A stretch of DNA of 64,000 nucleotides, from the NCBI GenBank assembly GCA_017443895.1, contig JAFSXU010000034.1, forward strand, positions 124,001-188,000, written 5' to 3'. The position numbers and the translations under genes are program-made. Each line of letters begins with the position of its first letter. The stretch's first letter is position 1. Positions 1-64,000 of this stretch are shown one piece after another. The notes beneath the pieces are model-generated. The model was given only the letters and a program-made list of their open reading frames with translations, was not told where the DNA came from and ran no database searches. Source of the stretch: Clostridia bacterium. GTDB lineage: Bacteria > Bacillota > Clostridia > UBA1381.

Positions 1-13
1 TTCTCAGCCTCTG

Positions 14-65
14 CTCAGACTGATGACTTTGTCATCAGTCTGAGGGTGTTGTATACACAACACCC
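14..65 (-). terminator. two tandem hairpins after leuS
   Basis: Two perfect inverted repeats lie end to end just past the leuS stop. The first has 14-base arms (14-27 and 31-44) around a 3-base loop; the second has 9-base arms (44-52 and 57-65) around ATAC. Neither is followed by a T-run in the leuS direction, so this is not a textbook intrinsic terminator. It may protect the 3' end or be a small palindromic repeat. The window edge prevents a view of what lies beyond. Confidence 0.4.
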
Positions 66-73
66 CTTGAATT

Positions 74-2485
74 TTATTTTACAACTATATTTACCAATCT
101 TTTCGGTATCGCAATTACCTTGACAACGGTTTTACCCTCAGTTAAGCCTTTAATCCTTTCTGAATTAAGAGCCGTCTGTTCAAGTCCTTCCTTGTCGATA
201 TTTGCGCTAACCATCATTTTATCCTTTACCTTACCGTTTATCTGGACAACTATCTCAATCTCATCATCAACGGTTTTTGCCTCATCGTACTTTGGCCATT
301 CGGCAATTGAGAGATAACCGCCGTCGCCGTATGTGAGCCATAATTCCTCCGTCATATGCGGTGCAAATGGGTTTAATAAGGTTATAAAGGTCTTATACTC
401 ACCCTTTGTAACAGAGCCTTTTTTGCTAAAGTCATTTACAAGCGACATCAAGGTTGCAATGGCGGTATTGAATTTCATTCTCTCAATATCGTCACTGACC
501 TTTTTAATGGTCTTGTGCATTGCCTTTTCCAAATCAGCGCTATATCCGTCATCATCATTTACAATACTCTGTAAATTCCAGACACGCTCAAGGAATTTAT
601 AACAGCCTTTTAAGCCCTTTTGCGACCATGGTGTTGTCTGGTCAAATGCACCGATAAACATTTCATATGTTCTGAATGCATCCGCACCAAACTCGTCTAC
701 AACCTCATCGGGGTTTACCACATTACCCCTTGATTTTGACATCTTCTGATTATCCTCGCCCAAAATCATACCGTGCGAGGTACGCTTCATATACGGCTCC
801 TTTGTAGGTACTGCGCCAATATCATAAAGCACCTTATGCCAGAACCTTGAATAGAGTAAATGAAGGGTTGTATGCTCCATACCGCCGTTATACCAATCAA
901 CAGGTGACCAGTATGAAAGTGCCTCCTTTGATGCAAATGCCTCATCGTTATGCGGATCCATATATCTTAAATAGTACCAGCTTGAGCCTGCCCACTGTGG
1001 CATTGTATCGGTTTCACGCTGTGCTCTTCCGCCACAGCACGGGCAGGTAGTTTCTATCCAGTCATATGCCTTTGCAAGCGGAGATTCGCCGTTCTCGCCC
1101 GGCTCAAAGGTTTCAAGCTCGGGTAATTCTAACGGCAATTCACTCTCGGGTATTGCCACCCAACCGCATTTTGGACAGTTTACAAGCGGAATAGGCTCGC
1201 CCCAGTAACGCTGACGGGAGAATACCCAGTCACGCAATTTATAATTTACCTTACGCTTGCCCTTACCCTGTTCTTCAAGCCAGTTAATCATAGTCGGGAT
1301 TGCTTCCTTTACAGGTAAGCCGTTTAAAAATCCCGAATTTACCATTTCGCCCTTATATACATCTGTATATGCGGCCTCTTGCACATTTTCGCCACCCGAT
1401 ACTACCTCAATTATAGGCAAATTAAACTTCTTTGCAAAGTCCCAGTCACGGCTATCGTGTGCAGGTACCGCCATAATCGCACCTGTTCCGTATGTTACAA
1501 GTACATAGTCTGAAATAAATACAGGTAAATCCTCGCCGTTTGCAGGATTTTTAGCGGTTACACCCATAAGTCTTACACCTGTTTTATCCTTTGCAAGCTC
1601 TGTTCTTTCAAACTCGGATTTTCTTGCCGCCTGTGCCTTATATTCGAGTACCTCGTCATAGTTTGTAATTGAGTCCTTCATCTTCTCAACCAACTCATGC
1701 TCGGGCGACAGTACAACATATGTTGCACCGAATAATGTATCGCATCTTGTGGTGTATACAACCATTTCATCGCCTGTTGAGAGTTCAAATGTAACCTCTG
1801 CGCCCTCTGAACGGCCAATCCAGTTTCTTTGCTGGATTTTTACCTTTTCAAGATAATCAACCTCGTCCAAATCGTCAATAAGACGCTGTGCATACTCGGT
1901 TATCTTTAACATCCACTGGCTCTTTCTGCGCTGTACAACCTCGCTTCCGCAACGCTCGCAAACGCCGTTTACAACCTCCTCGTTTGACAAGCCGACCTTA
2001 CAACCCGTACACCAGTTTATAGGCATCTCCTGCTTGTATGCAAGACCTTTTTTGAACAACTGCAAGAATATCCACTGTGTCCATTTATAGTAATTGGGAT
2101 CTGTTGTGTTTACCTCTCTTGACCAGTCAAACGAGAAGCCGAGCATCTTTAACTGACGGGTAAAGTTTGCAATATTCTTTGCTGTTATAATTTTAGGGTG
2201 AACCTTATTCTTAATAGCAAAATTCTCTGTAGGCAGTCCAAACGCGTCCCAACCGATTGGGTACAGTACATTATAACCCTGCATCCTTCTCTTTCTTGCA
2301 ACAATATCAAGCGCCGTATAGCTTCTTGGATGACCTACATGCAAGCCTGCGCCCGACGGGTAGGGAAACTCAATCATTGCAAAGAATTTCTCCTTCGGTG
2401 ATGAGGTTTCGGCATGGAATATACCTTCTTCCTCCCACTTATCCTGCCATTTTTTCTCAATCGCTTTAAAGTTATAGCTTTCCAT
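74..2485 (-). CDS. leuS: leucyl-tRNA synthetase
   Basis: Charges tRNA-Leu with leucine in the cytoplasm. The 803 residues match the usual bacterial length. The class I signatures are visible: HVGH near residues 49-52 (the HIGH motif) and KMSKS near residue 580. Between them is a large editing (CP1) region, and a Cys-rich insertion (CTGC...CERC) near residue 160 may bind zinc. The start is an ATG 36 bases after the rsfS stop, so it is probably the last gene of the yhbY-nadD-yqeK-rsfS-leuS run. No T-box leader was seen. Identity is essentially certain. Confidence 0.98.
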
Positions 2486-2521
2486 TTACCTTTTGTTCTC
2501 CTTATTTATATTTATCCTTAT

Positions 2522-2863
2522 TTATTCTTCATCCTGCTGACGGGCAGTTCCTGCCTCGTCCCACAATCTCTCAATTGAGTAAAACTCCCTTGCTTCCTGC
2601 TGCATTACATGCACGATTATATCGCCGTAATCAAGCAGTATCCAGCTGCCGCTCTGATAACCCTCTTTATGCTTTACAGGCACACCCTCGTCTAACATTT
2701 TTTCCTCAATTTCATCAACACACGCTCTTACCTGAACGGCACTCTGACAAGATGCGATAACAAAATAATCGCCTAAGGATGTCTGCTTGGATACATCTAA
2801 AATTTCAATATTGGTTGCTTTTTTATCTTCAAGTGCTTTTTTGATAATCTCAAGTTTTTCCAT
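2522..2863 (-). CDS. rsfS: ribosome silencing factor RsfS
   Basis: Small protein of the RsfS/Iojap family, which binds ribosomal protein L14 and blocks subunit joining when nutrients are scarce. About 113 residues. It shows the family core DVSKQTSLGDYFVIASC and the C-terminal GSWILLDYGDIIVHVM segment. A longer reading frame begins six codons upstream, but AAAGGAG sits 7 bases before the ATG at 2863, so that start is chosen. The upstream yqeK stop lies in this ribosome site, suggesting coupled translation. The gene order with yqeK and nadD is the standard Firmicutes one. Confidence 0.95.
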   Translation of the reverse strand: MEKLEIIKKALEDKKATNIEILDVSKQTSLGDYFVIASCQSAVQVRACVDEIEEKMLDEGVPVKHKEGYQSGSWILLDYGDIIVHVMQQEAREFYSIERLWDEAGTARQQDEE

Positions 2864-2867
2864 GGTA

Positions 2868-3440
2868 TTACTCCTTTTCACTATTTATCAACAAATCATT
2901 CCACATATAAACCATATTCGGGTGGATTGTGTTTTCTCGTTTTCCCTGCACAACAAACTGTTGCTTCAGGCACAGAATAAGAGTTCTGTCTAAATCTTTA
3001 TCCACGCTGTGGCGAAGCTCCTCCACCCCGTCAAAATCGCGGTTTTCCTCGGTTAAATCGGCTATGTAAACAATTTTTTCCAATACCGTCATACCTGCTC
3101 TTCCAACCGTATGATAGCGAATTGCATTTAGTATTTCAATATCTGATATGCCATACTCACGCTTTGCAATTTCAAAGCCCAAAAATCCGTGAATAACAGG
3201 CGGAGAATTTAGCAGGTTATCATCAAGCTCCACGCCGTATTCCTTTGACATACTTATCTGCTCGTCTATGGAATATCCCTTTGCACAATCGTGTAAAAGT
3301 CCTGCAAGGTATGCCTTATCGGCATCTGCACCGTATATAAGCGCAAGCCTCCTTGCCTCTTTTGCAACACCCAAGGTATGGATATAGCGCTTATTTTTTA
3401 GCTTTCCCTTTAGTTTTTCCTTTATTTTGTCAATTTCCAT
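2868..3440 (-). CDS. yqeK: YqeK, HD-domain dinucleoside tetraphosphatase
   Basis: HD-superfamily metal-dependent phosphohydrolase; characterised YqeK proteins hydrolyse Ap4A symmetrically to two ADP. The 190 residues carry the HD signature LLHDCAKGYS near residue 50, and later histidines (HGFLGFE and RYHTVGR) that fit the metal site. It overlaps nadD by 11 bases upstream and runs into the rsfS ribosome site downstream, so it is translated as part of one operon. Family membership is clear; the substrate is taken from family knowledge. Confidence 0.92.
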   Translation of the reverse strand: MEIDKIKEKLKGKLKNKRYIHTLGVAKEARRLALIYGADADKAYLAGLLHDCAKGYSIDEQISMSKEYGVELDDNLLNSPPVIHGFLGFEIAKREYGISDIEILNAIRYHTVGRAGMTVLEKIVYIADLTEENRDFDGVEELRHSVDKDLDRTLILCLKQQFVVQGKRENTIHPNMVYMWNDLLINSEKE

Positions 3441-4029
3441 AAAGTTTATTATCCTTTATATATTCATAGACTGCATAAGGTAACATTCCATTAACATCAA
3501 GTCCCTGTTTTATACGCTCCCGTATATCGGTTGACGATATATTAAACACAGGTGCATTTATTATCTCAACATCACCGCCAAGTTTCGATTTTACATCTTC
3601 TGCTATAGCTTTTAGAGTTTCCATGCTCTCCCTCGGATATACAAGCAAGGTACAAAGGCTTACAATAACATCCGGGCAATACCATTTATCAATGTAGGAT
3701 AAAGAGTCCTCACCGATTATAAAATAAATTTTTGCGCCCTTATATTTATCCAAAAGCCATTTTAAGGTATTTACCGAATATGAATAATCCTCTTTGTTTA
3801 CCTCATAATCGGATGCAAAAAATCCGTCAATGCCGTCTATTGCAATTTTTGTCATTTCGTACCGAATTTTGGCATCGGTAACGCATTTATCTTTTTTGTG
3901 CGGAGGATTGCCTCCCGTCATAAATATAACACTATCTAAATTATACTGCTTTTTGGCATATTTTGCAAGTGATATATGCGCATTATGTATCGGGTCAAAT
4001 GTTCCGCCCATTAAGCCTATTTTTCTCAT
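3430..4029 (-). CDS. nadD: nicotinate-nucleotide adenylyltransferase
   Basis: Transfers AMP from ATP to nicotinate mononucleotide to give deamido-NAD, the penultimate step of NAD synthesis. The 199 residues begin with the nucleotidyltransferase signature GGTFDPIHNAHI (T/HXGH type) and end with ISSTDIRERI, the ISSTxIR motif of the family. It overlaps yhbY by 4 bases and yqeK by 11 bases. A NAD-consuming Sir2 deacylase lies upstream in the same run of genes, but any functional link is only inference. Confidence 0.96.
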   Translation of the reverse strand: MRKIGLMGGTFDPIHNAHISLAKYAKKQYNLDSVIFMTGGNPPHKKDKCVTDAKIRYEMTKIAIDGIDGFFASDYEVNKEDYSYSVNTLKWLLDKYKGAKIYFIIGEDSLSYIDKWYCPDVIVSLCTLLVYPRESMETLKAIAEDVKSKLGGDVEIINAPVFNISSTDIRERIKQGLDVNGMLPYAVYEYIKDNKLYGN

Positions 4030-4328
4030 ACTCTTTTTAAATCAATTTTTTTGTACTTTTCATCGTCTGACTCTCTGTAGAGTATAAATTTATTTCCAAT
4101 CGCCTGGACAGGCTCGGCACCTAAGTCCCTTGCAATCTCGTTACAGGTTTCCTTTGTATCAAGCATTGCCGTTTCTAAAATATGCACCTTTACAAGCTCT
4201 CGTTTATTGAGTGATTGAGATATACCCTTTAAAAGCTCGTCTGTCACACCGTCCTTACCAATCTGGAAAATCGGCTCAAGAGTATGCGATATTTTTCTTA
4301 AATATGCTCTTTGCTTACTTGTTATCAT
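4026..4328 (-). CDS. yhbY: YhbY family RNA-binding protein (CRM domain)
   Basis: A 100-residue single CRM-domain protein, a family that binds pre-50S ribosomal particles. It opens with the typical LTSKQRAYLRK-like segment (here ITSKQRAYLRKISHTLEPIF) and contains the GNKFILYR strand near residue 80. AGGAG lies 6 bases before the ATG at 4328. The gene sits 9 bases after lacZ and overlaps nadD by 4 bases, the usual yhbY-nadD pairing of Firmicutes. The expected upstream gene yqeH is absent and lacZ lies there instead. Confidence 0.95.
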   Translation of the reverse strand: MITSKQRAYLRKISHTLEPIFQIGKDGVTDELLKGISQSLNKRELVKVHILETAMLDTKETCNEIARDLGAEPVQAIGNKFILYRESDDEKYKKIDLKRV

Positions 4329-4337
4329 TCCATTCTC

Positions 4338-7949
<3,612 letters not shown>

Positions 7950-7960
<11 letters not shown>

Positions 7961-8831
7961 ATTCCATACCTCCTGCATATTTTCTTACTATTTCCAAAAA
8001 CAGCTTAACCGCAGGATTTGCACTGTTACTGTTCCATGCTGCGGCATACACCAATGATGTTTCAATATCCGTCATAGGATAACTTTCAACATAATTATCA
8101 AGTCTCTTGGCAACAGCAGTTGGAAGAATTGATATTCCAATCCCCGATTTTAGAGCAATAAGCGTCGCCTCGATACTCTGCGGTCTTGCAACAATTTTTG
8201 GAGTTATCCGTTTTGCGTGAAAAATCTCCATTATTTCCATATATAATATGGGGTTCTCCGTTTCGGATAATATTATTAACGGCTGTTTGAGTATTTCATT
8301 TTCAAGCATCCCGTTAATTGATTTATCACAAACAACATTTAAAGTATCCTCATGTGTAATACAGTAATCTATATCCGCGCCGTCATTTAGCATATCACGA
8401 AGCGTAAATACAAAATCACAGCCATTGTCACTTAAGCCTATATCCTCACCGTGCAAGTCCATAATTTCTATTGCAATCCCCGGATATTTCTTTGAAAATT
8501 CCCTTATGCACATCGTCGCAAAATCACTTGCCCCAAAATCGCAAAGGATTTTAATTCTTCCTTCATATCCGCTTTGAAGTTGATTAACCGCAAACTTTGC
8601 CTTTTTTATATTGTCTACAATTTGTACGGCATACGGCAAGAAGGTTTTGCCCTCAACGGTCAGCTCAACCTCTCTGTTACTTCTTACAAACAGCTTTGCA
8701 TCCAATTCCTTTTCAAGCTTTTCAATATACCTTGATACCATGGACTGTGAAATATAGCTCCGCCTTGCCGCCTCTGAAAAATTCAGCGTTTTTGCAACAT
8801 TTAAAAAACACTCAATATGATTTATCTCCAT
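7950..8831 (-). CDS. LysR-family transcriptional regulator
   Basis: Typical LTTR of 293 residues: N-terminal winged helix-turn-helix (FLNVAKTLNFSEAARRSY, then SQSMVSRYIEKLEKELDAKLF) and a C-terminal periplasmic-binding-like effector domain. It is divergent from the ketosynthase/ligase/thioesterase operon, with 146 bases between the starts. That interval holds direct repeats and an ATTG-N11-CAAT dyad, so it most likely controls that operon, and perhaps sir2-lacZ downstream of itself. The effector is unknown; an acyl-CoA or fatty acid is plausible from context only. Confidence 0.93.
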
Positions 8832-8844
8832 ATTATCTATCCTA

Positions 8845-8917
8845 TTTTTGCATTATTCAATCCGTTTTTGTTCTTTTTTGCATTATCCAACCGATTGACA
8901 TAAACTTCCAATCAGTT
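8845..8917. promoter_or_regulatory. candidate LysR operators
   Basis: Two direct copies of TTTTTGCATTATNCAAYCCG-like sequence lie at 8845-8864 and 8875-8893, exactly 30 bases apart (about three helical turns). A dyad AACCGATTG / CAATCAGTT (8889-8897 and 8909-8917) contains ATTG-N11-CAAT, the geometry of a LysR T-N11-A box, and covers the -35 element of the rightward promoter. The sites are seen directly; binding by the adjacent LysR is inferred. Confidence 0.6.
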
Positions 8918-8923
8918 TATAAT
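8895..8923 (+). promoter_or_regulatory. consensus sigma-A promoter for fabF-like operon
   Basis: Perfect TTGACA (8895-8900), 17-base spacer and perfect TATAAT (8918-8923), 54 bases before the ketosynthase ATG. Such a strong promoter overlapped by an operator-like dyad suggests repression, or tight control, by the divergent LysR protein. Confidence 0.85.
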
Positions 8924-8977
8924 CTAAGTATAACATAAAGCAATCCTATTTGTAAATACAAAAACGAGGTACGGTTT

Positions 8978-10198
8978 ATGAAAAAGATTGTAATAACGGG
9001 TATGGGTGCCGTAACGCCGGTGGGAATAGGCGTAAACAAATATTTTAAGTCGCTTATAGACGGAGAATGTGGGATTTGTGAAATATCTGCATTTGACGCA
9101 TCGGATTTGGCGGTTAAAATTGCAGGCGAGGTTAAAGATTTCAATGCGTCACTGTATATGCCTCCTGCCATGATACGGCAGACGGATGCATTTATGCAGT
9201 ATGCATATGCGGCGGCTAAAGAAGCGATTGAAAGTTCAAGCCTTAAAATAGAGCCGTTTAAAACAGGCATTGTTATGGGTACGGCATTAAACGGTATTAC
9301 CACTATTGCTCACACTCAGCAAACCTTATCCGAGGCTGTTCACAAAAAAGTCGGGCCACGGTTTATACCAAAAATTTTAGGTAATGTATCTGCGGCAAAT
9401 ATTGCTATTGACTATAATATAAAAGGTCCGAGCATTACCATAAATACTGCCTGCGCATCGGGCGGAGATGCTGTATATGTGGCATCAATGCTTATAAAAT
9501 CAGGTAAAGCGGATACCGTAATAGCCGTTGGTGCAGAAAGCGTGTTATGTCCAATTGTAATATACAGCCTTTCAAATGCACAGGCATTATCTAAAAATCC
9601 AAACGCCCGACAAGCCTCAAGACCGTTTGATGCACTGCGTGACGGCTTTGTCATAGGCGAAGGAGGCGGTGCTCTTGTTCTTGAGAGCGAAGAAAGCGCC
9701 AAAAGGCGCGGTGCAAAAATTTATGCCGAGCTTAAAGGCTGTGCAAACACCAATGACGCATACCATGTAACCGCACCCGATTCAAGCGGTGAAAGTGCAA
9801 TACGGTGCATGGAGCTGGCTTTGGAGGATGCAAATATGTCGCCGTATGAAATTGATTATATCAATGCACACGGCACAGGCACAATACTTGGCGATATTGC
9901 AGAAACGACCGCAATTAAGCATGTGTTTAACGGATCCATTCCCTGTATTTCATCGACCAAGGGAGCTACAGGGCATATGATGGGGGCAGGAGGAATTACC
10001 GAGGTTATTGCCTGTATAAAGGCGATAGAGCACGGTATTATTCCGCCAACTCTCAATTTAGAAAAAAATGACGCAAACTGTGACCTTGATTATACACCGC
10101 TGGTTGCAAAAAAAGTAAAAATAAATACCGCCATGTCCAATGCATTTGGGTTCGGCGGTCAAAATTCAAGTATAATAGTAAAAAGATATGGAGGATAA
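8978..10198 (+). CDS. beta-ketoacyl-ACP synthase II (FabF-like)
   Basis: Condensing enzyme of 406 residues, the usual FabF length, elongating acyl-ACP with malonyl-ACP. The catalytic triad is complete: Cys159 in NTACASGGDAV, His in NAHGTGT and His in KGATGHMMGAGG, plus the C-terminal NAFGFGGQN loop. It is an orphan copy: no ACP, FabD, FabG or FabZ is nearby. Instead it leads an operon with an AMP-forming acyl-CoA ligase (6 bases away) and a hotdog thioesterase. This suggests a specialised acyl-chain pathway rather than bulk fatty acid synthesis. The symbol is withheld because the housekeeping fabF may lie elsewhere. Confidence 0.93.
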   Translation: MKKIVITGMGAVTPVGIGVNKYFKSLIDGECGICEISAFDASDLAVKIAGEVKDFNASLYMPPAMIRQTDAFMQYAYAAAKEAIESSSLKIEPFKTGIVMGTALNGITTIAHTQQTLSEAVHKKVGPRFIPKILGNVSAANIAIDYNIKGPSITINTACASGGDAVYVASMLIKSGKADTVIAVGAESVLCPIVIYSLSNAQALSKNPNARQASRPFDALRDGFVIGEGGGALVLESEESAKRRGAKIYAELKGCANTNDAYHVTAPDSSGESAIRCMELALEDANMSPYEIDYINAHGTGTILGDIAETTAIKHVFNGSIPCISSTKGATGHMMGAGGITEVIACIKAIEHGIIPPTLNLEKNDANCDLDYTPLVAKKVKINTAMSNAFGFGGQNSSIIVKRYGG

Positions 10199-10203
10199 TC
10201 ATA

Positions 10204-11871
10204 ATGGAATTTACCTATGATGTTACAATGTTTAAGGACACCTTTGAGCATAACTTTACATGGATAAACGGATTTTTAAGAAATGTCACTCGGTTTGGCG
10301 ACCGAACTGCATTATTTGATCCCATAAAGGGCAAAAAATGGACTTACAAGGAGCTAAATGCAGACTGTAACAGATTTGCAAACGCTTTAAAAAAAGCCGG
10401 TGTTACAAAAAATGATGTGGTTCTTTACCAGCTTTTAAATTCATTTGAGTTTGTAATGTGCTATTTGGCACCGCAAAAATTGGGCGCTGTAAATTCGCCT
10501 GCAAACTACAATTTAGCCGCAGGCGAAACCGCAAAGCTGTTAGACCACAACACTCCTAAGGTTTATGTATACGATACAGAGGTAATGGATATGGCAACTC
10601 GTGCCCTTGCGCTTTCAAAGCACAAGCCACAGCTTGTTATTGCGGTTGATTTTAACGGCAATTCAAAAATCCCCGACGGGCATATATTATTTTCAGACTT
10701 TGTTGAAAATGCATCGGATAGCGAGCCCGAAACTGATTTTAGACCGCATATTTATGACGAAGTTACCCGCCTTTATACATCGGGTACAACCTCCTTACCC
10801 AAAGGTGTGCCGATAAACAATATAAATGAGGTATTGTCTGCACACGATGTTATAATGCATTTTCCGCTGTCGCCCGTTGATATTACAATGAATATGACGC
10901 CTTGGTTTCACAGAGGCGGTCTGCACTCGGGCGGTCTTACACCCTCATTGTATGTGGGCGCAGAGGTGATAATATTCAGAGCGTTTAACCCAAAGCTGTG
11001 CCTGGAATATGCGGAGAAATATAAAATCACATTCCTTATAGGCGTTCCTGCGGTACTGGGTATTCTTGCCTCAAGGCAGGAAAACCACCCATATGATTTA
11101 TCACTTTTAAAGGGCATTATAACCATGGGCTCACCTCTTGAAAAGGCTGCTTGCATACGCTTTCAGAATATGCTCACACCGCATATTTTTAACGGCTACG
11201 GTACAACAGAGAGCTTTTGGAATACCTTCCTAAGACCTTATGATTTACCCAAAATGTCGGGCGCGGCAGGAAGAGCCTGCACTGATGATGATGTGAGAAT
11301 TGTTAAGGTTTATGACGATAGAAAGGCTGAGCCTGATGATTTGGTTCAAACCGACGGGCAATCAGTGGGTGAAATTATTATTTCCTCACCGTCAAAGTCT
11401 ACATTTACCTATTATAATAACCCCGAAATGGCGGAGCAGAAATTCTATAAAGGATTTATGTATACGGGCGATTTGGGGACTTGGGATGAAAACCATTATG
11501 TTACAATCTCGGGTAGAAAAGACGATATGATTGTATCGTCGGGCGAAAATATATATCCGTCACAAATTGAAGAGGTTTTAAATGAATATGAAAAAGTACA
11601 CGAGTCAATCGTTACATCTGTTCCCGATAAGACAAGGGGCGAGGTAATCGTTGCATATATCATAAAAGAGGATGAGAGCCTTACCATAAAAGAGCTTCAG
11701 GATTATTGCGCTTCACACCCCGATCTTTCAAAGTACAAATGCCCCCGATACTATAAATTCATAGACGAAATGCCCCTTACCGCAACAGGCAAGAAACAGC
11801 ACTATGTTATGAAGGCACAGGCAAAAAAAGACTTAGAAGACGGACTTCTTTTAAGGAGAGATGCAAAATGA
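10204..11871 (+). CDS. AMP-forming acyl-CoA synthetase
   Basis: ANL-superfamily adenylate-forming ligase, 555 residues. It activates a carboxylic acid with ATP and loads it on CoA or a phosphopantetheine carrier. Motifs: P-loop YTSGTTSLPKGVP near 196, NGYGTTE near 335, YTGDLG and GRKDDMI hinge region, and the C-terminal catalytic Lys in LTATGKKQ. It lies 6 bases after the ketosynthase and overlaps the thioesterase by 4 bases, so all three act together. Acyl-chain specificity cannot be read from the sequence; medium or long chain is likely from its resemblance to fatty-acid ligases. Confidence 0.92.
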   Translation: MEFTYDVTMFKDTFEHNFTWINGFLRNVTRFGDRTALFDPIKGKKWTYKELNADCNRFANALKKAGVTKNDVVLYQLLNSFEFVMCYLAPQKLGAVNSPANYNLAAGETAKLLDHNTPKVYVYDTEVMDMATRALALSKHKPQLVIAVDFNGNSKIPDGHILFSDFVENASDSEPETDFRPHIYDEVTRLYTSGTTSLPKGVPINNINEVLSAHDVIMHFPLSPVDITMNMTPWFHRGGLHSGGLTPSLYVGAEVIIFRAFNPKLCLEYAEKYKITFLIGVPAVLGILASRQENHPYDLSLLKGIITMGSPLEKAACIRFQNMLTPHIFNGYGTTESFWNTFLRPYDLPKMSGAAGRACTDDDVRIVKVYDDRKAEPDDLVQTDGQSVGEIIISSPSKSTFTYYNNPEMAEQKFYKGFMYTGDLGTWDENHYVTISGRKDDMIVSSGENIYPSQIEEVLNEYEKVHESIVTSVPDKTRGEVIVAYIIKEDESLTIKELQDYCASHPDLSKYKCPRYYKFIDEMPLTATGKKQHYVMKAQAKKDLEDGLLLRRDAK

Positions 11872-12281
11872 CGCCATATAAAAGAAAGGTTAATTATTAC
11901 GAAACCGACCAGATGAGTATTGTCCACCACTCAAATTATATACGATACTTTGAAGAGGCGCGTATTGATTTTATGAACCAAATAGGCTGTAATGTTATGT
12001 GGATGGAACGCTTGGGACTTATTATTCCAAACATTGACGCCTATGCAAAGTATCTTGTGTCACTGAAGTTTGACGAAGAATTTGAGGTTAAGGTAAAGGC
12101 AGTTGATTTTACAGGTGTGAGAATGAAATTTGAATATGAAATTTACCGAACATCCGATAATATCCTGTGCGCAACGGGACATACCTCACACTGCTTTGTA
12201 AACACTGATTACAAGCCCATATCAATAAAAAAATCACATCCTGAAATTTATACAAAGATATTGGATTCAACAAAAATTTAA
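11868..12281 (+). CDS. acyl-CoA thioesterase, YbgC/FadM hotdog family
   Basis: Hotdog-fold thioesterase of 137 residues that hydrolyses acyl-CoA or acyl-ACP. The family signature is at the N-terminus: YYETDQMSIVHHSNYIRYFE, with the catalytic Asp in TDQM, followed by the hotdog helix. It overlaps the ligase gene by 4 bases (ATGA), indicating translational coupling, and is followed at once by a strong terminator. Together with the ketosynthase and ligase it would allow loading, extension and release of an acyl chain; that combined role is inference. Confidence 0.92.
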   Translation: MTPYKRKVNYYETDQMSIVHHSNYIRYFEEARIDFMNQIGCNVMWMERLGLIIPNIDAYAKYLVSLKFDEEFEVKVKAVDFTGVRMKFEYEIYRTSDNILCATGHTSHCFVNTDYKPISIKKSHPEIYTKILDSTKI

Positions 12282-12285
12282 GACA

Positions 12286-12316
12286 ACAAAAATCCGCCCT
12301 ATCAGGCGGATTTTTT
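12286..12316. terminator. bidirectional intrinsic terminator
   Basis: AATCCGCC (12291-12298) and GGCGGATT (12305-12312) form a GC-rich stem flanked by an A-run on the left and a T-run on the right. It ends both the plus-strand thioesterase operon and the minus-strand flavoprotein gene at 12318. Confidence 0.92.
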
Positions 12317-12317
12317 G

Positions 12318-12941
12318 TTATCTTATAAAGTTTGTTCTGTTGCCTGTCTCGGTCTTTGGAAGTTCAATGCCTGCTTTTTTACCTGCCTCAAAACATTTTA
12401 GCATCCATGCCATATTTCGTGCAAGGTTACGCATTGTCTGTAAACCTTCTTTATCCCCGTCAACCTCGCCCGGGCCTGCGCCGTGGGCTATGTTCCAGTA
12501 GGTTGAGCCTGCAACGCTCATTTGGGAAATGCCGAAATATTTATTAAGAACATCAAATGATGCCGTTGTTCCTCCGCGTCTTGCCACTGCGACAGATGCG
12601 CCGACTTTAAATCTGAACGCTGCACTGCTACTATAGAATACCCTGTCTAAAAATGACTGTATTCTTCCGCTTGGGTGTGCATAGTATACAGGTGTGCCGA
12701 ACACAAAGCCGTCTGCCTCTTTGGCTTTTTCTATAAACTCATTTACGCCGTCATCATCGCCGAATATACAGCCTTTTTCACTACACTGTCCGCATCCGAT
12801 ACAGTCTCTTAACGGCGCACCGCCAATTTGGAATATCTCATATTCTATTCCCTCTTTTTCTAACTGCTTACCAATCTCAAGCAATGATAAATATGTATTT
12901 CCGTCCTTTTTTGAACTGCCGTTTAACATCAATACTTTCAT
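12318..12941 (-). CDS. iron-sulfur flavoprotein / NADPH-dependent FMN reductase family
   Basis: Flavodoxin-fold protein of 207 residues. The N-terminal LMLNGSSKKDGNTYLSL is the FMN phosphate loop. Near residue 47 a compact cluster CIGCGQCSEKGC (C-X2-C-X2-C-X4-C) matches the 4Fe-4S motif of archaeal-type iron-sulfur flavoproteins (Isf). FGTPVYYAHPSG is the second FMN contact. It probably moves electrons between ferredoxin-like donors and a small acceptor, as expected in an anaerobe. It stands alone between two terminator or repeat regions, and its partner is unknown. Confidence 0.88.
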   Translation of the reverse strand: MKVLMLNGSSKKDGNTYLSLLEIGKQLEKEGIEYEIFQIGGAPLRDCIGCGQCSEKGCIFGDDDGVNEFIEKAKEADGFVFGTPVYYAHPSGRIQSFLDRVFYSSSAAFRFKVGASVAVARRGGTTASFDVLNKYFGISQMSVAGSTYWNIAHGAGPGEVDGDKEGLQTMRNLARNMAWMLKCFEAGKKAGIELPKTETGNRTNFIR

Positions 12942-13071
12942 TTTAACAACACCTCCGATAAATTTATGTTATGTAATTACAAAAACAATTATATCACATT
13001 TTATAAAAAACACAATATTTGATTCTGCTTTTGCAAAACCATCTGCAGGCATTTTTGAGCAGAGAATACTG

Positions 13072-13770
13072 CTATTTGTTTTTAATTGCGGTTAACAAGG
13101 TTATAATTTCTGCAAAACCCAAAAACATTGTGCCACTTATAAATGCTGATGACCAATAAATAAGTGCCATAAAAACATCAAAATCATCATACTCATCATA
13201 TCCAAATATTAGTCCAAGTATAAATCCACCTATATATGTAGTAACAGCAATAATCATTAACAATTTTGCAATATTGTTTTCATCATCAGGTATATATTTA
13301 TTATTTGTTTGCGATTTTATACCATTAACAAGTTTTTCCCGTTCTTCATCAGTTAAAGCCACAGTCATTGGTTTTGCTCCCATATTTGCCAGTATTTCTT
13401 CGTACTCTTCATCTGTAACTTTAACTGGAACTTTTTTATATCTCAATGGTACATTCAGCTTTTTATCATTCTCAACACACGGATATTCACTATGCGTCCA
13501 TTGTTGATCAATTTCTATTTTTTCAATCACAACATCAATATTTTTTCCACTATACGGGACTTTTACCGTATCTCCTACATTTGCAGACTCCGAATTCAAT
13601 TTAAACTTTAATTGTTTCTTATTACCTGATTCTGTGATGTGAGAATATGCAGTTCTTATAAGCGGGGCATATTCTTTTTCATATAACCCAAGTTCAATAA
13701 GCTTGTTATCTCTTTCTTTGTTTTTTATTGTACGACATTTTTCTAAAAAATCTTTTACTTTTTCATTCAT
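13072..13770 (-). CDS. unknown protein with two C-terminal membrane segments
   Basis: I do not recognise this 232-residue protein. The N-terminal third is charged and helical (NKERDNKLIELGLY). The middle looks like a beta domain with VGDTVKVPYSGKNID. The last 60 residues hold two hydrophobic segments (IIAVTTYIGGFILGLIF and IYWSSAFISGTMFLGFAE), so it is probably anchored with its N-terminus in the cytoplasm. The longer reading frame is rejected because AAGGA sits 7 bases before the ATG at 13770. It is visibly more AT-rich than its neighbours, has no terminator I can see, and lies beside a MITE-like palindrome, suggesting transfer. Confidence 0.75.
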   Translation of the reverse strand: MNEKVKDFLEKCRTIKNKERDNKLIELGLYEKEYAPLIRTAYSHITESGNKKQLKFKLNSESANVGDTVKVPYSGKNIDVVIEKIEIDQQWTHSEYPCVENDKKLNVPLRYKKVPVKVTDEEYEEILANMGAKPMTVALTDEEREKLVNGIKSQTNNKYIPDDENNIAKLLMIIAVTTYIGGFILGLIFGYDEYDDFDVFMALIYWSSAFISGTMFLGFAEIITLLTAIKNK

Positions 13771-13844
13771 TTCTAAGTCCTTCATAAAAAAGTGCGACTC
13801 CATTGTCAGGAGCCACATTTGAAAAACATACAACTCTCACATAA

Positions 13845-13980
13845 GGTTGCTACACACTTATACTTACGCCATTTGCTACAAAGCTACAGTTTACAGAATG
13901 TATGCTTTTACATATAGCATACACTTTGTAACAACTGTTTATACTAAAGCCTATTATAAGTATAATTATGTAGCATAACC
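13845..13980. repeat. MITE-like 136-base imperfect palindrome
   Basis: Terminal inverted repeats begin GGTT-GCTACA at 13845 and GGTTATGCTACA read from 13980 on the other strand, continuing with TTATACTTA on both sides; about 22 of 26 positions match. Nested inside are TGTATGC (13899-13905) and GCATACA (13917-13923). There is no open reading frame. No clear target duplication was seen. It occupies most of the 13771-14065 gap; the remainder is AT-rich and shows nothing else. Confidence 0.6.
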
Positions 13981-14065
13981 ATTTTATCATAGTGTTTTGC
14001 TTTTTCAAGTCTATATATCATCAAATTCTATAAGTAAATTTGCAAATACAAGCGGTTCATAAAAC

Positions 14066-14830
14066 TTACGCTTTCTTTCCCTGCTCCACCTGGCGGATTT
14101 CGTCCTGGGATGCGTTTTTAAGCGAATAGGTATCAAATGCAGGCGAATACGGAAGCTGAATTTCTATGCGACTGACTTTGTCCATCTTAACCTGACCTTT
14201 GGAAAGGTCTATATCAAACACATGACCACCCTGCGTTCTGTCAGCCGACAGAAAATGCAAGTGCCACCCCGGAGCGTTAATTCCGTCCATATAATCAGGA
14301 TAGTAAACACAAACCAAAGTACCCTCAACATCGTCAAAGAAAAAGTCCTGCTGATTACCGTCTAACATTTCTTTTAATGTAATGTGATGTGTAAGCTGTC
14401 CTGTCTCCGATCTTGCGCAAACACGCCTAAATTTACCGTCAATACGAACCATATGCATACTGTTCAGCCCAAAATCCTCCTCAATGCGAATGGTTAATAT
14501 CTCTTTAAGCGTTTCTATATCGGGCACTTCCTCAATTTCAAAGCTACGCCCACCGCAAAGCTTTGAAACCGATGCAAAAGGTACTCCTGTTTCGGGTGAT
14601 GCTTTTGTTACCGTTCCGTCTACAGTCGCACGGTAGCATATACCGTCTACAACAATCATTTCACCGTCTACACCCTCGAAAGTGCCAAGTCCGGTATCTC
14701 CGTGCTGTAGCAAATCCTCCACAGTTATTACGGCTTTGTTGTAGCCCATTGCCAACGCTTGCAGTGTTGACACCTGATACATACACTGCTCCGTCTCGCC
14801 CATAGAGTCAAATAGTTTCTTTTTTTCCAT
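14066..14830 (-). CDS. budA: alpha-acetolactate decarboxylase
   Basis: Converts acetolactate to acetoin in the butanediol/acetoin overflow route, in the cytoplasm. 254 residues, close to the family norm of about 240. The zinc-binding signature GWHLHFLSADRTQGGHVFD (two His of HLH plus the His of GGH) is complete, and SVSKLCGG-like and FGLNSMHMVRIDG segments fit the family. The frame extends nine codons upstream, but GGAGG lies 8 bases before the ATG at 14830. No acetolactate synthase or butanediol dehydrogenase is adjacent, so it draws on acetolactate made elsewhere. Confidence 0.95.
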   Translation of the reverse strand: MEKKKLFDSMGETEQCMYQVSTLQALAMGYNKAVITVEDLLQHGDTGLGTFEGVDGEMIVVDGICYRATVDGTVTKASPETGVPFASVSKLCGGRSFEIEEVPDIETLKEILTIRIEEDFGLNSMHMVRIDGKFRRVCARSETGQLTHHITLKEMLDGNQQDFFFDDVEGTLVCVYYPDYMDGINAPGWHLHFLSADRTQGGHVFDIDLSKGQVKMDKVSRIEIQLPYSPAFDTYSLKNASQDEIRQVEQGKKA

Positions 14831-14879
14831 TGCAACTACCTCCCCATACTTTCTCAAAATCTATTCATAACTAATGTTT

Positions 14880-14908
14880 ATTGTATTTAGTTTTTGCCGT
14901 TTTGTCAA
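14880..14908 (-). promoter_or_regulatory. promoter of budA
   Basis: On the minus strand, TTGACA (14903-14908), a 17-base spacer and TACAAT (14880-14885), 49 bases before the budA ATG. No operator-like dyad was noticed. Confidence 0.8.
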
Positions 14909-14941
14909 TATCAAAAGAGGTTTTTGAAAGTAAAACCAAGC

Positions 14942-14979
14942 AAAAAAAGCCCGGAAACCATATAGTTTTCGGACTTTTT
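14942..14979 (-). terminator. terminator of rplM-rpsI
   Basis: Minus-strand hairpin of about 11 base pairs with one mismatch (AGTCCGAAAAC pairing with GTTTCCGGGCT) followed by a run of seven T, just after the rpsI stop. Confidence 0.88.
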
Positions 14980-14998
14980 GATATTTCTGTATGAAATT

Positions 14999-15394
14999 TT
15001 ATCTCTTACTAAACTGTGGTGCGCGACGAGCTGCCTTCAAGCCGTATTTCTTTCTTTCCTTCATTCTTGAATCTCTTGTTAAGAAGCCTGCCTTTTTAAG
15101 GTCTGCACGGTATGCGTCTGTATCAACCTCAAGCAATGCTCTTGAGATACCGTGACGGATAGCACCTGCCTGACCTGTGAAACCGCCGCCTTCTACTTTA
15201 ACGATTACATCGAACTTACCCTCTGTCTTTGTAAGAACGAGTGGCTGACGAACGATAACCTTTAATGTATCAAGGCCAAAATACTCATCAATTGTTCTTC
15301 CGTTTATTGTAATGCTTCCGCTACCCGGAACAAGACGAACTCTTGCAACGGAAGACTTTCTTCTACCTGTACCATAGTACTGTTCTTTTGCCAT
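14999..15394 (-). CDS. rpsI: 30S ribosomal protein S9
   Basis: Small-subunit protein of 131 residues. [16 protein letters not shown] at the start and the basic tail [17 protein letters not shown], which reaches the P-site tRNA, are diagnostic. AAGGAGG precedes the ATG. It follows rplM by 14 bases in the universal rplM-rpsI order and ends in a strong terminator. Confidence 0.98.
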
Positions 15395-15408
15395 TTCAAA
15401 AATCCTCC

Positions 15409-15849
15409 TTATTTAATCTCGCCTGTCCATGCAATAGGCTGCTGAGCTGTCTGCTCATACTCTGCACCCTGATATACACGAAGTCTTGTAGCTGACTTTC
15501 TTCCGATTGTGTTGTTTGGAAGCATTCCGCCTACTGCGTATGACATTGCACGCTCCGGTGCCTCTACCATAAGATCGCTGTACTTAATCTCCTTAATGCC
15601 TCCTACCCAGCCGGTGTGATAATAACGAACCTTCTGGTTTAACTTGTTTCCTGTTAATACTGCCTTATCAGCGTTGATAACGATAACATGATCGCCACAG
15701 TCAACATGCGGTGTGTATGTTGGCTTATGCTTACCAAGTAAAATATGAGCTGCTGTTGCTGCAACACGGCCTAACGGCTTTCCTGCTGCATCAATGACAT
15801 ACCATTTTCTATCAACATCTGCCGGCTTTAAAATGTAGCTTGAATTCAT
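15409..15849 (-). CDS. rplM: 50S ribosomal protein L13
   Basis: Large-subunit assembly protein of about 146 residues: [16 protein letters not shown] near the start, [15 protein letters not shown] and the conserved MLPNNTIGR segment. GGGAGG lies 8 bases before the ATG at 15849, so nine upstream codons of the open frame are excluded. First gene of the rplM-rpsI operon, with its own consensus-like promoter and a 5' untranslated hairpin that may serve autoregulation. Confidence 0.98.
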
Positions 15850-15881
15850 TGATGTTTCCTCCCATAAATTTTTCATCTTAC

Positions 15882-15905
15882 AGCCAAAATATACCTACCT
15901 TGGCT
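15882..15905 (-). promoter_or_regulatory. rplM leader hairpin, possible L13 autoregulatory site
   Basis: In the rplM 5' untranslated region, AGCCAA and TTGGCT (15900-15905 and 15882-15887) can pair around a 12-base loop. Known L13 leaders in Firmicutes occupy this position. The match is positional only; I did not verify the consensus. Confidence 0.4.
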
Positions 15906-15914
15906 TTCCGATGT

Positions 15915-15943
15915 ATTTTACTACCTTTTTTTACTCTTGTCAA
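15915..15943 (-). promoter_or_regulatory. promoter of rplM-rpsI
   Basis: Minus-strand TTGACA (15938-15943), 17-base spacer, TAAAAT (15915-15920). Start of transcription would fall near 15908, giving a leader of about 60 bases that contains the hairpin. Confidence 0.85.
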
Positions 15944-16048
15944 CACTTTTTATAAAAGTTTTTTAACTTTTTATATTTTGCTTTCATTTACTCCGTTTTT
16001 CTTTGTTTTTCTTTAAAATGCTCACTTTTCATTTTTATTTTTTATGTC

Positions 16049-16082
16049 AAAAAAATGAGGAATTATATGCTAATTCCTCATT
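16049..16082 (-). terminator. terminator of argS
   Basis: Perfect 12-base arms AATGAGGAATTA and TAATTCCTCATT (16054-16065 and 16071-16082) with a 5-base loop, followed on the minus strand by seven T. It starts 11 bases after the argS stop. Confidence 0.93.
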
Positions 16083-16092
16083 TAATAGATAT

Positions 16093-17793
16093 TTACATAC
16101 TTTCTACCGTTTCAATTCCCAATAACATCAGTGCTGATTTAATAACCGAACAGGTTGCGTCTACTATTTTTAATCTTGCACGCTTGGTTTCATCATCTAC
16201 ATCGTCCTTTAGTATAGGATTTGTGTTATAGAACTTATTAAACAGCTTTGCAAGGTCGGTTACATATCTGTTTATATAAAACGGTTCATTTTTATTTGCC
16301 GCCGACAATATAGCATTATCAAATGCGCCAAGCTGTTTTACAAGACTGTATGCGTCCGCATCCGTAATATTTGACAGGTCTGCATTTTTATAGTCAATAC
16401 CCTCTGCACGACGGAGAATACTCCTTCCCCTTGCATACGAATACTGGCAATACGGAGCGCTCTCGCCCTCAAAGTCAAGCATGGTATCCCATGAGAAAAT
16501 TATATCCTTTTCACGGGAGTTCTTTAAGAATGTATAAAGAATTGCGCCGATACCGATTTTCTTTGCAACCTCGTCACGGTTTTCCTTTACGGTGTCATTT
16601 TCTTCAATTACGGCACGGGTTTTCTCGATTGCCTCATTTAAAACATCTTCTAAGAATACCACATCACCGTTTCTTGTTGACATACTCTTACCCGGTAATT
16701 TTACCAAGCCAAAGCCCACATGCTCACAGCCCTTGCTCCATTCCCAGCCTGCTCTTTCCATAACCGCAAATATCTGTTTAAAATGAAGCGCCTGCGGTGT
16801 CCCGACTACATATATATTCTTATCAAAATTATATGTTCTGTGCCTGTAAAGAGCCGCCGCAATATCACGGGTTGCATAAATGGTCGCTCCGTCTGATTTT
16901 AAAATTATACACGGCGGAATATTCATATCCGACAAATCAACGACCTTAGCGCCCTCAGACTCAACAAGCAGGTTCTTTTCCCTTAATATATCAACAACCT
17001 CCTGCATTTTATCCGAATAAAACGCCTCGCCGTTATAGGAATCAAACTCGACACCCAACATATCATATACACGCTTGAACTCACGCAAAGAAATATCTCT
17101 GAAATGCTGCCAAAGTGCGGTCGCTTCACTGTCTCCGTCCTCAAGCTTCTTAAAATACTCCCTCGCCTCGTCCTCAAGCTCGGGATTTTTCTTTGCCTCA
17201 TCGTGGAACTTAACATATATCTTTAAAAGCTCATTTATAGGGTCTTTGTCAATAACCTCCGCATCGCCCCAGCGATGGTATGCACATATGAGCTTACCAA
17301 ACTGCGTACCCCAGTCGCCGATATGGTTTAGTGACTGCACATCATATCCCAGATACTTATAAATCTTTGCGAGCGAATTACCGAGTGCCGTAGAAAATAA
17401 ATGACCTATATGGAACGGCTTTGCAATATTGGGTGATGAATAATCAAGAAGTACCGTCTTTCCACTGCCAATATCTGACCTGCCCCAGTTTCCGTTACTC
17501 TTAATTACAGCATCAACCGTTTCTTTTATAAACTCACCCTTATTAAAGAAAAAGTTTAAATATCCGCCCGCTTGTTCAACTCTTTCAAACACCGCATCGT
17601 CTTTTAGTTTCTCTGCCAAATCCTTGGCAATCAAAGGCGGAGCCTTGCGCATAACCTTCGCCAACGGAAAGCACGGAAAAGCCAAATCGCCCATTTTCTC
17701 ATCGGGCGGAATTTCAACCGCATTTTTCACCTGCTCTTTGGGAAGCTCAGTTACAGCGCTTATTTTATCTATTACATATTCCTTAAAATCCAT
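16093..17793 (-). CDS. argS: arginyl-tRNA synthetase
   Basis: Class I aminoacyl-tRNA synthetase of 566 residues that charges tRNA-Arg. It has the N-terminal Arg-tRNA-synthetase domain, the signature DYSSPNIAKPFHIGHLFSTA near residue 115 (HIGH as HIGH), the KMSKS-equivalent loop region GKSMSTRNGDVV near 370, and the C-terminal DALR helical domain (about 450-566). GGGG lies before the ATG. It is monocistronic, with its own TTGCAA-17-TATAAT promoter, and divergent from bioY. Confidence 0.98.
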   Translation of the reverse strand: MDFKEYVIDKISAVTELPKEQVKNAVEIPPDEKMGDLAFPCFPLAKVMRKAPPLIAKDLAEKLKDDAVFERVEQAGGYLNFFFNKGEFIKETVDAVIKSNGNWGRSDIGSGKTVLLDYSSPNIAKPFHIGHLFSTALGNSLAKIYKYLGYDVQSLNHIGDWGTQFGKLICAYHRWGDAEVIDKDPINELLKIYVKFHDEAKKNPELEDEAREYFKKLEDGDSEATALWQHFRDISLREFKRVYDMLGVEFDSYNGEAFYSDKMQEVVDILREKNLLVESEGAKVVDLSDMNIPPCIILKSDGATIYATRDIAAALYRHRTYNFDKNIYVVGTPQALHFKQIFAVMERAGWEWSKGCEHVGFGLVKLPGKSMSTRNGDVVFLEDVLNEAIEKTRAVIEENDTVKENRDEVAKKIGIGAILYTFLKNSREKDIIFSWDTMLDFEGESAPYCQYSYARGRSILRRAEGIDYKNADLSNITDADAYSLVKQLGAFDNAILSAANKNEPFYINRYVTDLAKLFNKFYNTNPILKDDVDDETKRARLKIVDATCSVIKSALMLLGIETVESM

Positions 17794-17824
17794 TATTTTA
17801 TCCCCTTTTTTGCTTATGTAGGCT

Positions 17825-17853
17825 ATTATACCATTTTATGAATATTTTTGCAA
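17825..17853 (-). promoter_or_regulatory. promoter of argS
   Basis: Minus-strand TTGCAA (17848-17853), 17-base spacer, TATAAT (17825-17830), 32 bases before the argS ATG. Confidence 0.82.
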
Positions 17854-17869
17854 GATGCAATATTTTTAA

Positions 17870-17901
17870 TTGTTAACCTTTTGTGATTTTAAGGTTGACA
17901 A
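17870..17901. promoter_or_regulatory. BirA (biotin repressor) operator of bioY
   Basis: TTGTTAACC (17870-17878), 14-base spacer, GGTTGACAA (17893-17901). This matches the BirA operator form TTGTnAACC-N14-GGTTnACAA with one imperfect base. The right half-site contains the bioY -35 hexamer, so bound BirA would block RNA polymerase. Seen directly; the regulator itself is not in the window. Confidence 0.85.
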
Positions 17902-17923
17902 TTCTTTTGGTTTATGCTATTAT
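17895..17923 (+). promoter_or_regulatory. promoter of bioY
   Basis: TTGACA (17895-17900), 17-base spacer, TATTAT (17918-17923), 42 bases before the bioY ATG and overlapping the BirA operator. Confidence 0.85.
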
Positions 17924-17965
17924 TTTCAAGACAAAATTTTTACTAACAGAAAGCGAGAACGGAAT

Positions 17966-18508
17966 ATGAATACAAAAACAATGATAATATGCGCAATTTT
18001 TGCAGCGGTACTATGTGTATTTTCGGTAATGACGATACCTATAGGCCCTGTACCGATTTCAATGGGTATTTTCGGCATAATGCTTACAGCTTCGATATTG
18101 GGCGCAAAAAAGGGCAGTATAGCAGTGATTATATACATATTTTTAGGTGCGATAGGTCTGCCTGTATTCTCAGGCTTTAAGGGCGGTATACAGGTGCTTG
18201 CAGGGCCTACGGGCGGATATATATGGTCATATATTTTTATGGCAATAATTATAGGGCTTTTGACAGAAAAGCTTGCCACAAAGCCAATCCTTGCAATGGT
18301 ACAAATTTTCGGTGCGTGCATATTGGGAACAGCGGTATGCTATTTCTTTGGAACAGTGCAATTTATGCTTGTACAAAATATGGGACTTATTAAGTCACTG
18401 TCTCTTTGCGTATTCCCGTTTGTTGCGTTTGATTTATTAAAGGCGGCAGTTTGTGGGTATCTTGCATACACTATCCGAAAAGCATTATTAAAAGCAAATT
18501 TATTGTAA
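17966..18508 (+). CDS. bioY: biotin ECF transporter S component BioY
   Basis: Membrane protein of 180 residues with about six transmembrane helices. It binds biotin and docks with the shared ECF energising module. The family segments GPVPISMGIFGIMLTASILG and LPVFSGFKGGIQVLAGPTGG (the BioY biotin-site loop) are present. The open frame begins 32 codons earlier but the first ATG that gives a proper BioY N-terminus is at 17966, downstream of the promoter. A BirA operator overlaps the promoter, so expression should fall when biotin is plentiful. No ecfA or ecfT is nearby. Confidence 0.95.
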   Translation: MNTKTMIICAIFAAVLCVFSVMTIPIGPVPISMGIFGIMLTASILGAKKGSIAVIIYIFLGAIGLPVFSGFKGGIQVLAGPTGGYIWSYIFMAIIIGLLTEKLATKPILAMVQIFGACILGTAVCYFFGTVQFMLVQNMGLIKSLSLCVFPFVAFDLLKAAVCGYLAYTIRKALLKANLL

Positions 18509-18510
18509 TA

Positions 18511-18539
18511 TTGCTTTTAATCCGCATTTATGTTACAAT
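18511..18539 (+). promoter_or_regulatory. promoter of the yitT-like gene
   Basis: TTGCTT (18511-18516), 17-base spacer, extended -10 TGTTACAAT with TACAAT at 18534-18539, 31 bases before the ATG. An inverted repeat CCGCATTT (18522-18529) / AAATGCGG (18555-18562) straddles the -10 and touches the ribosome site; it could be an operator. A weak hairpin at 18490-18518 spans the bioY stop. Confidence 0.65.
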
Positions 18540-18569
18540 ATCGGCATACGGATAAAATGCGGAGGCTTT

Positions 18570-19415
18570 ATGAAAAATATATTTAAAGATTATTTTGTGC
18601 CGTTTATTATGATTACGCTCGGCGCGTTTATGGCGGCATTTTCACTTGAAAACTTTCTTGTGCCAAACACCGTGCTTGACGGCGGAATAACGGGTATAAG
18701 CATAATATTAAATCAGCTTACGGGGTATTCAATGAGTATCTTCATTGTAATAATCAACCTTCCGTTTATGTTTATAGGCTTCAGACATTTAGGACTCAGG
18801 TTTTTGGTAAGCGGAATATACAGTATGGCTGTATTTACCCTGTTTATACAAGTGTTTGAGCATATGGCAAATGCGACAAGCTCGGAGCTTTTGGCGGTAG
18901 TATTCGGCGGAGTTATTTTAGGTCTTGGCGTCGGTCTGGTACTTAAATTCGGTGGTTGCCTTGACGGAACCGAAATTATAGCAATGCTTGTAAGCAAAAA
19001 ATCGGGCTTTTCAACAGGGCAGATTATATTTGTTATTAACATTGTAATATACGCCGTTGCAGGGTTTCTGTTCGGCTGGGACAGAGCGATGTATTCCCTG
19101 CTTACATATTTTATAAGCTTTAAGATGATTGATATTATCGAAGAGGGCTTGGAGCAGGCAAAGGCGGCAATGATAATTACCGATAATGCACAAAATATTT
19201 CAGAAACGATTTATAACCGTCTTGGCAGAACCTGCACCATAATCAAGGGCGAGGGTTTAATAAGCGGTACAAAAACAGTCCTATACTGCGTTGTTACCCG
19301 ACTTGAGGTCGGAGAATTAAAGCGAATTATAAAAGAATATGACGGAAGTGCATTTGTTACAATAAGTGATGTTTCGGAAATTATAGGAACACATATTAAA
19401 CAAACGGGTAAATAA
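18570..19415 (+). CDS. YitT family membrane protein (DUF161/DUF2179)
   Basis: 281 residues. Five or six hydrophobic helices over the first 190 residues, with the family motif NTVLDGGITGISIILN near residue 33 and GGVILGLGVGLVLKFGGCLDG near 113, then a cytoplasmic C-terminal DUF2179 domain (about 200-281). The function of YitT proteins is not established. GGAGG precedes the ATG. It follows bioY on the same strand but has its own extended -10 promoter, so any tie to biotin is doubtful. Confidence 0.9.
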   Translation: MKNIFKDYFVPFIMITLGAFMAAFSLENFLVPNTVLDGGITGISIILNQLTGYSMSIFIVIINLPFMFIGFRHLGLRFLVSGIYSMAVFTLFIQVFEHMANATSSELLAVVFGGVILGLGVGLVLKFGGCLDGTEIIAMLVSKKSGFSTGQIIFVINIVIYAVAGFLFGWDRAMYSLLTYFISFKMIDIIEEGLEQAKAAMIITDNAQNISETIYNRLGRTCTIIKGEGLISGTKTVLYCVVTRLEVGELKRIIKEYDGSAFVTISDVSEIIGTHIKQTGK

Positions 19416-19456
19416 AAAGAAGGCTGTTGCCTTTAACGCAACAGCCTTCTTTTTTG
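19414..19456. terminator. bidirectional terminator
   Basis: AGAAGGCTGTTGC pairs with GCAACAGCCTTCT around a 7-base loop, with an A-run on the left and T-run on the right. Shared by the plus-strand yitT-like gene and the minus-strand his operon. Confidence 0.93.
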
Positions 19457-19461
19457 CATCA

Positions 19462-20118
19462 TCAGAAAGTAACCGCAGGACCTGTATTATACTGCTCATC
19501 ATACCCGTTATCAGTTTGAGGTGTCGTTACATCTGACGATTTTCTGTAAACATCACCGTTTTCCTCGACTATGAACACATCTCTACCCTGCCAACGGATA
19601 TGCCATACAACCTTATTTGCACCGTCGCCAAAGGTTATAGTGTTTGACATCTTGTTGTATGAATATTCAAGCTCCTGACCAAACATAAAGCCTGTATAGT
19701 ATTTTGCTCTGCCGTTATCCATAAACTCTATATATGTAGAGTCAAACATACCGAAAAGACTGTTATCTTCCTTTTCCCATACGCCGACTACATTGCCACG
19801 GTTTAACAGCATCAGTGACGATACAATAATTATTGCAATCAGTATAAGACCTATTGCCGATACTGCCGCAATTTTACCCGAATTATTGTGTTGGGGTTCC
19901 ATAGTGTATGGTTCATCCATTGGAGCTTCGGCATCATTTTCAAAATCCAAATCATTATTTTTATCATCATTTTTATCATCATTTATAACCGCATCATCAA
20001 CAGCATTATATTCTGTATACTCCGTATCATCAGTCTGAATATCCTCTATTTGACTTCCGCACACGCCACAGAATTTACTGTCATCTGAAATTTCGGCTCC
20101 ACAGTTTGTACATTTCAT
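19462..20118 (-). CDS. zinc-ribbon membrane protein
   Basis: 218 residues. The N-terminus is a zinc ribbon, MKCTNCGAEI...FCGVCGSQ. An acidic linker rich in Asp and Asn follows (about 28-75), then one transmembrane helix (IAAVSAIGLILIAIIIVSSL, about 84-105), then a beta-rich domain facing outside (GVWEKEDNS...YIEFMDNGRAKYYTG), similar to small lipocalin-like DUFs in Clostridia. No function can be assigned. It is the last gene of the his run, 15 bases after the TVP38 gene, but a role in histidine synthesis is unlikely. Confidence 0.8.
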   Translation of the reverse strand: MKCTNCGAEISDDSKFCGVCGSQIEDIQTDDTEYTEYNAVDDAVINDDKNDDKNNDLDFENDAEAPMDEPYTMEPQHNNSGKIAAVSAIGLILIAIIIVSSLMLLNRGNVVGVWEKEDNSLFGMFDSTYIEFMDNGRAKYYTGFMFGQELEYSYNKMSNTITFGDGANKVVWHIRWQGRDVFIVEENGDVYRKSSDVTTPQTDNGYDEQYNTGPAVTF

Positions 20119-20133
20119 TTCAACACACCTCTG

Positions 20134-20751
20134 TTATAAGTTTATCGTATTTATTACCTGCGCCCACAAATGCCCGAACTTATCAAGAAAGAATTGTGAG
20201 CCATAGGTATAAAATAAAATTTTCCACGGTTTAAACAGAACTACAATAGCGCAAAAGCGTTTATACTCCATTTTGGTAAGCCCTGCAATATAGCATAGCA
20301 TATTATCAGGGAAAAATGGCAACAACAGCATTATTGCAAGCAGTTTCTCAAACAACGGCGTTCTGTTTATAAATTTTTCGTATTTGGTGAAATTCTTTTT
20401 AGACACCAGCGCATCCACCAACGGCTTGCCCCAAATACGCACAATCAAAAAGATTATAATGGAGCCTAAAACGGTTGAGACAGCGTTTAGTATAAAGCCC
20501 CAGAACGGACCAAATGCAGCTACAGATACCGGATAACCCAATGCGCACGGGAGAATAAGAATTACAACCGACAGCGTTTCAATAACGACAAATACCAACG
20601 GTGCAAATACGCCACAGCCTTCTATAAATTCTTCAAACGCATCCTGTGATGACAATATACCGCTCCTAAGCCCTAATACAACGCCAACGCTTACGAGAAC
20701 TAATATTATTGCCGTGATTATCCAGATTACTATTTTAGCTTTATTCTTCAT
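20134..20751 (-). CDS. TVP38/TMEM64 family membrane protein
   Basis: 205-residue integral membrane protein of the DedA-like SNARE-associated (VTT) superfamily. About five hydrophobic segments; the family core GYPVSVAAFGPFWGFILNAVSTVLGS (residues about 75-100) and FPDNMLCYIAGLT near 145 with the reentrant-loop proline are visible. Family members have been linked to lipid scrambling and membrane homeostasis; this one has no assigned role. It starts one base before the hisB stop region, so it is co-transcribed with the his genes. Confidence 0.88.
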   Translation of the reverse strand: MKNKAKIVIWIITAIILVLVSVGVVLGLRSGILSSQDAFEEFIEGCGVFAPLVFVVIETLSVVILILPCALGYPVSVAAFGPFWGFILNAVSTVLGSIIIFLIVRIWGKPLVDALVSKKNFTKYEKFINRTPLFEKLLAIMLLLPFFPDNMLCYIAGLTKMEYKRFCAIVVLFKPWKILFYTYGSQFFLDKFGHLWAQVINTINL

Positions 20752-21335
20752 TATATTGTTCCCTTTGTTGATAATGCACCGTTAATTCTGTCATCGTATT
20801 TTGTCGCCATATCAAGTGCCTTTGCAAACGCCTTAAATGCGCCCTCACAAATATGGTGGTCATTAAGCCCAGACAGTTGTTTAAAATGCAAGTTCATCAT
20901 TGCAGACGATGATACCGCATAGAAAAACTCCCTTACCATCTGGGTTGACATATCGCCCATTTTATCAAATGTGAACGACAAATCCGATGAATAATATGCC
21001 CTGCCCGATAGATCAACCGCGCATAAAATCAGTGCCTCGTCCATTGGCAGGATAAAATGTCCGTATCGGGATATTCCCGATTTATCAGAAAGTGCCTGCT
21101 TTATCGCCTCGCCCAAAACTATGCCTGTATCCTCAATTGTATGGTGGTCATCAACCTCCAAATCTCCTTCAACTTTTACGCTAAGATCAAACAAGCCATG
21201 CTTTGCAAAGCCGCACAGCATATGGTCAAAAAAGCCGACACCTGTGCTGATATCAGACGCACCGCCACCGTCAAGGTTTATGGTAATTTCAATTTTTGTT
21301 TCCTTGGTTTCCCGTTTTATTGTAGCTTTTCTCAT
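20751..21335 (-). CDS. hisB: imidazoleglycerol-phosphate dehydratase
   Basis: Sixth step of histidine synthesis, dehydrating IGP to imidazole-acetol phosphate with manganese. 194 residues, the size of the monofunctional enzyme. The duplicated metal-binding motifs are visible: FFDHMLCGFAKHG and DDHHTIEDTGIVLGEA in the first half, and LNDHHICEGAFKAFAKAL near the end. It overlaps hisD by 4 bases and the TVP38 gene by a single base. Confidence 0.97.
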   Translation of the reverse strand: MRKATIKRETKETKIEITINLDGGGASDISTGVGFFDHMLCGFAKHGLFDLSVKVEGDLEVDDHHTIEDTGIVLGEAIKQALSDKSGISRYGHFILPMDEALILCAVDLSGRAYYSSDLSFTFDKMGDMSTQMVREFFYAVSSSAMMNLHFKQLSGLNDHHICEGAFKAFAKALDMATKYDDRINGALSTKGTI

Positions 21336-22633
21336 TTGTTTTCGCCCCCAAACCGTACAGACATTGAATTTGCATGTGCAGTCAGGCTCTCAGCCTTTGC
21401 AAACTGCTCAACATCTCTATGCACCTTTTCCAATGCTTCTTTTGAGTAATATATTATACTTGATTTCTTTATAAAATCATCGACCGACAGCGGTGAGAAA
21501 AACTTTGCCGTGCCGTTTGTCGGAAGAACATGGTTAGGACCTGCAAAGTAATCACCCAACGGCTCACAGCTATACTCGCCTATGAATATTGCTCCTGCAT
21601 TCTTTATCCGCATCATAACCTCAAACGCATTTTCGGTTATAATTTCAAGATGCTCGGGGGCTATCTCGTTTGCCGTCCTTATTGCATCGTTCATATCCTC
21701 CGCAACAAGGATATATCCAAAATTATCAAGCGATTTTGAAATAATCTCTTTTCTTGATAACACTTCAACAAACTTGTCAACCTCATCACTTACCTTGCTT
21801 GCAAACTCCTGTGATGTGGTTATTAAAATTGCAGATGCAAGCTCGTCATGCTCTGCCTGTGAGAGCAAATCAGCCGCAACAAATTTCGGGTTTGCGCTAT
21901 CGTCTGCCAACACTAAAATTTCACTCGGCCCTGCAATCGAGTCAATATTAACATGGCCGTAAACCGCCTTCTTTGCAAGTGCCACATATATATTACCCGG
22001 TCCTACGATTTTATCAACCTTGGGTATGCTGTCCGTACCGTATGCAAGCGCTCCTATCGCCTGCGCACCGCCGACACGGTAAATTGCGGTTGCGCCTGCC
22101 TCATTTGCGCTTACTAACACGGCAGGATTTATATTTCCATTGGCATCGCACGGTGTAACCATAACAATGTTTTTAACTCCTGCGACCTTTGCAGGCATAA
22201 TATTCATAATTACAGATGACGGATATGCCGCCTTACCTCCGGGCACATACACGCCTACGCTGTCAAGTGCTGTTACCTTTTGCCCGAGCATTGTTCCGTC
22301 CTCGGTTGTATTAAACCAGCTATTCTGTAACTGACGCGCATGATATGAACGGACATTCTCCTTTGACCTTTTTATAATCTCCAAAAGCTCGGGAGTTATT
22401 TTATTATACGCCTCTTTTATCTCTGCCTCGCCTACCCTGATGTTTTGAGCATTAAGGTCAAACTTATCAAATTCCTTGGTATACTCAAAAAGTGCCTTAT
22501 CACCGTTTGCTTTTACATTTTCAAGTATTTCATTTACAGTCTTTTCATATGCTCCGTAACTATTGGGGCTACGCTTTAGCATATTATCCAAGATACCGTC
22601 TATTGTGTCCTTTGTTAATTTTACAATCCTCAT
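21332..22633 (-). CDS. hisD: histidinol dehydrogenase
   Basis: Last two oxidations of histidine synthesis, histidinol to histidine, with NAD and zinc. 433 residues. Signatures: YVPGGKAAYPSSVIMN near 130, VGGAQAIGALAYGT near 195, GPGNIYVALAKK near 220, AGPSEILVLAD and the zinc ligands in LLSQAEHDE, and the catalytic APEHLE. Lies 12 bases after hisK and overlaps hisB by 4 bases. Confidence 0.98.
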   Translation of the reverse strand: MRIVKLTKDTIDGILDNMLKRSPNSYGAYEKTVNEILENVKANGDKALFEYTKEFDKFDLNAQNIRVGEAEIKEAYNKITPELLEIIKRSKENVRSYHARQLQNSWFNTTEDGTMLGQKVTALDSVGVYVPGGKAAYPSSVIMNIMPAKVAGVKNIVMVTPCDANGNINPAVLVSANEAGATAIYRVGGAQAIGALAYGTDSIPKVDKIVGPGNIYVALAKKAVYGHVNIDSIAGPSEILVLADDSANPKFVAADLLSQAEHDELASAILITTSQEFASKVSDEVDKFVEVLSRKEIISKSLDNFGYILVAEDMNDAIRTANEIAPEHLEIITENAFEVMMRIKNAGAIFIGEYSCEPLGDYFAGPNHVLPTNGTAKFFSPLSVDDFIKKSSIIYYSKEALEKVHRDVEQFAKAESLTAHANSMSVRFGGENK

Positions 22634-22645
22634 TTTTGTACCTCT

Positions 22646-23446
22646 TTACAATTTTATAAACTCAGGTTTTCTGCCTTTAAATGTTGTATAATAATCAAAA
22701 CCTGCATTTTTCAATATTTCTTTAGCCAATTCAAATTTATAGCCTAAATACTCCGCCTTATGAGCATCTGCTCCTACAGTTATAATGTGTCCGCCAAGCT
22801 CCTTATATCGGCTTATAATCTGAGGGTTTGGATTGGGATTTTTCATTCCCTTATACATTCCGCCCATATTAAGCTCTATGCCCTTATCCATAGCTATAAG
22901 CCGTTTTAGAATTTGGTCAATAATATCTTGATACTTTCTATAGCTATAGTTTTTATCACCATTTGGCGAGTATCTTACAACATAGTCAAGATGTCCGTAA
23001 ACATCAAAGTCATGACAGGTCTTTAAGCTCTCAAATACATATTCAAAGTACTTTTTAAATCCCACATCATCGCCGTATTCTCTAAAGTACTCAGGATACC
23101 ACGGGTCAACACCGTTTATAAGATGCGTTGAGCCGATAACAAAGTCATACGGCTTTTTTTGCACAAAATCCGCTAACCGCTTGTCCAAATGCGGTTCAAG
23201 TCCAGTTTCAACACCTATGCGGATTTGGATTTTATCCTTATATTTATCCTTTAATGCCGTAAGCTCAGCAAAGTATCTTTCATAATCGAGTGTAAAGTCA
23301 TAATCGCTGTAGTTATAATCAAAGTCCTGGTGGTCTGTAAAGCAAATCATATCCATTCCCTTGCCTATTGCGGTTTTGATTATATTCTCGGGCTTTTCAT
23401 CACTGTCTGATGAAAAATACGAGTGTATATGAAAATCGGAAATCAT
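22646..23446 (-). CDS. hisK: histidinol-phosphatase, PHP family
   Basis: Removes phosphate from histidinol phosphate. 266 residues of the PHP superfamily, the form used by Bacillus and Clostridia. Metal-binding motifs: DFHIHSYFSSDSDE at the N-terminus, FTDHQDFD near 37, GSTHLINGVDPWY, YGHLDYVVRY and ADAHKAEYLG near 235. It overlaps hisC by 4 bases. Also written hisJ in some genomes. Confidence 0.95.
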   Translation of the reverse strand: MISDFHIHSYFSSDSDEKPENIIKTAIGKGMDMICFTDHQDFDYNYSDYDFTLDYERYFAELTALKDKYKDKIQIRIGVETGLEPHLDKRLADFVQKKPYDFVIGSTHLINGVDPWYPEYFREYGDDVGFKKYFEYVFESLKTCHDFDVYGHLDYVVRYSPNGDKNYSYRKYQDIIDQILKRLIAMDKGIELNMGGMYKGMKNPNPNPQIISRYKELGGHIITVGADAHKAEYLGYKFELAKEILKNAGFDYYTTFKGRKPEFIKL

Positions 23447-24495
23447 TTATTGATATACTCCTTTAAAAATGCTATGAGCTTATCCATTTCATCATCGGTG
23501 CCTATTGTAATTCTTAAATAGTTATCTATCCTTGGCTTGTCAAAGTATCTTACAAATATATGCTTTTCCTTTAATGCCCCAAATATATCCTTTGCCATAA
23601 TATTTTTGTGTGTTACAAAAAGGAAATTGCTCATAGACTCCGTTCCCGAAAAGCCCAAGTCGGAAAGCTCTTTTTTTACACGCTCACGGGTATTTATAAT
23701 TTTTGAAACTGTATTTTTAAAATACTCATCATCCTCTATCGCCAATTTACCAAGCTTTATAGACGGGTAATTCAATGTATATGAATTATATGAATATTTA
23801 ACGGTATTAAGCTCCTTTATAAGCCTTTTACCTGCTATTGCATAACCTATCCGCATACCTGCCATTGACCTCGATTTTGAAAAAGTCTGAACAATGACTA
23901 AATTATCATATTTATTAAGCAGCGGTATTGCACTCTCTCCGCCAAAATCAATATACGCCTCATCAACTATGACAACAACATCACGGTTATGTGAAAGTAT
24001 ATCCTCAAGCTGTGATAAAGGCATCAAAATGCCCGTTGGCGCATTGGGGTTAGGGAATACTATTCCGCCGTTTTCTCTATAGTAATCCTCTTTTTCTATT
24101 TTAAAATTATCGTTTAGCGGACATTTTGTAAAAGGTATTTTAAACAAATTCGCCCACACATCATAAAATGCGTATGTAATATCGGGAAAAAGTATAGGTT
24201 TTCCCGAATTAAAGAACGCCATAAATGAGGTCGCCAAAACATCATCAGAGCCTACCCCTGCAAAGACCATATCCTTGCTTACACCATGGTAGTCTGCAAT
24301 GGCGCTTATAAGCTCCTCTGCCGTCGGGTCGGGATATAGCTTTAACTCGTTGTAATCAAGCATTTTATTCATAACCTTGGGTGATGGCGGATACGGATTT
24401 TCCTTGGTATTTAACTTTACCTTATCCTTAAACTGTGGTTGCTCACCCGGCGTATACGGAATAATTTCCCTGAAATTATTTTCTAAACTGCTCAT
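23443..24495 (-). CDS. hisC: histidinol-phosphate aminotransferase
   Basis: PLP-dependent class I/II aminotransferase of 350 residues: imidazole-acetol phosphate plus glutamate to histidinol phosphate. Seen are KENPYPPSP, FAGVGSDDVL, PNPNAPTGI, the Asp of VIVDEAYIDF, and the PLP-binding Lys in TFSKSRSMAGMRIGY. First gene of the his operon in the window, behind a clear promoter. The leader is short (about 35 bases), with no room for a T-box or attenuator. hisG, hisZ, hisA, hisH, hisF, hisI and hisE must lie elsewhere. Confidence 0.97.
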   Translation of the reverse strand: MSSLENNFREIIPYTPGEQPQFKDKVKLNTKENPYPPSPKVMNKMLDYNELKLYPDPTAEELISAIADYHGVSKDMVFAGVGSDDVLATSFMAFFNSGKPILFPDITYAFYDVWANLFKIPFTKCPLNDNFKIEKEDYYRENGGIVFPNPNAPTGILMPLSQLEDILSHNRDVVVIVDEAYIDFGGESAIPLLNKYDNLVIVQTFSKSRSMAGMRIGYAIAGKRLIKELNTVKYSYNSYTLNYPSIKLGKLAIEDDEYFKNTVSKIINTRERVKKELSDLGFSGTESMSNFLFVTHKNIMAKDIFGALKEKHIFVRYFDKPRIDNYLRITIGTDDEMDKLIAFLKEYINK

Positions 24496-24538
24496 TATAC
24501 CTACCTCTTTTTACCCCTTTACTTTTTTACAATACTAT

Positions 24539-24567
24539 ATAATATCACATAACTTTAGCATATTCAA
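24539..24567 (-). promoter_or_regulatory. promoter of hisC-hisK-hisD-hisB
   Basis: Minus-strand TTGAAT (24562-24567), 17-base spacer, TATTAT (24539-24544), 43 bases before the hisC ATG. Confidence 0.75.
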
Positions 24568-24578
24568 GCAAAACCAAC

Positions 24579-24608
24579 AAAAAAACTGCCAAATGTATTA
24601 TCAGGCAG
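24579..24608 (-). terminator. terminator of the 24625 membrane gene
   Basis: Minus-strand CTGCC...GGCAG short stem (24604-24608 and 24586-24590) followed by seven T. Modest stem but correct placement after the stop. Confidence 0.65.
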
Positions 24609-24624
24609 CTTTTGCATATTCAAT

Positions 24625-25146
24625 TTACATATTTGAGCGGTCAATCGGCGCATACCTTGACCTGTTCTGTGCATCAAGCTCCGCTTCGCTCGGTCCCTCT
24701 TTCTTACGCTTTTGGCGCTCTATTGCATATTTATATGTATTCTTGGACGGAGCAACAAATATCAATGCAAAATACATTGCAAACCATAATATATATGAAG
24801 GTATGTCGGGAACATAGAACACCTTAAATAATTTAGTGTACACATATGTCCATGTAAATAATAAGTCCTTTGATGTAAAGAACAGTATAAGTCCAAGCAC
24901 GAATTGTATGCCCCAAACGAGGATATTGCATATAAAATATTGACTGAGTCTTCTGTGCTTTTTAGCCTGTCTCCTCTCCCAGAAATATGTAGGTACAAAA
25001 ATAAATATCGCACATATTATATATGCGATCATACACTTATATCTATCGTTTGGAATAAGCCCGAATTTTGCCGCAATGGTGGATAGTACGGATACTAACA
25101 CACATACAAGCATTTGTTGTATCAATCTTCTCTTAAAATATCTCAT
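24625..25146 (-). CDS. unknown small membrane protein
   Basis: About 173 residues with four hydrophobic segments (QQMLVCVLVSVLSTIAAKFG, MIAYIICAIFIFVPTYFW, FICNILVWGIQFVLGLILFF, YILWFAMYFALIFVA), then a charged cytoplasmic tail ending ...PIDRSNM. I do not recognise a family. The frame opens upstream at a TTG inside the araA terminator; the ATG at 25146 is preferred. That ATG lies only 6 bases after a TATAAT, so the message may be leaderless. An internal ATG at 25113 is an alternative start. Confidence 0.72.
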   Translation of the reverse strand: MRYFKRRLIQQMLVCVLVSVLSTIAAKFGLIPNDRYKCMIAYIICAIFIFVPTYFWERRQAKKHRRLSQYFICNILVWGIQFVLGLILFFTSKDLLFTWTYVYTKLFKVFYVPDIPSYILWFAMYFALIFVAPSKNTYKYAIERQKRKKEGPSEAELDAQNRSRYAPIDRSNM

Positions 25147-25152
25147 ACACAC

Positions 25153-25181
25153 ATTATAACAAAAAAAATGAAGTTTAGCAA
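25153..25181 (-). promoter_or_regulatory. promoter embedded in the araA terminator
   Basis: Minus-strand TTGCTA (25176-25181), 17-base spacer, TATAAT (25153-25158). The -35 lies in the loop and stem of the araA terminator hairpin, and the -10 is just beyond its T-run. Transcription would start at or next to the ATG at 25146. Confidence 0.65.
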
Positions 25182-25200
25182 TAGCCAAACTTCATTTTTT
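25161..25200 (-). terminator. terminator of araA
   Basis: Arms AAATGAAGTTT and AAACTTCATTT with A- and T-runs extending the stem (25163-25176 and 25187-25200), followed on the minus strand by eight T. Confidence 0.9.
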
Positions 25201-25238
25201 ATTGACTTATTTTGTGTTTTATCACCAAATTTTAACAA

Positions 25239-26717
25239 TTATTTAAGCTTATACGCTATATCGTTATAGAGAAGCTCCTTTTCCATTCCCTCAACTGTGG
25301 TATTTTCATTGATGTGTACAAACTCAATACCCATCATATTTGCCCAGTCATGCATCATCTCGGCAGTAACATCATATGATAAAACGCTGTGGTGTGCTCC
25401 GCCTGCCATTATCCAGCACTCGGCAGATGTCGCAAGGTCAGGCATTGGCTTCCACATTACGCCCGCAACAGGGAGCTTCGGCATCGGATGCAAAGGATTG
25501 CAAGCCTTAACATCATTTACAATCAATCTCATTCTGCCGCCCATATCAACCAATGATACAACTATTGCATCGCCGTCTTTTGAGTCAAATACCAATCTTG
25601 CAGGTGGCTGTCTGTCGCCTATTCCTAACTCATGCACCTGGATTTTCGGCTTATTTGCCGCAACCAACGGGCAAACCTCAAGCATATGCGCGCCCAGAAT
25701 ATGCTCGTTATCCTTCTCAAAGTGGTATGTGTAGTCCTCCATAAACGCAGTACCGCCGTTCATACCCTCAGACATGGCTTTCATAATTGCGTCCATTGCC
25801 GCAACCTTCCAGTCGCCCTCTGCGCCAAAACCGTATCCGTCCATCATCATATTCTGTGCTGCAATACCCGGAAGCTGGCAAAGTCCGTGCAAATCTTCAA
25901 AGTTTGTTACAAATGCACGGTAACCAAATTCCTCACACATTTTTCTTATTGCAATTTCCTCTTTTGCCTGGTATCTTACAGCATCCTCGGCTTGTGTATC
26001 CATTTCATAACGGGTTTTATACTCCGCTATCTTTGCATCAATTTCTTCTTCGGTAACCTCATTGAGAATTTTAACAAGATCGCCTACAGGTCTGTATTCA
26101 ATATCCCAGCCGAATTTTATTTCTGCCTCAACCTTATCGCCCTCTGTAACGGCAACCTGACGCATATTATCACCAAATCTGCACATTTTAAGGCTTTGCG
26201 ATACCATATATCCGCAAGCAGTTCTCATCCAATCGGATAATTTTTTCTGAACATCTGCATCTTCCCAATATCCAACCATAATCTTTCTGGACATTCTGAG
26301 TCTTGAACCGATAAAACCGTGTTCCCTGTCGCCATGCGCAGACTGGTTAAGGTTCATAAAGTCCATATCTATCTCGTTCCACGGTATTTCACGGTTAAAC
26401 TGTGTATGCAAATGACAGTATGGCTTTTTAAAGTTCTTTAATCCGTTTATCCACATCTTTGACGGACTGAATGTGTGCATCCATGTTATAACGCCTGCAC
26501 ACTTATCGTCATACGATGCCTCTTTAAATATTTTTGTTACCTCATCAGGTGTTTTAACAGTCGGCTTGTATACGATATGGCACGGCATTTTGCCTGTGCC
26601 ATTTAGCGCATCCACTATCGCACGGGAATCAATAGCGACCTGCTTTAAGGTTTCCTCACCGTACAAATGCTGACTTCCCGTTACGAACCAAAATTCATAT
26701 TCTTTTATAGATTTCAT
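25239..26717 (-). CDS. araA: L-arabinose isomerase
   Basis: Converts L-arabinose to L-ribulose, the entry step of arabinose use, in the cytoplasm with manganese. 492 residues, normal length. The N-terminal EFWFVTGSQHLYGEE is diagnostic, and the metal-site Glu and His residues appear in GYGFGAEGDWK, FMEDYTYHF and HMLEVCP and in GGAHHSVLS. AAGGAG lies 9 bases before the ATG. It is a single-gene unit: no araB, araD or transporter is adjacent. A 10-base palindrome sits in its promoter. Confidence 0.98.
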   Translation of the reverse strand: MKSIKEYEFWFVTGSQHLYGEETLKQVAIDSRAIVDALNGTGKMPCHIVYKPTVKTPDEVTKIFKEASYDDKCAGVITWMHTFSPSKMWINGLKNFKKPYCHLHTQFNREIPWNEIDMDFMNLNQSAHGDREHGFIGSRLRMSRKIMVGYWEDADVQKKLSDWMRTACGYMVSQSLKMCRFGDNMRQVAVTEGDKVEAEIKFGWDIEYRPVGDLVKILNEVTEEEIDAKIAEYKTRYEMDTQAEDAVRYQAKEEIAIRKMCEEFGYRAFVTNFEDLHGLCQLPGIAAQNMMMDGYGFGAEGDWKVAAMDAIMKAMSEGMNGGTAFMEDYTYHFEKDNEHILGAHMLEVCPLVAANKPKIQVHELGIGDRQPPARLVFDSKDGDAIVVSLVDMGGRMRLIVNDVKACNPLHPMPKLPVAGVMWKPMPDLATSAECWIMAGGAHHSVLSYDVTAEMMHDWANMMGIEFVHINENTTVEGMEKELLYNDIAYKLK

Positions 26718-26754
26718 ATGTACATACTCCTTATATAATTTCTGTTACGCTTTA

Positions 26755-26782
26755 ATTATACCAAATTTGGCACATTTATCAA
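26755..26782 (-). promoter_or_regulatory. araA promoter with palindromic spacer
   Basis: Minus-strand TTGATA (26777-26782), 16-base spacer, TATAAT (26755-26760). The spacer contains the perfect palindrome CCAAATTTGG (26761-26770) directly against the -10, a likely repressor site for a sugar-responsive regulator not in the window. Confidence 0.68.
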
Positions 26783-26822
26783 GCATTTATTTATGAATTT
26801 AAAGACAAATTTAGTTTTAGGC

Positions 26823-26858
26823 AAAAAAATGAAGAAATCCGCAAATGCGGATTTCTTC
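26823..26858 (-). terminator. terminator of the secreted esterase gene
   Basis: Perfect 12-base arms GAAGAAATCCGC and GCGGATTTCTTC (26831-26842, 26847-26858), tetraloop AAAT in plus-strand reading, seven T on the minus strand. Confidence 0.93.
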
Positions 26859-26886
26859 GTTAATATACCTTTAATAACCTGTATGA

Positions 26887-29800
26887 TTATTTGGCTATTT
26901 CCATTTCCTCAACAGTTGTCCAGTACATTGTCTTTGTTGTAACGCCGTTATCTGTTACAACACTCATTGTTGCGTCCTCTACCTCAACACCGCGATTAAT
27001 TGTAACGCCTGTTACAACACCGTTTTCATATGTTGCGATAATCTGATCACATGTAATCTTAGGTGTAGCTGTTAAGATAGTAACTAACTGCTCAACTACG
27101 CCCTTAACATCGCCATAACCGTCAAGCATCAATGTACGGGCAATTGAACCGTCACTATAGTGGTTATGGTCAGAGAAGCACTTAATTATTGCCTGTGCAG
27201 CTGCATCTGCGCTTGCGTAACCGTTATTAGCATAGTCAGCCACATATGCGTTGAATGCTGCATCTGCATTCTTGCCTATCTCAACAAATCCAAGATAGTT
27301 AGCATCGGTTTTAGCTCTTTCCTCTGCTACCTTTCTTACGATAACATCATAAGAATCCTGACGGTATCCGTTAAATGTGTTTGTTGCGCTGTCGTAACAG
27401 CCTGCATAAGCGCCTACTGCACCGTGAGGTGTGTATGAGTTAATTATAATCTTTGCACCCATTGCCTCAGCCGCATCAAGGTAGTAGTTTACATCTGCCT
27501 CAAATGATGAACCCATACCGTTTGTACCGTTATTACCAAACATTACGATATCGCCCGGATAAATGTCATTCAATACACCCTGTAACTTACCCTGTGTATA
27601 ATATGTGCAAAGGTTTCTGCCGCCTGCACCGTTGTTTGCAAATGTTACAAGTGCATCAAGTTCAGGGAATGATGAACGGTTATGGTCGATATGATATGCC
27701 CATGAGCCGTTATTTGCTGCTGTTGAGTCACCAACATGGTGAAGTACAGGCTTTGTTCTCGGTGTTCTGTCTGCATTCTTTGTAATCTTTACAGATGAAA
27801 CCTTTGGTGTTGTAGTTTCATACTTATCGTCAGATGTATCGTTAGGAGTGTCTGCACCTGTTACCTGATAAGTGTAATTTACAAATCTCAAGTCCATAAT
27901 ATCGCTTACAGACGCAACAGTATATGTAGCTGTTGTCATTTCCTTAAACGAACCAAGTGTATAACCTGCAAGATCAGGGCTTACATATGCATTAACAATT
28001 GATCCCTGATATGTAACCTCTACAGTATACATCTTACCCGGTGTTACCTTTGCATCAAACTCAAATGCTCCGTCTAAATAGTCTGTGTCCGCATCTTCTG
28101 TTGATGCACTGCCACCTGCAACAGGTGTTCCTACAACACCGTAGCCACGGGCGTCGGTATATGCAGTATCTGTACCAACCGGTGTGTAACCCTCAGCTAT
28201 CGCATCATCGTCTGTTGTACCAAAGTCAAATGCAAGACCGTGAACTGTTACCTTGACAGCCTTTGAAATATCGTTACCGTCTGTGTTCTTACCTGTTGCA
28301 CGGATTGTGAATGTGCAAGGAAGAGCTGTTTTCTCTACTGTAAGTACTCCGTTATTAAATGTGATACCCTCAGGGAATGTATACTCTGCTGTGTTATTCT
28401 TATCATAAACTGCATATGTTACATCTCTGCCTAAATCGTTTCCGTCACCGTCAATAACTACTGCTTCATATTCAGCGGTTGTAGCTGTATCATCAAGCGG
28501 AATTGATACGCTTGTGTTTGACTTTGTAAACTTAACGCTCTCTGCCGATGATGTAATATTAAGTGTTATTGTCTTTGTATAGCCTGCAATGCTAACCTGT
28601 ACAGTAGCCTCGCCTGCCTCTGCACCGTCTGCTAAAGTTACGGTTGCCTTGTGTGAGTCTGTAGCGTCAGGTGTAATAATAACACCCTCCTGCATATCCT
28701 CTTCAAGCACTGTCCATGTTGCAGCACCTGTTATATCATAACCTTCAGTTGTCTTTAATGATGCAACTAAATCTGCTGTGTCACCCTTAGGAATTGACAA
28801 TGTATCCTGAGATGCGGTAAGTGAATATGTAGCTGTATCAGCTGTCGCATACTTAGCACTGTAATTATCAAAATCAATTGTACCAATCAATTTATTGTCC
28901 ATACCGATGCTGTAGTATGTCGGATTTGACTCCTCTGTCCATGCTACATTATCTGCTCCGCCCACATAGTTGCCGTTTGTGTCATAAATTTTTACAAAGC
29001 AAGTCTGTGTAGTTTTATCAACTGATAATACTACTTTGTACCATGTTCCTGCAGTTATTGCTGCGGTGTTATCATTTGAATCAACCACTGAAGCACCGTT
29101 TAAAGTAACTGCTCCACCGCTATATCGCAATGTTACAGGACAAGTATAACCATTACCATAGAACGGATATTTTGAGGTAAGAGTAATTATACCGCCGTTT
29201 GAGTTAAATCTTACATCTTGTGTAAATATTACTTGCGACTGAGGTGCTTCAATTGTTTTTGTAAACATGTGTGACTTACTGCCGGTAGCTGATGTAACTC
29301 TTACAAACTTATTTCCATTTTCATTCATAATTACAGCGCTACCGTTAGGGTCAGAACCTGACATATTCCACTCGCCAAGAATTAAATCCTTTACATTTCC
29401 GTATGTATCTTTTGCAGAAGCATACCCAACAAATGCATCGTCATACTCATCATAATCAGACGGATATCCGGCAACCGGCAGGATATTGTCAGTTGTTGTA
29501 TTTCCCAATGCTACTACATATTTTGAAGCTGTAAATGTCTCGCCGTTATATGTAATTGTAGCAGTCATTTTGCCGTAGAAATTCATAGGAACATTTCTAA
29601 GAGCAAATACTGTATCATTTGCAGTTGAATTGTTAACTGTAAATGCACCGTAGCTGTCACAGTACTGACCTTCTGTATCGTTTTCAGTCTTGAAGCCTTC
29701 TATATCCCATTCAACATTGAAATCGGTTACACGAGAATCAATTGTAGCAGCTGTCATATCAGTGCCTGCCTCACCCGTTAGCTTTACGCTGTATGCATTA

Positions 29801-30825
29801 TCTGCCGCTGTATCAGGGTTAGGACCGAATGTCATCTTATCAGGGCCTGAAATTACAATTGATGTAATCGGCTCTATATATGATGTATCTTTTTCAAATA
29901 CAGCCGTGAATGCAGTTTCTGCTGAAATTGCCATAGCCTGAATATCAGCTGTTGAATACAATGTAGCTGTGTCAGAATCTTTATTCCAACCTTTAAAGAT
30001 ATAACCTATCTTTGTTGTTTCAGGAACGCTTGCAATATATGAACCCTCGTCAACAAACTCTGTACTTTCGGTACCATCAACATTATATGTTACCTTGTAC
30101 GATACACCCTGCACCTGAGTTTCCTTGATTAAAATATCATCAAATGCAAAAGCACCGTTTGATCTACCGATACTTCCGTATATGGTCTTGATATCTGCAG
30201 CTTCTGTTGAATACTTGTCCGAGTACACAACCGCATTACCGTTTGTTGTATCTGTTACAGTAAGATCAACAACTGCCGGTGATTTTGAAAAATCAATTAC
30301 TCCCGAAAATTCAAGCCAACCTGTTGTAGCATAGTTGGATACACCCAGGACCGCACCAATGTTGCCTGTTGTTAAAGTAACTGATGTTCCGTTTATTGCG
30401 GGGCTTCCCACATAGCTGTTTGCAGTCATTGAAAGAATGGCCTTTCCCGCACTGTCACGAACCTGGAACTCACTTGGGTTTGTGTTTGACCCCATCATTC
30501 TCATTTTCATTGAAAACTCAACGGGCACTCCTTTACCGTACGCATTTGGTAAAGTAAGTGTTGAAGCACGGTTACCGCTTGCACCGCTTACATAATAGTC
30601 AAAAAATGTTGTGGCATTTCCTGCCTTATCGGTAAGCATCTGTGCTGTTGTATTGCCGGCAAGAGTGTATGTAAGATCTGTAAGTGCCACGCCCTCAAAA
30701 TCTTGGCTATACAACACATCGCCAACTGCCGCACTTGCGCTTATACTAAGTCCCGCAAATGCAGACGCTGTCATTGCAAGTGATGCAATTGTTGCAATGA
30801 CCTTTTTAAAAGTTTTAACTTTCAT
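26887..30825 (-). CDS. secreted multidomain SGNH esterase (CE12-like)
   Basis: 1312 residues, exported by a signal peptide (KVIATIASLAMTASAFAGLS, cut near 32). Domains in order: a LamG-like sandwich (about 35-235), an InlB-type B-repeat (YKVTYNVDGTES...GYIFKGWNKD, about 245-310), Ig-like and a second LamG-like domain (about 470-660), two bacterial Ig-like domains, a beta-sandwich with FDFGTTDDDAIAEGYTPVG, and an SGNH hydrolase (about 1040-1265) with GDSTAANNGSW, NNGAGGRN, GNNGTN and SDHNHYSD giving Ser, Gly, Asn and Asp-His. This combination matches rhamnogalacturonan acetylesterases, so pectin deacetylation is the best guess. No sortase signal or SLH domain was seen; it may be released. Confidence 0.85.
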   Translation of the reverse strand: MKVKTFKKVIATIASLAMTASAFAGLSISASAAVGDVLYSQDFEGVALTDLTYTLAGNTTAQMLTDKAGNATTFFDYYVSGASGNRASTLTLPNAYGKGVPVEFSMKMRMMGSNTNPSEFQVRDSAGKAILSMTANSYVGSPAINGTSVTLTTGNIGAVLGVSNYATTGWLEFSGVIDFSKSPAVVDLTVTDTTNGNAVVYSDKYSTEAADIKTIYGSIGRSNGAFAFDDILIKETQVQGVSYKVTYNVDGTESTEFVDEGSYIASVPETTKIGYIFKGWNKDSDTATLYSTADIQAMAISAETAFTAVFEKDTSYIEPITSIVISGPDKMTFGPNPDTAADNAYSVKLTGEAGTDMTAATIDSRVTDFNVEWDIEGFKTENDTEGQYCDSYGAFTVNNSTANDTVFALRNVPMNFYGKMTATITYNGETFTASKYVVALGNTTTDNILPVAGYPSDYDEYDDAFVGYASAKDTYGNVKDLILGEWNMSGSDPNGSAVIMNENGNKFVRVTSATGSKSHMFTKTIEAPQSQVIFTQDVRFNSNGGIITLTSKYPFYGNGYTCPVTLRYSGGAVTLNGASVVDSNDNTAAITAGTWYKVVLSVDKTTQTCFVKIYDTNGNYVGGADNVAWTEESNPTYYSIGMDNKLIGTIDFDNYSAKYATADTATYSLTASQDTLSIPKGDTADLVASLKTTEGYDITGAATWTVLEEDMQEGVIITPDATDSHKATVTLADGAEAGEATVQVSIAGYTKTITLNITSSAESVKFTKSNTSVSIPLDDTATTAEYEAVVIDGDGNDLGRDVTYAVYDKNNTAEYTFPEGITFNNGVLTVEKTALPCTFTIRATGKNTDGNDISKAVKVTVHGLAFDFGTTDDDAIAEGYTPVGTDTAYTDARGYGVVGTPVAGGSASTEDADTDYLDGAFEFDAKVTPGKMYTVEVTYQGSIVNAYVSPDLAGYTLGSFKEMTTATYTVASVSDIMDLRFVNYTYQVTGADTPNDTSDDKYETTTPKVSSVKITKNADRTPRTKPVLHHVGDSTAANNGSWAYHIDHNRSSFPELDALVTFANNGAGGRNLCTYYTQGKLQGVLNDIYPGDIVMFGNNGTNGMGSSFEADVNYYLDAAEAMGAKIIINSYTPHGAVGAYAGCYDSATNTFNGYRQDSYDVIVRKVAEERAKTDANYLGFVEIGKNADAAFNAYVADYANNGYASADAAAQAIIKCFSDHNHYSDGSIARTLMLDGYGDVKGVVEQLVTILTATPKITCDQIIATYENGVVTGVTINRGVEVEDATMSVVTDNGVTTKTMYWTTVEEMEIAK

Positions 30826-30863
30826 TGTGTTTTTCCTCTCCTTCTTGTATACTATACTCCTCT

Positions 30864-30942
30864 ATTATACAATAACTTGTGCAATTTGTACAGTTATGAA
30901 TTGTTTTGACAGTGTAAAATTTTTGCTATAATTTTTGTGCAA
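30864..30942 (-). promoter_or_regulatory. promoter region of the secreted esterase
   Basis: Minus-strand TATAAT at 30864-30869 with a weak -35 (TGTACA, 30887-30892). Two TTGCACAA motifs (minus strand) lie at 30877-30884 and 30935-30942. The same octamer pair occurs upstream of the Hint-protein operon at 53690 and 53741. The rest of 30826-31009 is AT-rich and shows no gene. Confidence 0.5.
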
Positions 30943-31009
30943 ATTTTCAGTCGTTTTTTGCTTTTATTTAGACATATTTTTGTCCTGTTGAATTATGTAA
31001 ACAAATCTA

Positions 31010-31038
31010 TTGACTTTTAAGAAAAAGTATGTTACAAT
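31010..31038 (+). promoter_or_regulatory. promoter of tRNA-Leu
   Basis: TTGACT (31010-31015), 17-base spacer, TACAAT (31033-31038). The roughly 95-base precursor leader contains a hairpin TGTAGAT/ATCTACA near 31046-31069. Confidence 0.75.
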
Positions 31039-31139
31039 TCTTGCCTGTAGATGAAAGTTTTTATCTACAAGATAAGAGGATTAAGCTGTTCGCTCCTCCT
31101 CGGGCACCTCTCCCGTGTAAAAATAAGGGGTTTTAATTT

Positions 31140-31223
31140 GCGGATGTGGCGGAATTGGCAGACGCGCCAGACTTAGGATCTGGTGTCTACGACGTGGGGG
31201 TTCAAGTCCCTTCATCCGCACCA
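31140..31223 (+). tRNA. tRNA-Leu (anticodon TAG)
   Basis: 84 bases with the CCA encoded. The acceptor GCGGATG pairs with CATCCGC; the anticodon arm CCAGA-CTTAGGA-TCTGG gives anticodon TAG, reading CTN/CTA leucine codons; a long variable arm and GGTTCAAGTCC T-arm follow, as expected for a class II leucine tRNA. Its last 25 bases are repeated at 31298-31322, marking it as an integration site. Confidence 0.96.
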
Positions 31224-31230
31224 CAATGGA

Positions 31231-31258
31231 AAACCAAGCAAAGACTGCTTGGTTTTTT
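31231..31258 (+). terminator. terminator after tRNA-Leu
   Basis: AAACCAAGCA (31231-31240) pairs with TGCTTGGTTT (31246-31255), then a T-run. It lies inside the 74-base segment between the two att copies. Confidence 0.88.
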
Positions 31259-31297
31259 GTTGTGCACTTTTTTGAATATATAATGCTCAACTTGACA

Positions 31298-31322
31298 GGT
31301 TCAAGTCCCTTCATCCGCACCA
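31298..31322. repeat. duplicated tRNA-Leu 3' end (att scar)
   Basis: A 25-base exact copy of the tRNA 3' end (31199-31223), starting at the T-arm and including CCA. tRNA 3' duplications arise when tyrosine-recombinase elements integrate. Only 74 bases (31224-31297) remain between the copies, so the element has almost completely been lost. Confidence 0.85.
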
Positions 31323-31335
31323 ATCTTTCCAAAAT

Positions 31336-31367
31336 GGCTTAAACACTATGTTTGAGCCTTATTTTTT
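31336..31367 (+). terminator. second terminator after att copy
   Basis: GGCTTAAAC (31336-31344) pairs with GTTTGAGCC (31350-31358, one G-T pair), followed by TTATTTTTT. Probably the original terminator of the tRNA gene, displaced by the insertion. The 31368-31461 stretch is AT-rich with no other feature. Confidence 0.75.
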
Positions 31368-31461
31368 ACCCTTTTTTAAATTCGACAGGTGTTTAAAAAA
31401 ATGAAAAATATCGGGATTTTACCGTCTTTTTTCCACCCAACATTCGTTTATCTCGTTTTTG

Positions 31462-31665
31462 TTAATTACTTAATCCCCTATCCAATGTGTCGATTGCGGT
31501 ATTGGTTGTACAATCTAAAACATGGCTATATATTAGCCGTCGTTTGATAATCTTCGTGTCCTAAAACCTCCTGTATAATTTTGATGTTTTACCCTAATTG
31601 TAATAAAACGGCAACACAACTATGTCTTAAATCACGGAAGCTAAAGTGTCACCCATCATTATTTT
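31462..31665 (-). pseudogene. tyrosine recombinase (integrase) C-terminal remnant
   Basis: Read on the minus strand in pieces, the region encodes FSFRDLRHSCVAVLLQLG, then NIKIIQEVLGHEDYQTTA, then after a frameshift IYSHVLD and IDTLDRGLSN. These are the box II HxxR (RDLRHS), the GH (LGHEDYQTT) and the catalytic Tyr (IYSHVL) of phage/ICE-type integrases. A TAA splits the first two pieces and a deletion near the Tyr shifts the frame. The N-terminal half is missing. It lies next to the tRNA-Leu att scar, so it is the decayed integrase of that or a related element. Confidence 0.85.
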
Positions 31666-31686
31666 TTGGAAATTTCCAATTCAAAC

Positions 31687-31715
31687 TTGACTGAATTTGT
31701 CAAAAATAGTATAAT
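31687..31715 (+). promoter_or_regulatory. promoter of the activase gene
   Basis: TTGACT (31687-31692), 17-base spacer, TATAAT (31710-31715). The leader of about 150 bases contains a CACTA/CTATTC-rich low-complexity stretch (31800-31850) with no open frame of note. Confidence 0.78.
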
Positions 31716-31868
31716 AGAATGGATGGATTATAATAAATACCTACTATAATTGAGTGCAAAACGCAGTCGCAGGTAATATTGAAAAGTGAACGGGTGCAAA
31801 CACATTCTACTCACTACCTATTCACTATTCCCTTTTCATTATTACCTATTTTTAAAGGGGGTTATTTC

Positions 31869-34800
31869 TTGAATAATTTACATATGGGAATAGATGTCGG
31901 CTCAACCACCGTAAAGGTTGTTGTCATCGACGATACACATAAAATACTTTACAGCGAATACAGAAGGCATTTTTCTGACATTAAGCAGACGGTTTTAACT
32001 CTGTTTGATGAGGTTCGCCCAATTATCGGCGATACGCCGTTCACTGTTGTAATAACAGGCTCGGGCGGTCTTTTGCTTGCAAAAATATTATCGTTGCCGT
32101 TTGTTCAGGAGGTAATTGCAAACAAGGAGGCAATAAAGACATTCCTACCCGATACCGATGTTGTTATAGAGCTTGGCGGCGAGGATGCAAAAATTTTGTA
32201 TCTTTCGGGTGGTCTTGAGCAGAGAATGAACGGTACATGTGCAGGTGGTACGGGTTCCTTTATCGACCAGATGTCTATGCTTTTAAAAACCGATGCAGAC
32301 GGACTAAACGAGCTTGCCTCACATCATAAGATCATATACCCCATTGCCGCAAGGTGCGGTGTATTTGCAAAATCAGATGTTCAGCCACTGTTAAACGAGG
32401 GTGCTGCAAAGGAGGATGTTGCCGCATCAATTTTACAGGCGGTTGTTACACAGACAATTTCAGGGCTTGCACAGGGCAGACCGATAAAGGGAAATATAGT
32501 ATTCTTAGGCGGACCTTTGCACTTTTTACCGCAGTTACGCCGTCAGTTTGAGGAAACGCTAAAGGAAAATGCAACCTCGTTTAAAATTCCCGAAAACGCA
32601 CAGTTATTTGTTGCAATCGGCGCGGCGCTTATGTACGAGGATAAAAAAGCAAGCATTGATACTTTAATAGATATCCTCAAAAATTCAAAGGGTACGGACA
32701 CTGAAATTACCCGAATGAGAAAGCTCTTTATTGACGATAACGAGCGTGAGGAATTTTTTACCCGTCACGATAAAGACAAGGCTTTAAGAGGCGATATTAA
32801 AAACGCAAGCGGACCTGTATTTTTAGGTCTTGATGTCGGCTCAACTACCATAAAATGCACGCTTATCGACAAGGACGCTAAAATTTTATATGATTACTAC
32901 GGCAAAAATGAAGGCTCACCGATAAAATGCGGAATAAAGATTTTAAAGGATTTATATTCCAAATTACCAAAAAACGCATTTATCGCAAACGCCTGTACCA
33001 CAGGCTACGGCGAGCTGTTACTGAAAAAAGCGTTCCGCATAAACGAGGGCGAAATAGAAACCATTGCGCACTACAAAGCCGCAAACCACTTCTCCCCCGG
33101 CGTTGATTTCATCATCGACATCGGCGGTCAGGATATGAAGTGTATGAAAATCAAAAACGGTGTAATCGACAGCATTATGCTAAACGAGGCATGTTCATCA
33201 GGCTGTGGCTCATTTATACAGACCTTTGCCGAGTCATTGGGCTTTGATGCGATAAGCTTTTCAAAAGAAGCCCTGACTGCCGACAACCCTGTTGATTTGG
33301 GTACACGATGCACCGTATTTATGAATTCACGGGTTAAACAAGCCCAGAAAGAGGGTGCAACAGTCGGCGATATTAGTGCAGGGCTTTCATATTCGGTTGT
33401 AAGAAATGCGCTTTATAAGGTTATAAAGCTCCGTGACCCTGAGCTTATGGGCAACAATATCGTTGTTCAGGGCGGAACATTTAACAATAATGCAATTTTA
33501 AGGTGTTTTGAGCTTTTAACGGGTAAAAATGTTATAAGGCCCGATATTGCAGGTATCATGGGTGCATACGGTGCGGCGCTTATATCAATTGAGCGCTGGA
33601 ACGGTACGGAATGTGATATTTTAAAAGAAGATGAGCTTGACGAGTTCACATTCAAAACCGAGCTTACCCGTTGCCAAAAATGCAACAACCACTGCCAGCT
33701 CACAATAACGAGCTTTGGCGACGGCGGACATTTTGTTTCGGGTAACCGTTGTGAACGCGGAGCAGGTATAGAAAAGAAAAAGACCGACCTGCCAAACCTA
33801 TACGATTACAAGTACAAGCGTGTATTTGCCTACAAATCATTGCCCGAGTCCGAGGCAAAGCACGGGGTTATAGGCTTACCGAGAGTTCTTAATATGTATG
33901 AGAACTATCCGCTATGGCATACATTCTTTACGGAGCTTGGCTTTTCGGTAAAGCTCTCTTCAAGAAGCTCTCACGCTCTTTATGAAAAGGGCATTGACTC
34001 AATACCGAGCGAAAGCGCCTGCTACCCTGCAAAGCTTGTTCACGGGCATATTAAGGATTTAATCGACAAGGGCATACATAATATTTTCTATCCCTGTATT
34101 CCATACGAGCAGATTGAATACAGCGATGCAGGAAACCATTTCAACTGTCCCATGGTAACCTCATACCCCGAGGTTATATACAATAATATGGATGCAGTAA
34201 GGGAAAACGGAATAAAGTATATGTATCCGTTTATCAATCTTGCCGACAAGCCGTCGTTTAAGAGGCAAATGGCAAAAACGCTTGCGGATTTTGGAATAAC
34301 AAAAACAGAGGTTGACCACGCAACCGACATTGCATTTTCAGAGCTTGCACGGTTTAAGCGTGACATACAAAAATCCGGCGAGGAAACAATCAAGTGGTTA
34401 GAAGAACACAACAAGCGCGGTATTGTGCTTGCAGGCAGACCGTATCATATCGACCCTGAAATAAATCACGGTATACCCGATATGATAACCTCCTTGGGAT
34501 TTGCGGTTTTAACGGAGGACTCCGTTGCGCATTTAGGACATCTTAAGCGTGATATAAGAGTTGTTGACCAGTGGGCATACCATACAAGGCTTTATGAGTC
34601 GGCGGCGCAGGTTGTGAAAAATAAAAACCTTGAGCTTATCCAGCTTAACTCATTCGGTTGCGGACTTGACGCCGTAACAACCGACCAGGTGCAGGAAATT
34701 TTACAGGCATACGAAAAGATATATACAACGCTTAAAATTGACGAGGTTTCAAACCTCGGCACAGCGAGAATAAGAGTACGCTCCCTGCGCGCGGCCGTAA

Positions 34801-36164
34801 ACGAAAGAGATCAAAACTCATTTGTACCACACAAGATTGAGGACTACACCATTAACAAGGTACAGTTTACAAAGGAGCATAAGAAAAACCATACCATTAT
34901 CTGTCCGCAGATGAGTCCGATACATTTCGGTATGTTTGAGGCGGTATTCAGAGCCAACGGCTATAACCTTACGGTTTTGGAACACGCAAGCGCAGAAGAT
35001 GTTGAGGCAGGATTAAAGAGCGTTAATAATGATGCTTGCTATCCGTCTATTATGGTAACGGGACAGCTTGTAAATGCGTTTACATCGGGGAAATGCGACC
35101 CTGATAATACATCTGTTATCATAACGCAAACAGGCGGTGGCTGCCGTGCGACCAACTATATTGCATTTTTAAGAAAGGCATTATTGGAGGCAGGCTATCC
35201 GCAGGTGCCTGTAATATCACTAAACCTCGTCGGGCTTGAGGATAATCCGGGATTTAAGATTACCCTTCCCCTTGCAGACGGACTGTTAAAAGCAGCGCTA
35301 TGGGGAGATCTGTTAATGGCGCTTACCATGCGTATACGGCCTTATGAACTCAACAAGGGCGAAACCGACAAGTTAAAGGATAAGTGGCTTACTCGTCTTT
35401 ACAATTCACTTATAAAGAACGACAAAAAAAATCTGAAATTAAAGAAAATCATTGATAAAATTCTTGATGATTTTGATAAAATTCCGATTGATACATCAGT
35501 AAAGAAGCCGAAAGTCGGAATTGTAGGCGAGATTTTGGTTAAGTTCCACCCCGACGCAAACAACAACATTGTAGATGTTATTGAGTCGGAGGGCGGAGAA
35601 GCAGTTATGCCGCCACTTACAGATTTTATGCTGTACTGCTTATACAATATCAACTTTAAGCATGACAATCTCGGCGCAAAGGCGTCAACCGCCGCGCTTT
35701 GCAATCTTGCTATAAAGACGATTGAGGCATTCCGCGCGCATATGACAAAGAAAATGCTCTCAATGCCGAAATTCCATGATATTGCCCCAAGCAAAATTCG
35801 TGATATTGCAGAGGGCGCAAAAAATGTGCTTCAGCTTGGACATTTCACAGGCGAGGGTTGGTTCCTGACAGGCGAAATGATTGAGCTTATCGAGCACGGA
35901 ACGCCGAATATTGTCTGCGTTCAGCCGTTTGCGTGTCTGCCAAACCATGTAACGGGCAAGGGCATGATAAAAGAGCTTCGCCGTCAGTTCCCGCAATCAA
36001 ATATTGTTGCGGTTGACTATGACCCCGGCGCATCCGAGGTAAACCAGCTAAACCGTATAAAACTGATGATGGCAGTCGCTTTTGAAAATCTAAAAAAGAA
36101 TGAGGAATTTGATAAAATAGTGCCCGAGAAAAAGGCGAAACAAGACATAAAAACAACAGTATAA
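31869..36164 (+). CDS. giant double-domain acyl-CoA dehydratase activase-like protein
   Basis: About 1431 residues. Two ASKHA-fold BcrA/BadF/HgdC-type ATPase domains in tandem: [10 protein letters not shown] at the start with [15 protein letters not shown] and ARCGVF, and [10 protein letters not shown] near 320 with [15 protein letters not shown] and TRCTVF. In characterised activases these cysteines hold a 4Fe-4S cluster at a dimer interface. A DUF2229 domain and HgdB-like regions follow (about 640-1400). AAAGGGG lies 7 bases before a TTG at 31869, so that start is preferred over the upstream ATG at 31779. This fused form is common in anaerobes but its reaction is unknown; no separate dehydratase subunits are nearby. 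Confidence 0.88.
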
Positions 36165-36197
36165 CAAAATGAGCCTTGTAAACTGAACCTTATGTTT

Positions 36198-36317
36198 ACC
36201 GGGCTGAATGAATTTAGATGCAGAACAAATAAAACTCACCCGACGGCGTATGTGTATACTCCGAGTGGTGAGTTTTGTTTGTAATGAAATGTTCTGCGCT
36301 AAATGCATCAGTCCGGT
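36198..36317. repeat. 120-base nested palindrome between convergent genes
   Basis: Arms pair in series from the outside in: ACCGGGCTGA (36198-36207) with TCAGTCCGGT (36308-36317); ATTTAG (36212-36217) with CTAAAT (36299-36304); GCAGAACA (36220-36227) with TGTTCTGC (36290-36297); AAAACTCACC (36231-36240) with GGTGAGTTTT (36267-36276); then CGG-C-GTAT with ATAC-T-CCG around GTGT. Almost the whole interval between the activase and serA stops folds into one rod. No T-run borders it. MITE-like element or structured RNA 3' end. Confidence 0.7.
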
Positions 36318-36319
36318 GA

Positions 36320-37471
36320 TTATTTTATAACTCGTACTTTCAGTACATCGGGTAAATTCTCGAGCTTTTCAACTACTGCCTCGGGAATACTCTCATCGGT
36401 ATTGATTATGGTATAAGCATAATCGCCCTTTGATGCGTTAATCATATCAGATATATTTATAGCCAATGCATCGGTGTATTTTGAAATGGCGTTTGGCACA
36501 TTCTTATGAATAATTGTTATTCTTCCGCCCTTACCTACAGGCAATGAACAGTTAGGGAAGTTTACGGAATTTGAAATGTTGCCGTTTTCAAGGAACTCTG
36601 AAATCTCCTGTGCCGCCATAATAGCACAATTATCCTCAGATTCCTCTGTTGATGCGCCAAGGTGAGGAATTGCAATTATTCCCTCCTCCGATACTGCGCT
36701 CTTACCGGGGAAGTCAACAACATACTTTGCAACCTTGCCCGACTTTATTGCCGCCTTTATATCCTCGTCATTTACCAGTCCGCCACGGGCAAAGTTCAAA
36801 ATCTTGACTCCGTCCTTCATTAAAGCTATGGTTTCGGCATTTATTGTGTTCTTTGTCGAGTCCATAAGCGGAACATGAACTGAAATATAATCAGACTTTG
36901 TATATATATTCTTTACATCCTTGTAAATCTTTACCTTATCGGATAACTTCAAGGCGTTTCTTACTGACAGGTACGGGTCATAACCAATAACATCCATACC
37001 GAGCGCCACTGCCGCATTTGCAACAAGAATACCTATAGCGCCAAGACCGATTATACCTAAAGTCTTACCCATAATCTCGTTACCTGCAAAGTTTGACTTG
37101 CCCTTTTCTACCTGCTTATCAACATCATCGCCTGTTAAAGTGTTAGCCCACTCAACACCGCCGATAATATCACGGGAGGCAAGCAACAAGCCTGCAATTA
37201 CAAGCTCCTTAACAGCGTTTGCATTTGCGCCCGGGGTATTAAACACTACAATACCCTTCTCGGAGCATTTTTCAATCGGGATATTGTTTACACCTGCACC
37301 TGCTCTTGCAACTGCTTTTAAATTTTTTGGCAATTCCATATCATGCATTTTAAAGCTTCTTAAAATGATACCGTCAGCATTTGCCTTTTCATCGTCAGTT
37401 ATAGTATAGTGATCGCCCAACTGGTCAAGACCGCACTGCGCTATTTTATTTAATGTTAAGATATTAAACAT
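36320..37471 (-). CDS. serA: D-3-phosphoglycerate dehydrogenase
   Basis: First step of serine synthesis: 3-phosphoglycerate to phosphohydroxypyruvate with NAD. 383 residues. Rossmann motif GKTLGIIGLGAIGILVANAA near 135, the catalytic region with FARGGLVNDEDI, and His in PHLGASTEESEDN. The C-terminal 80 residues form an ACT-like domain, a common site of serine feedback. It lies 18 bases after serC in one operon and ends against the 120-base palindrome. Confidence 0.96.
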   Translation of the reverse strand: MFNILTLNKIAQCGLDQLGDHYTITDDEKANADGIILRSFKMHDMELPKNLKAVARAGAGVNNIPIEKCSEKGIVVFNTPGANANAVKELVIAGLLLASRDIIGGVEWANTLTGDDVDKQVEKGKSNFAGNEIMGKTLGIIGLGAIGILVANAAVALGMDVIGYDPYLSVRNALKLSDKVKIYKDVKNIYTKSDYISVHVPLMDSTKNTINAETIALMKDGVKILNFARGGLVNDEDIKAAIKSGKVAKYVVDFPGKSAVSEEGIIAIPHLGASTEESEDNCAIMAAQEISEFLENGNISNSVNFPNCSLPVGKGGRITIIHKNVPNAISKYTDALAINISDMINASKGDYAYTIINTDESIPEAVVEKLENLPDVLKVRVIK

Positions 37472-37489
37472 CTTTATTTCCTCCGTTTA

Positions 37490-38578
37490 TTACTTGTTTT
37501 CTGCTTCAAATTTCTTCATGAACTCAACAAGCTTTTCTACACCCTCGACAGGCATTGCATTATAGATACTTGCACGCATTCCGCCTACGGTTCTGTGACC
37601 TTTAATATTTATAAAGCCTGCCTCTGTAGCTTCTTTTACAAACTTCTTATCAAGCTCTTCATCGCCTGTTACAAACGGAACATTCATCAATGATCTGTCC
37701 TCGGGAACAACTGTGCCATGAAACATCTCGGATGAGTCAAGGAAATCATATAAAAGCTTTGCTTTTGCTTTGTTTATCTTTTCAAGCTCTTTGACTCCGC
37801 CCTTTTCCTTTATCCACTCAAGCACAAGACTTAACACATAGATACCGTATGTTGGCGGTGTATTGTACATTGATCCGTTCTTTGCATGGATTGAGTACTT
37901 GAACATTGTAGGTGTTCCCTCCAAGGTATCCTCTGTAATCAAATCATTTCTTACAATTACAAGAGTTACACCTGCAGGACCTAAGTTCTTCTGCGCACCT
38001 GCATAGAGGATACCGTACTTTGTAACATCAATCTCCTCCGCCATTACGCATGATGAAATATCTGCAACCAATGTAGCCTTTGTATCAGGGATTTTAGGTG
38101 CTGTATAATGTGTTCCGTAGATTGTGTTGTTATAGCAAATATAGCAATAGTCTGCCTCAGGGTCAAACATGGTGCTATCAGTCTGTGGGATATATGAAAA
38201 TGTCTTGTCTGCCGATGATGCAACCCTGTTTACCGTGATATATCTTTCTGCCTCTTCTGCAGCCTTTTTAGCCCACTGACCTGTTATGATATAATCAGCC
38301 TTATGGTTTTTGATACCCAAATTCATAGGTATTGCGGCAAACTGTGATGATGCACCACCCTGCAAGAATAAAACCGTATAATTATCAGGTACATGCATAA
38401 GCTCTCTTACAAGCTCCTCGGCATGGTCGATTATTGCCTGATAGTCCTTTGAACGGTGGCTCATCTCCATTACTGACTGACCTGATGTGCCATACTCTGT
38501 CATTTCTCTTGCCGCACGCTCTAAAACCTCTAAAGGAAGCATTGACGGACCTGCTGAGAAATTATAAACTCTACTCAT
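37490..38578 (-). CDS. serC: phosphoserine aminotransferase
   Basis: PLP enzyme converting phosphohydroxypyruvate and glutamate to phosphoserine. 362 residues. RVYNFSAGPSMLP at the start, LFLQGGASSQFAAIPMNL near 80, and the PLP Lys in YAGAQKNLGPAGVTLVIV near 195 identify it. GGAGG lies 8 bases before the ATG at 38578; seven upstream codons are excluded. Operon with serA. No serB is present. Confidence 0.97.
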   Translation of the reverse strand: MSRVYNFSAGPSMLPLEVLERAAREMTEYGTSGQSVMEMSHRSKDYQAIIDHAEELVRELMHVPDNYTVLFLQGGASSQFAAIPMNLGIKNHKADYIITGQWAKKAAEEAERYITVNRVASSADKTFSYIPQTDSTMFDPEADYCYICYNNTIYGTHYTAPKIPDTKATLVADISSCVMAEEIDVTKYGILYAGAQKNLGPAGVTLVIVRNDLITEDTLEGTPTMFKYSIHAKNGSMYNTPPTYGIYVLSLVLEWIKEKGGVKELEKINKAKAKLLYDFLDSSEMFHGTVVPEDRSLMNVPFVTGDEELDKKFVKEATEAGFINIKGHRTVGGMRASIYNAMPVEGVEKLVEFMKKFEAENK

Positions 38579-38650
38579 TATTTTTACCTCCAAATTCATA
38601 CGCTTATCGTATGTATATTATGTGATTTCACACTTGCCACCTATTATAGC

Positions 38651-39352
38651 TCAATTATTTTCATTAGTCAATATTTGATAATATTTTTCTACACTTTCGG
38701 CAATAGACCACGCAATTTTGGACTGATATTCGTCATTTTTTAGCTTTTCCTCTTCTTTTTTGTTTGAAATAAATCCGCACTCGACCAAAATTGCAGGCAT
38801 TGGCGGATTTTTCATTAAAAACAGGCGTGTATCGGCAGTTTTAACAGTATGAGTTTTTGCACCCGTAATATCGGCAATTCCATCCTGTATCAGGTTTGCC
38901 AGCTCCTCTGCCTCAGGGTGAGCTTTGTCATAGAAAATATGCAGTCCGTTTGCGGTGGTATCTGAAAAAGAATTCATATGAATACTTATAAATAAGTCCG
39001 CTTTTGAGTCCTCCATAATCTTTTTTCGGTTATGCATATCCGATACCTTCTTTTTACGGATACTGTCCTCTTCACTGTCCCATATACCGTCATCGTCATC
39101 CCGTGTCATAATAACTTCTATACCCTTGTTTTGGAGTACCTCGCAAAGCTTTTTTGCAATGGCTAAATTTATGTCCTTTTCCTCGACACCCGATATGCCT
39201 ACCGCACCACCGTCAGGCTCGCCATGCCCTGCATCAACAACGATTCGCAATTTGTCATTTGCGTTTACATTCTTTATTAACATTCCGCCTATTGTTGCCA
39301 TAATCATAACAAAAGCGCATATCCCAAATAACATTTTTTTGCCTATAATCAT
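38651..39352 (-). CDS. cwlD: N-acetylmuramoyl-L-alanine amidase CwlD
   Basis: Zinc amidase (Amidase_3) of 233 residues, with an N-terminal signal anchor (KKMLFGICAFVMIMATIGGM). Zinc and catalytic residues appear in VVDAGHGEPDGGA, GVEEKDINLAIA, SIHMNSFSD and VECGFISN. Size, anchor and sequence fit CwlD, which acts in making muramic-delta-lactam in spore cortex. The ATG at 39352 after GAGG is chosen over an upstream GTG. It is monocistronic, between the serC promoter region and the nrdG terminator. Confidence 0.9.
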   Translation of the reverse strand: MIIGKKMLFGICAFVMIMATIGGMLIKNVNANDKLRIVVDAGHGEPDGGAVGISGVEEKDINLAIAKKLCEVLQNKGIEVIMTRDDDDGIWDSEEDSIRKKKVSDMHNRKKIMEDSKADLFISIHMNSFSDTTANGLHIFYDKAHPEAEELANLIQDGIADITGAKTHTVKTADTRLFLMKNPPMPAILVECGFISNKKEEEKLKNDEYQSKIAWSIAESVEKYYQILTNENN

Positions 39353-39417
39353 ATCCCTCACCTCATAATATGATTATGTGCATTTAAAATAAATGATAAC
39401 CTGATTTTTGTTATAAC

Positions 39418-39456
39418 AAAAACAAATACAGACCTTCAGAAAAAAGTCTGTATTTG
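39418..39456 (-). terminator. terminator of nrdD-nrdG
   Basis: CAAATACAGAC (39423-39433) pairs with GTCTGTATTTG (39446-39456); a T-run follows on the minus strand. Confidence 0.9.
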
Positions 39457-39463
39457 CATTATT

Positions 39464-39952
39464 CTAATTCTTTTTAAGCTCTATTATTCTTTGATTTTTT
39501 GAGCCTCGGAATTTAAGGCTTATATCATACTCCGACTCGATAAACTCACCGTCTACCAGCACATCTATATACGAGAGCATAGTATCTGTTACCTCGCACC
39601 TTGCACGGCTATCGTTGAGTAAATCCGTTTCATAGGTATAGCCTGTATAGCACCAGATATTCTTATTGGGGTATGTTTCCTTTACCCGTTTTAAAAACGG
39701 AGTAAGGCATCTTTGGTTTACAGGCTCAAACGGCTCGCCGCCAAGCAGGGTAAGTCCGTTTATATAGTCCTTTTTCATAAGCTCTATAATATAATCCTCA
39801 ACCGATTTATCAAACGGTTTTCCGTAATTAAAGTCCCATGTCTCCTTATTAAAACAGCCCTTACAATGATGTGTACAGCCTGATACAAAGAGCGTTACTC
39901 TTATTCCCTCGCCGTTTGCAATATCACAGTTTTTAATCTCGCAATAGTTCAT
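39464..39952 (-). CDS. nrdG: anaerobic ribonucleotide reductase activating protein
   Basis: Radical SAM enzyme of 162 residues that installs the glycyl radical on NrdD. The cluster motif is GCTHHCKGCFN (CxxxCxxC) near residue 30, and GGEPFEP is the SAM-binding GGE. It begins at the nrdD stop (one-base contact), so the two are coupled, and it is followed by a strong terminator. Confidence 0.97.
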   Translation of the reverse strand: MNYCEIKNCDIANGEGIRVTLFVSGCTHHCKGCFNKETWDFNYGKPFDKSVEDYIIELMKKDYINGLTLLGGEPFEPVNQRCLTPFLKRVKETYPNKNIWCYTGYTYETDLLNDSRARCEVTDTMLSYIDVLVDGEFIESEYDISLKFRGSKNQRIIELKKN

Positions 39953-42141
39953 TACAGATGCAGTACCCTTTCCTTAATCTCCTGGGTTCTGCCCTGGTTC
40001 CAGAACTGTGTTCCGATATATCCGCAGGTACGCCTTGCAACATTCATTCTGTCCTGGTCACGGTTCTTGCAGTTAGGACACTCCCATACAAGCTTTCCGT
40101 TTTTCTCATCTGTAACTATCTGTATTTCGCCGTCATATCCGCAAACATGGCAATAGTCGCTCTTGGTGTTCAACTCTGCATACATAATATTATCATACAA
40201 GAACTTTATAACCTCAAGCACCGCAGGAATATTATTCTGCATATTGGGAACTTCCACATATGATATTGCTCCGCCCGGAGAGAGCTTCTGGAACTTTGAC
40301 TCAAGCGCCAATTTATCAAATGCGTTTATCGGCTCTGTTACATGAACATGATACGAGTTTGTTATATAGTTTCTGTCCGTTACACCCTTTATGATACCAA
40401 ATCTCTTTTGCAGGCATTTTGCAAACTTATAGGTTGTTGACTCCAGCGGTGTACCGTAGATTGAATAATCTATATTCTCCGCAGCTTTCCACTTTGCGCA
40501 TGCCTCGTTAAGTCTTTGCATAATTTCAAGGCCTAATTTCTCGCCCTCTGCCTCGGTGAGTTTTTTACCTATAAGCCTGTACACACATTCCCAAAGTCCT
40601 GCATAGCCAAGCGAAATGGTTGAATATCCACCGTACAATAATTTATCTATCGTTTCACCTTTTTTAAGCCTTGCAAGCGCTCCGTACTGCCAAAGTATCG
40701 GCGCAACATCCGATAATGTACCCTTTAACCGCTCATGACGGCAACGGATTGCCTTATGACAAAGCTCCAATCTCTTATCCAAAATCTCCCAGAAGTGGTT
40801 TATATCCTCGTTCTCCTCCATTGCCGTGCAAGCAACATCGACAAGGTTAATTGTAACAACACCCTGGTTAAATCTTCCGTAATACTTAGGCTTGTTATTC
40901 TCATCAACATACGGAGTTAAGAACGATCTGCAGCCCATACATGTATAGCAATGTCCGTCACCGTTCTTATCCTTTTTAAGCTCTAACATAATCTTTTCCG
41001 AAATATAATCGGGAACCAATCTCTTTGCGGTACATTTTGCCGCAAGCTCGGTAAGGTACCAATACGGTGAATCCTCTCTTATATTATCCTCTTCAAGAAC
41101 ATATATAAGTTTCGGGAATGCAGGTGTTATCCAAACTCCTGCCTCGTTCTTTACACCCTGTATCCTCTGCTTTATCATTTCTTCAATTACAAGTGCAAGG
41201 TCATGCTTTTCCCTCTCGTTCTTAGCCTCGCCAAGATACATAAATATAGTGACAAACGGCGCCTGACCGTTAGTCGTCATCAAGGTTACAAGCTGGTACT
41301 GGATTGTCTGTACACCTCGGCTTATCTCGTCCTTTAAACGGTTTTCAACAAGCTCAGAAAACTTCTCCTCATCACAATTACCGCCTACTGCCTCAATCTC
41401 CGCCTTTAACTGCTTTTTTATCGTCTGCCTTGACACATCTACAAACGGAACAAGATGCTCTAAGCTTATACTCTGTCCGCCGTACTGATTTGACGCAACC
41501 TGCGCAATAATCTGGGTTGCAATATTACAAGCGGTTGAAAAGCTATGCGGACGCTCTATCATGGTTTCGCTTATAACCGTGCCGTTTTGAAGCATATCCT
41601 CCAAGTTTACAAGGTCGCAGTTGTGCATATGCTGTGCAAAGTAATCCATATCATGGAAATGCAAAATTCCGTTTTTATGCGCCTCTACTACCTCTTGAGG
41701 CAACAACAGCCTCTCTGTAATATCCTTACTTACCTCGCCTGCCATATAATCTCTTTGAACACTGTTTACAGTCGGGTTTTTATTTGAGTTTTCCTGCTTA
41801 ACCTCTTCATTGTTACACTCTAAAAGTGTTAAAATCTGATTATCTGTAGTATTGCTCTTACGGACAAGGTTCCTTGTAAATCTGAATCTTATATACCTCT
41901 TTGCAATCTCAAAAGCGCCGTGGTCCATTATCTGAGTTTCGACAATCTCCTGTATCTCCTCAACAGACAACGCTCTGTTCATCTTTTTGCAATAGTCCTC
42001 AACATAGCCTGCAATCTCATCAATTTCTTCTTCGCTAAGCTCATTCTTATCCTTGCCTGCTTCTTTCGCTTTCCTTACCGCGTCCTTAATCTTATTTCGG
42101 TCAAAAACGACCTCTGAGCCGTTTCTCTTGATTATTCTCAT
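39952..42141 (-). CDS. nrdD: anaerobic ribonucleoside-triphosphate reductase
   Basis: Class III reductase making dNTPs without oxygen, 729 residues. N-terminal ATP-cone (RIIKRNGSEVVFDRNKI), the ten-stranded barrel, a zinc site (CHVCGYDG...CPNC) and the C-terminal glycyl-radical loop RRTCGYIGTQFWNQGR. The start at 42141 follows GAGGAGG; an upstream TTG in frame is excluded. An exact NrdR box lies in its upstream region, so NrdR control is likely. Typical of strict anaerobes. Confidence 0.98.
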   Translation of the reverse strand: MRIIKRNGSEVVFDRNKIKDAVRKAKEAGKDKNELSEEEIDEIAGYVEDYCKKMNRALSVEEIQEIVETQIMDHGAFEIAKRYIRFRFTRNLVRKSNTTDNQILTLLECNNEEVKQENSNKNPTVNSVQRDYMAGEVSKDITERLLLPQEVVEAHKNGILHFHDMDYFAQHMHNCDLVNLEDMLQNGTVISETMIERPHSFSTACNIATQIIAQVASNQYGGQSISLEHLVPFVDVSRQTIKKQLKAEIEAVGGNCDEEKFSELVENRLKDEISRGVQTIQYQLVTLMTTNGQAPFVTIFMYLGEAKNEREKHDLALVIEEMIKQRIQGVKNEAGVWITPAFPKLIYVLEEDNIREDSPYWYLTELAAKCTAKRLVPDYISEKIMLELKKDKNGDGHCYTCMGCRSFLTPYVDENNKPKYYGRFNQGVVTINLVDVACTAMEENEDINHFWEILDKRLELCHKAIRCRHERLKGTLSDVAPILWQYGALARLKKGETIDKLLYGGYSTISLGYAGLWECVYRLIGKKLTEAEGEKLGLEIMQRLNEACAKWKAAENIDYSIYGTPLESTTYKFAKCLQKRFGIIKGVTDRNYITNSYHVHVTEPINAFDKLALESKFQKLSPGGAISYVEVPNMQNNIPAVLEVIKFLYDNIMYAELNTKSDYCHVCGYDGEIQIVTDEKNGKLVWECPNCKNRDQDRMNVARRTCGYIGTQFWNQGRTQEIKERVLHL

Positions 42142-42231
42142 TTTTCTCCTCCTCAAATTATTGTATTGACCAAAAATTCATATTACCAAATTGTACATTT
42201 ATGATAATAGCACAATCTAAAAAAATAAACG

Positions 42232-42261
42232 GTTGCATTTGCAACTTTTTTGTGTTAAAAT
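42232..42261 (+). promoter_or_regulatory. promoter of the Crp/Fnr gene with palindrome
   Basis: TTGCAT (42233-42238), 17-base spacer, TAAAAT (42256-42261). The perfect dyad GTTGC-ATTT-GCAAC (42232-42245) covers the -35 and could be an autoregulatory site. Confidence 0.62.
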
Positions 42262-42262
42262 A

Positions 42263-42307
42263 CTATATATTGTGTTACAATATTATAACAAACAGAATAT
42301 ACAGAAT
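42263..42307. promoter_or_regulatory. NrdR boxes between nrdD and the Crp/Fnr gene
   Basis: On the minus strand ACACAATATATAG (42263-42275) matches the NrdR consensus ACACWATATATWG at all 13 positions. A second copy 32 bases away (42295-42307) matches 9 of 13. Tandem boxes about three turns apart are the usual arrangement. A minus-strand TATAAT (42282-42287) lies between them. Confidence 0.78.
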
Positions 42308-42317
42308 AGGGAAAGTT

Positions 42318-42962
42318 GTGGTAAATTCAATGGAAAACGGCATTTTAAAGGGGTTTACAGACTCTAATCAAAAAAAATTATACAGTTGCCTTAATATTTC
42401 GGAGCTACACTATACAAAAGGCGATATAATAATGCCCGATGAAATACAAAACTGCATCTGGTACATAAAATCCGGTCAGGCAAGACTTATAGCGGTTGAT
42501 GAGGACGGAAACACCTCAATAATACTTTATCTTAACACTAACGATATAGTATCGGCGGATATGATTTTTGAAGGCAGGGGCGTAAATTATTTTCTTGAGA
42601 TTTTAATGAACACCGAAATAATGTCAATGGACTTACAAAAAGCAATATACGGATGTGAAAATAATTGTGATATACACTGTCAATTTAAAACCAATTTAAT
42701 TGAAGCCTACACCGGAGTAATCAAACGGCTCTCACAGAGAAACACCGTAACCACGGGCAGGACAATAAGGAAAAAACTTACGGAGTATCTTAACCTACAG
42801 CGTAAAATAAACAGGTCTGTAAAATTCAAGATACCCGTAAGCATGGCAGAATTAGCGGATTATTTGTGTGTTGACAGATCCGCTATGCTCCGTGAGCTTA
42901 AAAAAATGAAGGATGAGGGGCTTATACTTTTAAAAAACAGATATGTTACCATTTTAGTTTAG
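42318..42962 (+). CDS. Crp/Fnr family transcriptional regulator
   Basis: About 214 residues: an N-terminal cyclic-nucleotide-like beta barrel (GDIIMPDEIQNCIWYIKSGQARL) and a C-terminal winged helix with MAELADYLCVDRSAMLRELKKMKDEGLI. It lacks the ordered Fnr cysteines, though Cys are present in CENNCDIHC near 115. The GTG at 42318 is chosen because AGGG lies 6 bases upstream; the ATG at 42330 is an alternative. Divergent from nrdD, so a role in anaerobic or redox control is plausible but inferred. It ends overlapping dacF by 4 bases. Confidence 0.88.
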   Translation: MVNSMENGILKGFTDSNQKKLYSCLNISELHYTKGDIIMPDEIQNCIWYIKSGQARLIAVDEDGNTSIILYLNTNDIVSADMIFEGRGVNYFLEILMNTEIMSMDLQKAIYGCENNCDIHCQFKTNLIEAYTGVIKRLSQRNTVTTGRTIRKKLTEYLNLQRKINRSVKFKIPVSMAELADYLCVDRSAMLRELKKMKDEGLILLKNRYVTILV

Positions 42963-44095
42963 AGTATATCGCCTAAGATACTCAGGAAAAAGTCCTTTAT
43001 TATAACGCCAAGTCCTTTTTTTGCCACATCCTCGTTTGCGACAAGCTTACATTCCTTTACACATTCATTACCCGACATAAACTTAATTGTACCTAAGATA
43101 TCGCCTTTGTTTATCGGCGCGACAATGCTTTCATTATAGGTTATATCCCTTGTTATGCCCTCTCCCTCGCCTCTTTTAAAGAGTGCGGTGCAATCCTCCT
43201 CTGTGCTCACGCCTACATCTTGTTGTACTCCCTTTTCTACGGGGACCCTCTCTATCTCATCGGATTTGCTTGCCAAAAGATTTATACTGTAATTTGCAAA
43301 GCCGTAATCAAGCAGGTTTCTTGCGCTTTTAAATCTTTCATCAGATGTGGGCGCGCCAAGGACAACAGCCGTAAGCTGCATATTATCCCTTTTTGCCGCC
43401 GCGCTTATACAGCAAAGCGCCATTGAGGTTGAACCTGTTTTCAGGCCGTTTGCGCCGTCATAAAAGCGTATGAGCTTATTGGTGTTTGCAAGCTCGAATT
43501 TGCCGTCACGCAAAGAGTCTGTCCAAATGGTTGTATAATCAAATATTTTTTCGTGCTTCATTAGCTCCTTTGACATTATGGATACATCTCTTGCGCTTGA
43601 ATAATGGTTCTCGTTATCGAGTCCGTTTGTGTTTTCAAAATGCGTGTTTGTCATTCCAAGCTCTTTTGCCTTATCGTTCATTTTTTCAATAAACGCCGCC
43701 TCTGAGCCTGTTAAAAATTCAGCCATTGCAACACAGCCGTCATTTGCAGATGCAACCGCAATTCCCTTTAGCATATCGTTTACGGATAATTCTTCGCCTG
43801 CTTCTAAAAACATGGTTGAACCGCCGTAGCTCATGGCATTTTCAGATACGGGAACCATGGTATCAAGTTCTATTGTGCCGTTATCAAGCTCTTCCATAAT
43901 AAGAAGCATGGTCATAATCTTTGTTACCGATGCTATGGGCAAAGGCTCGTCTGCATTGTCCTCATACAAAACCTCACCGGTTGAGTTTTCAATGAGGATT
44001 ACTGATTTTGCATTTGTTTCAACCGCCGCGCCGTAGCAAACAGTTGACGATGTGATTATAAAGATTGCAACAAAAAAGCATATTATCTTTCTCAT
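42959..44095 (-). CDS. dacF: D-alanyl-D-alanine carboxypeptidase (DacF type)
   Basis: Penicillin-binding protein 5 class carboxypeptidase of 378 residues that trims peptidoglycan stem peptides outside the membrane. Signal peptide (IICFFVAIFIITSSTVCYGA), active-site SVTK (56-59), SAND near 115 and KTGSTSMA near 220, then a C-terminal PBP5-associated beta domain and a terminal amphipathic or hydrophobic helix (GLGVIIKDFFLSILGDIL). GGAGG precedes the ATG. The order spoIIM-xerD-(gene)-dacF mirrors Bacillus, supporting the DacF name. Confidence 0.93.
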   Translation of the reverse strand: MRKIICFFVAIFIITSSTVCYGAAVETNAKSVILIENSTGEVLYEDNADEPLPIASVTKIMTMLLIMEELDNGTIELDTMVPVSENAMSYGGSTMFLEAGEELSVNDMLKGIAVASANDGCVAMAEFLTGSEAAFIEKMNDKAKELGMTNTHFENTNGLDNENHYSSARDVSIMSKELMKHEKIFDYTTIWTDSLRDGKFELANTNKLIRFYDGANGLKTGSTSMALCCISAAAKRDNMQLTAVVLGAPTSDERFKSARNLLDYGFANYSINLLASKSDEIERVPVEKGVQQDVGVSTEEDCTALFKRGEGEGITRDITYNESIVAPINKGDILGTIKFMSGNECVKECKLVANEDVAKKGLGVIIKDFFLSILGDIL

Positions 44096-44153
44096 ACCAA
44101 TTCCTCCAAAAAGTATTGTATGCTATTATAATATGCTAATTTTGTAATATTTA

Positions 44154-45878
44154 TTACTTTAAAGTATTTTTTACTCGTTTTCCGAACGCCGACAGAGTTT
44201 CATCTGTTTCATCAAGCCAATACGGTCTTGACACTACCGTCTCCTTGGGGTAGTTGGGATCCCAGTCGGCGCTGTTAAACCAAAACGCCATTTTTATATT
44301 TTTGTACTTTGGCAATACATCAAACATATTGTTTATCCACTGTACCTTATCGCCGCCTACAGACGACGATGCAAATTCCGTTATTATCCACGGGAATTTT
44401 CCAAACTCCACATCAAATAATGTATATGCCTCATCATATAAGTCCTCAAACTCACGCCATTTTTCGCCAAAGGTTTCGGCATAGTATGTGCCCGTATTAT
44501 AGCCTGTTACGCCAAATACATGGACATATGCATTGCCCGGATAATACGCTTTTGGATCATTATATCCGCACGGCGGAAAAGTATTGTCATTGGGGTTAAA
44601 TATCCATATTGCGTTATTAACACCCTCCTCCTCAAAAATCCTGTAGTAACGCTTCCAAAGCTCTTGGTAAAGCTCGGGATCATTCATAAGGATTGAGGCG
44701 CAATAACTTGTCCAGTCGGAGTTCATTTCATTATTTAATCTGAACAAAAACGGGTGTGAAAACTCCTTTGCCGCTCTTGCAAAGCGCCGTATATCATCAT
44801 CACATACGCCGTCAAGTATGTCAAAGGCAGGACTCCAGCCGTTTAGCTCCTCGTTCATTACGGTTGAGCACTGCACTGTTACCTCAACAATTTTACCCCT
44901 ATCATACGCTTTTTGCATACCCTCTGACGGGAAATCCTCCCAATAATAGAGATATTCTATCATTCCGTCAAAGGTGTAGTCTATCTTATCCTCAATCTTC
45001 TCCACCTCGTCAAAATGTAAGTCCCTTACACCCTGAGGTACATAGATTCCCCATTTAAGAGTGTCGCTGTTTAGAAGACTATGATAAAATTCTCTTGTTT
45101 CCTTATTCCACTTAGGATTTTCTATTGGATGATAATCGGTTGTGTTTTGCATCTGCCCCGTTATCGGCAGGTCAAGCTCAAAGGAATAGAGCATTTTATA
45201 AACAGTATCTATAAATTCCCTGTTATATTCCTTTGCCTTTACCATAACACGGTAATATCTTTGCTCCTTGTCATAGATATAGCAATAAGCATATACATTC
45301 TTCTCAATATCCGACATCGGCGCGGAGGTGCGCTCTGCAAACATTACCTGTACCCATAAATCGTTTATCTTCTCAACCGCATTTTTATGGATTTTAATTT
45401 TGTTCTGGCTTTGAAATCTCTCGTCAAGCAGGAATTTATTTATGTATTCCTCAATATACGCCCTTGTTCCCTCATACGGAGAAAACTCCTTTGATACGGT
45501 TATGGAATACTCGTCCGTTTTTGCACAGATAAACTCATTTGATGCATCAAGCTCAAATTTAACGCCTTTTGGGAATGCTATCCGATAACCCCGTGCATGG
45601 TTTACCATATACAGCATACCGTCTTTTACATCAATTTGCTTTACATCGCAGCTGTCAAACTCATCATTTGATACGATATAGCGTTTATCATTATTTACAA
45701 AGTAATAGCTCGTATTAAATAATCCGTCTTTTCTTATCTCAATTTGCTGTTTTGCCCACTGTGAGAGTCCATAATGTCTGTTAATATACAATAATCGGCA
45801 GGTCAATAGCAGGACACCTGCTAAGATTAAGCCGATTACAATGTACAGAAAAATTGCCTTTTTCTTAAATATTCTCAT
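44154..45878 (-). CDS. membrane-anchored GH26-like glycoside hydrolase
   Basis: 574 residues. One N-terminal transmembrane anchor (AIFLYIVIGLILAGVLLLTC). Residues about 35-240 form an extracellular domain I do not recognise. The C-terminal half resembles GH26 (mannanase/lichenase clan GH-A): FRLNNEMNSDWTSY has the acid/base Glu near 380 (RxxHEMN-like), and WIITEFASSS the nucleophile Glu near 498. The usual His of HEMN is Asn here. It lies 4 bases after xerD and 58 bases before dacF, inside a sporulation/cell-wall block where Bacillus has drm-punA, so a wall or capsule glycan is a possible substrate. Confidence 0.75.
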   Translation of the reverse strand: MRIFKKKAIFLYIVIGLILAGVLLLTCRLLYINRHYGLSQWAKQQIEIRKDGLFNTSYYFVNNDKRYIVSNDEFDSCDVKQIDVKDGMLYMVNHARGYRIAFPKGVKFELDASNEFICAKTDEYSITVSKEFSPYEGTRAYIEEYINKFLLDERFQSQNKIKIHKNAVEKINDLWVQVMFAERTSAPMSDIEKNVYAYCYIYDKEQRYYRVMVKAKEYNREFIDTVYKMLYSFELDLPITGQMQNTTDYHPIENPKWNKETREFYHSLLNSDTLKWGIYVPQGVRDLHFDEVEKIEDKIDYTFDGMIEYLYYWEDFPSEGMQKAYDRGKIVEVTVQCSTVMNEELNGWSPAFDILDGVCDDDIRRFARAAKEFSHPFLFRLNNEMNSDWTSYCASILMNDPELYQELWKRYYRIFEEEGVNNAIWIFNPNDNTFPPCGYNDPKAYYPGNAYVHVFGVTGYNTGTYYAETFGEKWREFEDLYDEAYTLFDVEFGKFPWIITEFASSSVGGDKVQWINNMFDVLPKYKNIKMAFWFNSADWDPNYPKETVVSRPYWLDETDETLSAFGKRVKNTLK

Positions 45879-45881
45879 ATT

Positions 45882-46766
45882 CTATGCCCTCGGATGTGCT
45901 TTAAAGTATACATCCTTGATCTTGTTGTTTATAACGGTAGTATACACCTGAGTTGATGAAATATCAGCATGACCCATCATTTCCTTGATTGAGTTTAAGT
46001 CTGCCCCGTTTTCAAGCAGATGCGCCGCAAATGAATGTCTTAGAGTATGCGGTGTAATTTCAACCGTGATACCTGCCTTATGCTGATAGTATTTAACTAT
46101 TTTCCAGAACCCCTGACGGGATAATCTTACACCTGAACAATTTACAAACAACGCCTTTTCGTCATTTGTCTTTATCATATGACGGCGCACCTTTTCAATG
46201 TATTTACCCAAAGCCGTTACCGCCTTGTTTCCTATTGGAATAACACGGTCCTTCTTTGAGCCTGCACAATGAACATATCCCATAAACAGGTTTACATCCG
46301 ATATATCAAGGTTTATAAGCTCCGTTACCCTTATACCTGTTGCATATAAGAGTTCAAGCATCGCCTTATCTCTTATGCCCTTGTTATCATAATCAGAGGG
46401 CTGCTGCATAAGCATTTCAACCTCTCTGCCCGACAAGATAACAGGCGGTTTTTTCTCAACATGCGGAGCGTCAAAGTCCTTTGTCGGATCACTTGTTACA
46501 ACCCCGTTGTATATTAAAAACATATAAAAAGATCTCAGTGATGCAAGCGTTCTTGAAACGGTAGATGTTGCTCTGCCCTCGTCCTCAAGATACGCAAAAA
46601 ATTTGTTTACATTCTCGCTTGTTACCTGTGTTATGTCTGTTATTTTACATTCTGTAAGATATGCAATGTATTTACTTATATCCCGCTTGTAAGAGTCAAC
46701 CGTATTTTTAGACTTTCGTCTGACATTCTTCATAAAGCTTGCATATTCGTCTATATACGCACGCAT
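45882..46766 (-). CDS. xerD: site-specific tyrosine recombinase XerD
   Basis: 294 residues, the XerC/XerD size. N-terminal SAM-like domain (FMKNVRRKSKNTVDSYKRDISKY) and catalytic domain with Arg in YATGIRVTELINLD, HTLRHSFAAHLLENGADL (HxxR), GH in MMGHADISSTQVY and the Tyr in QVYTTV. It resolves chromosome dimers at dif. Its place after spoIIM and before dacF favours XerD over XerC or a mobile-element integrase. Confidence 0.93.
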   Translation of the reverse strand: MRAYIDEYASFMKNVRRKSKNTVDSYKRDISKYIAYLTECKITDITQVTSENVNKFFAYLEDEGRATSTVSRTLASLRSFYMFLIYNGVVTSDPTKDFDAPHVEKKPPVILSGREVEMLMQQPSDYDNKGIRDKAMLELLYATGIRVTELINLDISDVNLFMGYVHCAGSKKDRVIPIGNKAVTALGKYIEKVRRHMIKTNDEKALFVNCSGVRLSRQGFWKIVKYYQHKAGITVEITPHTLRHSFAAHLLENGADLNSIKEMMGHADISSTQVYTTVINNKIKDVYFKAHPRA

Positions 46767-46912
46767 TGCTTTCCCCTTCCCGTTTTGTGTTTTTCTTTTT
46801 CTTTTCTCTATTGTATCTTTTATTTCTCATTTGTTACATTTTTGAGTCATTACCATTATTATACCATAAAATTTTAATTTGTATAGCCTTTTTTTTCACA
46901 TTTTTTCCCTTT

Positions 46913-46942
46913 AAAATACATTATTTCCAGTTAATGTATTTT
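46913..46942 (-). terminator. terminator of the spoIIM-like gene
   Basis: AAAATACATTA (46913-46923) and TAATGTATTTT (46932-46942) form an 11-base stem directly after the stop. AT-rich and with a short T-run, so strength is uncertain. Confidence 0.55.
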
Positions 46943-47518
46943 TTATGAAAGTTTTGGATAAAAGAATTTCATAAATGTTGTGGTAAGCCCCCCTCGCATA
47001 AGTCCCGCAACACAAAATATTGAAATTAAAAAAATTCCAAAAAAAATTAAAAATTTTTTTATTTTTTTATCACCCGTTACCGATACCAGCATAGACAGCG
47101 CACCGCATAATATAAGCGATAAACTAACCAACGCCGTATCAAGGGCAACAGTGGACATTAAAGCCACGCCACGGATATTGTAGGTTGATATTGCGGTTGC
47201 CACCGAAAAGCCTGTTATAAACCCTTTATACAGGCTCACAAACGGCGGAACGACAACACCGAGCTTAAAAAATGCACAGAGTATTACTATTGCGCCGATA
47301 AGAGTATTTTCTATTGCCACGGACTTTATGATATCAATTTTGCTTTGGTTTTGGGATAATGAGGTACAGACCTCTTTAAAATATGAAATAATCGCATCGG
47401 GATTTTCTGATTTTATAAAAAATATTGTGCCCGATACAACACCTAAAACAAAGAAAAAAAATAAAATTATTGAAAAAATCCCAAGTACGCTTTTTCGGTT
47501 ATTTATATGTGATAACAT
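46943..47518 (-). CDS. spoIIM: stage II sporulation protein M-like
   Basis: 191-residue integral membrane protein with about five helices (FSIILFFFFVLGVVSGTIFF, TLIGAIVILCAFFKLGVVVP, and others). The VVPPFVSLYKGFITGFSVA segment and overall plan fit SpoIIM, part of the SpoIIDMP complex that drives engulfment by thinning septal peptidoglycan. Synteny with xerD and dacF supports the name. A palindromic element lies just upstream, with one of its 9-base flanks next to the ribosome site. Confidence 0.8.
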   Translation of the reverse strand: MLSHINNRKSVLGIFSIILFFFFVLGVVSGTIFFIKSENPDAIISYFKEVCTSLSQNQSKIDIIKSVAIENTLIGAIVILCAFFKLGVVVPPFVSLYKGFITGFSVATAISTYNIRGVALMSTVALDTALVSLSLILCGALSMLVSVTGDKKIKKFLIFFGIFLISIFCVAGLMRGGLTTTFMKFFYPKLS

Positions 47519-47530
47519 AGCCCCGTCCCC

Positions 47531-47632
47531 CTGTCTTTGTAATGTTTAAGGCTAATAAATGCTTACTCGAATGACACTGCTTGCAGTGGCCGGCGAGTCT
47601 TATTCGATTAGCTTTAAACATTGCTGTCTTTG
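47531..47632. repeat. 84-base palindromic element flanked by 9-base direct repeats
   Basis: CTGTCTTTG occurs at 47531-47539 and 47624-47632. Between them (47540-47623) the ends are inverted repeats, AATGTTTAAGGCTAAT against AATGTTTAAAGCTAAT, with inner pairs ACTCG/CGAGT and CACTGC/GCAGTG. There is no open frame. This is the form of a MITE with a target-site duplication; alternatively it is a structured 5' untranslated region of the spoIIM-like gene. Confidence 0.65.
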
Positions 47633-47736
47633 CCACCTGCGTAAATAAGAATATGCCCTTAGTTCTAAGTTATGGGGATAACCGTAATTCTATAACAAAT
47701 ATTTACAGTATGCTTGATTTTACCGCTTAAAAGCAT

Positions 47737-47781
47737 AAAAAAAGAAATGGCATTGAGCGACTTGCTACAAAACCATTTCTT
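47737..47781 (-). terminator. terminator of the surface-protein operon
   Basis: AAGAAATGG (47742-47750) pairs with CCATTTCTT (47773-47781), then a run of T on the minus strand, 20 bases after the stop of the last operon gene. Confidence 0.85.
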
Positions 47782-47800
47782 ATTATATTGTTGGGCAAAT

Positions 47801-48265
47801 TTAATTTTTCTCACCGGGATCTATCAGTACAGTTTTTGTCTCATTATCCCAGCTAACCTGCATACCAAACGCCTCTGATACGGCACGAACAGGTACAAGC
47901 GTACGATCTCCAATTATGAGCGGCGCTGTATCCAGCTCTGTTTTTGTTACGGTATCGGTTGAGAAATCATTTACAGCCATAACATACTTGCCAATCTGGA
48001 ACAGGGCGCACTTTGCCTCCCTTGTGGCAAATATCATTTGGTCGTCAGGCACCCATTCTACCTCGGCTCCGAGAGCCTCGAATATTTTTCGCATGGGTAC
48101 CATGGTCCTGTCGTTTATTATTTGCGGCTGTACATCAAATTCCACCTGTTCATTCCCTACATATACGGAAATTCCATCGGTGGCATACGCCACCGGCGAA
48201 ATTCCCAAAAAGAGAACGAAAAAAACTAATAAGCATTTCTTCATACGATTACACATACACATCAT
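47801..48265 (-). CDS. secreted copper-amine-oxidase N-domain (stalk) protein
   Basis: About 154 residues. Signal peptide (KKCLLVFFVLFLGISPVAYA) followed by one copy of the copper amine oxidase-like N-terminal domain (PF07833 type), recognisable by NDRTMVPMRKIFEALGAEVEWV and GDRTLVPVRAVSEAFGMQVSWD. In Firmicutes this domain occurs in surface and wall-associated proteins and carries no oxidase activity. The ATG at 48265 overlaps the preceding peptide stop (TGATG), so translation is probably coupled; an ATG at 48244 would give a more classical signal peptide. Last gene of the five-gene operon. Confidence 0.85.
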   Translation of the reverse strand: MMCMCNRMKKCLLVFFVLFLGISPVAYATDGISVYVGNEQVEFDVQPQIINDRTMVPMRKIFEALGAEVEWVPDDQMIFATREAKCALFQIGKYVMAVNDFSTDTVTKTELDTAPLIIGDRTLVPVRAVSEAFGMQVSWDNETKTVLIDPGEKN

Positions 48266-48414
48266 CACTCAAACAATGTAGAATTGTAATTTGTACTTCC
48301 TGCAGATGCGGTTGTATCTTTTATAAATCTTGGATCTGCGGCTGTGCTTACGCAGATAATAGGCTCTGCCTCGATTACCTCAATAACAGCTCTTTCATAC
48401 TTTATTGTTTCCAT
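48265..48414 (-). CDS. 49-residue peptide B, paralogue of peptide A
   Basis: Short gene with a strong ribosome site: GGAGGG lies 7 bases before the ATG. The product begins METIKYERAVIEVIEAEPII and ends STNYNSTLFE. Its first 25 residues align with those of the peptide at 50105-50281 (Y-x-R-A-x2-EVI, then II and S), while the rest is unrelated and rich in Ser, Thr, Ala and Asn. No signal peptide or membrane segment. It is 25 bases after the secreted-protein stop and overlaps the next gene. Function unknown; a conserved leader with a variable tail is one reading. Confidence 0.78.
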   Translation of the reverse strand: METIKYERAVIEVIEAEPIICVSTAADPRFIKDTTASAGSTNYNSTLFE

Positions 48415-48439
48415 ATTATTTCCCTCCGTTTTCAGCTTT

Positions 48440-50077
48440 TTAATCTTCAGCTGTTAAATTTGCAGATGTGTAGTTCTTATATTGATTTACCGAGCCTGCC
48501 TTCATTGCTGCTGACCAACCAGTCACATTATCTCTTGTTATAAATGATTTTGCATAAAAAGTTGTTCCAACCATTGCTGTAGGTATCTTCATTAAATCAG
48601 CAGAGAATGTGTCACCATACTTAGCTATGCCGGTAGTATCTGAATAATATTTTGCAGCTTTGTTAGTGGTGATACTGTTATCAAAGTATGCATTGTCAAG
48701 ATATCCATTAGTCACAATCCATGTACCGTATGCTTCAATTGGCTCATTGTCCTTATATGTTGAGATAAATCTGATATTTCCATATCCGTCATTATCTATA
48801 TATGCGTCAACATCTGTAACCTCTACACGACTTGTTACAGCCTCAAGAGTTGAGAAATGTGAAATTGTAAGTTGACATGTGCCGCCATCAGCATCACCGG
48901 TATATGTATACTGCTTATCACCACTGCCTATTGTGTACTTGTCAATAAGTGTACCCTCATCTGTTGCGTGGATAATATATAAAGGCTCTGCCGTTACAGG
49001 GATAGTAACTGCAATCTCAGCATTTTGCTTTAACTGGTCGTTAGTAATTGCAACCTCTTTGTCCTCATGTCCTACACAGGTGATTTTTGCATATGGAGTA
49101 AGCTGGAACTTCTCATTGCTGTTTGCAGTGTTTTCAATTGCTTCAGTTTTTGCAAATATATCAACATTTACAACCGTTTCCGCACCTGCGACTGCTTCTA
49201 TATTATTCTCTACAATATAATCATTGATAATCTTTGTTTTCTCTGTAGCAATAATGCTGTCCTTAATACCCTCGACAGTAAGACCTGTAACACCCTCAGC
49301 CTGTGTTTCTTCTACAGTTGCATCAAGTGTACCAACCTGTACGGTTTCTTCTGTGCTTGTACCTGTTTTTGTATAAAGAACATAATCACCTATTTCATGA
49401 CAAATTGTTCTGTCTCTGTCCTCGAACATTACAAGCTGTACCTTGACATACGAGTCAAGTGGTAAATCATCATCGACAACACCGCACTTGAATACCTTTA
49501 CATTGTTTACAACCTCTTCATATGTAAGGTTAGAGCTAACCGCATTACCGGTTGCCAAACCTATAACCTGCATAAGATAATATTCAGTTGGTTTTGAATC
49601 TATCGCATCTTTCCCTGCTAACTGTGCAAGTTTTGAAACTCTAAACCCAACATCACCGTAAGTACCATAGTTACCTACAAGCATAAGCTCATCACCTGAC
49701 ATTGTGCCTGTCGGTGTGCATAATGTGATTCTGAAATCACAAATCCAGTCACCGTAAGTAGCAAGTTCTGCTTGCTTTAATGCATTACCTTCCGGTGTGT
49801 CAGGGTAGTCTGTTGCAAATGTAACAGCCTTGTTCATGGCGTATTCCCCACCGTCTATGCCTGTAAAAGCACTGTAATCCGGGTTAAGGTCAACATTTAA
49901 GTCTGCACCGTATAATTCCGTTACTGTTGCGCTTGGCAAGCTTTGCGTTTGTGTTGTTTGCTCCTCTGATGTTTGTGGCTCTGTTACATCATCGTCTGCA
50001 AAGACTGCAAGCTGTGCAGATGCCACCGTCATAATTGCTGCGAGTGTAAGAGCTACACCCTTGAATAGTTTTTTCAT
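48440..50077 (-). CDS. secreted protein sharing a module with the Hint protein
   Basis: 545 residues with a clear signal peptide (KGVALTLAAIMTVASAQLAVFA, cut near 27), then a Thr/Gln-rich linker, a beta-rich middle that I do not recognise, and a C-terminal module (about 430-540) with GYGNIRFISTYKD, GTWIVTNGYLD, FSADLMKIPTA and TTFYAKSFITRD. The same module opens the 50309-53608 protein. No sortase motif, SLH or dockerin domain was seen. GGAGG precedes the ATG. It lies 27 bases after peptide A and 25 bases before peptide B in a tight operon. Confidence 0.82.
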   Translation of the reverse strand: MKKLFKGVALTLAAIMTVASAQLAVFADDDVTEPQTSEEQTTQTQSLPSATVTELYGADLNVDLNPDYSAFTGIDGGEYAMNKAVTFATDYPDTPEGNALKQAELATYGDWICDFRITLCTPTGTMSGDELMLVGNYGTYGDVGFRVSKLAQLAGKDAIDSKPTEYYLMQVIGLATGNAVSSNLTYEEVVNNVKVFKCGVVDDDLPLDSYVKVQLVMFEDRDRTICHEIGDYVLYTKTGTSTEETVQVGTLDATVEETQAEGVTGLTVEGIKDSIIATEKTKIINDYIVENNIEAVAGAETVVNVDIFAKTEAIENTANSNEKFQLTPYAKITCVGHEDKEVAITNDQLKQNAEIAVTIPVTAEPLYIIHATDEGTLIDKYTIGSGDKQYTYTGDADGGTCQLTISHFSTLEAVTSRVEVTDVDAYIDNDGYGNIRFISTYKDNEPIEAYGTWIVTNGYLDNAYFDNSITTNKAAKYYSDTTGIAKYGDTFSADLMKIPTAMVGTTFYAKSFITRDNVTGWSAAMKAGSVNQYKNYTSANLTAED

Positions 50078-50104
50078 GTTTTTATATCCTCCTTAAAATA
50101 TTAC

Positions 50105-50281
50105 TTATTCATTTCCGGTACCTGTACTCGTATCTATATTCGCATCTGCGCCCGACCACTGCTGAGCATCATACTCTGTAGCTCCTGCCGTCGGGTCGCC
50201 AATGCCAAGTACAAAACCGCTTGTGTATATTATATTATCCTGAAAATCTATAACTTCCATTTCAGCCCTGATATAGTTCAT
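50105..50281 (-). CDS. 58-residue peptide A
   Basis: Begins MNYIRAEMEVIDFQDNIIYT and ends with an acidic, Gly/Thr/Ser-rich tail (GADANIDTSTGTGNE). AGGGGG lies 10 bases before the ATG at 50281; an in-frame TTG three codons earlier touches that site and is excluded. No signal peptide. The N-terminal motif is shared with peptide B (48265-48414). It sits between two genes for large exported proteins with 27-base gaps on both sides. No modifying enzyme is in the operon. Function unknown. Confidence 0.78.
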   Translation of the reverse strand: MNYIRAEMEVIDFQDNIIYTSGFVLGIGDPTAGATEYDAQQWSGADANIDTSTGTGNE

Positions 50282-50308
50282 TGTTATCAATCCCCCTTTT
50301 AGTCACGA

Positions 50309-53300
50309 TTAGTCCAATGTTCTTCTTGAATTAGTGTCCATAAATACACCTATCTGCTCAATAATATCATCATATGTTATTAAGCCTTTACCAACAAGGA
50401 CTTTTAAATAAGGGCCATTGAACGCACAAAACTCCTCATGTGATACATAATCGGATAAATCCTCATATTCATATAAGCCATATTTTGCAATATCCAACAT
50501 CATACTTTGAGCATCATATTTCATATCATCGCCTATTGCAAAATAATCATACCAACCCGGTACAGGCGGTGGAGTTACAGTTAATATACCGTTTGCTATA
50601 CAGTTATTGTGGAAAGCTGTGAGCAATGTATAACTATGTACACCCTCTTCTATAATATCATAGTCTACCAGCTCAACTGTTTTATTCTCAATACCGTCGG
50701 TTTTAATAAATGTATGTCCGATATATGAATCAACATTGTCTTTATTGATATAGATATAATTTTTCTCATTTACATCATAAAGTCCATGCTCATATACTAT
50801 TGTTAAATCCGAATTATCTGAGAATTTAAGCTTAATAGTATCAAGCCCCGTAAATCCATCGTCCATAAGCAATGACGGCTGAGAAACTGTATATTCACCC
50901 TTGAAGAAATCCCATACAAGTAGCTCATCATCAAATGTTAAATCCTCAATAGGCTTTTGACTTCCGTCTGCAAGAGTTATCAGCGTTCCCTCTGCAAGAC
51001 AGCTACCGCTACCACCACCGCTACTACTACCACTAAATGTGCTATACGATACAGACGGATTGGAATTTTTCTGTAATCCTGACCAAGTATGCTCAAATTT
51101 TAAAGTCTTACCTGCTGCGGTAAATTCATATTCTAGCTTTGGAGATCTTGGAGTACTACCACTTCCTACTAAACCACTGGATGATTTCGGTCCAAAATAG
51201 AGTTTGCTGTTATACACAAACGGTGCGCCATTGTCGCCACTCTTAAATTCCTTCATATTTGTAATCTTAAGCGTGAAATCGTTACATGTATACTCCCAAT
51301 AATTATAATCACCATTAGCTTTTCCAGAAGTTGTAGGTGTAAGATCTGACAAACCCTTAGTTACATAATTGCCAGCTGATTTAGAATAATACTTTATACT
51401 TAAACCTTCCAAAGCTGGAACAGCATGATTATAGTCACTTCCACTTGTCACCCTGAGCGCAGTCCCATAATTTTGTGATACTAATACAGGCGGGTCAATC
51501 GACTCTTGTGATACTGATATGGTTAATGGGTATTCATATTCAATATTTTGTTGTACGGCATCTCCATCTTTATCATAATACTTAGTATCATAAAACTTCA
51601 ATGTATAATTGTAATCTCCAATATCACTGAACACCGCCGATTGCCCTATGGCTATAGTGCCATTATAAATGGTATATGGTATTTCTTCACCGTATTTCAT
51701 TATTTTCAATTTCGATGAATCCAGTGTATAACTACCGCTTACAGGCAGTCTAATCTGAAGTTTTCGCACAAAAATGCTACCGTCATAGTATTCTGTATAA
51801 ATACGGTCTTCACCGCTTTCATCTGTAAACACTGTTTTTGGTACAATGTCGCCAAATTTATTCGGAGTATAGACAGGCTCTGTTTTAAGTTCCTCTATTG
51901 TTCCGTTTGCATTCGTGTATGAATACACCAGTCCACTATACCATGCATACGGAACATCTTGCTTTTCTACCCTCTTGTCAACTATACTTGCATCTCCCTC
52001 AATAAATACAAATCCTGCATTTATACAAGTTTTATCATCTATTGTATGCTGATACTGTTTAAGCCCCAACGCAGTACTTAACGGGCTCTTAACTCTTGAA
52101 TCCTGCACATACTGCAAATATTCTGAATTTACCCAGTTATACTGCCTTAATGTCCCTTCAATAGTTATCACAGTATTTCCCGTTATACTTGTAACACCTA
52201 AACCTAGCCTTGTCTGCGTTGTATCGTTTACATTAGCTTTTGTTGGAACTTGTATGGTCGTCACATCTTTAAGCAATAAAGTATTTGCACCATCTGCTTG
52301 AATATTTGCAGCTGCACCACCATTTATTGTTGAATTTATTATCTGCTGATCTACTCCATTCGCATAGACTGCAGTACGACCGCCGGAAATATACGAATTT
52401 ATAATCTTACTGCTACCATTCATTGCAACAGCATTTATCATATTGTAATATCTACCATCACCGTCGCCTGTATTCAAATTTTCAGTTTTATTGCTATCGT
52501 ATAAAATTGAATGCGAAAAATTAGGGCAGATAACCTGAACATTATCAAGTACTCCATTGTCTAATTCAATAAAACCATTATATCTATACTTTGAAACCGA
52601 ATCGCTTGAACATGTCATCTTAAATCCATTACCGTAAATAGCATAGCCGTTACTTACTTTAACGCTACTAAATCCAACATCATCAAGCAATACTACATTA
52701 TTGCTTGTGGCACTCATTGCGTAGGAGGTTGCGTTTATTGCGTCTACCACTTCAAGAAGGAGTGTGCACTTATACTGTGTTGCGGCAGAGTCTTTTATTG
52801 CCACTTCAACAACACCTGTGCCGGTAAACTGAATTGTGTCGCTCAATGTCTTTTGGGATAGAGTTGTTTCTTCTGTGGTATTATTTACGCCGGCGTTACC
52901 TGCTTTATTGGTAATTTTTACATCTATGCCTAACGGTGTGCCATTTGCTGTAAAGAGCGAGCTTAACGCAACCGCATTGGCATTACCTACACGGTAGAGG
53001 TATTTATCTGTATTTTCAAACTTCTTTTCAAATGTAACAAATGATTTATCTACATCAGCTTTTGCTTCTTCAGTCGTGTTTGAGTTTGTCTTATTTGTAC
53101 TGTCATAATATTTAGGTTTATTTGCCTTGTCTTCCGAAGATGCAGAATAATCTTTGGTATTCTCACTATTATTTACATTTTCGCTTGCAAGAGGTGCTTG
53201 TACATACTTATCTGCATTATTACTATCTTTATAAACAATATAGGACTTTGCATAAAACTCCAAATTAAGCAAATTTGCAGGGATATTTAAAATGTCTGCG

Positions 53301-53608
53301 GTAAATTTAAAACTTGTTTTACCACTAACTTTATCATCAGTCGAGACCTTATCGTTTTCAATTTCTACTATATTATCTGCATCCCAGCCGTTAAAAATGC
53401 TTTTAGGTACTACCCATGTACCTATTCTATCCACTGTTTTTTCTCCATCTAAAGTAACCTCTGTTATAAAACGGAGGTTTCCTTTACCGTCCTTTATATA
53501 GCTGTCACGCTGTACTATATTTACGCTATCTGCAAATGATGCGGATTGCAGCATCAAAAGAACGCAGAGAAACACCGCTACAGCGCCAATAGATTTTAAA
53601 GCTCTCAT
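50309..53608 (-). CDS. large surface protein with beta-helix and C-terminal Hint domain
   Basis: About 1099 residues. Signal peptide (IGAVAVFLCVLLMLQSASFA). Residues about 25-135 hold the module also found in the 48440-50077 protein (GNLRFITEV, GTWVVPKSIF, FTADILNIPA, EFYAKSYIVY). A Ser/Asn-rich linker follows, then a right-handed beta-helix (KIINSYISGGRTAVYANG, QIINSTINGG; about 290-440), Ig-like beta domains, a Gly/Ser linker and a Hint domain from Cys870: CLAEGTLITLADGSQKPIED, the TxxH-like IVYEH, and the end FHNNCIANGILT. About 90 more residues follow. Hint domains cleave or ligate their own chain. ATG 53608 follows AGGAG; an upstream GTG is excluded. Confidence 0.85.
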   Translation of the reverse strand: MRALKSIGAVAVFLCVLLMLQSASFADSVNIVQRDSYIKDGKGNLRFITEVTLDGEKTVDRIGTWVVPKSIFNGWDADNIVEIENDKVSTDDKVSGKTSFKFTADILNIPANLLNLEFYAKSYIVYKDSNNADKYVQAPLASENVNNSENTKDYSASSEDKANKPKYYDSTNKTNSNTTEEAKADVDKSFVTFEKKFENTDKYLYRVGNANAVALSSLFTANGTPLGIDVKITNKAGNAGVNNTTEETTLSQKTLSDTIQFTGTGVVEVAIKDSAATQYKCTLLLEVVDAINATSYAMSATSNNVVLLDDVGFSSVKVSNGYAIYGNGFKMTCSSDSVSKYRYNGFIELDNGVLDNVQVICPNFSHSILYDSNKTENLNTGDGDGRYYNMINAVAMNGSSKIINSYISGGRTAVYANGVDQQIINSTINGGAAANIQADGANTLLLKDVTTIQVPTKANVNDTTQTRLGLGVTSITGNTVITIEGTLRQYNWVNSEYLQYVQDSRVKSPLSTALGLKQYQHTIDDKTCINAGFVFIEGDASIVDKRVEKQDVPYAWYSGLVYSYTNANGTIEELKTEPVYTPNKFGDIVPKTVFTDESGEDRIYTEYYDGSIFVRKLQIRLPVSGSYTLDSSKLKIMKYGEEIPYTIYNGTIAIGQSAVFSDIGDYNYTLKFYDTKYYDKDGDAVQQNIEYEYPLTISVSQESIDPPVLVSQNYGTALRVTSGSDYNHAVPALEGLSIKYYSKSAGNYVTKGLSDLTPTTSGKANGDYNYWEYTCNDFTLKITNMKEFKSGDNGAPFVYNSKLYFGPKSSSGLVGSGSTPRSPKLEYEFTAAGKTLKFEHTWSGLQKNSNPSVSYSTFSGSSSGGGSGSCLAEGTLITLADGSQKPIEDLTFDDELLVWDFFKGEYTVSQPSLLMDDGFTGLDTIKLKFSDNSDLTIVYEHGLYDVNEKNYIYINKDNVDSYIGHTFIKTDGIENKTVELVDYDIIEEGVHSYTLLTAFHNNCIANGILTVTPPPVPGWYDYFAIGDDMKYDAQSMMLDIAKYGLYEYEDLSDYVSHEEFCAFNGPYLKVLVGKGLITYDDIIEQIGVFMDTNSRRTLD

Positions 53609-53659
53609 TTTTTGCACACTCCTACCGAAAAATTGCACATTTAGCCTACTATCGATTAC

Positions 53660-53688
53660 ATTTTAACATTTTTAGATTTTATATTCAA
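53660..53688 (-). promoter_or_regulatory. promoter of the surface-protein operon
   Basis: Minus-strand TTGAAT (53683-53688), 17-base spacer, TAAAAT (53660-53665), 52 bases before the ATG at 53608. Confidence 0.72.
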
Positions 53689-53689
53689 T

Positions 53690-53748
53690 TTGTGCAATAT
53701 ACAAAAAAAAAAAAAACTTTTTCTGATTTTTTTGTATAGATTGCACAA
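53690..53748. promoter_or_regulatory. paired TTGTGCAA motifs with a 14-base homopolymer between
   Basis: TTGTGCAA (53690-53697) abuts the -35; its inverse TTGCACAA is at 53741-53748. Between them is A14 (53703-53716). The octamer also occurs twice upstream of the secreted esterase. The tract could vary in length by slippage and alter regulator spacing. The remaining gap to 53882 shows no gene. Confidence 0.5.
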
Positions 53749-53882
53749 ATAGGACATTGTTTAAATTTTTTGCTACACAATATGTTGTATGTCTAATACA
53801 AACGGCACGCAAAAGTGAGTTATAAAACCAAAAAAACAGGCTGTTGCGGGTAAATTTGGGTTTATATTGAAATTAAACCGAC

Positions 53883-53917
53883 AAAAAAGAACTGTCTGCA
53901 TTTATCGCAGACAGTTC
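53883..53917 (-). terminator. terminator of the MBL-rubredoxin gene
   Basis: GAACTGTCTGC (53889-53899) pairs with GCAGACAGTTC (53907-53917); six T follow on the minus strand. Confidence 0.92.
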
Positions 53918-53930
53918 CGTAAATATCCGT

Positions 53931-54872
53931 TTATGCTTTATTGAATTTTTCTTTTGGCTGTTTACATCTTGGGCATTTCCAATCATCAGGCAAATCCTCA
54001 AATGCTACGCCGTCATGCTCTGCAGGATCGTATACATATCCGCAAATTGAGCATACATATTTACCCGTTGTCTCCTGATTTGAGAAATCAACCTCGGCAA
54101 GCACTGTAGGAACAGGGTTATCCAAGTCCATTACACGCTTTGCTTCAAGATTTTCATAGCCCTGCGGTGTATGAGTTGATACATACACTGTCGGGTGATT
54201 ACGAATAAAGTCACGAACTCTGTCAAGTGTCTCACGAGCCGCCTCTTTATCATCAAATACAACAGAGAGCTTATTTTCATACAATGCCTCATCAACATAG
54301 GTAATATCGCCGTGAATCATATAGAACAGTCCGTCAAGCTCCACGATAACTATACTGTTTCCGTTTGTATGGCCCTTTGCCTTTATATAATAGATACCGT
54401 CTGCAATCTTCTGACAGGCAGGGAAATTATAATATGCGCCGTCCGTAAACTTTACAGGCACGATATTGTCAATACCCTGTAATTCATCGGCTGAAAGTTC
54501 GTCCTCATTTACATAAATCTTTGCATTTGGGAATGAACGAAGCTCACCCGAATGGTCGACATGCTTATGCGTAAGTAAAATCTTTGTTACCTGCTCGGGT
54601 CTGTAGCCAAGTGCTGAAAATGCCTCCATATAGCTTGAAATATCCTTACCTGTATATGCAGGGCTTGTTTCATCTGGTTTTTCCTCGGGTGTACCCTTGG
54701 GCAGTCCCGTATCAACCAAAATAACCTCGTCGCCTGTATCAATCAGGTAGTTTTGCAAGCTGCCACGGTAGCGGACATTATTATCAAACTTGTCCATACC
54801 CTCTTCACCGCCGAAAGCAAACGGCTGACCGTAAAATCCGTCTTTTCTGAATTTAACCGCTTTAATAATCAT
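53931..54872 (-). CDS. metallo-beta-lactamase-fold hydrolase fused to rubredoxin
   Basis: 313 residues. The N-terminal 260 form an MBL-fold domain with [10 protein letters not shown] (HxHxDH) and MIHGDITY. The last 45 are a rubredoxin: [17 protein letters not shown] and [11 protein letters not shown] (CxxC...CxxC, one iron). There is no flavodoxin domain, so it is not a classic flavodiiron protein; the MBL part looks like the lactonase/glyoxalase branch. AAGGAGG lies 8 bases before the ATG at 54872. The fused rubredoxin suggests electron delivery to, or redox sensing by, the hydrolase; the substrate is unknown. Confidence 0.85.
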
Positions 54873-54953
54873 ATTTAAGTCCTCCTTAAAATCTACTTTA
54901 TATCTAATAATACACAATTTTTCCGATTTTGTCCATACAAAAATCAGTAATTA

Positions 54954-56033
54954 TCAGTCCAATAATTTCTTTACCGCCTCGTCTTGCCCGAACAGCACAC
55001 AACCGCCCGTATGCTCCTGATTTAAAAGCTCACTATCGCTAAGCTTCCTAAACAGCTTCGACTGCAAGGCGTCAATCAGGGAGGTATCACGGATATTTAC
55101 ATCTGAATACGGAGAAAACGGACAAGGCTCTGCCCCTCCCTGTGAATTTATATGGAAGAAGCCTCTGCCTGCGGCAAGGCAACCGCCTGCCTTTCTCTCA
55201 TCGCCCGGGAAAGCCACCAACAGCATATCGCTATGCTCCTCTCTTAGCTTTTCAAGGCGCTCGTTCATAACCTCGCGCTCTGTATCGGTTATTGTAAACT
55301 CCGATTTGCCCGAAACATCAACATATTCTATAAACAGCATTACAGAACATCCTTTTTTATTCAGCTCCGATACATAAGCATCCGATAAAACCTCGTCCAA
55401 GTTCTCCCTTGTTACCGTCAGAGATGCACCCGTTATTATATGGTTTTTTGAAAGCTCCTGCATAGCTTTATCAATCTTTTCATACACACCGTCACCACGC
55501 CGTTTATTCGTAATATCTTTTCCGCCCTCAATACTTATAATCGGGATAAGGTTTCGGTGCTTTTTAAATTCTTCTATGTATTGGTAATTTATAAGCGTAC
55601 CGTTTGTGATTATCGGAAATATGATATCTCTTACCTGACCTGCAACATTTATAACATCACGCCTTACCATCGGCTCTCCGCCTGCAAGGATAATAAAGCT
55701 TATTCCCAAATCCCGTGCCTCAAAAAATACCTTTTTCCATTCTTCGCCGGTTAATTGCCTCACGACACTTTTATCGTTACAGGAGTTTATCGCTCTTGCA
55801 TAACAGCCTGCACAGTGGAGATTACATCTGCTTGTAATACTTGCAATCAAAAACGGCGGTATATGATGTCCCATACTCTTATATTTATCACGGTTTTTCG
55901 CCGCTTTTTTTGCCGATCTTGAAAACTCCGCCATAAACATACTCTGCCGTAAATTAAACCGTGATATATCCATTGCGCCTTTTATGATATTTTCCATTCC
56001 TGATTTTAAATATTCATCAAGATTAACACTCAT
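54954..56033 (-). CDS. radical SAM protein
   Basis: 359 residues. The AdoMet cluster is in SRCNLHCAGCYARA (CxxxCxxC) near residue 70, and ILAGGEPMVRRD is the GGE motif. The C-terminus has further Cys (GGCLAAGRGFF, EPCPFSPYSD and GGCVLF), consistent with a shortened SPASM-like auxiliary site. AAGGAG lies 9 bases before the ATG. It is 82 bases upstream of the MBL-rubredoxin gene on the same strand and may be co-transcribed. Standalone relatives are common in Clostridia with unknown substrates; a peptide or cofactor role is possible. Confidence 0.85.
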   Translation of the reverse strand: MSVNLDEYLKSGMENIIKGAMDISRFNLRQSMFMAEFSRSAKKAAKNRDKYKSMGHHIPPFLIASITSRCNLHCAGCYARAINSCNDKSVVRQLTGEEWKKVFFEARDLGISFIILAGGEPMVRRDVINVAGQVRDIIFPIITNGTLINYQYIEEFKKHRNLIPIISIEGGKDITNKRRGDGVYEKIDKAMQELSKNHIITGASLTVTRENLDEVLSDAYVSELNKKGCSVMLFIEYVDVSGKSEFTITDTEREVMNERLEKLREEHSDMLLVAFPGDERKAGGCLAAGRGFFHINSQGGAEPCPFSPYSDVNIRDTSLIDALQSKLFRKLSDSELLNQEHTGGCVLFGQDEAVKKLLD

Positions 56034-56117
56034 ACAAAAATACTCCTTACCTTAGTGCTTTAAACTATATATAATTATAATCCAAAAGCATAAAAATTTC
56101 AACAGTTTTACCGATTT

Positions 56118-56147
56118 AAAAAGCGGTAGCACAAAGCCACCGCTTTT
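56118..56147 (-). terminator. terminator of lon-engB
   Basis: AAAAGCGGT (56119-56127) pairs with ACCGCTTTT (56139-56147), with T-run on the minus strand, directly after the engB stop. Confidence 0.9.
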
Positions 56148-56149
56148 GT

Positions 56150-56752
56150 TTATTCTTCCGACATTTGACCTGCGCGCATCATTTCAATCATATCCCAGAC
56201 GGTATATTTACCCTCATCGTCCTTGGTGTTAAACGGTACCAAAATATCGTCCTCGCCCATCTGAAGAGTTTCCCAGATAAGTTCAAGATTTCCCTCAATT
56301 TCGCTCTTTTTTAACTTATCCGTCTTTGTTGCAACAACTATCAAGCGCTCATGATAGTGCCGTATCCAATCCGCCATTGTTATATCATCCTTTGTCGGCT
56401 TATGCCTTGAATCGACTAAAAGTATGGTCTGGACAAGCTCTTTCCGATTTGAAAGGTAATCCTCCATCATCTTACCCCATTTTTCCACATCACTTTTAGG
56501 TCTTTTTGCATAGCCATAACCCGGAAGGTCAACAAGATAAATTGTATCATCTATATTATAGAAATTTATCGTTATCGTTTTTCCCGGAGTTCCCGATACT
56601 CTTGCAAGTGATTTCCTGTTTAAGAGTTTATTTATCATCGACGATTTGCCGACATTTGACCTGCCTGCAAATGCAAATTCCATATACCCTTTCTTGGGAT
56701 ACTGCTTTTTATCAACTGCCGAGATTTCAATATCTGCATTATGTAAGTTCAT
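56150..56752 (-). CDS. engB: ribosome biogenesis GTPase EngB (YsxC/YihA)
   Basis: TRAFAC GTPase of 200 residues needed for 50S assembly. G1 FAGRSNVGKSSMINKLL near 28, G2 with TPGKT, G3 VDLPGYGYA, G4 ATKTDKLKK. GAAAGG lies before the ATG at 56752; 13 upstream codons of the open frame are excluded. It follows lon by 25 bases. The lonB-lon-engB order is that of Bacillus. Confidence 0.96.
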   Translation of the reverse strand: MNLHNADIEISAVDKKQYPKKGYMEFAFAGRSNVGKSSMINKLLNRKSLARVSGTPGKTITINFYNIDDTIYLVDLPGYGYAKRPKSDVEKWGKMMEDYLSNRKELVQTILLVDSRHKPTKDDITMADWIRHYHERLIVVATKTDKLKKSEIEGNLELIWETLQMGEDDILVPFNTKDDEGKYTVWDMIEMMRAGQMSEE

Positions 56753-56777
56753 AGTTTTTTCCTTTCGTATATGTTTT

Positions 56778-59090
56778 TTACACAAGAGCATTTTCTAATA
56801 CTGCTGACATATTATCTACCGGTATAAAATGCAAATCGTCAACTATGTCCTTTGGTATATCGTCAATATCAGGCTTATTCTCGCTCGGAATGATAATAGT
56901 CCGTATTCCTGCCCTATGTGCGGCAAGTGATTTTTCTTTAAGTCCGCCGATTGGCAACACCCTGCCACGAAGCGTTATTTCGCCTGTCATTGCAACATCT
57001 CGGCGGATAGGTCTGTGTGTTAAAGACGATACCAATGCCGTTGCCATAGTTATTCCTGCTGACGGTCCATCCTTTGGCACTGCGCCCTCTGGTACATGGA
57101 TATGTATATCCTTTGTCTTATGAAAATCCTCATCAATGTGAAGCTCCTCCGTATTTGAACGGATATACGAAATTGCAGCCATGGCGCTTTCCTTCATTAC
57201 ATCGCCCAATTTTCCCGTAAGCTCAACCTTACCGCTACCGGGCATAATATTTGTTTCAATAGACAATGTATCTCCGCCGACGGCAGTCCATGCAAGACCA
57301 CGGGCTACTCCGACCTGATCCTTTTTACTCATCAATTCGTATGTATATTTTTCCTTGCCTAAAAACTCCGATAAGTTCTTAGTTGTTATTGAAACTGATT
57401 TTTTATTTCCCGACAAAAGCACCTTTGCAGATTTTCTGCAAAGCTTATTTATAGCCTGCTCAAGACCTCTTACGCCTGCCTCTTTGGTATATGAGCTGAT
57501 ACATTTTTTAAGCGCGGCATCGTTTATTTTAAACTGCTTATCAGTTAATCCGTTATTTTCCCTTGCTTTCTTTACAAGGTAGCCCTTTGCGATATGGAAT
57601 TTTTCAATCTCGGTATACCCCGAAAGGCTTATTATCTCCATTCTGTCAAGCAATGGTCTTGATATGGTATCAAGTGTATTTGCAGTTGTTATAAACAACA
57701 CCTTTGACAAATCAAACGGGACTTCAAGATAATGATCCCTGAACGCTCCGTTTTGCTCATAGTCAAGCACCTCTAAAAGTGCAGCCGACGGATCGCCCTT
57801 ATAGTCAACGCCCATTTTATCTATCTCGTCAAGCAAAATAAGCGGATTTTTCACCTTGACCTCTTTCATAGCCGCCATAATTCTGCCCTCCATAGCGCCT
57901 ATGTAGGTTTTTCTATGTCCTCTGATATCCGACTCGTCATGAACACCGCCCAAGGATATGCGTATGTATTTTCTGCCCAAAGACCTTGCCACCGACTTTG
58001 CAACCGATGTTTTACCAACGCCCGGAGGTCCGACAAGACACAGAATTGTGCCGTTCTTACCGCCCGTAAATTTGCGGACAGAGAGGTATTCCAAAATCCT
58101 GTCCTTTACCGTTTCAAGTCCGTAATGGTCCTCGTTTAGAACCTCCTCACATCTTGAAATATCAAACTCCTCCTTGCTCTCCTTATTCCAAGGCATTTGG
58201 AGTACTGTATCTAAATATGTTCTTAAAACTGCGCTCTCTGCTGAGTTTGCAGGCATTTTCATAAACCTGTCAACCTCTTTTAAAAGCTTTTCCTTTGTGT
58301 CTTTTGTGGTTTTTAGCTTATTTATATCGTCCTTAAAGCGTTTTGCATCAGCATTTATGCCTTCATCATCGCCCAATTCTTCCTGGATTACCTTTAATTG
58401 CTCTCTTAAATAATACTCGTGCTGGTTTTTATCAATTCTTGCCTTTACTTTTTTGGCAATCTCCTTTTCTATCTGTATAACCGACAACTGGTTTTTAAGC
58501 TCTGCAATAAGGTATTCTATTCTTTTATAAATATCGGGTATCTCTAAAAGCTGTTGCTTTACTTCAAGCCGTAAATCAATCTTTGACGCAACAACATCAC
58601 AAAGCACCGTTATATCGCCTATCGCCATAACATGGGTAAAGCTCTCGGGGCTTAGCTTGGTATTTTGAGCAAAGTATTCTTCATATGCGTGCTTTAGCTC
58701 TTTTTCATACGCCTCGTCAATAGTTTCATCGCCGTTACAGTCTTCATATATTTCCTCAACATACGCCCTTAAATACGGCTTTGTTTCAACATAATCGCAA
58801 ATTCTGCCACGGCGCAGGCCTTCCGCAACCACCCTTGTTACACCGCCCGGCATACGCATTATCTGCCGTACCTTTGCGATTGTTCCCATCCCGAACAAGT
58901 CATCAGGCTTTGGATTTTCCGCATCAAACTCACGCTGTGCAACAAGCATTACATACGAGTCTGAATTTACAGCCTCTTCAAGCGCCTTTACAGACATTTC
59001 CCTGCCTGCATCAAAATTTATACTTGTGTACGGATATACCACCAACCCTCTTAGCGGTACAACTCCCATATATCTGAATGTATTTTCCAT
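56778..59090 (-). CDS. lon: ATP-dependent protease Lon (LonA)
   Basis: Cytoplasmic quality-control protease, 770 residues. N-terminal LON substrate domain (VVPLRGLVVYPYTSINFD), coiled-coil region, AAA+ domain with Walker A GPPGVGKTS near 355 and Walker B LILLDEIDK, and the S16 protease domain with catalytic Ser in PKDGPSAGITM near 676 and Lys in GGLKEKSLAAHRAG. GGAG lies 8 bases before the ATG at 59090; an upstream GTG is excluded. Followed by engB. Confidence 0.97.
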   Translation of the reverse strand: MENTFRYMGVVPLRGLVVYPYTSINFDAGREMSVKALEEAVNSDSYVMLVAQREFDAENPKPDDLFGMGTIAKVRQIMRMPGGVTRVVAEGLRRGRICDYVETKPYLRAYVEEIYEDCNGDETIDEAYEKELKHAYEEYFAQNTKLSPESFTHVMAIGDITVLCDVVASKIDLRLEVKQQLLEIPDIYKRIEYLIAELKNQLSVIQIEKEIAKKVKARIDKNQHEYYLREQLKVIQEELGDDEGINADAKRFKDDINKLKTTKDTKEKLLKEVDRFMKMPANSAESAVLRTYLDTVLQMPWNKESKEEFDISRCEEVLNEDHYGLETVKDRILEYLSVRKFTGGKNGTILCLVGPPGVGKTSVAKSVARSLGRKYIRISLGGVHDESDIRGHRKTYIGAMEGRIMAAMKEVKVKNPLILLDEIDKMGVDYKGDPSAALLEVLDYEQNGAFRDHYLEVPFDLSKVLFITTANTLDTISRPLLDRMEIISLSGYTEIEKFHIAKGYLVKKARENNGLTDKQFKINDAALKKCISSYTKEAGVRGLEQAINKLCRKSAKVLLSGNKKSVSITTKNLSEFLGKEKYTYELMSKKDQVGVARGLAWTAVGGDTLSIETNIMPGSGKVELTGKLGDVMKESAMAAISYIRSNTEELHIDEDFHKTKDIHIHVPEGAVPKDGPSAGITMATALVSSLTHRPIRRDVAMTGEITLRGRVLPIGGLKEKSLAAHRAGIRTIIIPSENKPDIDDIPKDIVDDLHFIPVDNMSAVLENALV

Positions 59091-59195
59091 GTATATCACT
59101 CCGAATAATTTTTAAATATCACCATACATTATAACCGCTAAACTCTTTTTTTTCAACTGTTTTTTTAAGACATATATGTCTGTTTTTGACTTTCT

Positions 59196-60263
59196 TTATT
59201 TTATAAGCGATATGTTTATTATACTGTCATCCTTATATGCGTCCTGCCGTCTTTTATATCTTCCGCTTTTTATAACCCATTTTGCCTCCTTCAAGCTAAC
59301 CCGATAAAGATTGTCAAGCCTTGCAGCTCCCACAGCGCTCTCAACCATTTTTACAGCGTCACGGCCGTTTTTTGCATACAGGGACATATACTCCAAAACC
59401 CCGTCATCAAATTCCATATTTGTATTTTTTACGGCATTTTTTATAATATTGCGTATATCCGTTATTGACAGCGCATTAAAATACACCTCAACACATCTTG
59501 ACCTTAACGCATCGGGGATTTCACAAGGTCGCCTTGTTGTGGCGCCTATAAGCCTGAAATCGGCAGGCAAGCCGTTTTTGAAAATCTCATGTACATACAA
59601 GGGTATATTTTTATTTGATTTGTTATAATATGAGCTTTCCAAAATCACCTTTCCATCCTCCAGTACCTTTAGGAGCTTATTCATTTGCATCGGGTGCAAT
59701 TCGCCTATCTCATCAAGAAACAATACACCTCCGTGCGCCTTTGTAACAGCTCCTTCTTTAGGCTCGGGTATCCCCAAAACCCCCAAATTTCCTGCGCCCT
59801 GGTATATCGGGTCATGAACAGAGCCTATCAAAGAATCGGCAATGCTCCGCTCATCAAACCTGACTATGGTAGAGTCAACCTCAACAAACGGCGCATCAGG
59901 CAAAAACGGCGTGCCTTTGCTCTTTTTAGCATATTCAAGCGCAAGCCTTGCGGCGGCAGTTTTACCTACCCCCGCAGGCCCGTATATTATTATATGCTGT
60001 GGATTATTCCCCGAAAGTGCCGAAAGTAACGCCCTTACCCCGTCTTTTTGCCCCACTATCTCATCAAATGACTTCGGCCTTGATTTTTCGGTAAGAGGCT
60101 TTGTTAAATGTATCTTTGATAATCTGTTATACCGCTCCGCCTCGTCCTTATAGCTTTCGTTTTTCTCGTTATTTAAACTCCGCTTTTGGGATATTTTCAT
60201 AAAAAAATATGCACAGGCAAATATTGTTAATATAAGCTGTGAAAACATATAAATACTGTTCAT
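59196..60263 (-). CDS. LonB-like AAA+ protein lacking the protease domain
   Basis: 355 residues. An N-terminal transmembrane segment (MFSQLILTIFACAYFFM), then a AAA+ domain: GQKDGVRALLSAL, Walker A YGPAGVGKTAAARL near 97, Walker B GGVLFLDEIGELH, sensor GATTRRPCEIPDALRSRC and a lid up to about 330. This is the architecture of sporulation LonB, and its place before lonA and engB matches Bacillus lonB. But it stops after the lid; the S16 protease domain (about 200 residues) is missing and no remnant lies in the 96 bases before lon. It may be a membrane AAA+ unfoldase or adaptor. Confidence 0.82.
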   Translation of the reverse strand: MNSIYMFSQLILTIFACAYFFMKISQKRSLNNEKNESYKDEAERYNRLSKIHLTKPLTEKSRPKSFDEIVGQKDGVRALLSALSGNNPQHIIIYGPAGVGKTAAARLALEYAKKSKGTPFLPDAPFVEVDSTIVRFDERSIADSLIGSVHDPIYQGAGNLGVLGIPEPKEGAVTKAHGGVLFLDEIGELHPMQMNKLLKVLEDGKVILESSYYNKSNKNIPLYVHEIFKNGLPADFRLIGATTRRPCEIPDALRSRCVEVYFNALSITDIRNIIKNAVKNTNMEFDDGVLEYMSLYAKNGRDAVKMVESAVGAARLDNLYRVSLKEAKWVIKSGRYKRRQDAYKDDSIINISLIK

Positions 60264-60317
60264 TATAATTACCTCCCACCATATTTTTTACATATCAAAA
60301 TATATTATACAAAACGC

Positions 60318-60366
60318 TTGACAAAACATTTGTTTGTATGGTAGAATATGTATAGAACAGATGTTT
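60318..60366 (+). promoter_or_regulatory. promoter with two SOS-like (LexA) boxes
   Basis: TTGACA (60318-60323), 18-base spacer, TAGAAT (60342-60347). GAAC-AGAT-GTTT (60355-60366) matches the clostridial LexA pattern GAAC-N4-GTTY, and AAAC-ATTT-GTTT (60324-60335), a near match, fills the spacer 31 bases upstream. Both would block the promoter. The divergent minus-strand gene has a TATAAT at 60304-60309. Confidence 0.62.
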
Positions 60367-60380
60367 GTGTGAGGTGCGGT

Positions 60381-61661
60381 ATGGATATTAAGGAAAAACT
60401 GCGGATTTTAACGGATGCGGCAAAATACGATGCGTCCTGCGTTTCGTCTAATTCGACACGGAAAAATACTGCAGGCGGTATAGGAAATGCGGCGGAGTGC
60501 GGAATTTGCCATACATTTACATCTGACGGAAGATGTGTTTCACTTTTAAAAATTCTGTTTACAAATTATTGTATTTATGATTGCAAATACTGCATAAACC
60601 GATGTTCAAACGATATTGAAAGAACAGCTTTTACCGCCCGTGAGATTGCGGACTTAACGATTGGGTTTTACAAAAGAAATTATATTGAGGGCTTGTTTTT
60701 AAGCAGTGCTGTTATAAAAAGTCCCGATTATACCATGGAGCAGATAATATCCGCAATTTCAATCCTCAGGCACGAATATCATTTTAACGGATATATACAC
60801 GCAAAAACCATTCCCGGTGCCTCACAAGAGCTGGTTACACGGCTGGGGCTTTTGGTTGACAGAATGAGCGTCAATATTGAGCTTCCGTCCGAAAAGTCGT
60901 TATCACAGCTTGCACCGCAAAAAACAAAGAAAAACATTATATCACCGATGCGACAGATAAAAGGCTCGATTATACAGTCAAAGCAGGAGATGGTAGTTTA
61001 CAAGCACGCTCCCTCGTTTGCGCCTGCCGGACAAAGCACGCAAATGATTATCGGCGCAACGCCCGAAACGGATAAAAGCATAATAACGCTTACGCAAAGC
61101 CTTTACAAGAGCTTTGATTTAAAGCGAGTTTTCTATTCGTCATACATACCCGTAGGCGATAACAAAAATTTACCCACAACCGCACCGCCACTTCTTCGTG
61201 AACACAGGCTATATCAGGCAGACTGGCTTTTGAGGTTTTACGGCTTTGACTCGTCAGAGCTTTTAGACGATAAAACACCCAACTTTTCAAACGAGATTGA
61301 CCCAAAATGCCAATGGGCGCTTAAAAATCTGCACCTCTTCCCTGTTGAGATAAACAAAGCGCCCTATGAGGTTATTTTAAGGATACCGGGGATTGGAGTA
61401 AGGTCTGCAAAAAAGATTATCCGTGCAAGGCGGTATTCAAAATTGAGTTTTTCAGATCTTAAAAGGATGCGGATTTCAATGAAACGGGCAAGATATTTTA
61501 TAACCTGCAACGGACATACATTTGAGAATATGTGGTTAAGGCAGGAGCTTATAACTCCGCTTATGCTATCCGATGCAGGTGCATCGGGGTATGGGCAGAT
61601 GAGCTTATTTGACGAACCGACAAAAGGAGATACAATAAAATGTTTAACAGGAGAGATATAA
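60381..61661 (+). CDS. predicted DNA modification/repair radical SAM protein
   Basis: 426 residues, family TIGR03916-like (radical SAM linked to a uracil-DNA-glycosylase-like partner). AdoMet cluster in NYCIYDCKYCINRC near 70-80, LSSAVIKSPDYT, and a C-terminal helix-hairpin-helix (RIPGIGVRSAKKIIRARR) typical of DNA-binding proteins. GAGG lies 6 bases before the ATG at 60381. It overlaps the next gene by 22 bases, and that gene encodes the partner family expected for it. The reaction is not known. SOS-like boxes in the promoter fit a DNA damage role. Confidence 0.9.
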   Translation: MDIKEKLRILTDAAKYDASCVSSNSTRKNTAGGIGNAAECGICHTFTSDGRCVSLLKILFTNYCIYDCKYCINRCSNDIERTAFTAREIADLTIGFYKRNYIEGLFLSSAVIKSPDYTMEQIISAISILRHEYHFNGYIHAKTIPGASQELVTRLGLLVDRMSVNIELPSEKSLSQLAPQKTKKNIISPMRQIKGSIIQSKQEMVVYKHAPSFAPAGQSTQMIIGATPETDKSIITLTQSLYKSFDLKRVFYSSYIPVGDNKNLPTTAPPLLREHRLYQADWLLRFYGFDSSELLDDKTPNFSNEIDPKCQWALKNLHLFPVEINKAPYEVILRIPGIGVRSAKKIIRARRYSKLSFSDLKRMRISMKRARYFITCNGHTFENMWLRQELITPLMLSDAGASGYGQMSLFDEPTKGDTIKCLTGEI

Positions 61662-62401
61662 TTTATTTATATGACGGGAGCTTTGAGGGGTTATTAACGG
61701 CGGTTTTTGAGTCGTTTTCATTTCACGAGATACCTATGAATATCTTGGTTAATTCAAATGTTCAGGAAACTCTTGATATGAACTATTACTATGTAAATAC
61801 CGACACTGAGAAAGCATACAGAGTTCAAAAGAGCATAACACAGAAGATTTCAAGGTATACCATGCATAATATTTTCTTTACCTATTTAAGTGTTTGTTCT
61901 GATAAGGAAATGAAAATCTTAGCGTATATACACCGCTGTTTTAAGTACGGTAAATCTGTAAATTCAAGAATTAACGATAAATATGTGGGCGCTGTTTGCG
62001 ATGCGGCGCTGTCTGTAGGCAATGAGGCACACAAGTTAAAGGGCTTTATACGGTTTTTAGAGCTTTCAAACGGTGTATATTACGGCAAAATCTCGCCAAA
62101 GGCAAGGATTTTACCGGCGCTCATCCTGCATTTTAAGGAGCGGTTTAACTCCATGCCCTTTATTATACACGACCTTACACATGAGGAGTGTCTTGTATAT
62201 AACGGAAAATCCGCCGAGATTTATAAGACCGATACTATTCCAAAGCTCGATATTTCGGATAATGAGGAGCATTATAAAGCATTATGGAGGGAATTTTACA
62301 ATACGGTGGCAATAAAAGAGCGCCATAACCCTAAATGCCAAATGAATAATATGCCAAAACGGTATTGGCAGCATTTAACGGAAATGGAGCTCGCAAATTG
62401 A
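61640..62401 (+). CDS. predicted DNA metabolism protein, radical SAM partner
   Basis: 253 residues, TIGR03915-like. It opens with IIYLYDGSFEGLLTAVFESF, the family hallmark, and ends with the basic PKRYWQHLTEM segment. In many genomes this domain is fused to a uracil-DNA-glycosylase-like domain; here it stands alone without that extension. AAAGGAG lies inside the upstream gene, 10 bases before the ATG, so the two are translationally coupled. Confidence 0.88.
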   Translation: MFNRRDIIYLYDGSFEGLLTAVFESFSFHEIPMNILVNSNVQETLDMNYYYVNTDTEKAYRVQKSITQKISRYTMHNIFFTYLSVCSDKEMKILAYIHRCFKYGKSVNSRINDKYVGAVCDAALSVGNEAHKLKGFIRFLELSNGVYYGKISPKARILPALILHFKERFNSMPFIIHDLTHEECLVYNGKSAEIYKTDTIPKLDISDNEEHYKALWREFYNTVAIKERHNPKCQMNNMPKRYWQHLTEMELAN

Positions 62402-62431
62402 AATATTTAAAATTATACTATGACTTAGAGG

Positions 62432-62468
62432 CTGATTGATTTAAAGCAAAGCGCACTAAAATCAACAG
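62432..62468. terminator. hairpin between convergent genes
   Basis: CTGATTGATTTA (62432-62443) and TAAAATCAACAG (62457-62468) pair with one mismatch between the radical SAM partner gene and tgt. No strong T-run; a weak terminator at best. Confidence 0.45.
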
Positions 62469-62473
62469 CTATA

Positions 62474-63622
<1,149 letters not shown>

Positions 63623-63693
63623 TTATTTTAAAAACATTTACGATATTCAATCCTCACAGACACTTAAATTGTTGTAAACTAACAAGAAAACGG

Positions 63694-63722
63694 TTGATTT
63701 GTGTCGTTTTGTGTGTTATAAT
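63694..63722 (+). promoter_or_regulatory. promoter of the small hydrophobic peptide
   Basis: TTGATT (63694-63699), 17-base spacer, TATAAT (63717-63722), 125 bases before the TTG start codon. Confidence 0.75.
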
Positions 63723-63847
63723 TGCTTCCGGGAAAAGGTAAGACATCACACCAAACATTGTGTACGGACGGTTAGCCACCATGTATCTTATACGCCCTAT
63801 GAATGTATGGCATATGCCAATTTAGACATTCTAAGGAGGTGGTTCAC
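63723..63847 (+). ncRNA. structured 5' leader of the small peptide gene
   Basis: The leader contains ACGGTTAGCCACC (63768-63780). Its GCCACC can pair with GGTGGT overlapping the ribosome site (63838-63843), and its ACGGTTAGCCA can instead pair with TGGCTGACCGT beyond the gene (63978-63988). It also has a 14-codon open frame starting at 63781 without a ribosome site. It matches no riboswitch class that I can recognise. Confidence 0.45.
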
Positions 63848-63931
63848 TTGAAGAGGATATTCTACAAGGTGTTAGCATTTTTGCTTTACATATTGATTAT
63901 CTTCAGCATTTTTGCTGTTAAAGTGAAATAA
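63848..63931 (+). CDS. 27-residue hydrophobic peptide, type I toxin-like
   Basis: AAGGAGG lies 8 bases before a TTG start. The product is one transmembrane helix with basic ends: it begins (M)KRIFYKVLAFLLYILII and ends FAVKVK. The size, the single helix with lysines at both ends, a strong promoter, a long folded leader and a terminator overlapping the stop resemble type I toxin genes (fst, hok, bsrG classes), but it matches none of them by sequence. An antisense antitoxin was not identified; the window ends 69 bases later. Confidence 0.68.
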   Translation: MKRIFYKVLAFLLYILIIFSIFAVKVK

Positions 63932-63965
63932 CCGCCCCTCATATAGCCAAAAAGGGCGGTTATTT
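63926..63965 (+). terminator. terminator of the small peptide gene
   Basis: AAATAACCGCCC (63926-63937) pairs with GGGCGGTTATTT (63954-63965), 12 base pairs overlapping the stop codon. The T-run is short. Confidence 0.78.
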
Positions 63966-64000
63966 CTATCGCTTATATGGCTGACCGTTTGTAGTCTTGC

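Follow-up and report, generated by a model that had tools for sequence, protein, structure and literature searches.

Prochlorosins are made by one machinery, ProcM, from many dispersed ProcA precursors that have common leaders and variable cores. In PEP-CTERM/exosortase and T9SS C-terminal-domain sorting, a common C-terminal domain is carried by many unrelated secreted proteins. For linear polyphosphorylated peptides (LPPs; Nat Commun 2026), exemplified by the lpp cluster of Paenibacillus alginolyticus, a gene set, a YxxP leader and phosphorylation at Ser3 have been described, and their biological role is unknown according to the describing authors (PMC13381572).

The locus presented here lies in a window of 64,000 nucleotides, which is the whole stretch of DNA that was analysed, and contains genes for two short peptides, A and B, which we think are probably LPP-like RiPP precursors; their maturation would take place in trans, and each would be produced jointly with a surface protein. 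As in LPPs, there is a YxxPx[VI] leader with a Ser shortly after it, no macrolactam route, a set of HprK-like kinase, discrete RRE, archaeal/SipW-type SpI peptidase, NTP-transferase and MsbA-like exporter, and a location of the loci near polysaccharide genes (PMC13381572). Unlike LPPs, for which one cluster has 1–3 precursors, about 33 are scattered over this genome, each of them behind a secreted-protein gene, and the machinery is split over two loci; moreover, the leader is devoid of HQxIxFET and its Pro is often Ala in the A/B type. As in this system, a single machinery serves dozens of scattered prochlorosin precursors whose leaders are alike and whose cores vary, but here there is no lanthionine enzyme, the cores have no Cys and each precursor is tied to a secreted protein. 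The similarity to PEP-CTERM/exosortase and T9SS sorting lies in the recurrence of one C-terminal domain on many secreted proteins that are not related to each other, which would fit a mounting system used by all of them; in the present case, the partner is a separate small peptide and no link to exosortase or T9SS is seen.

The five-gene operon and its large proteins

The cluster is formed by five minus-strand ORFs in the order Hint-type protein (protein 1), peptide A, secreted protein (protein 2), peptide B and CuAO-N protein (Table 1), with gaps of 27, 27 and 25 nt across the first four genes and a TGATG overlap at the junction of the peptide B and CuAO-N genes, all of them as the initial annotation had described. 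A promoter-like site was located where it placed the promoter, at 53660–53688, and the core of this site, AAATGTTAAAATG, is also found 5' of the ortholog in RUG12844 (G001, a rumen Ruminococcus MAG). The terminator, previously given as 47737–47781, corresponds to the hairpin of Table 1, whereas the neighbour gene upstream of the operon has its own terminator at 53918–53888. All five genes are syntenic in RUG12844, a second species, with counterparts that are 39% (Hint protein) and 61% (secreted protein) identical; therefore, the cluster is not a chance one and the proposal of a built unit stands. A promoter motif common to all the peptide-protein pairs of the genome was considered and rejected, since 23 of the 25 other pairs lack upstream TGTGCAA sites like those found here.

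Table 1. Features of the operon within the window
Feature	Position	Strand	Description
Secreted CuAO-N protein (154 aa)	47801..48265	-	Cu_amine_oxidN1, PF07833 E 2e-34; syntenic in RUG12844
Peptide B, probable LPP-like RiPP precursor (49 aa)	48265..48414	-	profile matches, alignment; leader YERAVIEVIEAEPIICVS, core TAADP...STLFE
Secreted protein 2 (P0003, 545 aa)	48440..50077	-	C-terminal shared module, residues 418-536
Shared module of protein 2	48470..48829	-	predicted 7-strand beta-sandwich, pLDDT 79
Peptide A, probable LPP-like RiPP precursor (58 aa)	50105..50281	-	profile matches, alignment; leader YIRAEMEVIDFQDNIIYTS, core GFVLG...GTGNE
Secreted Hint-type protein 1 (P0001, 1099 aa)	50309..53608	-	signal peptide; motifs
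Shared module of protein 1	53156..53530	-	profile A3
Promoter-like site	53660..53688	-	TTGAAT-17-TAAAAT, extended -10; 9/12 with TG extension
Inverted repeat TGTGCAA/TTGCACA	53681..53757	.	candidate operator
Intrinsic terminator hairpin, then T7	47741..47781	-	fold -17.5 kcal/mol, z -4.8

Protein 1 had been labelled as a Hint-domain beta-helix protein. The Hint motifs are indeed present, in a region that starts at Cys870 and is followed by a C-terminal tail of ~80 aa, but no Pfam or NCBIfam model matches either the Hint region or the beta-helix, and the AlphaFold model of the Hint region is poor (pLDDT 40). The N-terminal nucleophilic Cys lies in a conserved block A, GSCLAEGTLITLADG / GSCFATGTLINLADG. 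Such a Cys together with Hint-like blocks is also typical of Hint/hedgehog domains and of polymorphic toxin Hint proteins; in contrast to these, protein 1 has no Pfam recognition and lacks the C-terminal HN-C/S/T junction that splicing or C-cleavage would need, in the place of which stands NGILTVTP / DDILSLTP. A toxin domain was looked for in protein 1 and none was found. The idea of a polymorphic toxin with an immunity peptide was dropped, as proteins without Hint are also followed by the peptide, and certain Hint proteins, such as two in G016, have no adjoining peptide.

The module that both large proteins were noted to share is confirmed by profile matches to residues 27–151 of P0001 and 418–536 of P0003 (E about 1e-41 for both; 1.6e-40 for the protein 1 copy with profile A3). 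It is N-terminal in protein 1 and C-terminal in the other copies of the genome, and a peptide gene follows all of its copies in this genome (9/9). A fold search with the module retrieved nothing more specific than Ig-like sandwiches of a generic kind (TM about 0.45), and no match had an E below 1e-3. As for the protein named a copper-amine-oxidase-N stalk protein, the domain is recognized by Pfam (Table 1) and "stalk" is merely a name; a protein that resembles it is also encoded ahead of the kinase/RRE/exporter locus of contig 60. The large proteins and the peptides received no name from Pfam, NCBIfam, PHROGs or PDB sequence searches.

Pairing of peptides with secreted proteins across genomes

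Within the own genome, the peptide profile matched 35 times, with E values as low as 3e-22; once fragments at contig edges are joined, this corresponds to about 33 loci. The repeated unit is a secreted-protein gene followed 0–33 nt later by the gene of a 48–68 aa peptide, and the cluster described above is two copies of it, not one unique fibre operon. The initial definition of the unit as Hint, stalk and peptides was thus too narrow, since most partners have no Hint or CuAO domain; they are secreted lectin-, LRR-, Ig- or beta-helix-type proteins. The peptide start is found -8 to +32 nt behind a same-strand ORF in 31 of the 31 cases with enough upstream DNA. All 28 full-length partners have a signal peptide, in comparison with 36 of 203 other genes (18%; p about 1e-21), this and the other background rates being drawn from individually retrieved loci. 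Among relatives, 34 of 40 peptides are directly behind a long ORF, compared with 5.6% by chance, the exceptions including the two peptides inside a RiPP cluster of G030, one case at a contig edge and two loci where the gap is somewhat wider. Pairs of peptides and large proteins therefore recur in other genomes, the co-occurrence that the initial annotation had proposed to look for.

The module with its peptide has been joined to secreted proteins of unrelated types, and several copies are repeats at contig ends, as would be expected if the C-terminal cassette were selfish or recombining and its downstream ORFs had no important peptide product. We think that this is very improbable, as Shine–Dalgarno-like sites precede 35 of 35 peptide genes, leaders are kept while cores diverge strongly and synteny is kept across species.

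The similarity between cores follows that between the C-terminal 130 aa of the partners (Mantel Pearson 0.79, p 3e-4), with no correlation with the rest of the partner protein (Spearman -0.07, n.s.), although this covariation could stem from cassette duplication instead of binding, which counts against the LPP-like reading. Profile comparison links the partner C-terminal groups as a chain (g1–g4 97%, g4–g2 83%, g2–g5 90%); a single superfamily for all of them was rejected because groups g3 and g6 stay unlinked. The arrangement suggests that the peptides work together with the surface proteins, and a link between both is likely. It is unlikely that these LPP-like RiPPs act alone, as a signal or as antagonists of other bacteria, with co-transcription only coupling expression: their cores are variable, and LPPs have a patchy distribution and conflict-type dynamics according to their authors (PMC13381572), but the pairing is nearly one-to-one, core type tracks the type of the partner C-terminal domain and about 33 separate adhesin-linked copies would be odd for a secreted antagonist.

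Leader, core and modification machinery

Alignment upheld the annotated kinship of peptides A and B. The N-terminus of the peptide family follows YxxPx[IV]E...ED[IL]L[TC]xS, which includes the RRE-binding YxxP of RiPP leaders. The Tyr is invariant in 33 peptides, which agree with the YxxPx[V/I] of the LPP family, and a Ser is near-invariant at Tyr+17 to +19. Some features of the leader count against the LPP-like reading. The full LPP consensus YxxPxVLxHQxIxFETxxS is not matched, as the second half is here FxxED[IL]L[TC]xS, without HQ or FETxxS. Most peptides have the Pro, whose place is taken by Ala in A and B and in a small number of others, and in the published LPP system a P-13A change weakened the binding of the leader to LppB (PMC13381572). 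Ala-for-Pro leaders are also found in the RRE-adjacent peptides of G030.

Genes for all five functions are present in the own genome at two distant loci, HprK-RRE-SpI-NTP-transferase on contig 38 and HprK-RRE-MsbA-like ABC on contig 60. Machinery and precursors are apart, the contig-38 genes having their closest peptide at a distance of about 13 kb, and this separation also counts against the LPP-like reading. In five other genomes, a peptide gene is beside that of an HprK-like kinase, and in most of them also beside RRE, SpI-type peptidase, MsbA-like exporter or NTP-transferase. G443 has a single gene run of secreted protein-peptide-HprK-RRE-SpI-ABC-NTP-transferase, G330 has secreted protein-peptide-lipoprotein-like-HprK-RRE-SpI, G041 has secreted protein-peptide-SLH-HprK-RRE-ABC with the NTP-transferase elsewhere on the same contig, and G030 has rSAM-HprK-two peptides-RRE; precursors are thus clustered with machinery in these four, and partly in G010 (secreted protein-two peptides-HprK-SpI). 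The contig-60 RRE has an Asp aligned to Gln79 of PbaB1, which corresponds to LppB D70, the Tyr-selecting residue of the RRE (PMC13381572), and the contig-38 RRE has an Asp at the equivalent position by eye. RRE and NTP-transferase are both found in 10 of 10 peptide-bearing family genomes and in 3 of 7 without peptides, counting genomes at least 90% complete, although RRE/ABC clusters also occur in genomes without a peptide by profile, a further point against the LPP-like reading. Judged from these genes and motifs, leader recognition and the presence of the machinery are well supported.

The initial annotation had considered the peptides as possible chaperones of a self-processing fibre. The absence of a signal peptide from them, the one-to-one pairing and the covariation would suit unmodified cytoplasmic escorts of the secreted partner, but we find this quite improbable, as what the peptides conserve is a leader of the RRE type, the same peptides are inside kinase/RRE/peptidase/exporter clusters in other genomes and the partners carry ordinary Sec signals. 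RiPP precursors with an RRE-binding leader are the better description. Lasso peptide precursors of the paeninodin type resemble them in the RRE, HprK kinase, NTP-transferase and YxxP/WxxP leader (YxxPx[LIV]; PMC13381572), but differ in having a B2 protease, a lasso-type cyclase, a ring acceptor and a leader Trp instead of Tyr. The best match to the B2 protease (PF13471) in the genome has 10.6 bits, under the cut-off, the sole full-length Asn-synthetase homolog begins with MCGISG, like housekeeping AsnB, and core positions 7–9 have no fixed ring acceptor. With no B2 above cut-off and no dedicated macrolactam synthetase found in the genome, the lasso assignment was rejected as extremely improbable.

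A possible route from precursor to surface

The probable LPP-like maturation would start with the translation of secreted protein and peptide from one mRNA. The discrete RRE (PqqD-like), encoded elsewhere, would bind the leader through Tyr-x-x-Pro/Ala, and the HprK-like kinase would phosphorylate the near-invariant Ser right after it, which would be Ser3 if cleavage comes after the Ile/Leu pair; the NTP-transferase may attach a further group. The leader would then be removed by the SpI-type peptidase, and the MsbA-like ABC pump would export the acidic, Cys-free core of about 25–45 residues. Outside, the core may work with the C-terminal beta-sandwich domain of the partner (N-terminal in protein 1), most likely for holding or mounting it on surface polysaccharide. 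Phosphorylation, cleavage, export and docking are steps that we infer, and the surface-attachment role is the least certain of them. We propose only tentatively, as a possible extension, a RiPP-based protein-mounting system in which one kinase/RRE/exporter machine would produce dozens of modified peptides. Outside the cell, each of these would serve a single secreted protein as its own anchor or activator, acting through the beta-sandwich domain at the C-terminus of that protein and so linking the protein to surface polysaccharide.

The fact that core type follows the type of the partner C-terminal domain makes a direct binding test possible. Furthermore, none of the 31 partners has an LPXTG motif in its plain form, an SLH motif or a tail of hydrophobic residues, so that it can be tested whether Clostridia of gut and rumen mount proteins in a way that is new. 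With about 33 scattered LPP-like precursors, each behind a secreted protein, we think that the role of these peptides would be tied to surface proteins rather than being that of free antibiotics.

The operon and its signals

The initial annotation described a minus-strand operon of five genes, encoding a Hint protein (protein 1), peptide A, a secreted protein (protein 2), peptide B and a CuAO-N protein, and the order, the gaps of 25–27 nt and the TGATG overlap were found as described. The proposed promoter and terminator also have counterparts in the sequence: a promoter-like site, and a strong hairpin followed by a T-run (−17.5 kcal/mol, z −4.8); the gene preceding the operon ends with its own terminator. 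The suggestion of a built unit is borne out by the rumen MAG RUG12844 (uncultured Ruminococcus sp.), in which all five genes are kept in identical order, and the operon is thus a single conserved unit. The AAATGTTAAAATG core of the promoter-like site is also present upstream of the RUG12844 ortholog.

A stretch of 140 nt upstream of the operon contains four TGTGCAA/TTGCACA sites, two of which are part of an 81% inverted repeat around an A/T tract; the arrangement is a candidate operator for some regulator. RUG12844 keeps one site together with the promoter core, and the sites are absent upstream of most other secreted-protein/peptide pairs. In another genome (G016), two tandem large Hint-type proteins share the C-terminal tail of protein 1 with no adjoining peptide gene; the Hint and tail unit has a history of its own.

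Coordinates of features (window or named locus) and gene content of the clusters compared
Feature	Location	Coordinates	Content
Promoter-like site	window, minus strand	53688-53660	
Terminator hairpin	window	47741-47781	
TGTGCAA/TTGCACA sites	window	53612-53757	
Operon ortholog	RUG12844 contig 132		Hint protein (39% identical), secreted protein (61% identical), two peptides, CuAO-N protein
Hint tandem	G016 contig 113 (L016)	1-9016	
Cys-containing peptide pair	G030 contig 6 (L113)	479-3398	two same-leader peptides between HprK-like kinase and PqqD-type RRE; radical SAM/SPASM-like gene alongside
Radical SAM-like locus	G443 contig 21 (L169)	14344-16173	
Machinery (family matches)	own genome contig 38		HprK, RRE, SpI, NTase
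Machinery (family matches)	own genome contig 60		CuAO-N, HprK, RRE, MsbA-like ABC
Cluster	G443 (different family, same phylum)		secreted protein, peptide, HprK, RRE, SpI peptidase, MsbA-like ABC, NTP-transferase
Cluster	G330 (different family, same class)		secreted protein, peptide, lipoprotein-like gene, HprK, RRE, SpI
Cluster	G041		secreted protein, peptide, SLH protein, HprK, RRE, ABC; NTP-transferase match farther along contig
Cluster	G010		secreted protein, two peptides, membrane protein, HprK, SpI-like

A repeated secreted-protein/peptide unit

The repeated unit reaches beyond the five-gene operon. A profile built from eight peptides, own-genome members included, which is the source of the E-values for such short peptides, gave 35 matches in the assembly; four of these are pieces or continuations of genes cut at contig ends, which leaves about 33 loci. 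A Shine-Dalgarno-like site precedes each of the 35 peptides, and in 31/31 cases with upstream DNA the peptide starts −8 to +32 nt after the end of a same-strand ORF. By a simple heuristic, a signal peptide is present in all 28 complete upstream proteins versus 36 of 203 other genes from those loci (binomial p about 1e-21). The module shared by proteins 1 and 2, for which structure prediction gives a seven-strand beta-sandwich (pLDDT 79) with no specific structural relative, occurs nine times in the genome, and each time a peptide comes next. The partner domains are diverse (BspA-type LRR, Ig-like Big_2 and Big_5, F5/8-type carbohydrate binding, laminin-G-like, Listeria-Bacteroides repeats, GLUG, beta-helix), and no partner shows an LPXTG motif, SLH motif or hydrophobic tail. 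The assembly consists of 77 contigs, with many pairs at contig ends (contigs 13, 17, 19, 38, 49, 52, 69, 76); the breaks there are probably due to nearly identical copies of these genes.

Across 29 pairs, peptide-core similarity tracks the last 130 residues of the partner (Mantel Pearson 0.79, Spearman 0.22, both p 3e-4, a few near-duplicates being taken in). The rest of the partner has no rank correlation with the core (Spearman −0.07, n.s.), and its Pearson value of 0.31 is probably carried by near-duplicates. In pairs with a C-domain similarity of 0.4–0.5 the N-parts are usually near 0.03–0.1. C-terminal domain and peptide thus form a cassette that has been joined to secreted proteins of unrelated kinds. 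In protein 1, exceptionally, the module is N-terminal. The C-domain groups g1, g2, g4 and g5 join into one linked superfamily, to which the two other groups show no link. The cores comprise 23–44 residues without Cys, are acidic (149 D/E vs 34 K/R), and have E, N, D or Q as last residue in 28 of 29; a [DN][YW]xx[ILM] patch near the core end, picked after data inspection, occurs in 14/55 vs 1.9 in shuffles.

Leader, machinery and distribution

The conserved part of the peptides reads Y-x-x-P/A-x-[IVM]-E...F..E[DN]-[IV]-[IL]-x-x-S. The co-occurrence in other genomes called for by the initial annotation was found, the same peptides recurring behind secreted proteins in G443, G330, G041 and G010, and in these relatives RiPP machinery adjoins them: a kinase (HprK), a PqqD-like leader-binding protein (RRE) or a peptidase (SpI). 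The leader of the G030 pair may be common to a different, radical-SAM RiPP. The RRE-adjacent peptides of G030 also have the Ala-for-Pro leader change of peptides A and B, in which it may weaken RRE binding. In G443, a radical SAM-like gene adjoining a Cys-rich 104-aa peptide, within a few kb of the LPP-like cluster, is probably a second, different RiPP locus.

The peptides occur in 32/70 family genomes, 1/25 other genomes of the order and 2/397 others sampled across the phylum, where the first look was less sensitive. In a 37-genome own-family subset, a PqqD-type RRE is found in 17/18 peptide genomes vs 10/19 of those lacking peptides (Fisher p 0.005). At a completeness of 90% or more, RRE and NTP-transferase (NTase) are both present in 10/10 peptide genomes vs 3/7 of the others. 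In some genomes this profile matches no peptide although RRE clusters are present, so the substrates there may be divergent. In a sister family (loci L122-L151, e.g. L130, L146), RRE, SpI-like and MsbA-like ABC trios are common beside divergent SLH-protein genes; this profile detected no peptide at them, and their precursors may be divergent.

A probable LPP-like chemistry in a dispersed layout

Linear polyphosphorylated peptides (LPPs), a RiPP family reported in 2026, are made by the gene set LppK, LppB, LppS, LppN and LppD (PMC13381572). In that report, the leader is YxxPxVLxHQxIxFETxxS, core Ser3 carries phosphates, an SpI-like enzyme cuts the leader, and RRE binding needs Tyr(-16) and Pro(-13). 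The HprK, RRE, SpI, NTase and MsbA-like ABC of the own genome are exactly the LPP core set. The Tyr-selecting Asp of LppB (D70, matching PbaB1 Q79) aligns with an Asp in the contig-60 RRE. The chemistry class itself is known from 2026. Within the limits of the assembly, lasso peptides can be excluded, because B2 is absent from it and the one full Asn-synthetase homolog resembles housekeeping AsnB.

Repeated unit, leader, machinery and covariation are all read from sequence. By homology to the studied system, the RRE would bind the leader, the kinase would act on the conserved Ser, and SpI would cleave the leader, a cut after the Ile/Leu pair making that Ser residue 3, with export of the core. 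The exported acidic phosphopeptide may then meet the beta-sandwich domain of the protein from the same mRNA. The peptides may also act freely, as signal or antagonist. We think that tethering the partners to surface polysaccharide, or displaying them on it, would be the most attractive role, since no obvious anchor is seen on the partners and the machinery on contig 38, like the LPP clusters of Bacilli, is located in a stretch that includes nucleotide-sugar genes. A dispersed one-protein-one-peptide layout is not described in the accessible text (PMC13381572) or in the literature searched, subscription papers aside. Within that literature, what is new here is the dispersed layout, with one secreted protein per peptide, of what is probably a known chemistry class.

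Follow-up and report, generated by a model that had tools for sequence, protein, structure and literature searches.

A C-terminal Hint domain with a conserved extension in a putatively secreted protein of Clostridia, and its relatives

Of the Hint domains that can carry out only the first half of splicing, that of hedgehog, which has no terminal His-Asn, is the best known. Inteins carry an Asp in block F, and a block-B Thr assists the N-S shift in inteins and in hedgehog alike; this Thr, of the TxxH motif, is widespread in the Hint superfamily without being universal there. According to passages of PMC2362128 and PMC7906309, the region behind the hedgehog Hint domain brings cholesterol to the thioester, and nematode hedgehog relatives have a differing “adduct recognition region” in that place; a passage of PMC7906309 also names T326 and H329 of hedgehog. 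Type B bacterial intein-like (BIL) domains are described in an excerpt of PMC7765530 as being without the C-terminal motif and as cleaving at the N-terminal side. Secreted bacterial proteins with a C-terminal Hint-like domain, as in the present case, appear in Burglin 2008 (PMC2362128); the passages concerned, however, name Stigmatella, Myxococcus, Reinekea, Serratia and Yersinia rather than Clostridia, and describe no extension for those proteins. A literature search, a weak negative in which subscription papers were thinly covered, brought up no Hint subfamily of Clostridia in which the Hint is followed by a conserved domain.

The domain considered here lies in a stretch of 64,000 nucleotides (the window, meaning all the DNA that was analysed) from the assembly (2.72 Mb, 77 contigs, 99.5% completeness) of a gut-type member of the Clostridia. 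Together with the extension that follows it, it is called the module below, and the protein that ends in it is called the carrier. The module resembles the Hog part of hedgehog in its Cys1 and block-B His, in having no His-Asn, in its C-terminal place on a secreted protein and in the dedicated domain after Hint. It differs in lacking the block-B Thr, in being carried by bacterial and phage proteins, in having no known adduct, and in its acidic extension, which shows no detected homology to the sterol recognition region. Judged by its motifs, it cannot be filed as Hog, having neither the Thr nor a detected homology in the extension. Like BIL domains, it is a Hint in variable bacterial proteins, and its nearest solved fold is a Tetrahymena BIL domain (6y75); type A BIL domains, however, keep the His-Asn that occurs in 0 of the 32 members of the module. 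Since this pair is missing, the module is, by motif, not an intein or a type A BIL domain; it would act like the first half of these and of Hog. The nearest published label, from the motif pattern set against the description in the excerpt of PMC7765530, appears to be type B BIL, with the difference that the features described there for type A and type B do not include an obligate C-terminal domain.

The carrier gene and its neighbour

A mechanical reading of the carrier frame covers 50309-53638 on the minus strand, with a GTG start at 53638. The ATG at 53608 is more plausibly the start, since gtaggag precedes it and a signal-peptide-like stretch comes after it (by reading); Cys880 numbered from the GTG is thus Cys870 from this ATG. 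The parts of the gene, all on the minus strand, are as follows.

50309 to 53608, minus strand: carrier gene, 1099 codons and stop, from the preferred ATG at 53608
53525 to 53608, minus strand: signal-peptide-like N-terminus MRALKSIGAVAVFLCVLLMLQSASFADS, read by eye from the sequence
53099 to 53524, minus strand: N-terminal domain, related, via relatives, to the C-terminus of the neighbour at 48440-50077
51839 to 53098, minus strand: middle part, beta-helix-like by reading, common to 20 of the 26 bacterial carriers including that of the window (tblastn)
51002 to 51028, minus strand: Gly/Ser linker ahead of Cys1 (sequence)
50567 to 51001, minus strand: Hint domain (motifs, profile matches in PDB, AF2 model, alignment)
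50312 to 50557, minus strand: C-terminal extension, acidic, helical and tied to the Hint subfamily; similar by position to an adduct recognition region

The initial annotation had named three Hint motifs in order after a Gly/Ser linker, and all are in place in ORF 50309-53638(-): the Cys1-containing motif CLAEGTLITLADGSQKPIED at 51001-50942 (Cys1 at 51001-50999), IVYEH at 50800-50786 (block-B His72 at 50788-50786) and the block-F-like motif FHNNCIANGILT at 50614-50579, each on the minus strand. It had put the domain at the end of a surface protein, and our reading of the sequence supports a C-terminal position in a secreted protein. The stretch that it delimited, 50360-51005, contains the Hint domain and ends 16 codons before the stop, whereas the extension reaches the end of the gene; the final 230 residues (51001-50312) start with Cys1. 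The genome of the window has a single copy of the module.

The gene at 48440-50077 (minus strand) codes for a secreted protein of 545 aa whose C-terminal domain is akin to the carrier N-terminus via relatives: its C-terminal part has 42 and 38% identity (tblastn) to the carrier N-terminal regions of loci L092 and L094, respectively. The pair of neighbour and carrier recurs in genome G001 (L092), and in G086 (L094) the start of such a neighbour is seen at the contig edge. The two proteins may bind or polymerise via the shared domain. The small ORF at 50105-50290 was considered as a cognate nucleophile and dropped, being absent from all 21 related loci searched (tblastn).

The Hint fold, the active site and the extension

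The full window protein has no match at E <= 1 among the models of Pfam and NCBIfam, phmmer against PDB returns nothing for it at E <= 1, and a search for PT-HINT in the genome of the window returned nothing. The last 230 residues alone reach only E 0.023, for Hom_end_hint. The single window protein is too diverged for Pfam, NCBIfam and phmmer, and the relation to Hint is visible only with the profiles of relatives. A profile of 28 members matches the BIL domain 6y75 at E 1.2e-8, hedgehog 1at0 at E 0.004 and the Clostridium thermocellum BIL domain 2lwy at E 0.16. The initial annotation had proposed structure prediction as a check of the Hint domain, and the prediction agrees with it: the AF2 model of Hint plus extension (mean pLDDT 89.2, pTM 0.85) matches 6y75 with a Foldseek E of 2.9e-9 and a VIA Z of 19.2 (2.3 A over 145 residues), hedgehog 1at0 with a VIA Z of 16.9 (2.0 A over 138 residues) and 2lwy with a VIA Z of 16.9 (1.8 A over 134 residues). 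These structural matches cover the first ~145 residues of the two-domain model. Because the profile of the 28 relatives and the AF2 model both find solved Hint domains, we consider the Hint fold of the C-terminal domain confirmed at the level of profile and predicted structure, with a match beyond chance.

Two named relatives, at 41-42% identity, come from Oscillospiraceae MAGs of sheep caecum and goat rectum. Among 61 related genomes, 4 matches are found in 3, that of the window being counted. A six-sequence profile has matches in 5 of 70 family genomes and in 18 of 391 class genomes; 13 of these 18 hold 20 full-length matches, the other 5 having fragments or other Hints. In the phylum sample, 3 of 398 genomes match, namely that of the window and two with fragments of 28-29 positions, and no full-length module outside the class was seen in this sample. 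The window module has no tblastn match in phages and plasmids; for the phage-type module of L035, three Vibrio phage records match the module start only, none covering 80%.

Alignment A8 has 32 members (26 bacterial rows, the window included, and 6 from viral contigs), with identity to the window protein down to 30%; the active-site and extension counts refer to all 32, and some others (the residue before Cys1, Pfam) to 28. Loci that repeat the same places were dropped (L007 for L003, L008 for L001, L011 for L004), as were L036 and L037, which do not differ from L035 in the stretch that was matched, and L163, L166, L167, L169 and L170, whose protein ends are the same or nearly the same, by eye, as those of L162, L165 and L168. 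Also dropped were L010 (no Hint), L024 (a BIL domain ending in His-Asn), L025 (a helicase-like protein with an intein), the block-A fragments L026, L027, L090 and L091, and the other viral Hints including the tail-fibre-like L039-L046; such an extension was absent from those read, and L109-L115 and most of the weaker viral matches lie outside that reading. The 32 relatives make up one Hint subfamily. The NCBIfam model intein_Nterm is matched by 24 of the 32 at E <= 0.1, the window protein itself having no match. Weak matches (E <= 1) among the 28 fall to Hint (PF01079) in 20, Hint_2 (PF13403) in 5, Vint (PF14623) in 4 and PT-HINT (PF07591) in 2, and the window module fails all four at E <= 1. 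Going by these profiles, the module is a subgroup of its own beside Hint_2, Hint, PT-HINT and Vint.

There are 10 invariant columns in the 32 sequences, among them Cys1 and the block-B His72, each present in 32 of 32; the Cys that the initial annotation took as catalytic is thus invariant. The block-B Thr, three residues before the His, is found in none of the 32 (I in 18, V in 9, L in 4, A in 1). Terminal His-Asn is likewise absent from all 32. At the intein-end position most members have V, M, L or I, with T, A, P or S next after it; the HN pairs within FHNNC (window protein) and IHNGL (L003) are both situated upstream of this aligned position. Provided that our by-eye alignment to intein block F is right, the position of the block-F Asp is Ser in 26 of 32. 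As far as the motifs tell, the residues of the N-terminal reaction are strictly kept except for the Thr, and those of Asn cyclisation are gone.

These losses are what speaks for a Hint domain that has lost its reactivity and whose fold is retained as a cap, for binding or for structure: the block-B Thr and the C-terminal catalytic residues are missing. At the level of sequence, the absent Thr is the chief reason to suppose that the reaction could have become slow or regulated, or have been lost. Passages of PMC7664689 report that in active class 3 inteins even the block-B His is replaceable via compensating changes, so the missing Thr is not decisive. Moreover, Cys1 and His72 belong to only 10 columns held invariant across sequences that fall to 30% identity, and a structural role alone leaves an invariant first Cys unexplained. 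We regard the unreactive cap as unlikely. The residue before Cys1 is Ser or Gly in 22 of 28 and Pro in 2 of 28; the latter should make a poor substrate and counts against autoprocessing.

The extension is found behind Hint in 32 of 32 (about 73-96 residues as cut for the counts). Five short helices are predicted for it, whether it is modelled within the full AF2 structure or alone (five sequences, pLDDT 74.7). D170 and G175 are invariant (32 of 32), Y174 is present in 31 of 32, about half of the extension is hydrophobic, and its net charge, from -2 to -13, is negative in every member. The 28-row extension profile has 20 strong matches in 13 of the 391 class genomes, all 20 directly behind a Hint of the subfamily; conversely, the 20 full-length Hint matches in these genomes all have the extension. 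Re-finding the members is by construction for a profile made from them, and the real test is the absence of solitary copies: no solitary strong copy occurs among the 391 class genomes. A 14th class genome has one weak partial match. We consider the extension shown to be tightly coupled to this Hint subfamily in the sequences sampled, where it is seen only behind it.

Against PDB the extension profile has nothing below E 0.08, and the extension-alone model has no match at E <= 0.001, which does not establish a new fold; VIA gives it a single row of Z 2.5, under the level that is meaningful for the tool. Pfam matches to the extension in single members (EF-hand_6 at E 0.0005, 1 of 28) were taken as chance.

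Carriers in bacteria and viruses

Six of the 26 bacterial carriers are without the shared middle part. Two of these are subtilases and two have a pilin-like N-terminus (the one scanned has Big_2 domains); the fifth is a Listeria-repeat/LRR protein, and the sixth, with an open frame of ~4500 residues, is unclassified. Among the 20 carriers with the middle part, SLH domains occur at the N-terminus of one, and another has an N-terminus that weakly resembles camelysin. On the module tree the seven carrier classes need 7 changes against a shuffled mean of 11.6, so the carriers have been swapped, if only rarely. Such varied carriers are as expected of a generic processing tail. Some genomes have two or three copies within ~12 kb; at L096 (G203) and L098 (G152) there are three carriers each within ~12 kb, all ending in the module.

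On viral contigs the complete module ends a protein of 770-820 residues whose gene comes right after the portal gene.

Viral contig L035, 3225 to 5696: phage carrier with complete module
Viral contig L162, 1907 to 4228: phage carrier with complete module
Viral contig L165, 1886 to 4228: phage carrier with complete module
Viral contig L168, 1844 to 4249: phage carrier with complete module

The portal is recognised by PHROG profile in L035 (E 5.6e-29), where a terminase lies ahead of it, and in L169, a near copy of L168 (E 2.6e-27). Of the entries in the viral-structure library BFVD, a Gaeavirus Hint protein, A0A3G5A239, matches the two-domain model best (223 aligned columns, rmsd 2.4 A, TM-score 0.74 by query, 26% identity). 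From the aligned length we infer that the predicted match includes the extension; the pair of Hint and extension may thus exist in giant viruses, of which Gaeavirus is one.

Other Hints were met on the way. The viral contigs L039-L046 code for long proteins with a C-terminal Hint that has no terminal His-Asn and, behind it, a conserved tail of another kind (~65 residues); L041 and L046 have tail-fibre-like matches. In L038 (3870-6467) the module stands in the middle of a secreted protein, with ~270 residues after it, unlike other members. L025 (736-3303) has a canonical-looking intein (TPNH, VHNC) in a protein that is helicase-like by its flanking motif; its profile match is weak.

The initial annotation had the module replacing a sortase by anchoring the beta-helix part to the wall. 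The place of the module at the C-terminus of secreted proteins would suit this, as would the end of the window carrier, which by eye is not LPXTG-like. The genome of the window, however, has two sortases of its own, and sortase is present in 7 of 16 module genomes against 219 of 391 in the class sample (13 of the 16 being also inside that sample), so the carrier genomes are not sortase-poor. Furthermore, the wall-binding SLH domains of one carrier are at its other, N-terminal end, and wall attachment is not expected for portal-adjacent phage carriers. The module does not compensate for an absent sortase, and we consider the anchoring role very improbable.

Possible reactions and their meaning

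We think that autoprocessing at Cys1 without splicing is probable. Splicing and Asn-dependent C-terminal cleavage are impossible without the terminal His-Asn, and for this reason the thioester would have to be resolved by an outside nucleophile. Under this proposal the module would act as a one-sided C-terminal autoprocessing unit, like the Hog part of hedgehog: Cys1, aided by the block-B His, would shift the preceding peptide bond to its own side chain, giving a thioester, and the nucleophile would free the carrier with a new C-terminus. Hint and extension would depart as one piece. The roughly 90 residues that the initial annotation noted after the Hint domain correspond to a conserved part of ~85 residues; it saw in them the possible partner that is shed, and according to our proposal they would leave together with the Hint. 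The acidic helical extension would most likely position or select the attacking group. It is the position of the extension, that of the hedgehog adduct region, together with its coupling to Hint, that leads us to propose a Cys-dependent release in which the extension shapes the attack; we infer the chemistry and the cleavage, as well as what the extension does.

As to what attacks the thioester, we are evenly divided between two outcomes, and hold each of them only tentatively. In the first, the extension binds a specific nucleophile (an amine or hydroxyl of the wall, a polymer or a small molecule), to which the carrier is then joined by a covalent bond, in the way that hedgehog is joined to cholesterol. 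The layout is that of a Hint followed by an adduct recognition region, as given in passages of PMC2362128 and PMC7906309, the extension and Hint are coupled in 20 of 20 cases, and a secreted protease and pilin-like proteins are among the carriers. Against this, no nucleophile or binding pocket was identified, the extension has no fold match, and it is acidic and not lipid-like, so a lipid adduct is disfavoured. A single wall component is disfavoured too, because the carriers are both extracellular and phage proteins, and one such component cannot serve a portal-adjacent phage carrier as well.

In the second outcome, which seems to us equally possible, water resolves the thioester, and the tail would serve as a throw-away chaperone or an aid to secretion, shedding itself from surface proteins. 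The anatomy is the same, small residues precede Cys1, and the carriers are too varied for one attachment target; however, there is no obvious need here for an extension with an invariant D170 and G175.

It is tempting to go further and to suppose that bacteria and phages have their own version of the adduct formation known from hedgehog, with the module as a mobile tail of two domains that tags C-termini covalently, and we put this forward as a rather doubtful conjecture. The same degree of doubt attaches to its particulars: that the targets are unrelated secreted and virion-associated proteins, that the second domain selects the nucleophile, and that the arrangement is shared with a giant virus. 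If true, it would bear on the origin of Hog domains.

Returning to autoprocessing at Cys1, the occurrence of the two-part tail on secreted and virus proteins points to a means of protein cutting or tagging that has been little studied. A subfamily with the hedgehog layout offers small, easily expressed proteins for asking what attacks the thioester. If the attacker is not water, bacteria would have an unrecognised route for C-terminal protein tagging or cross-linking; if it is water, the module would be a compact self-removing tail.
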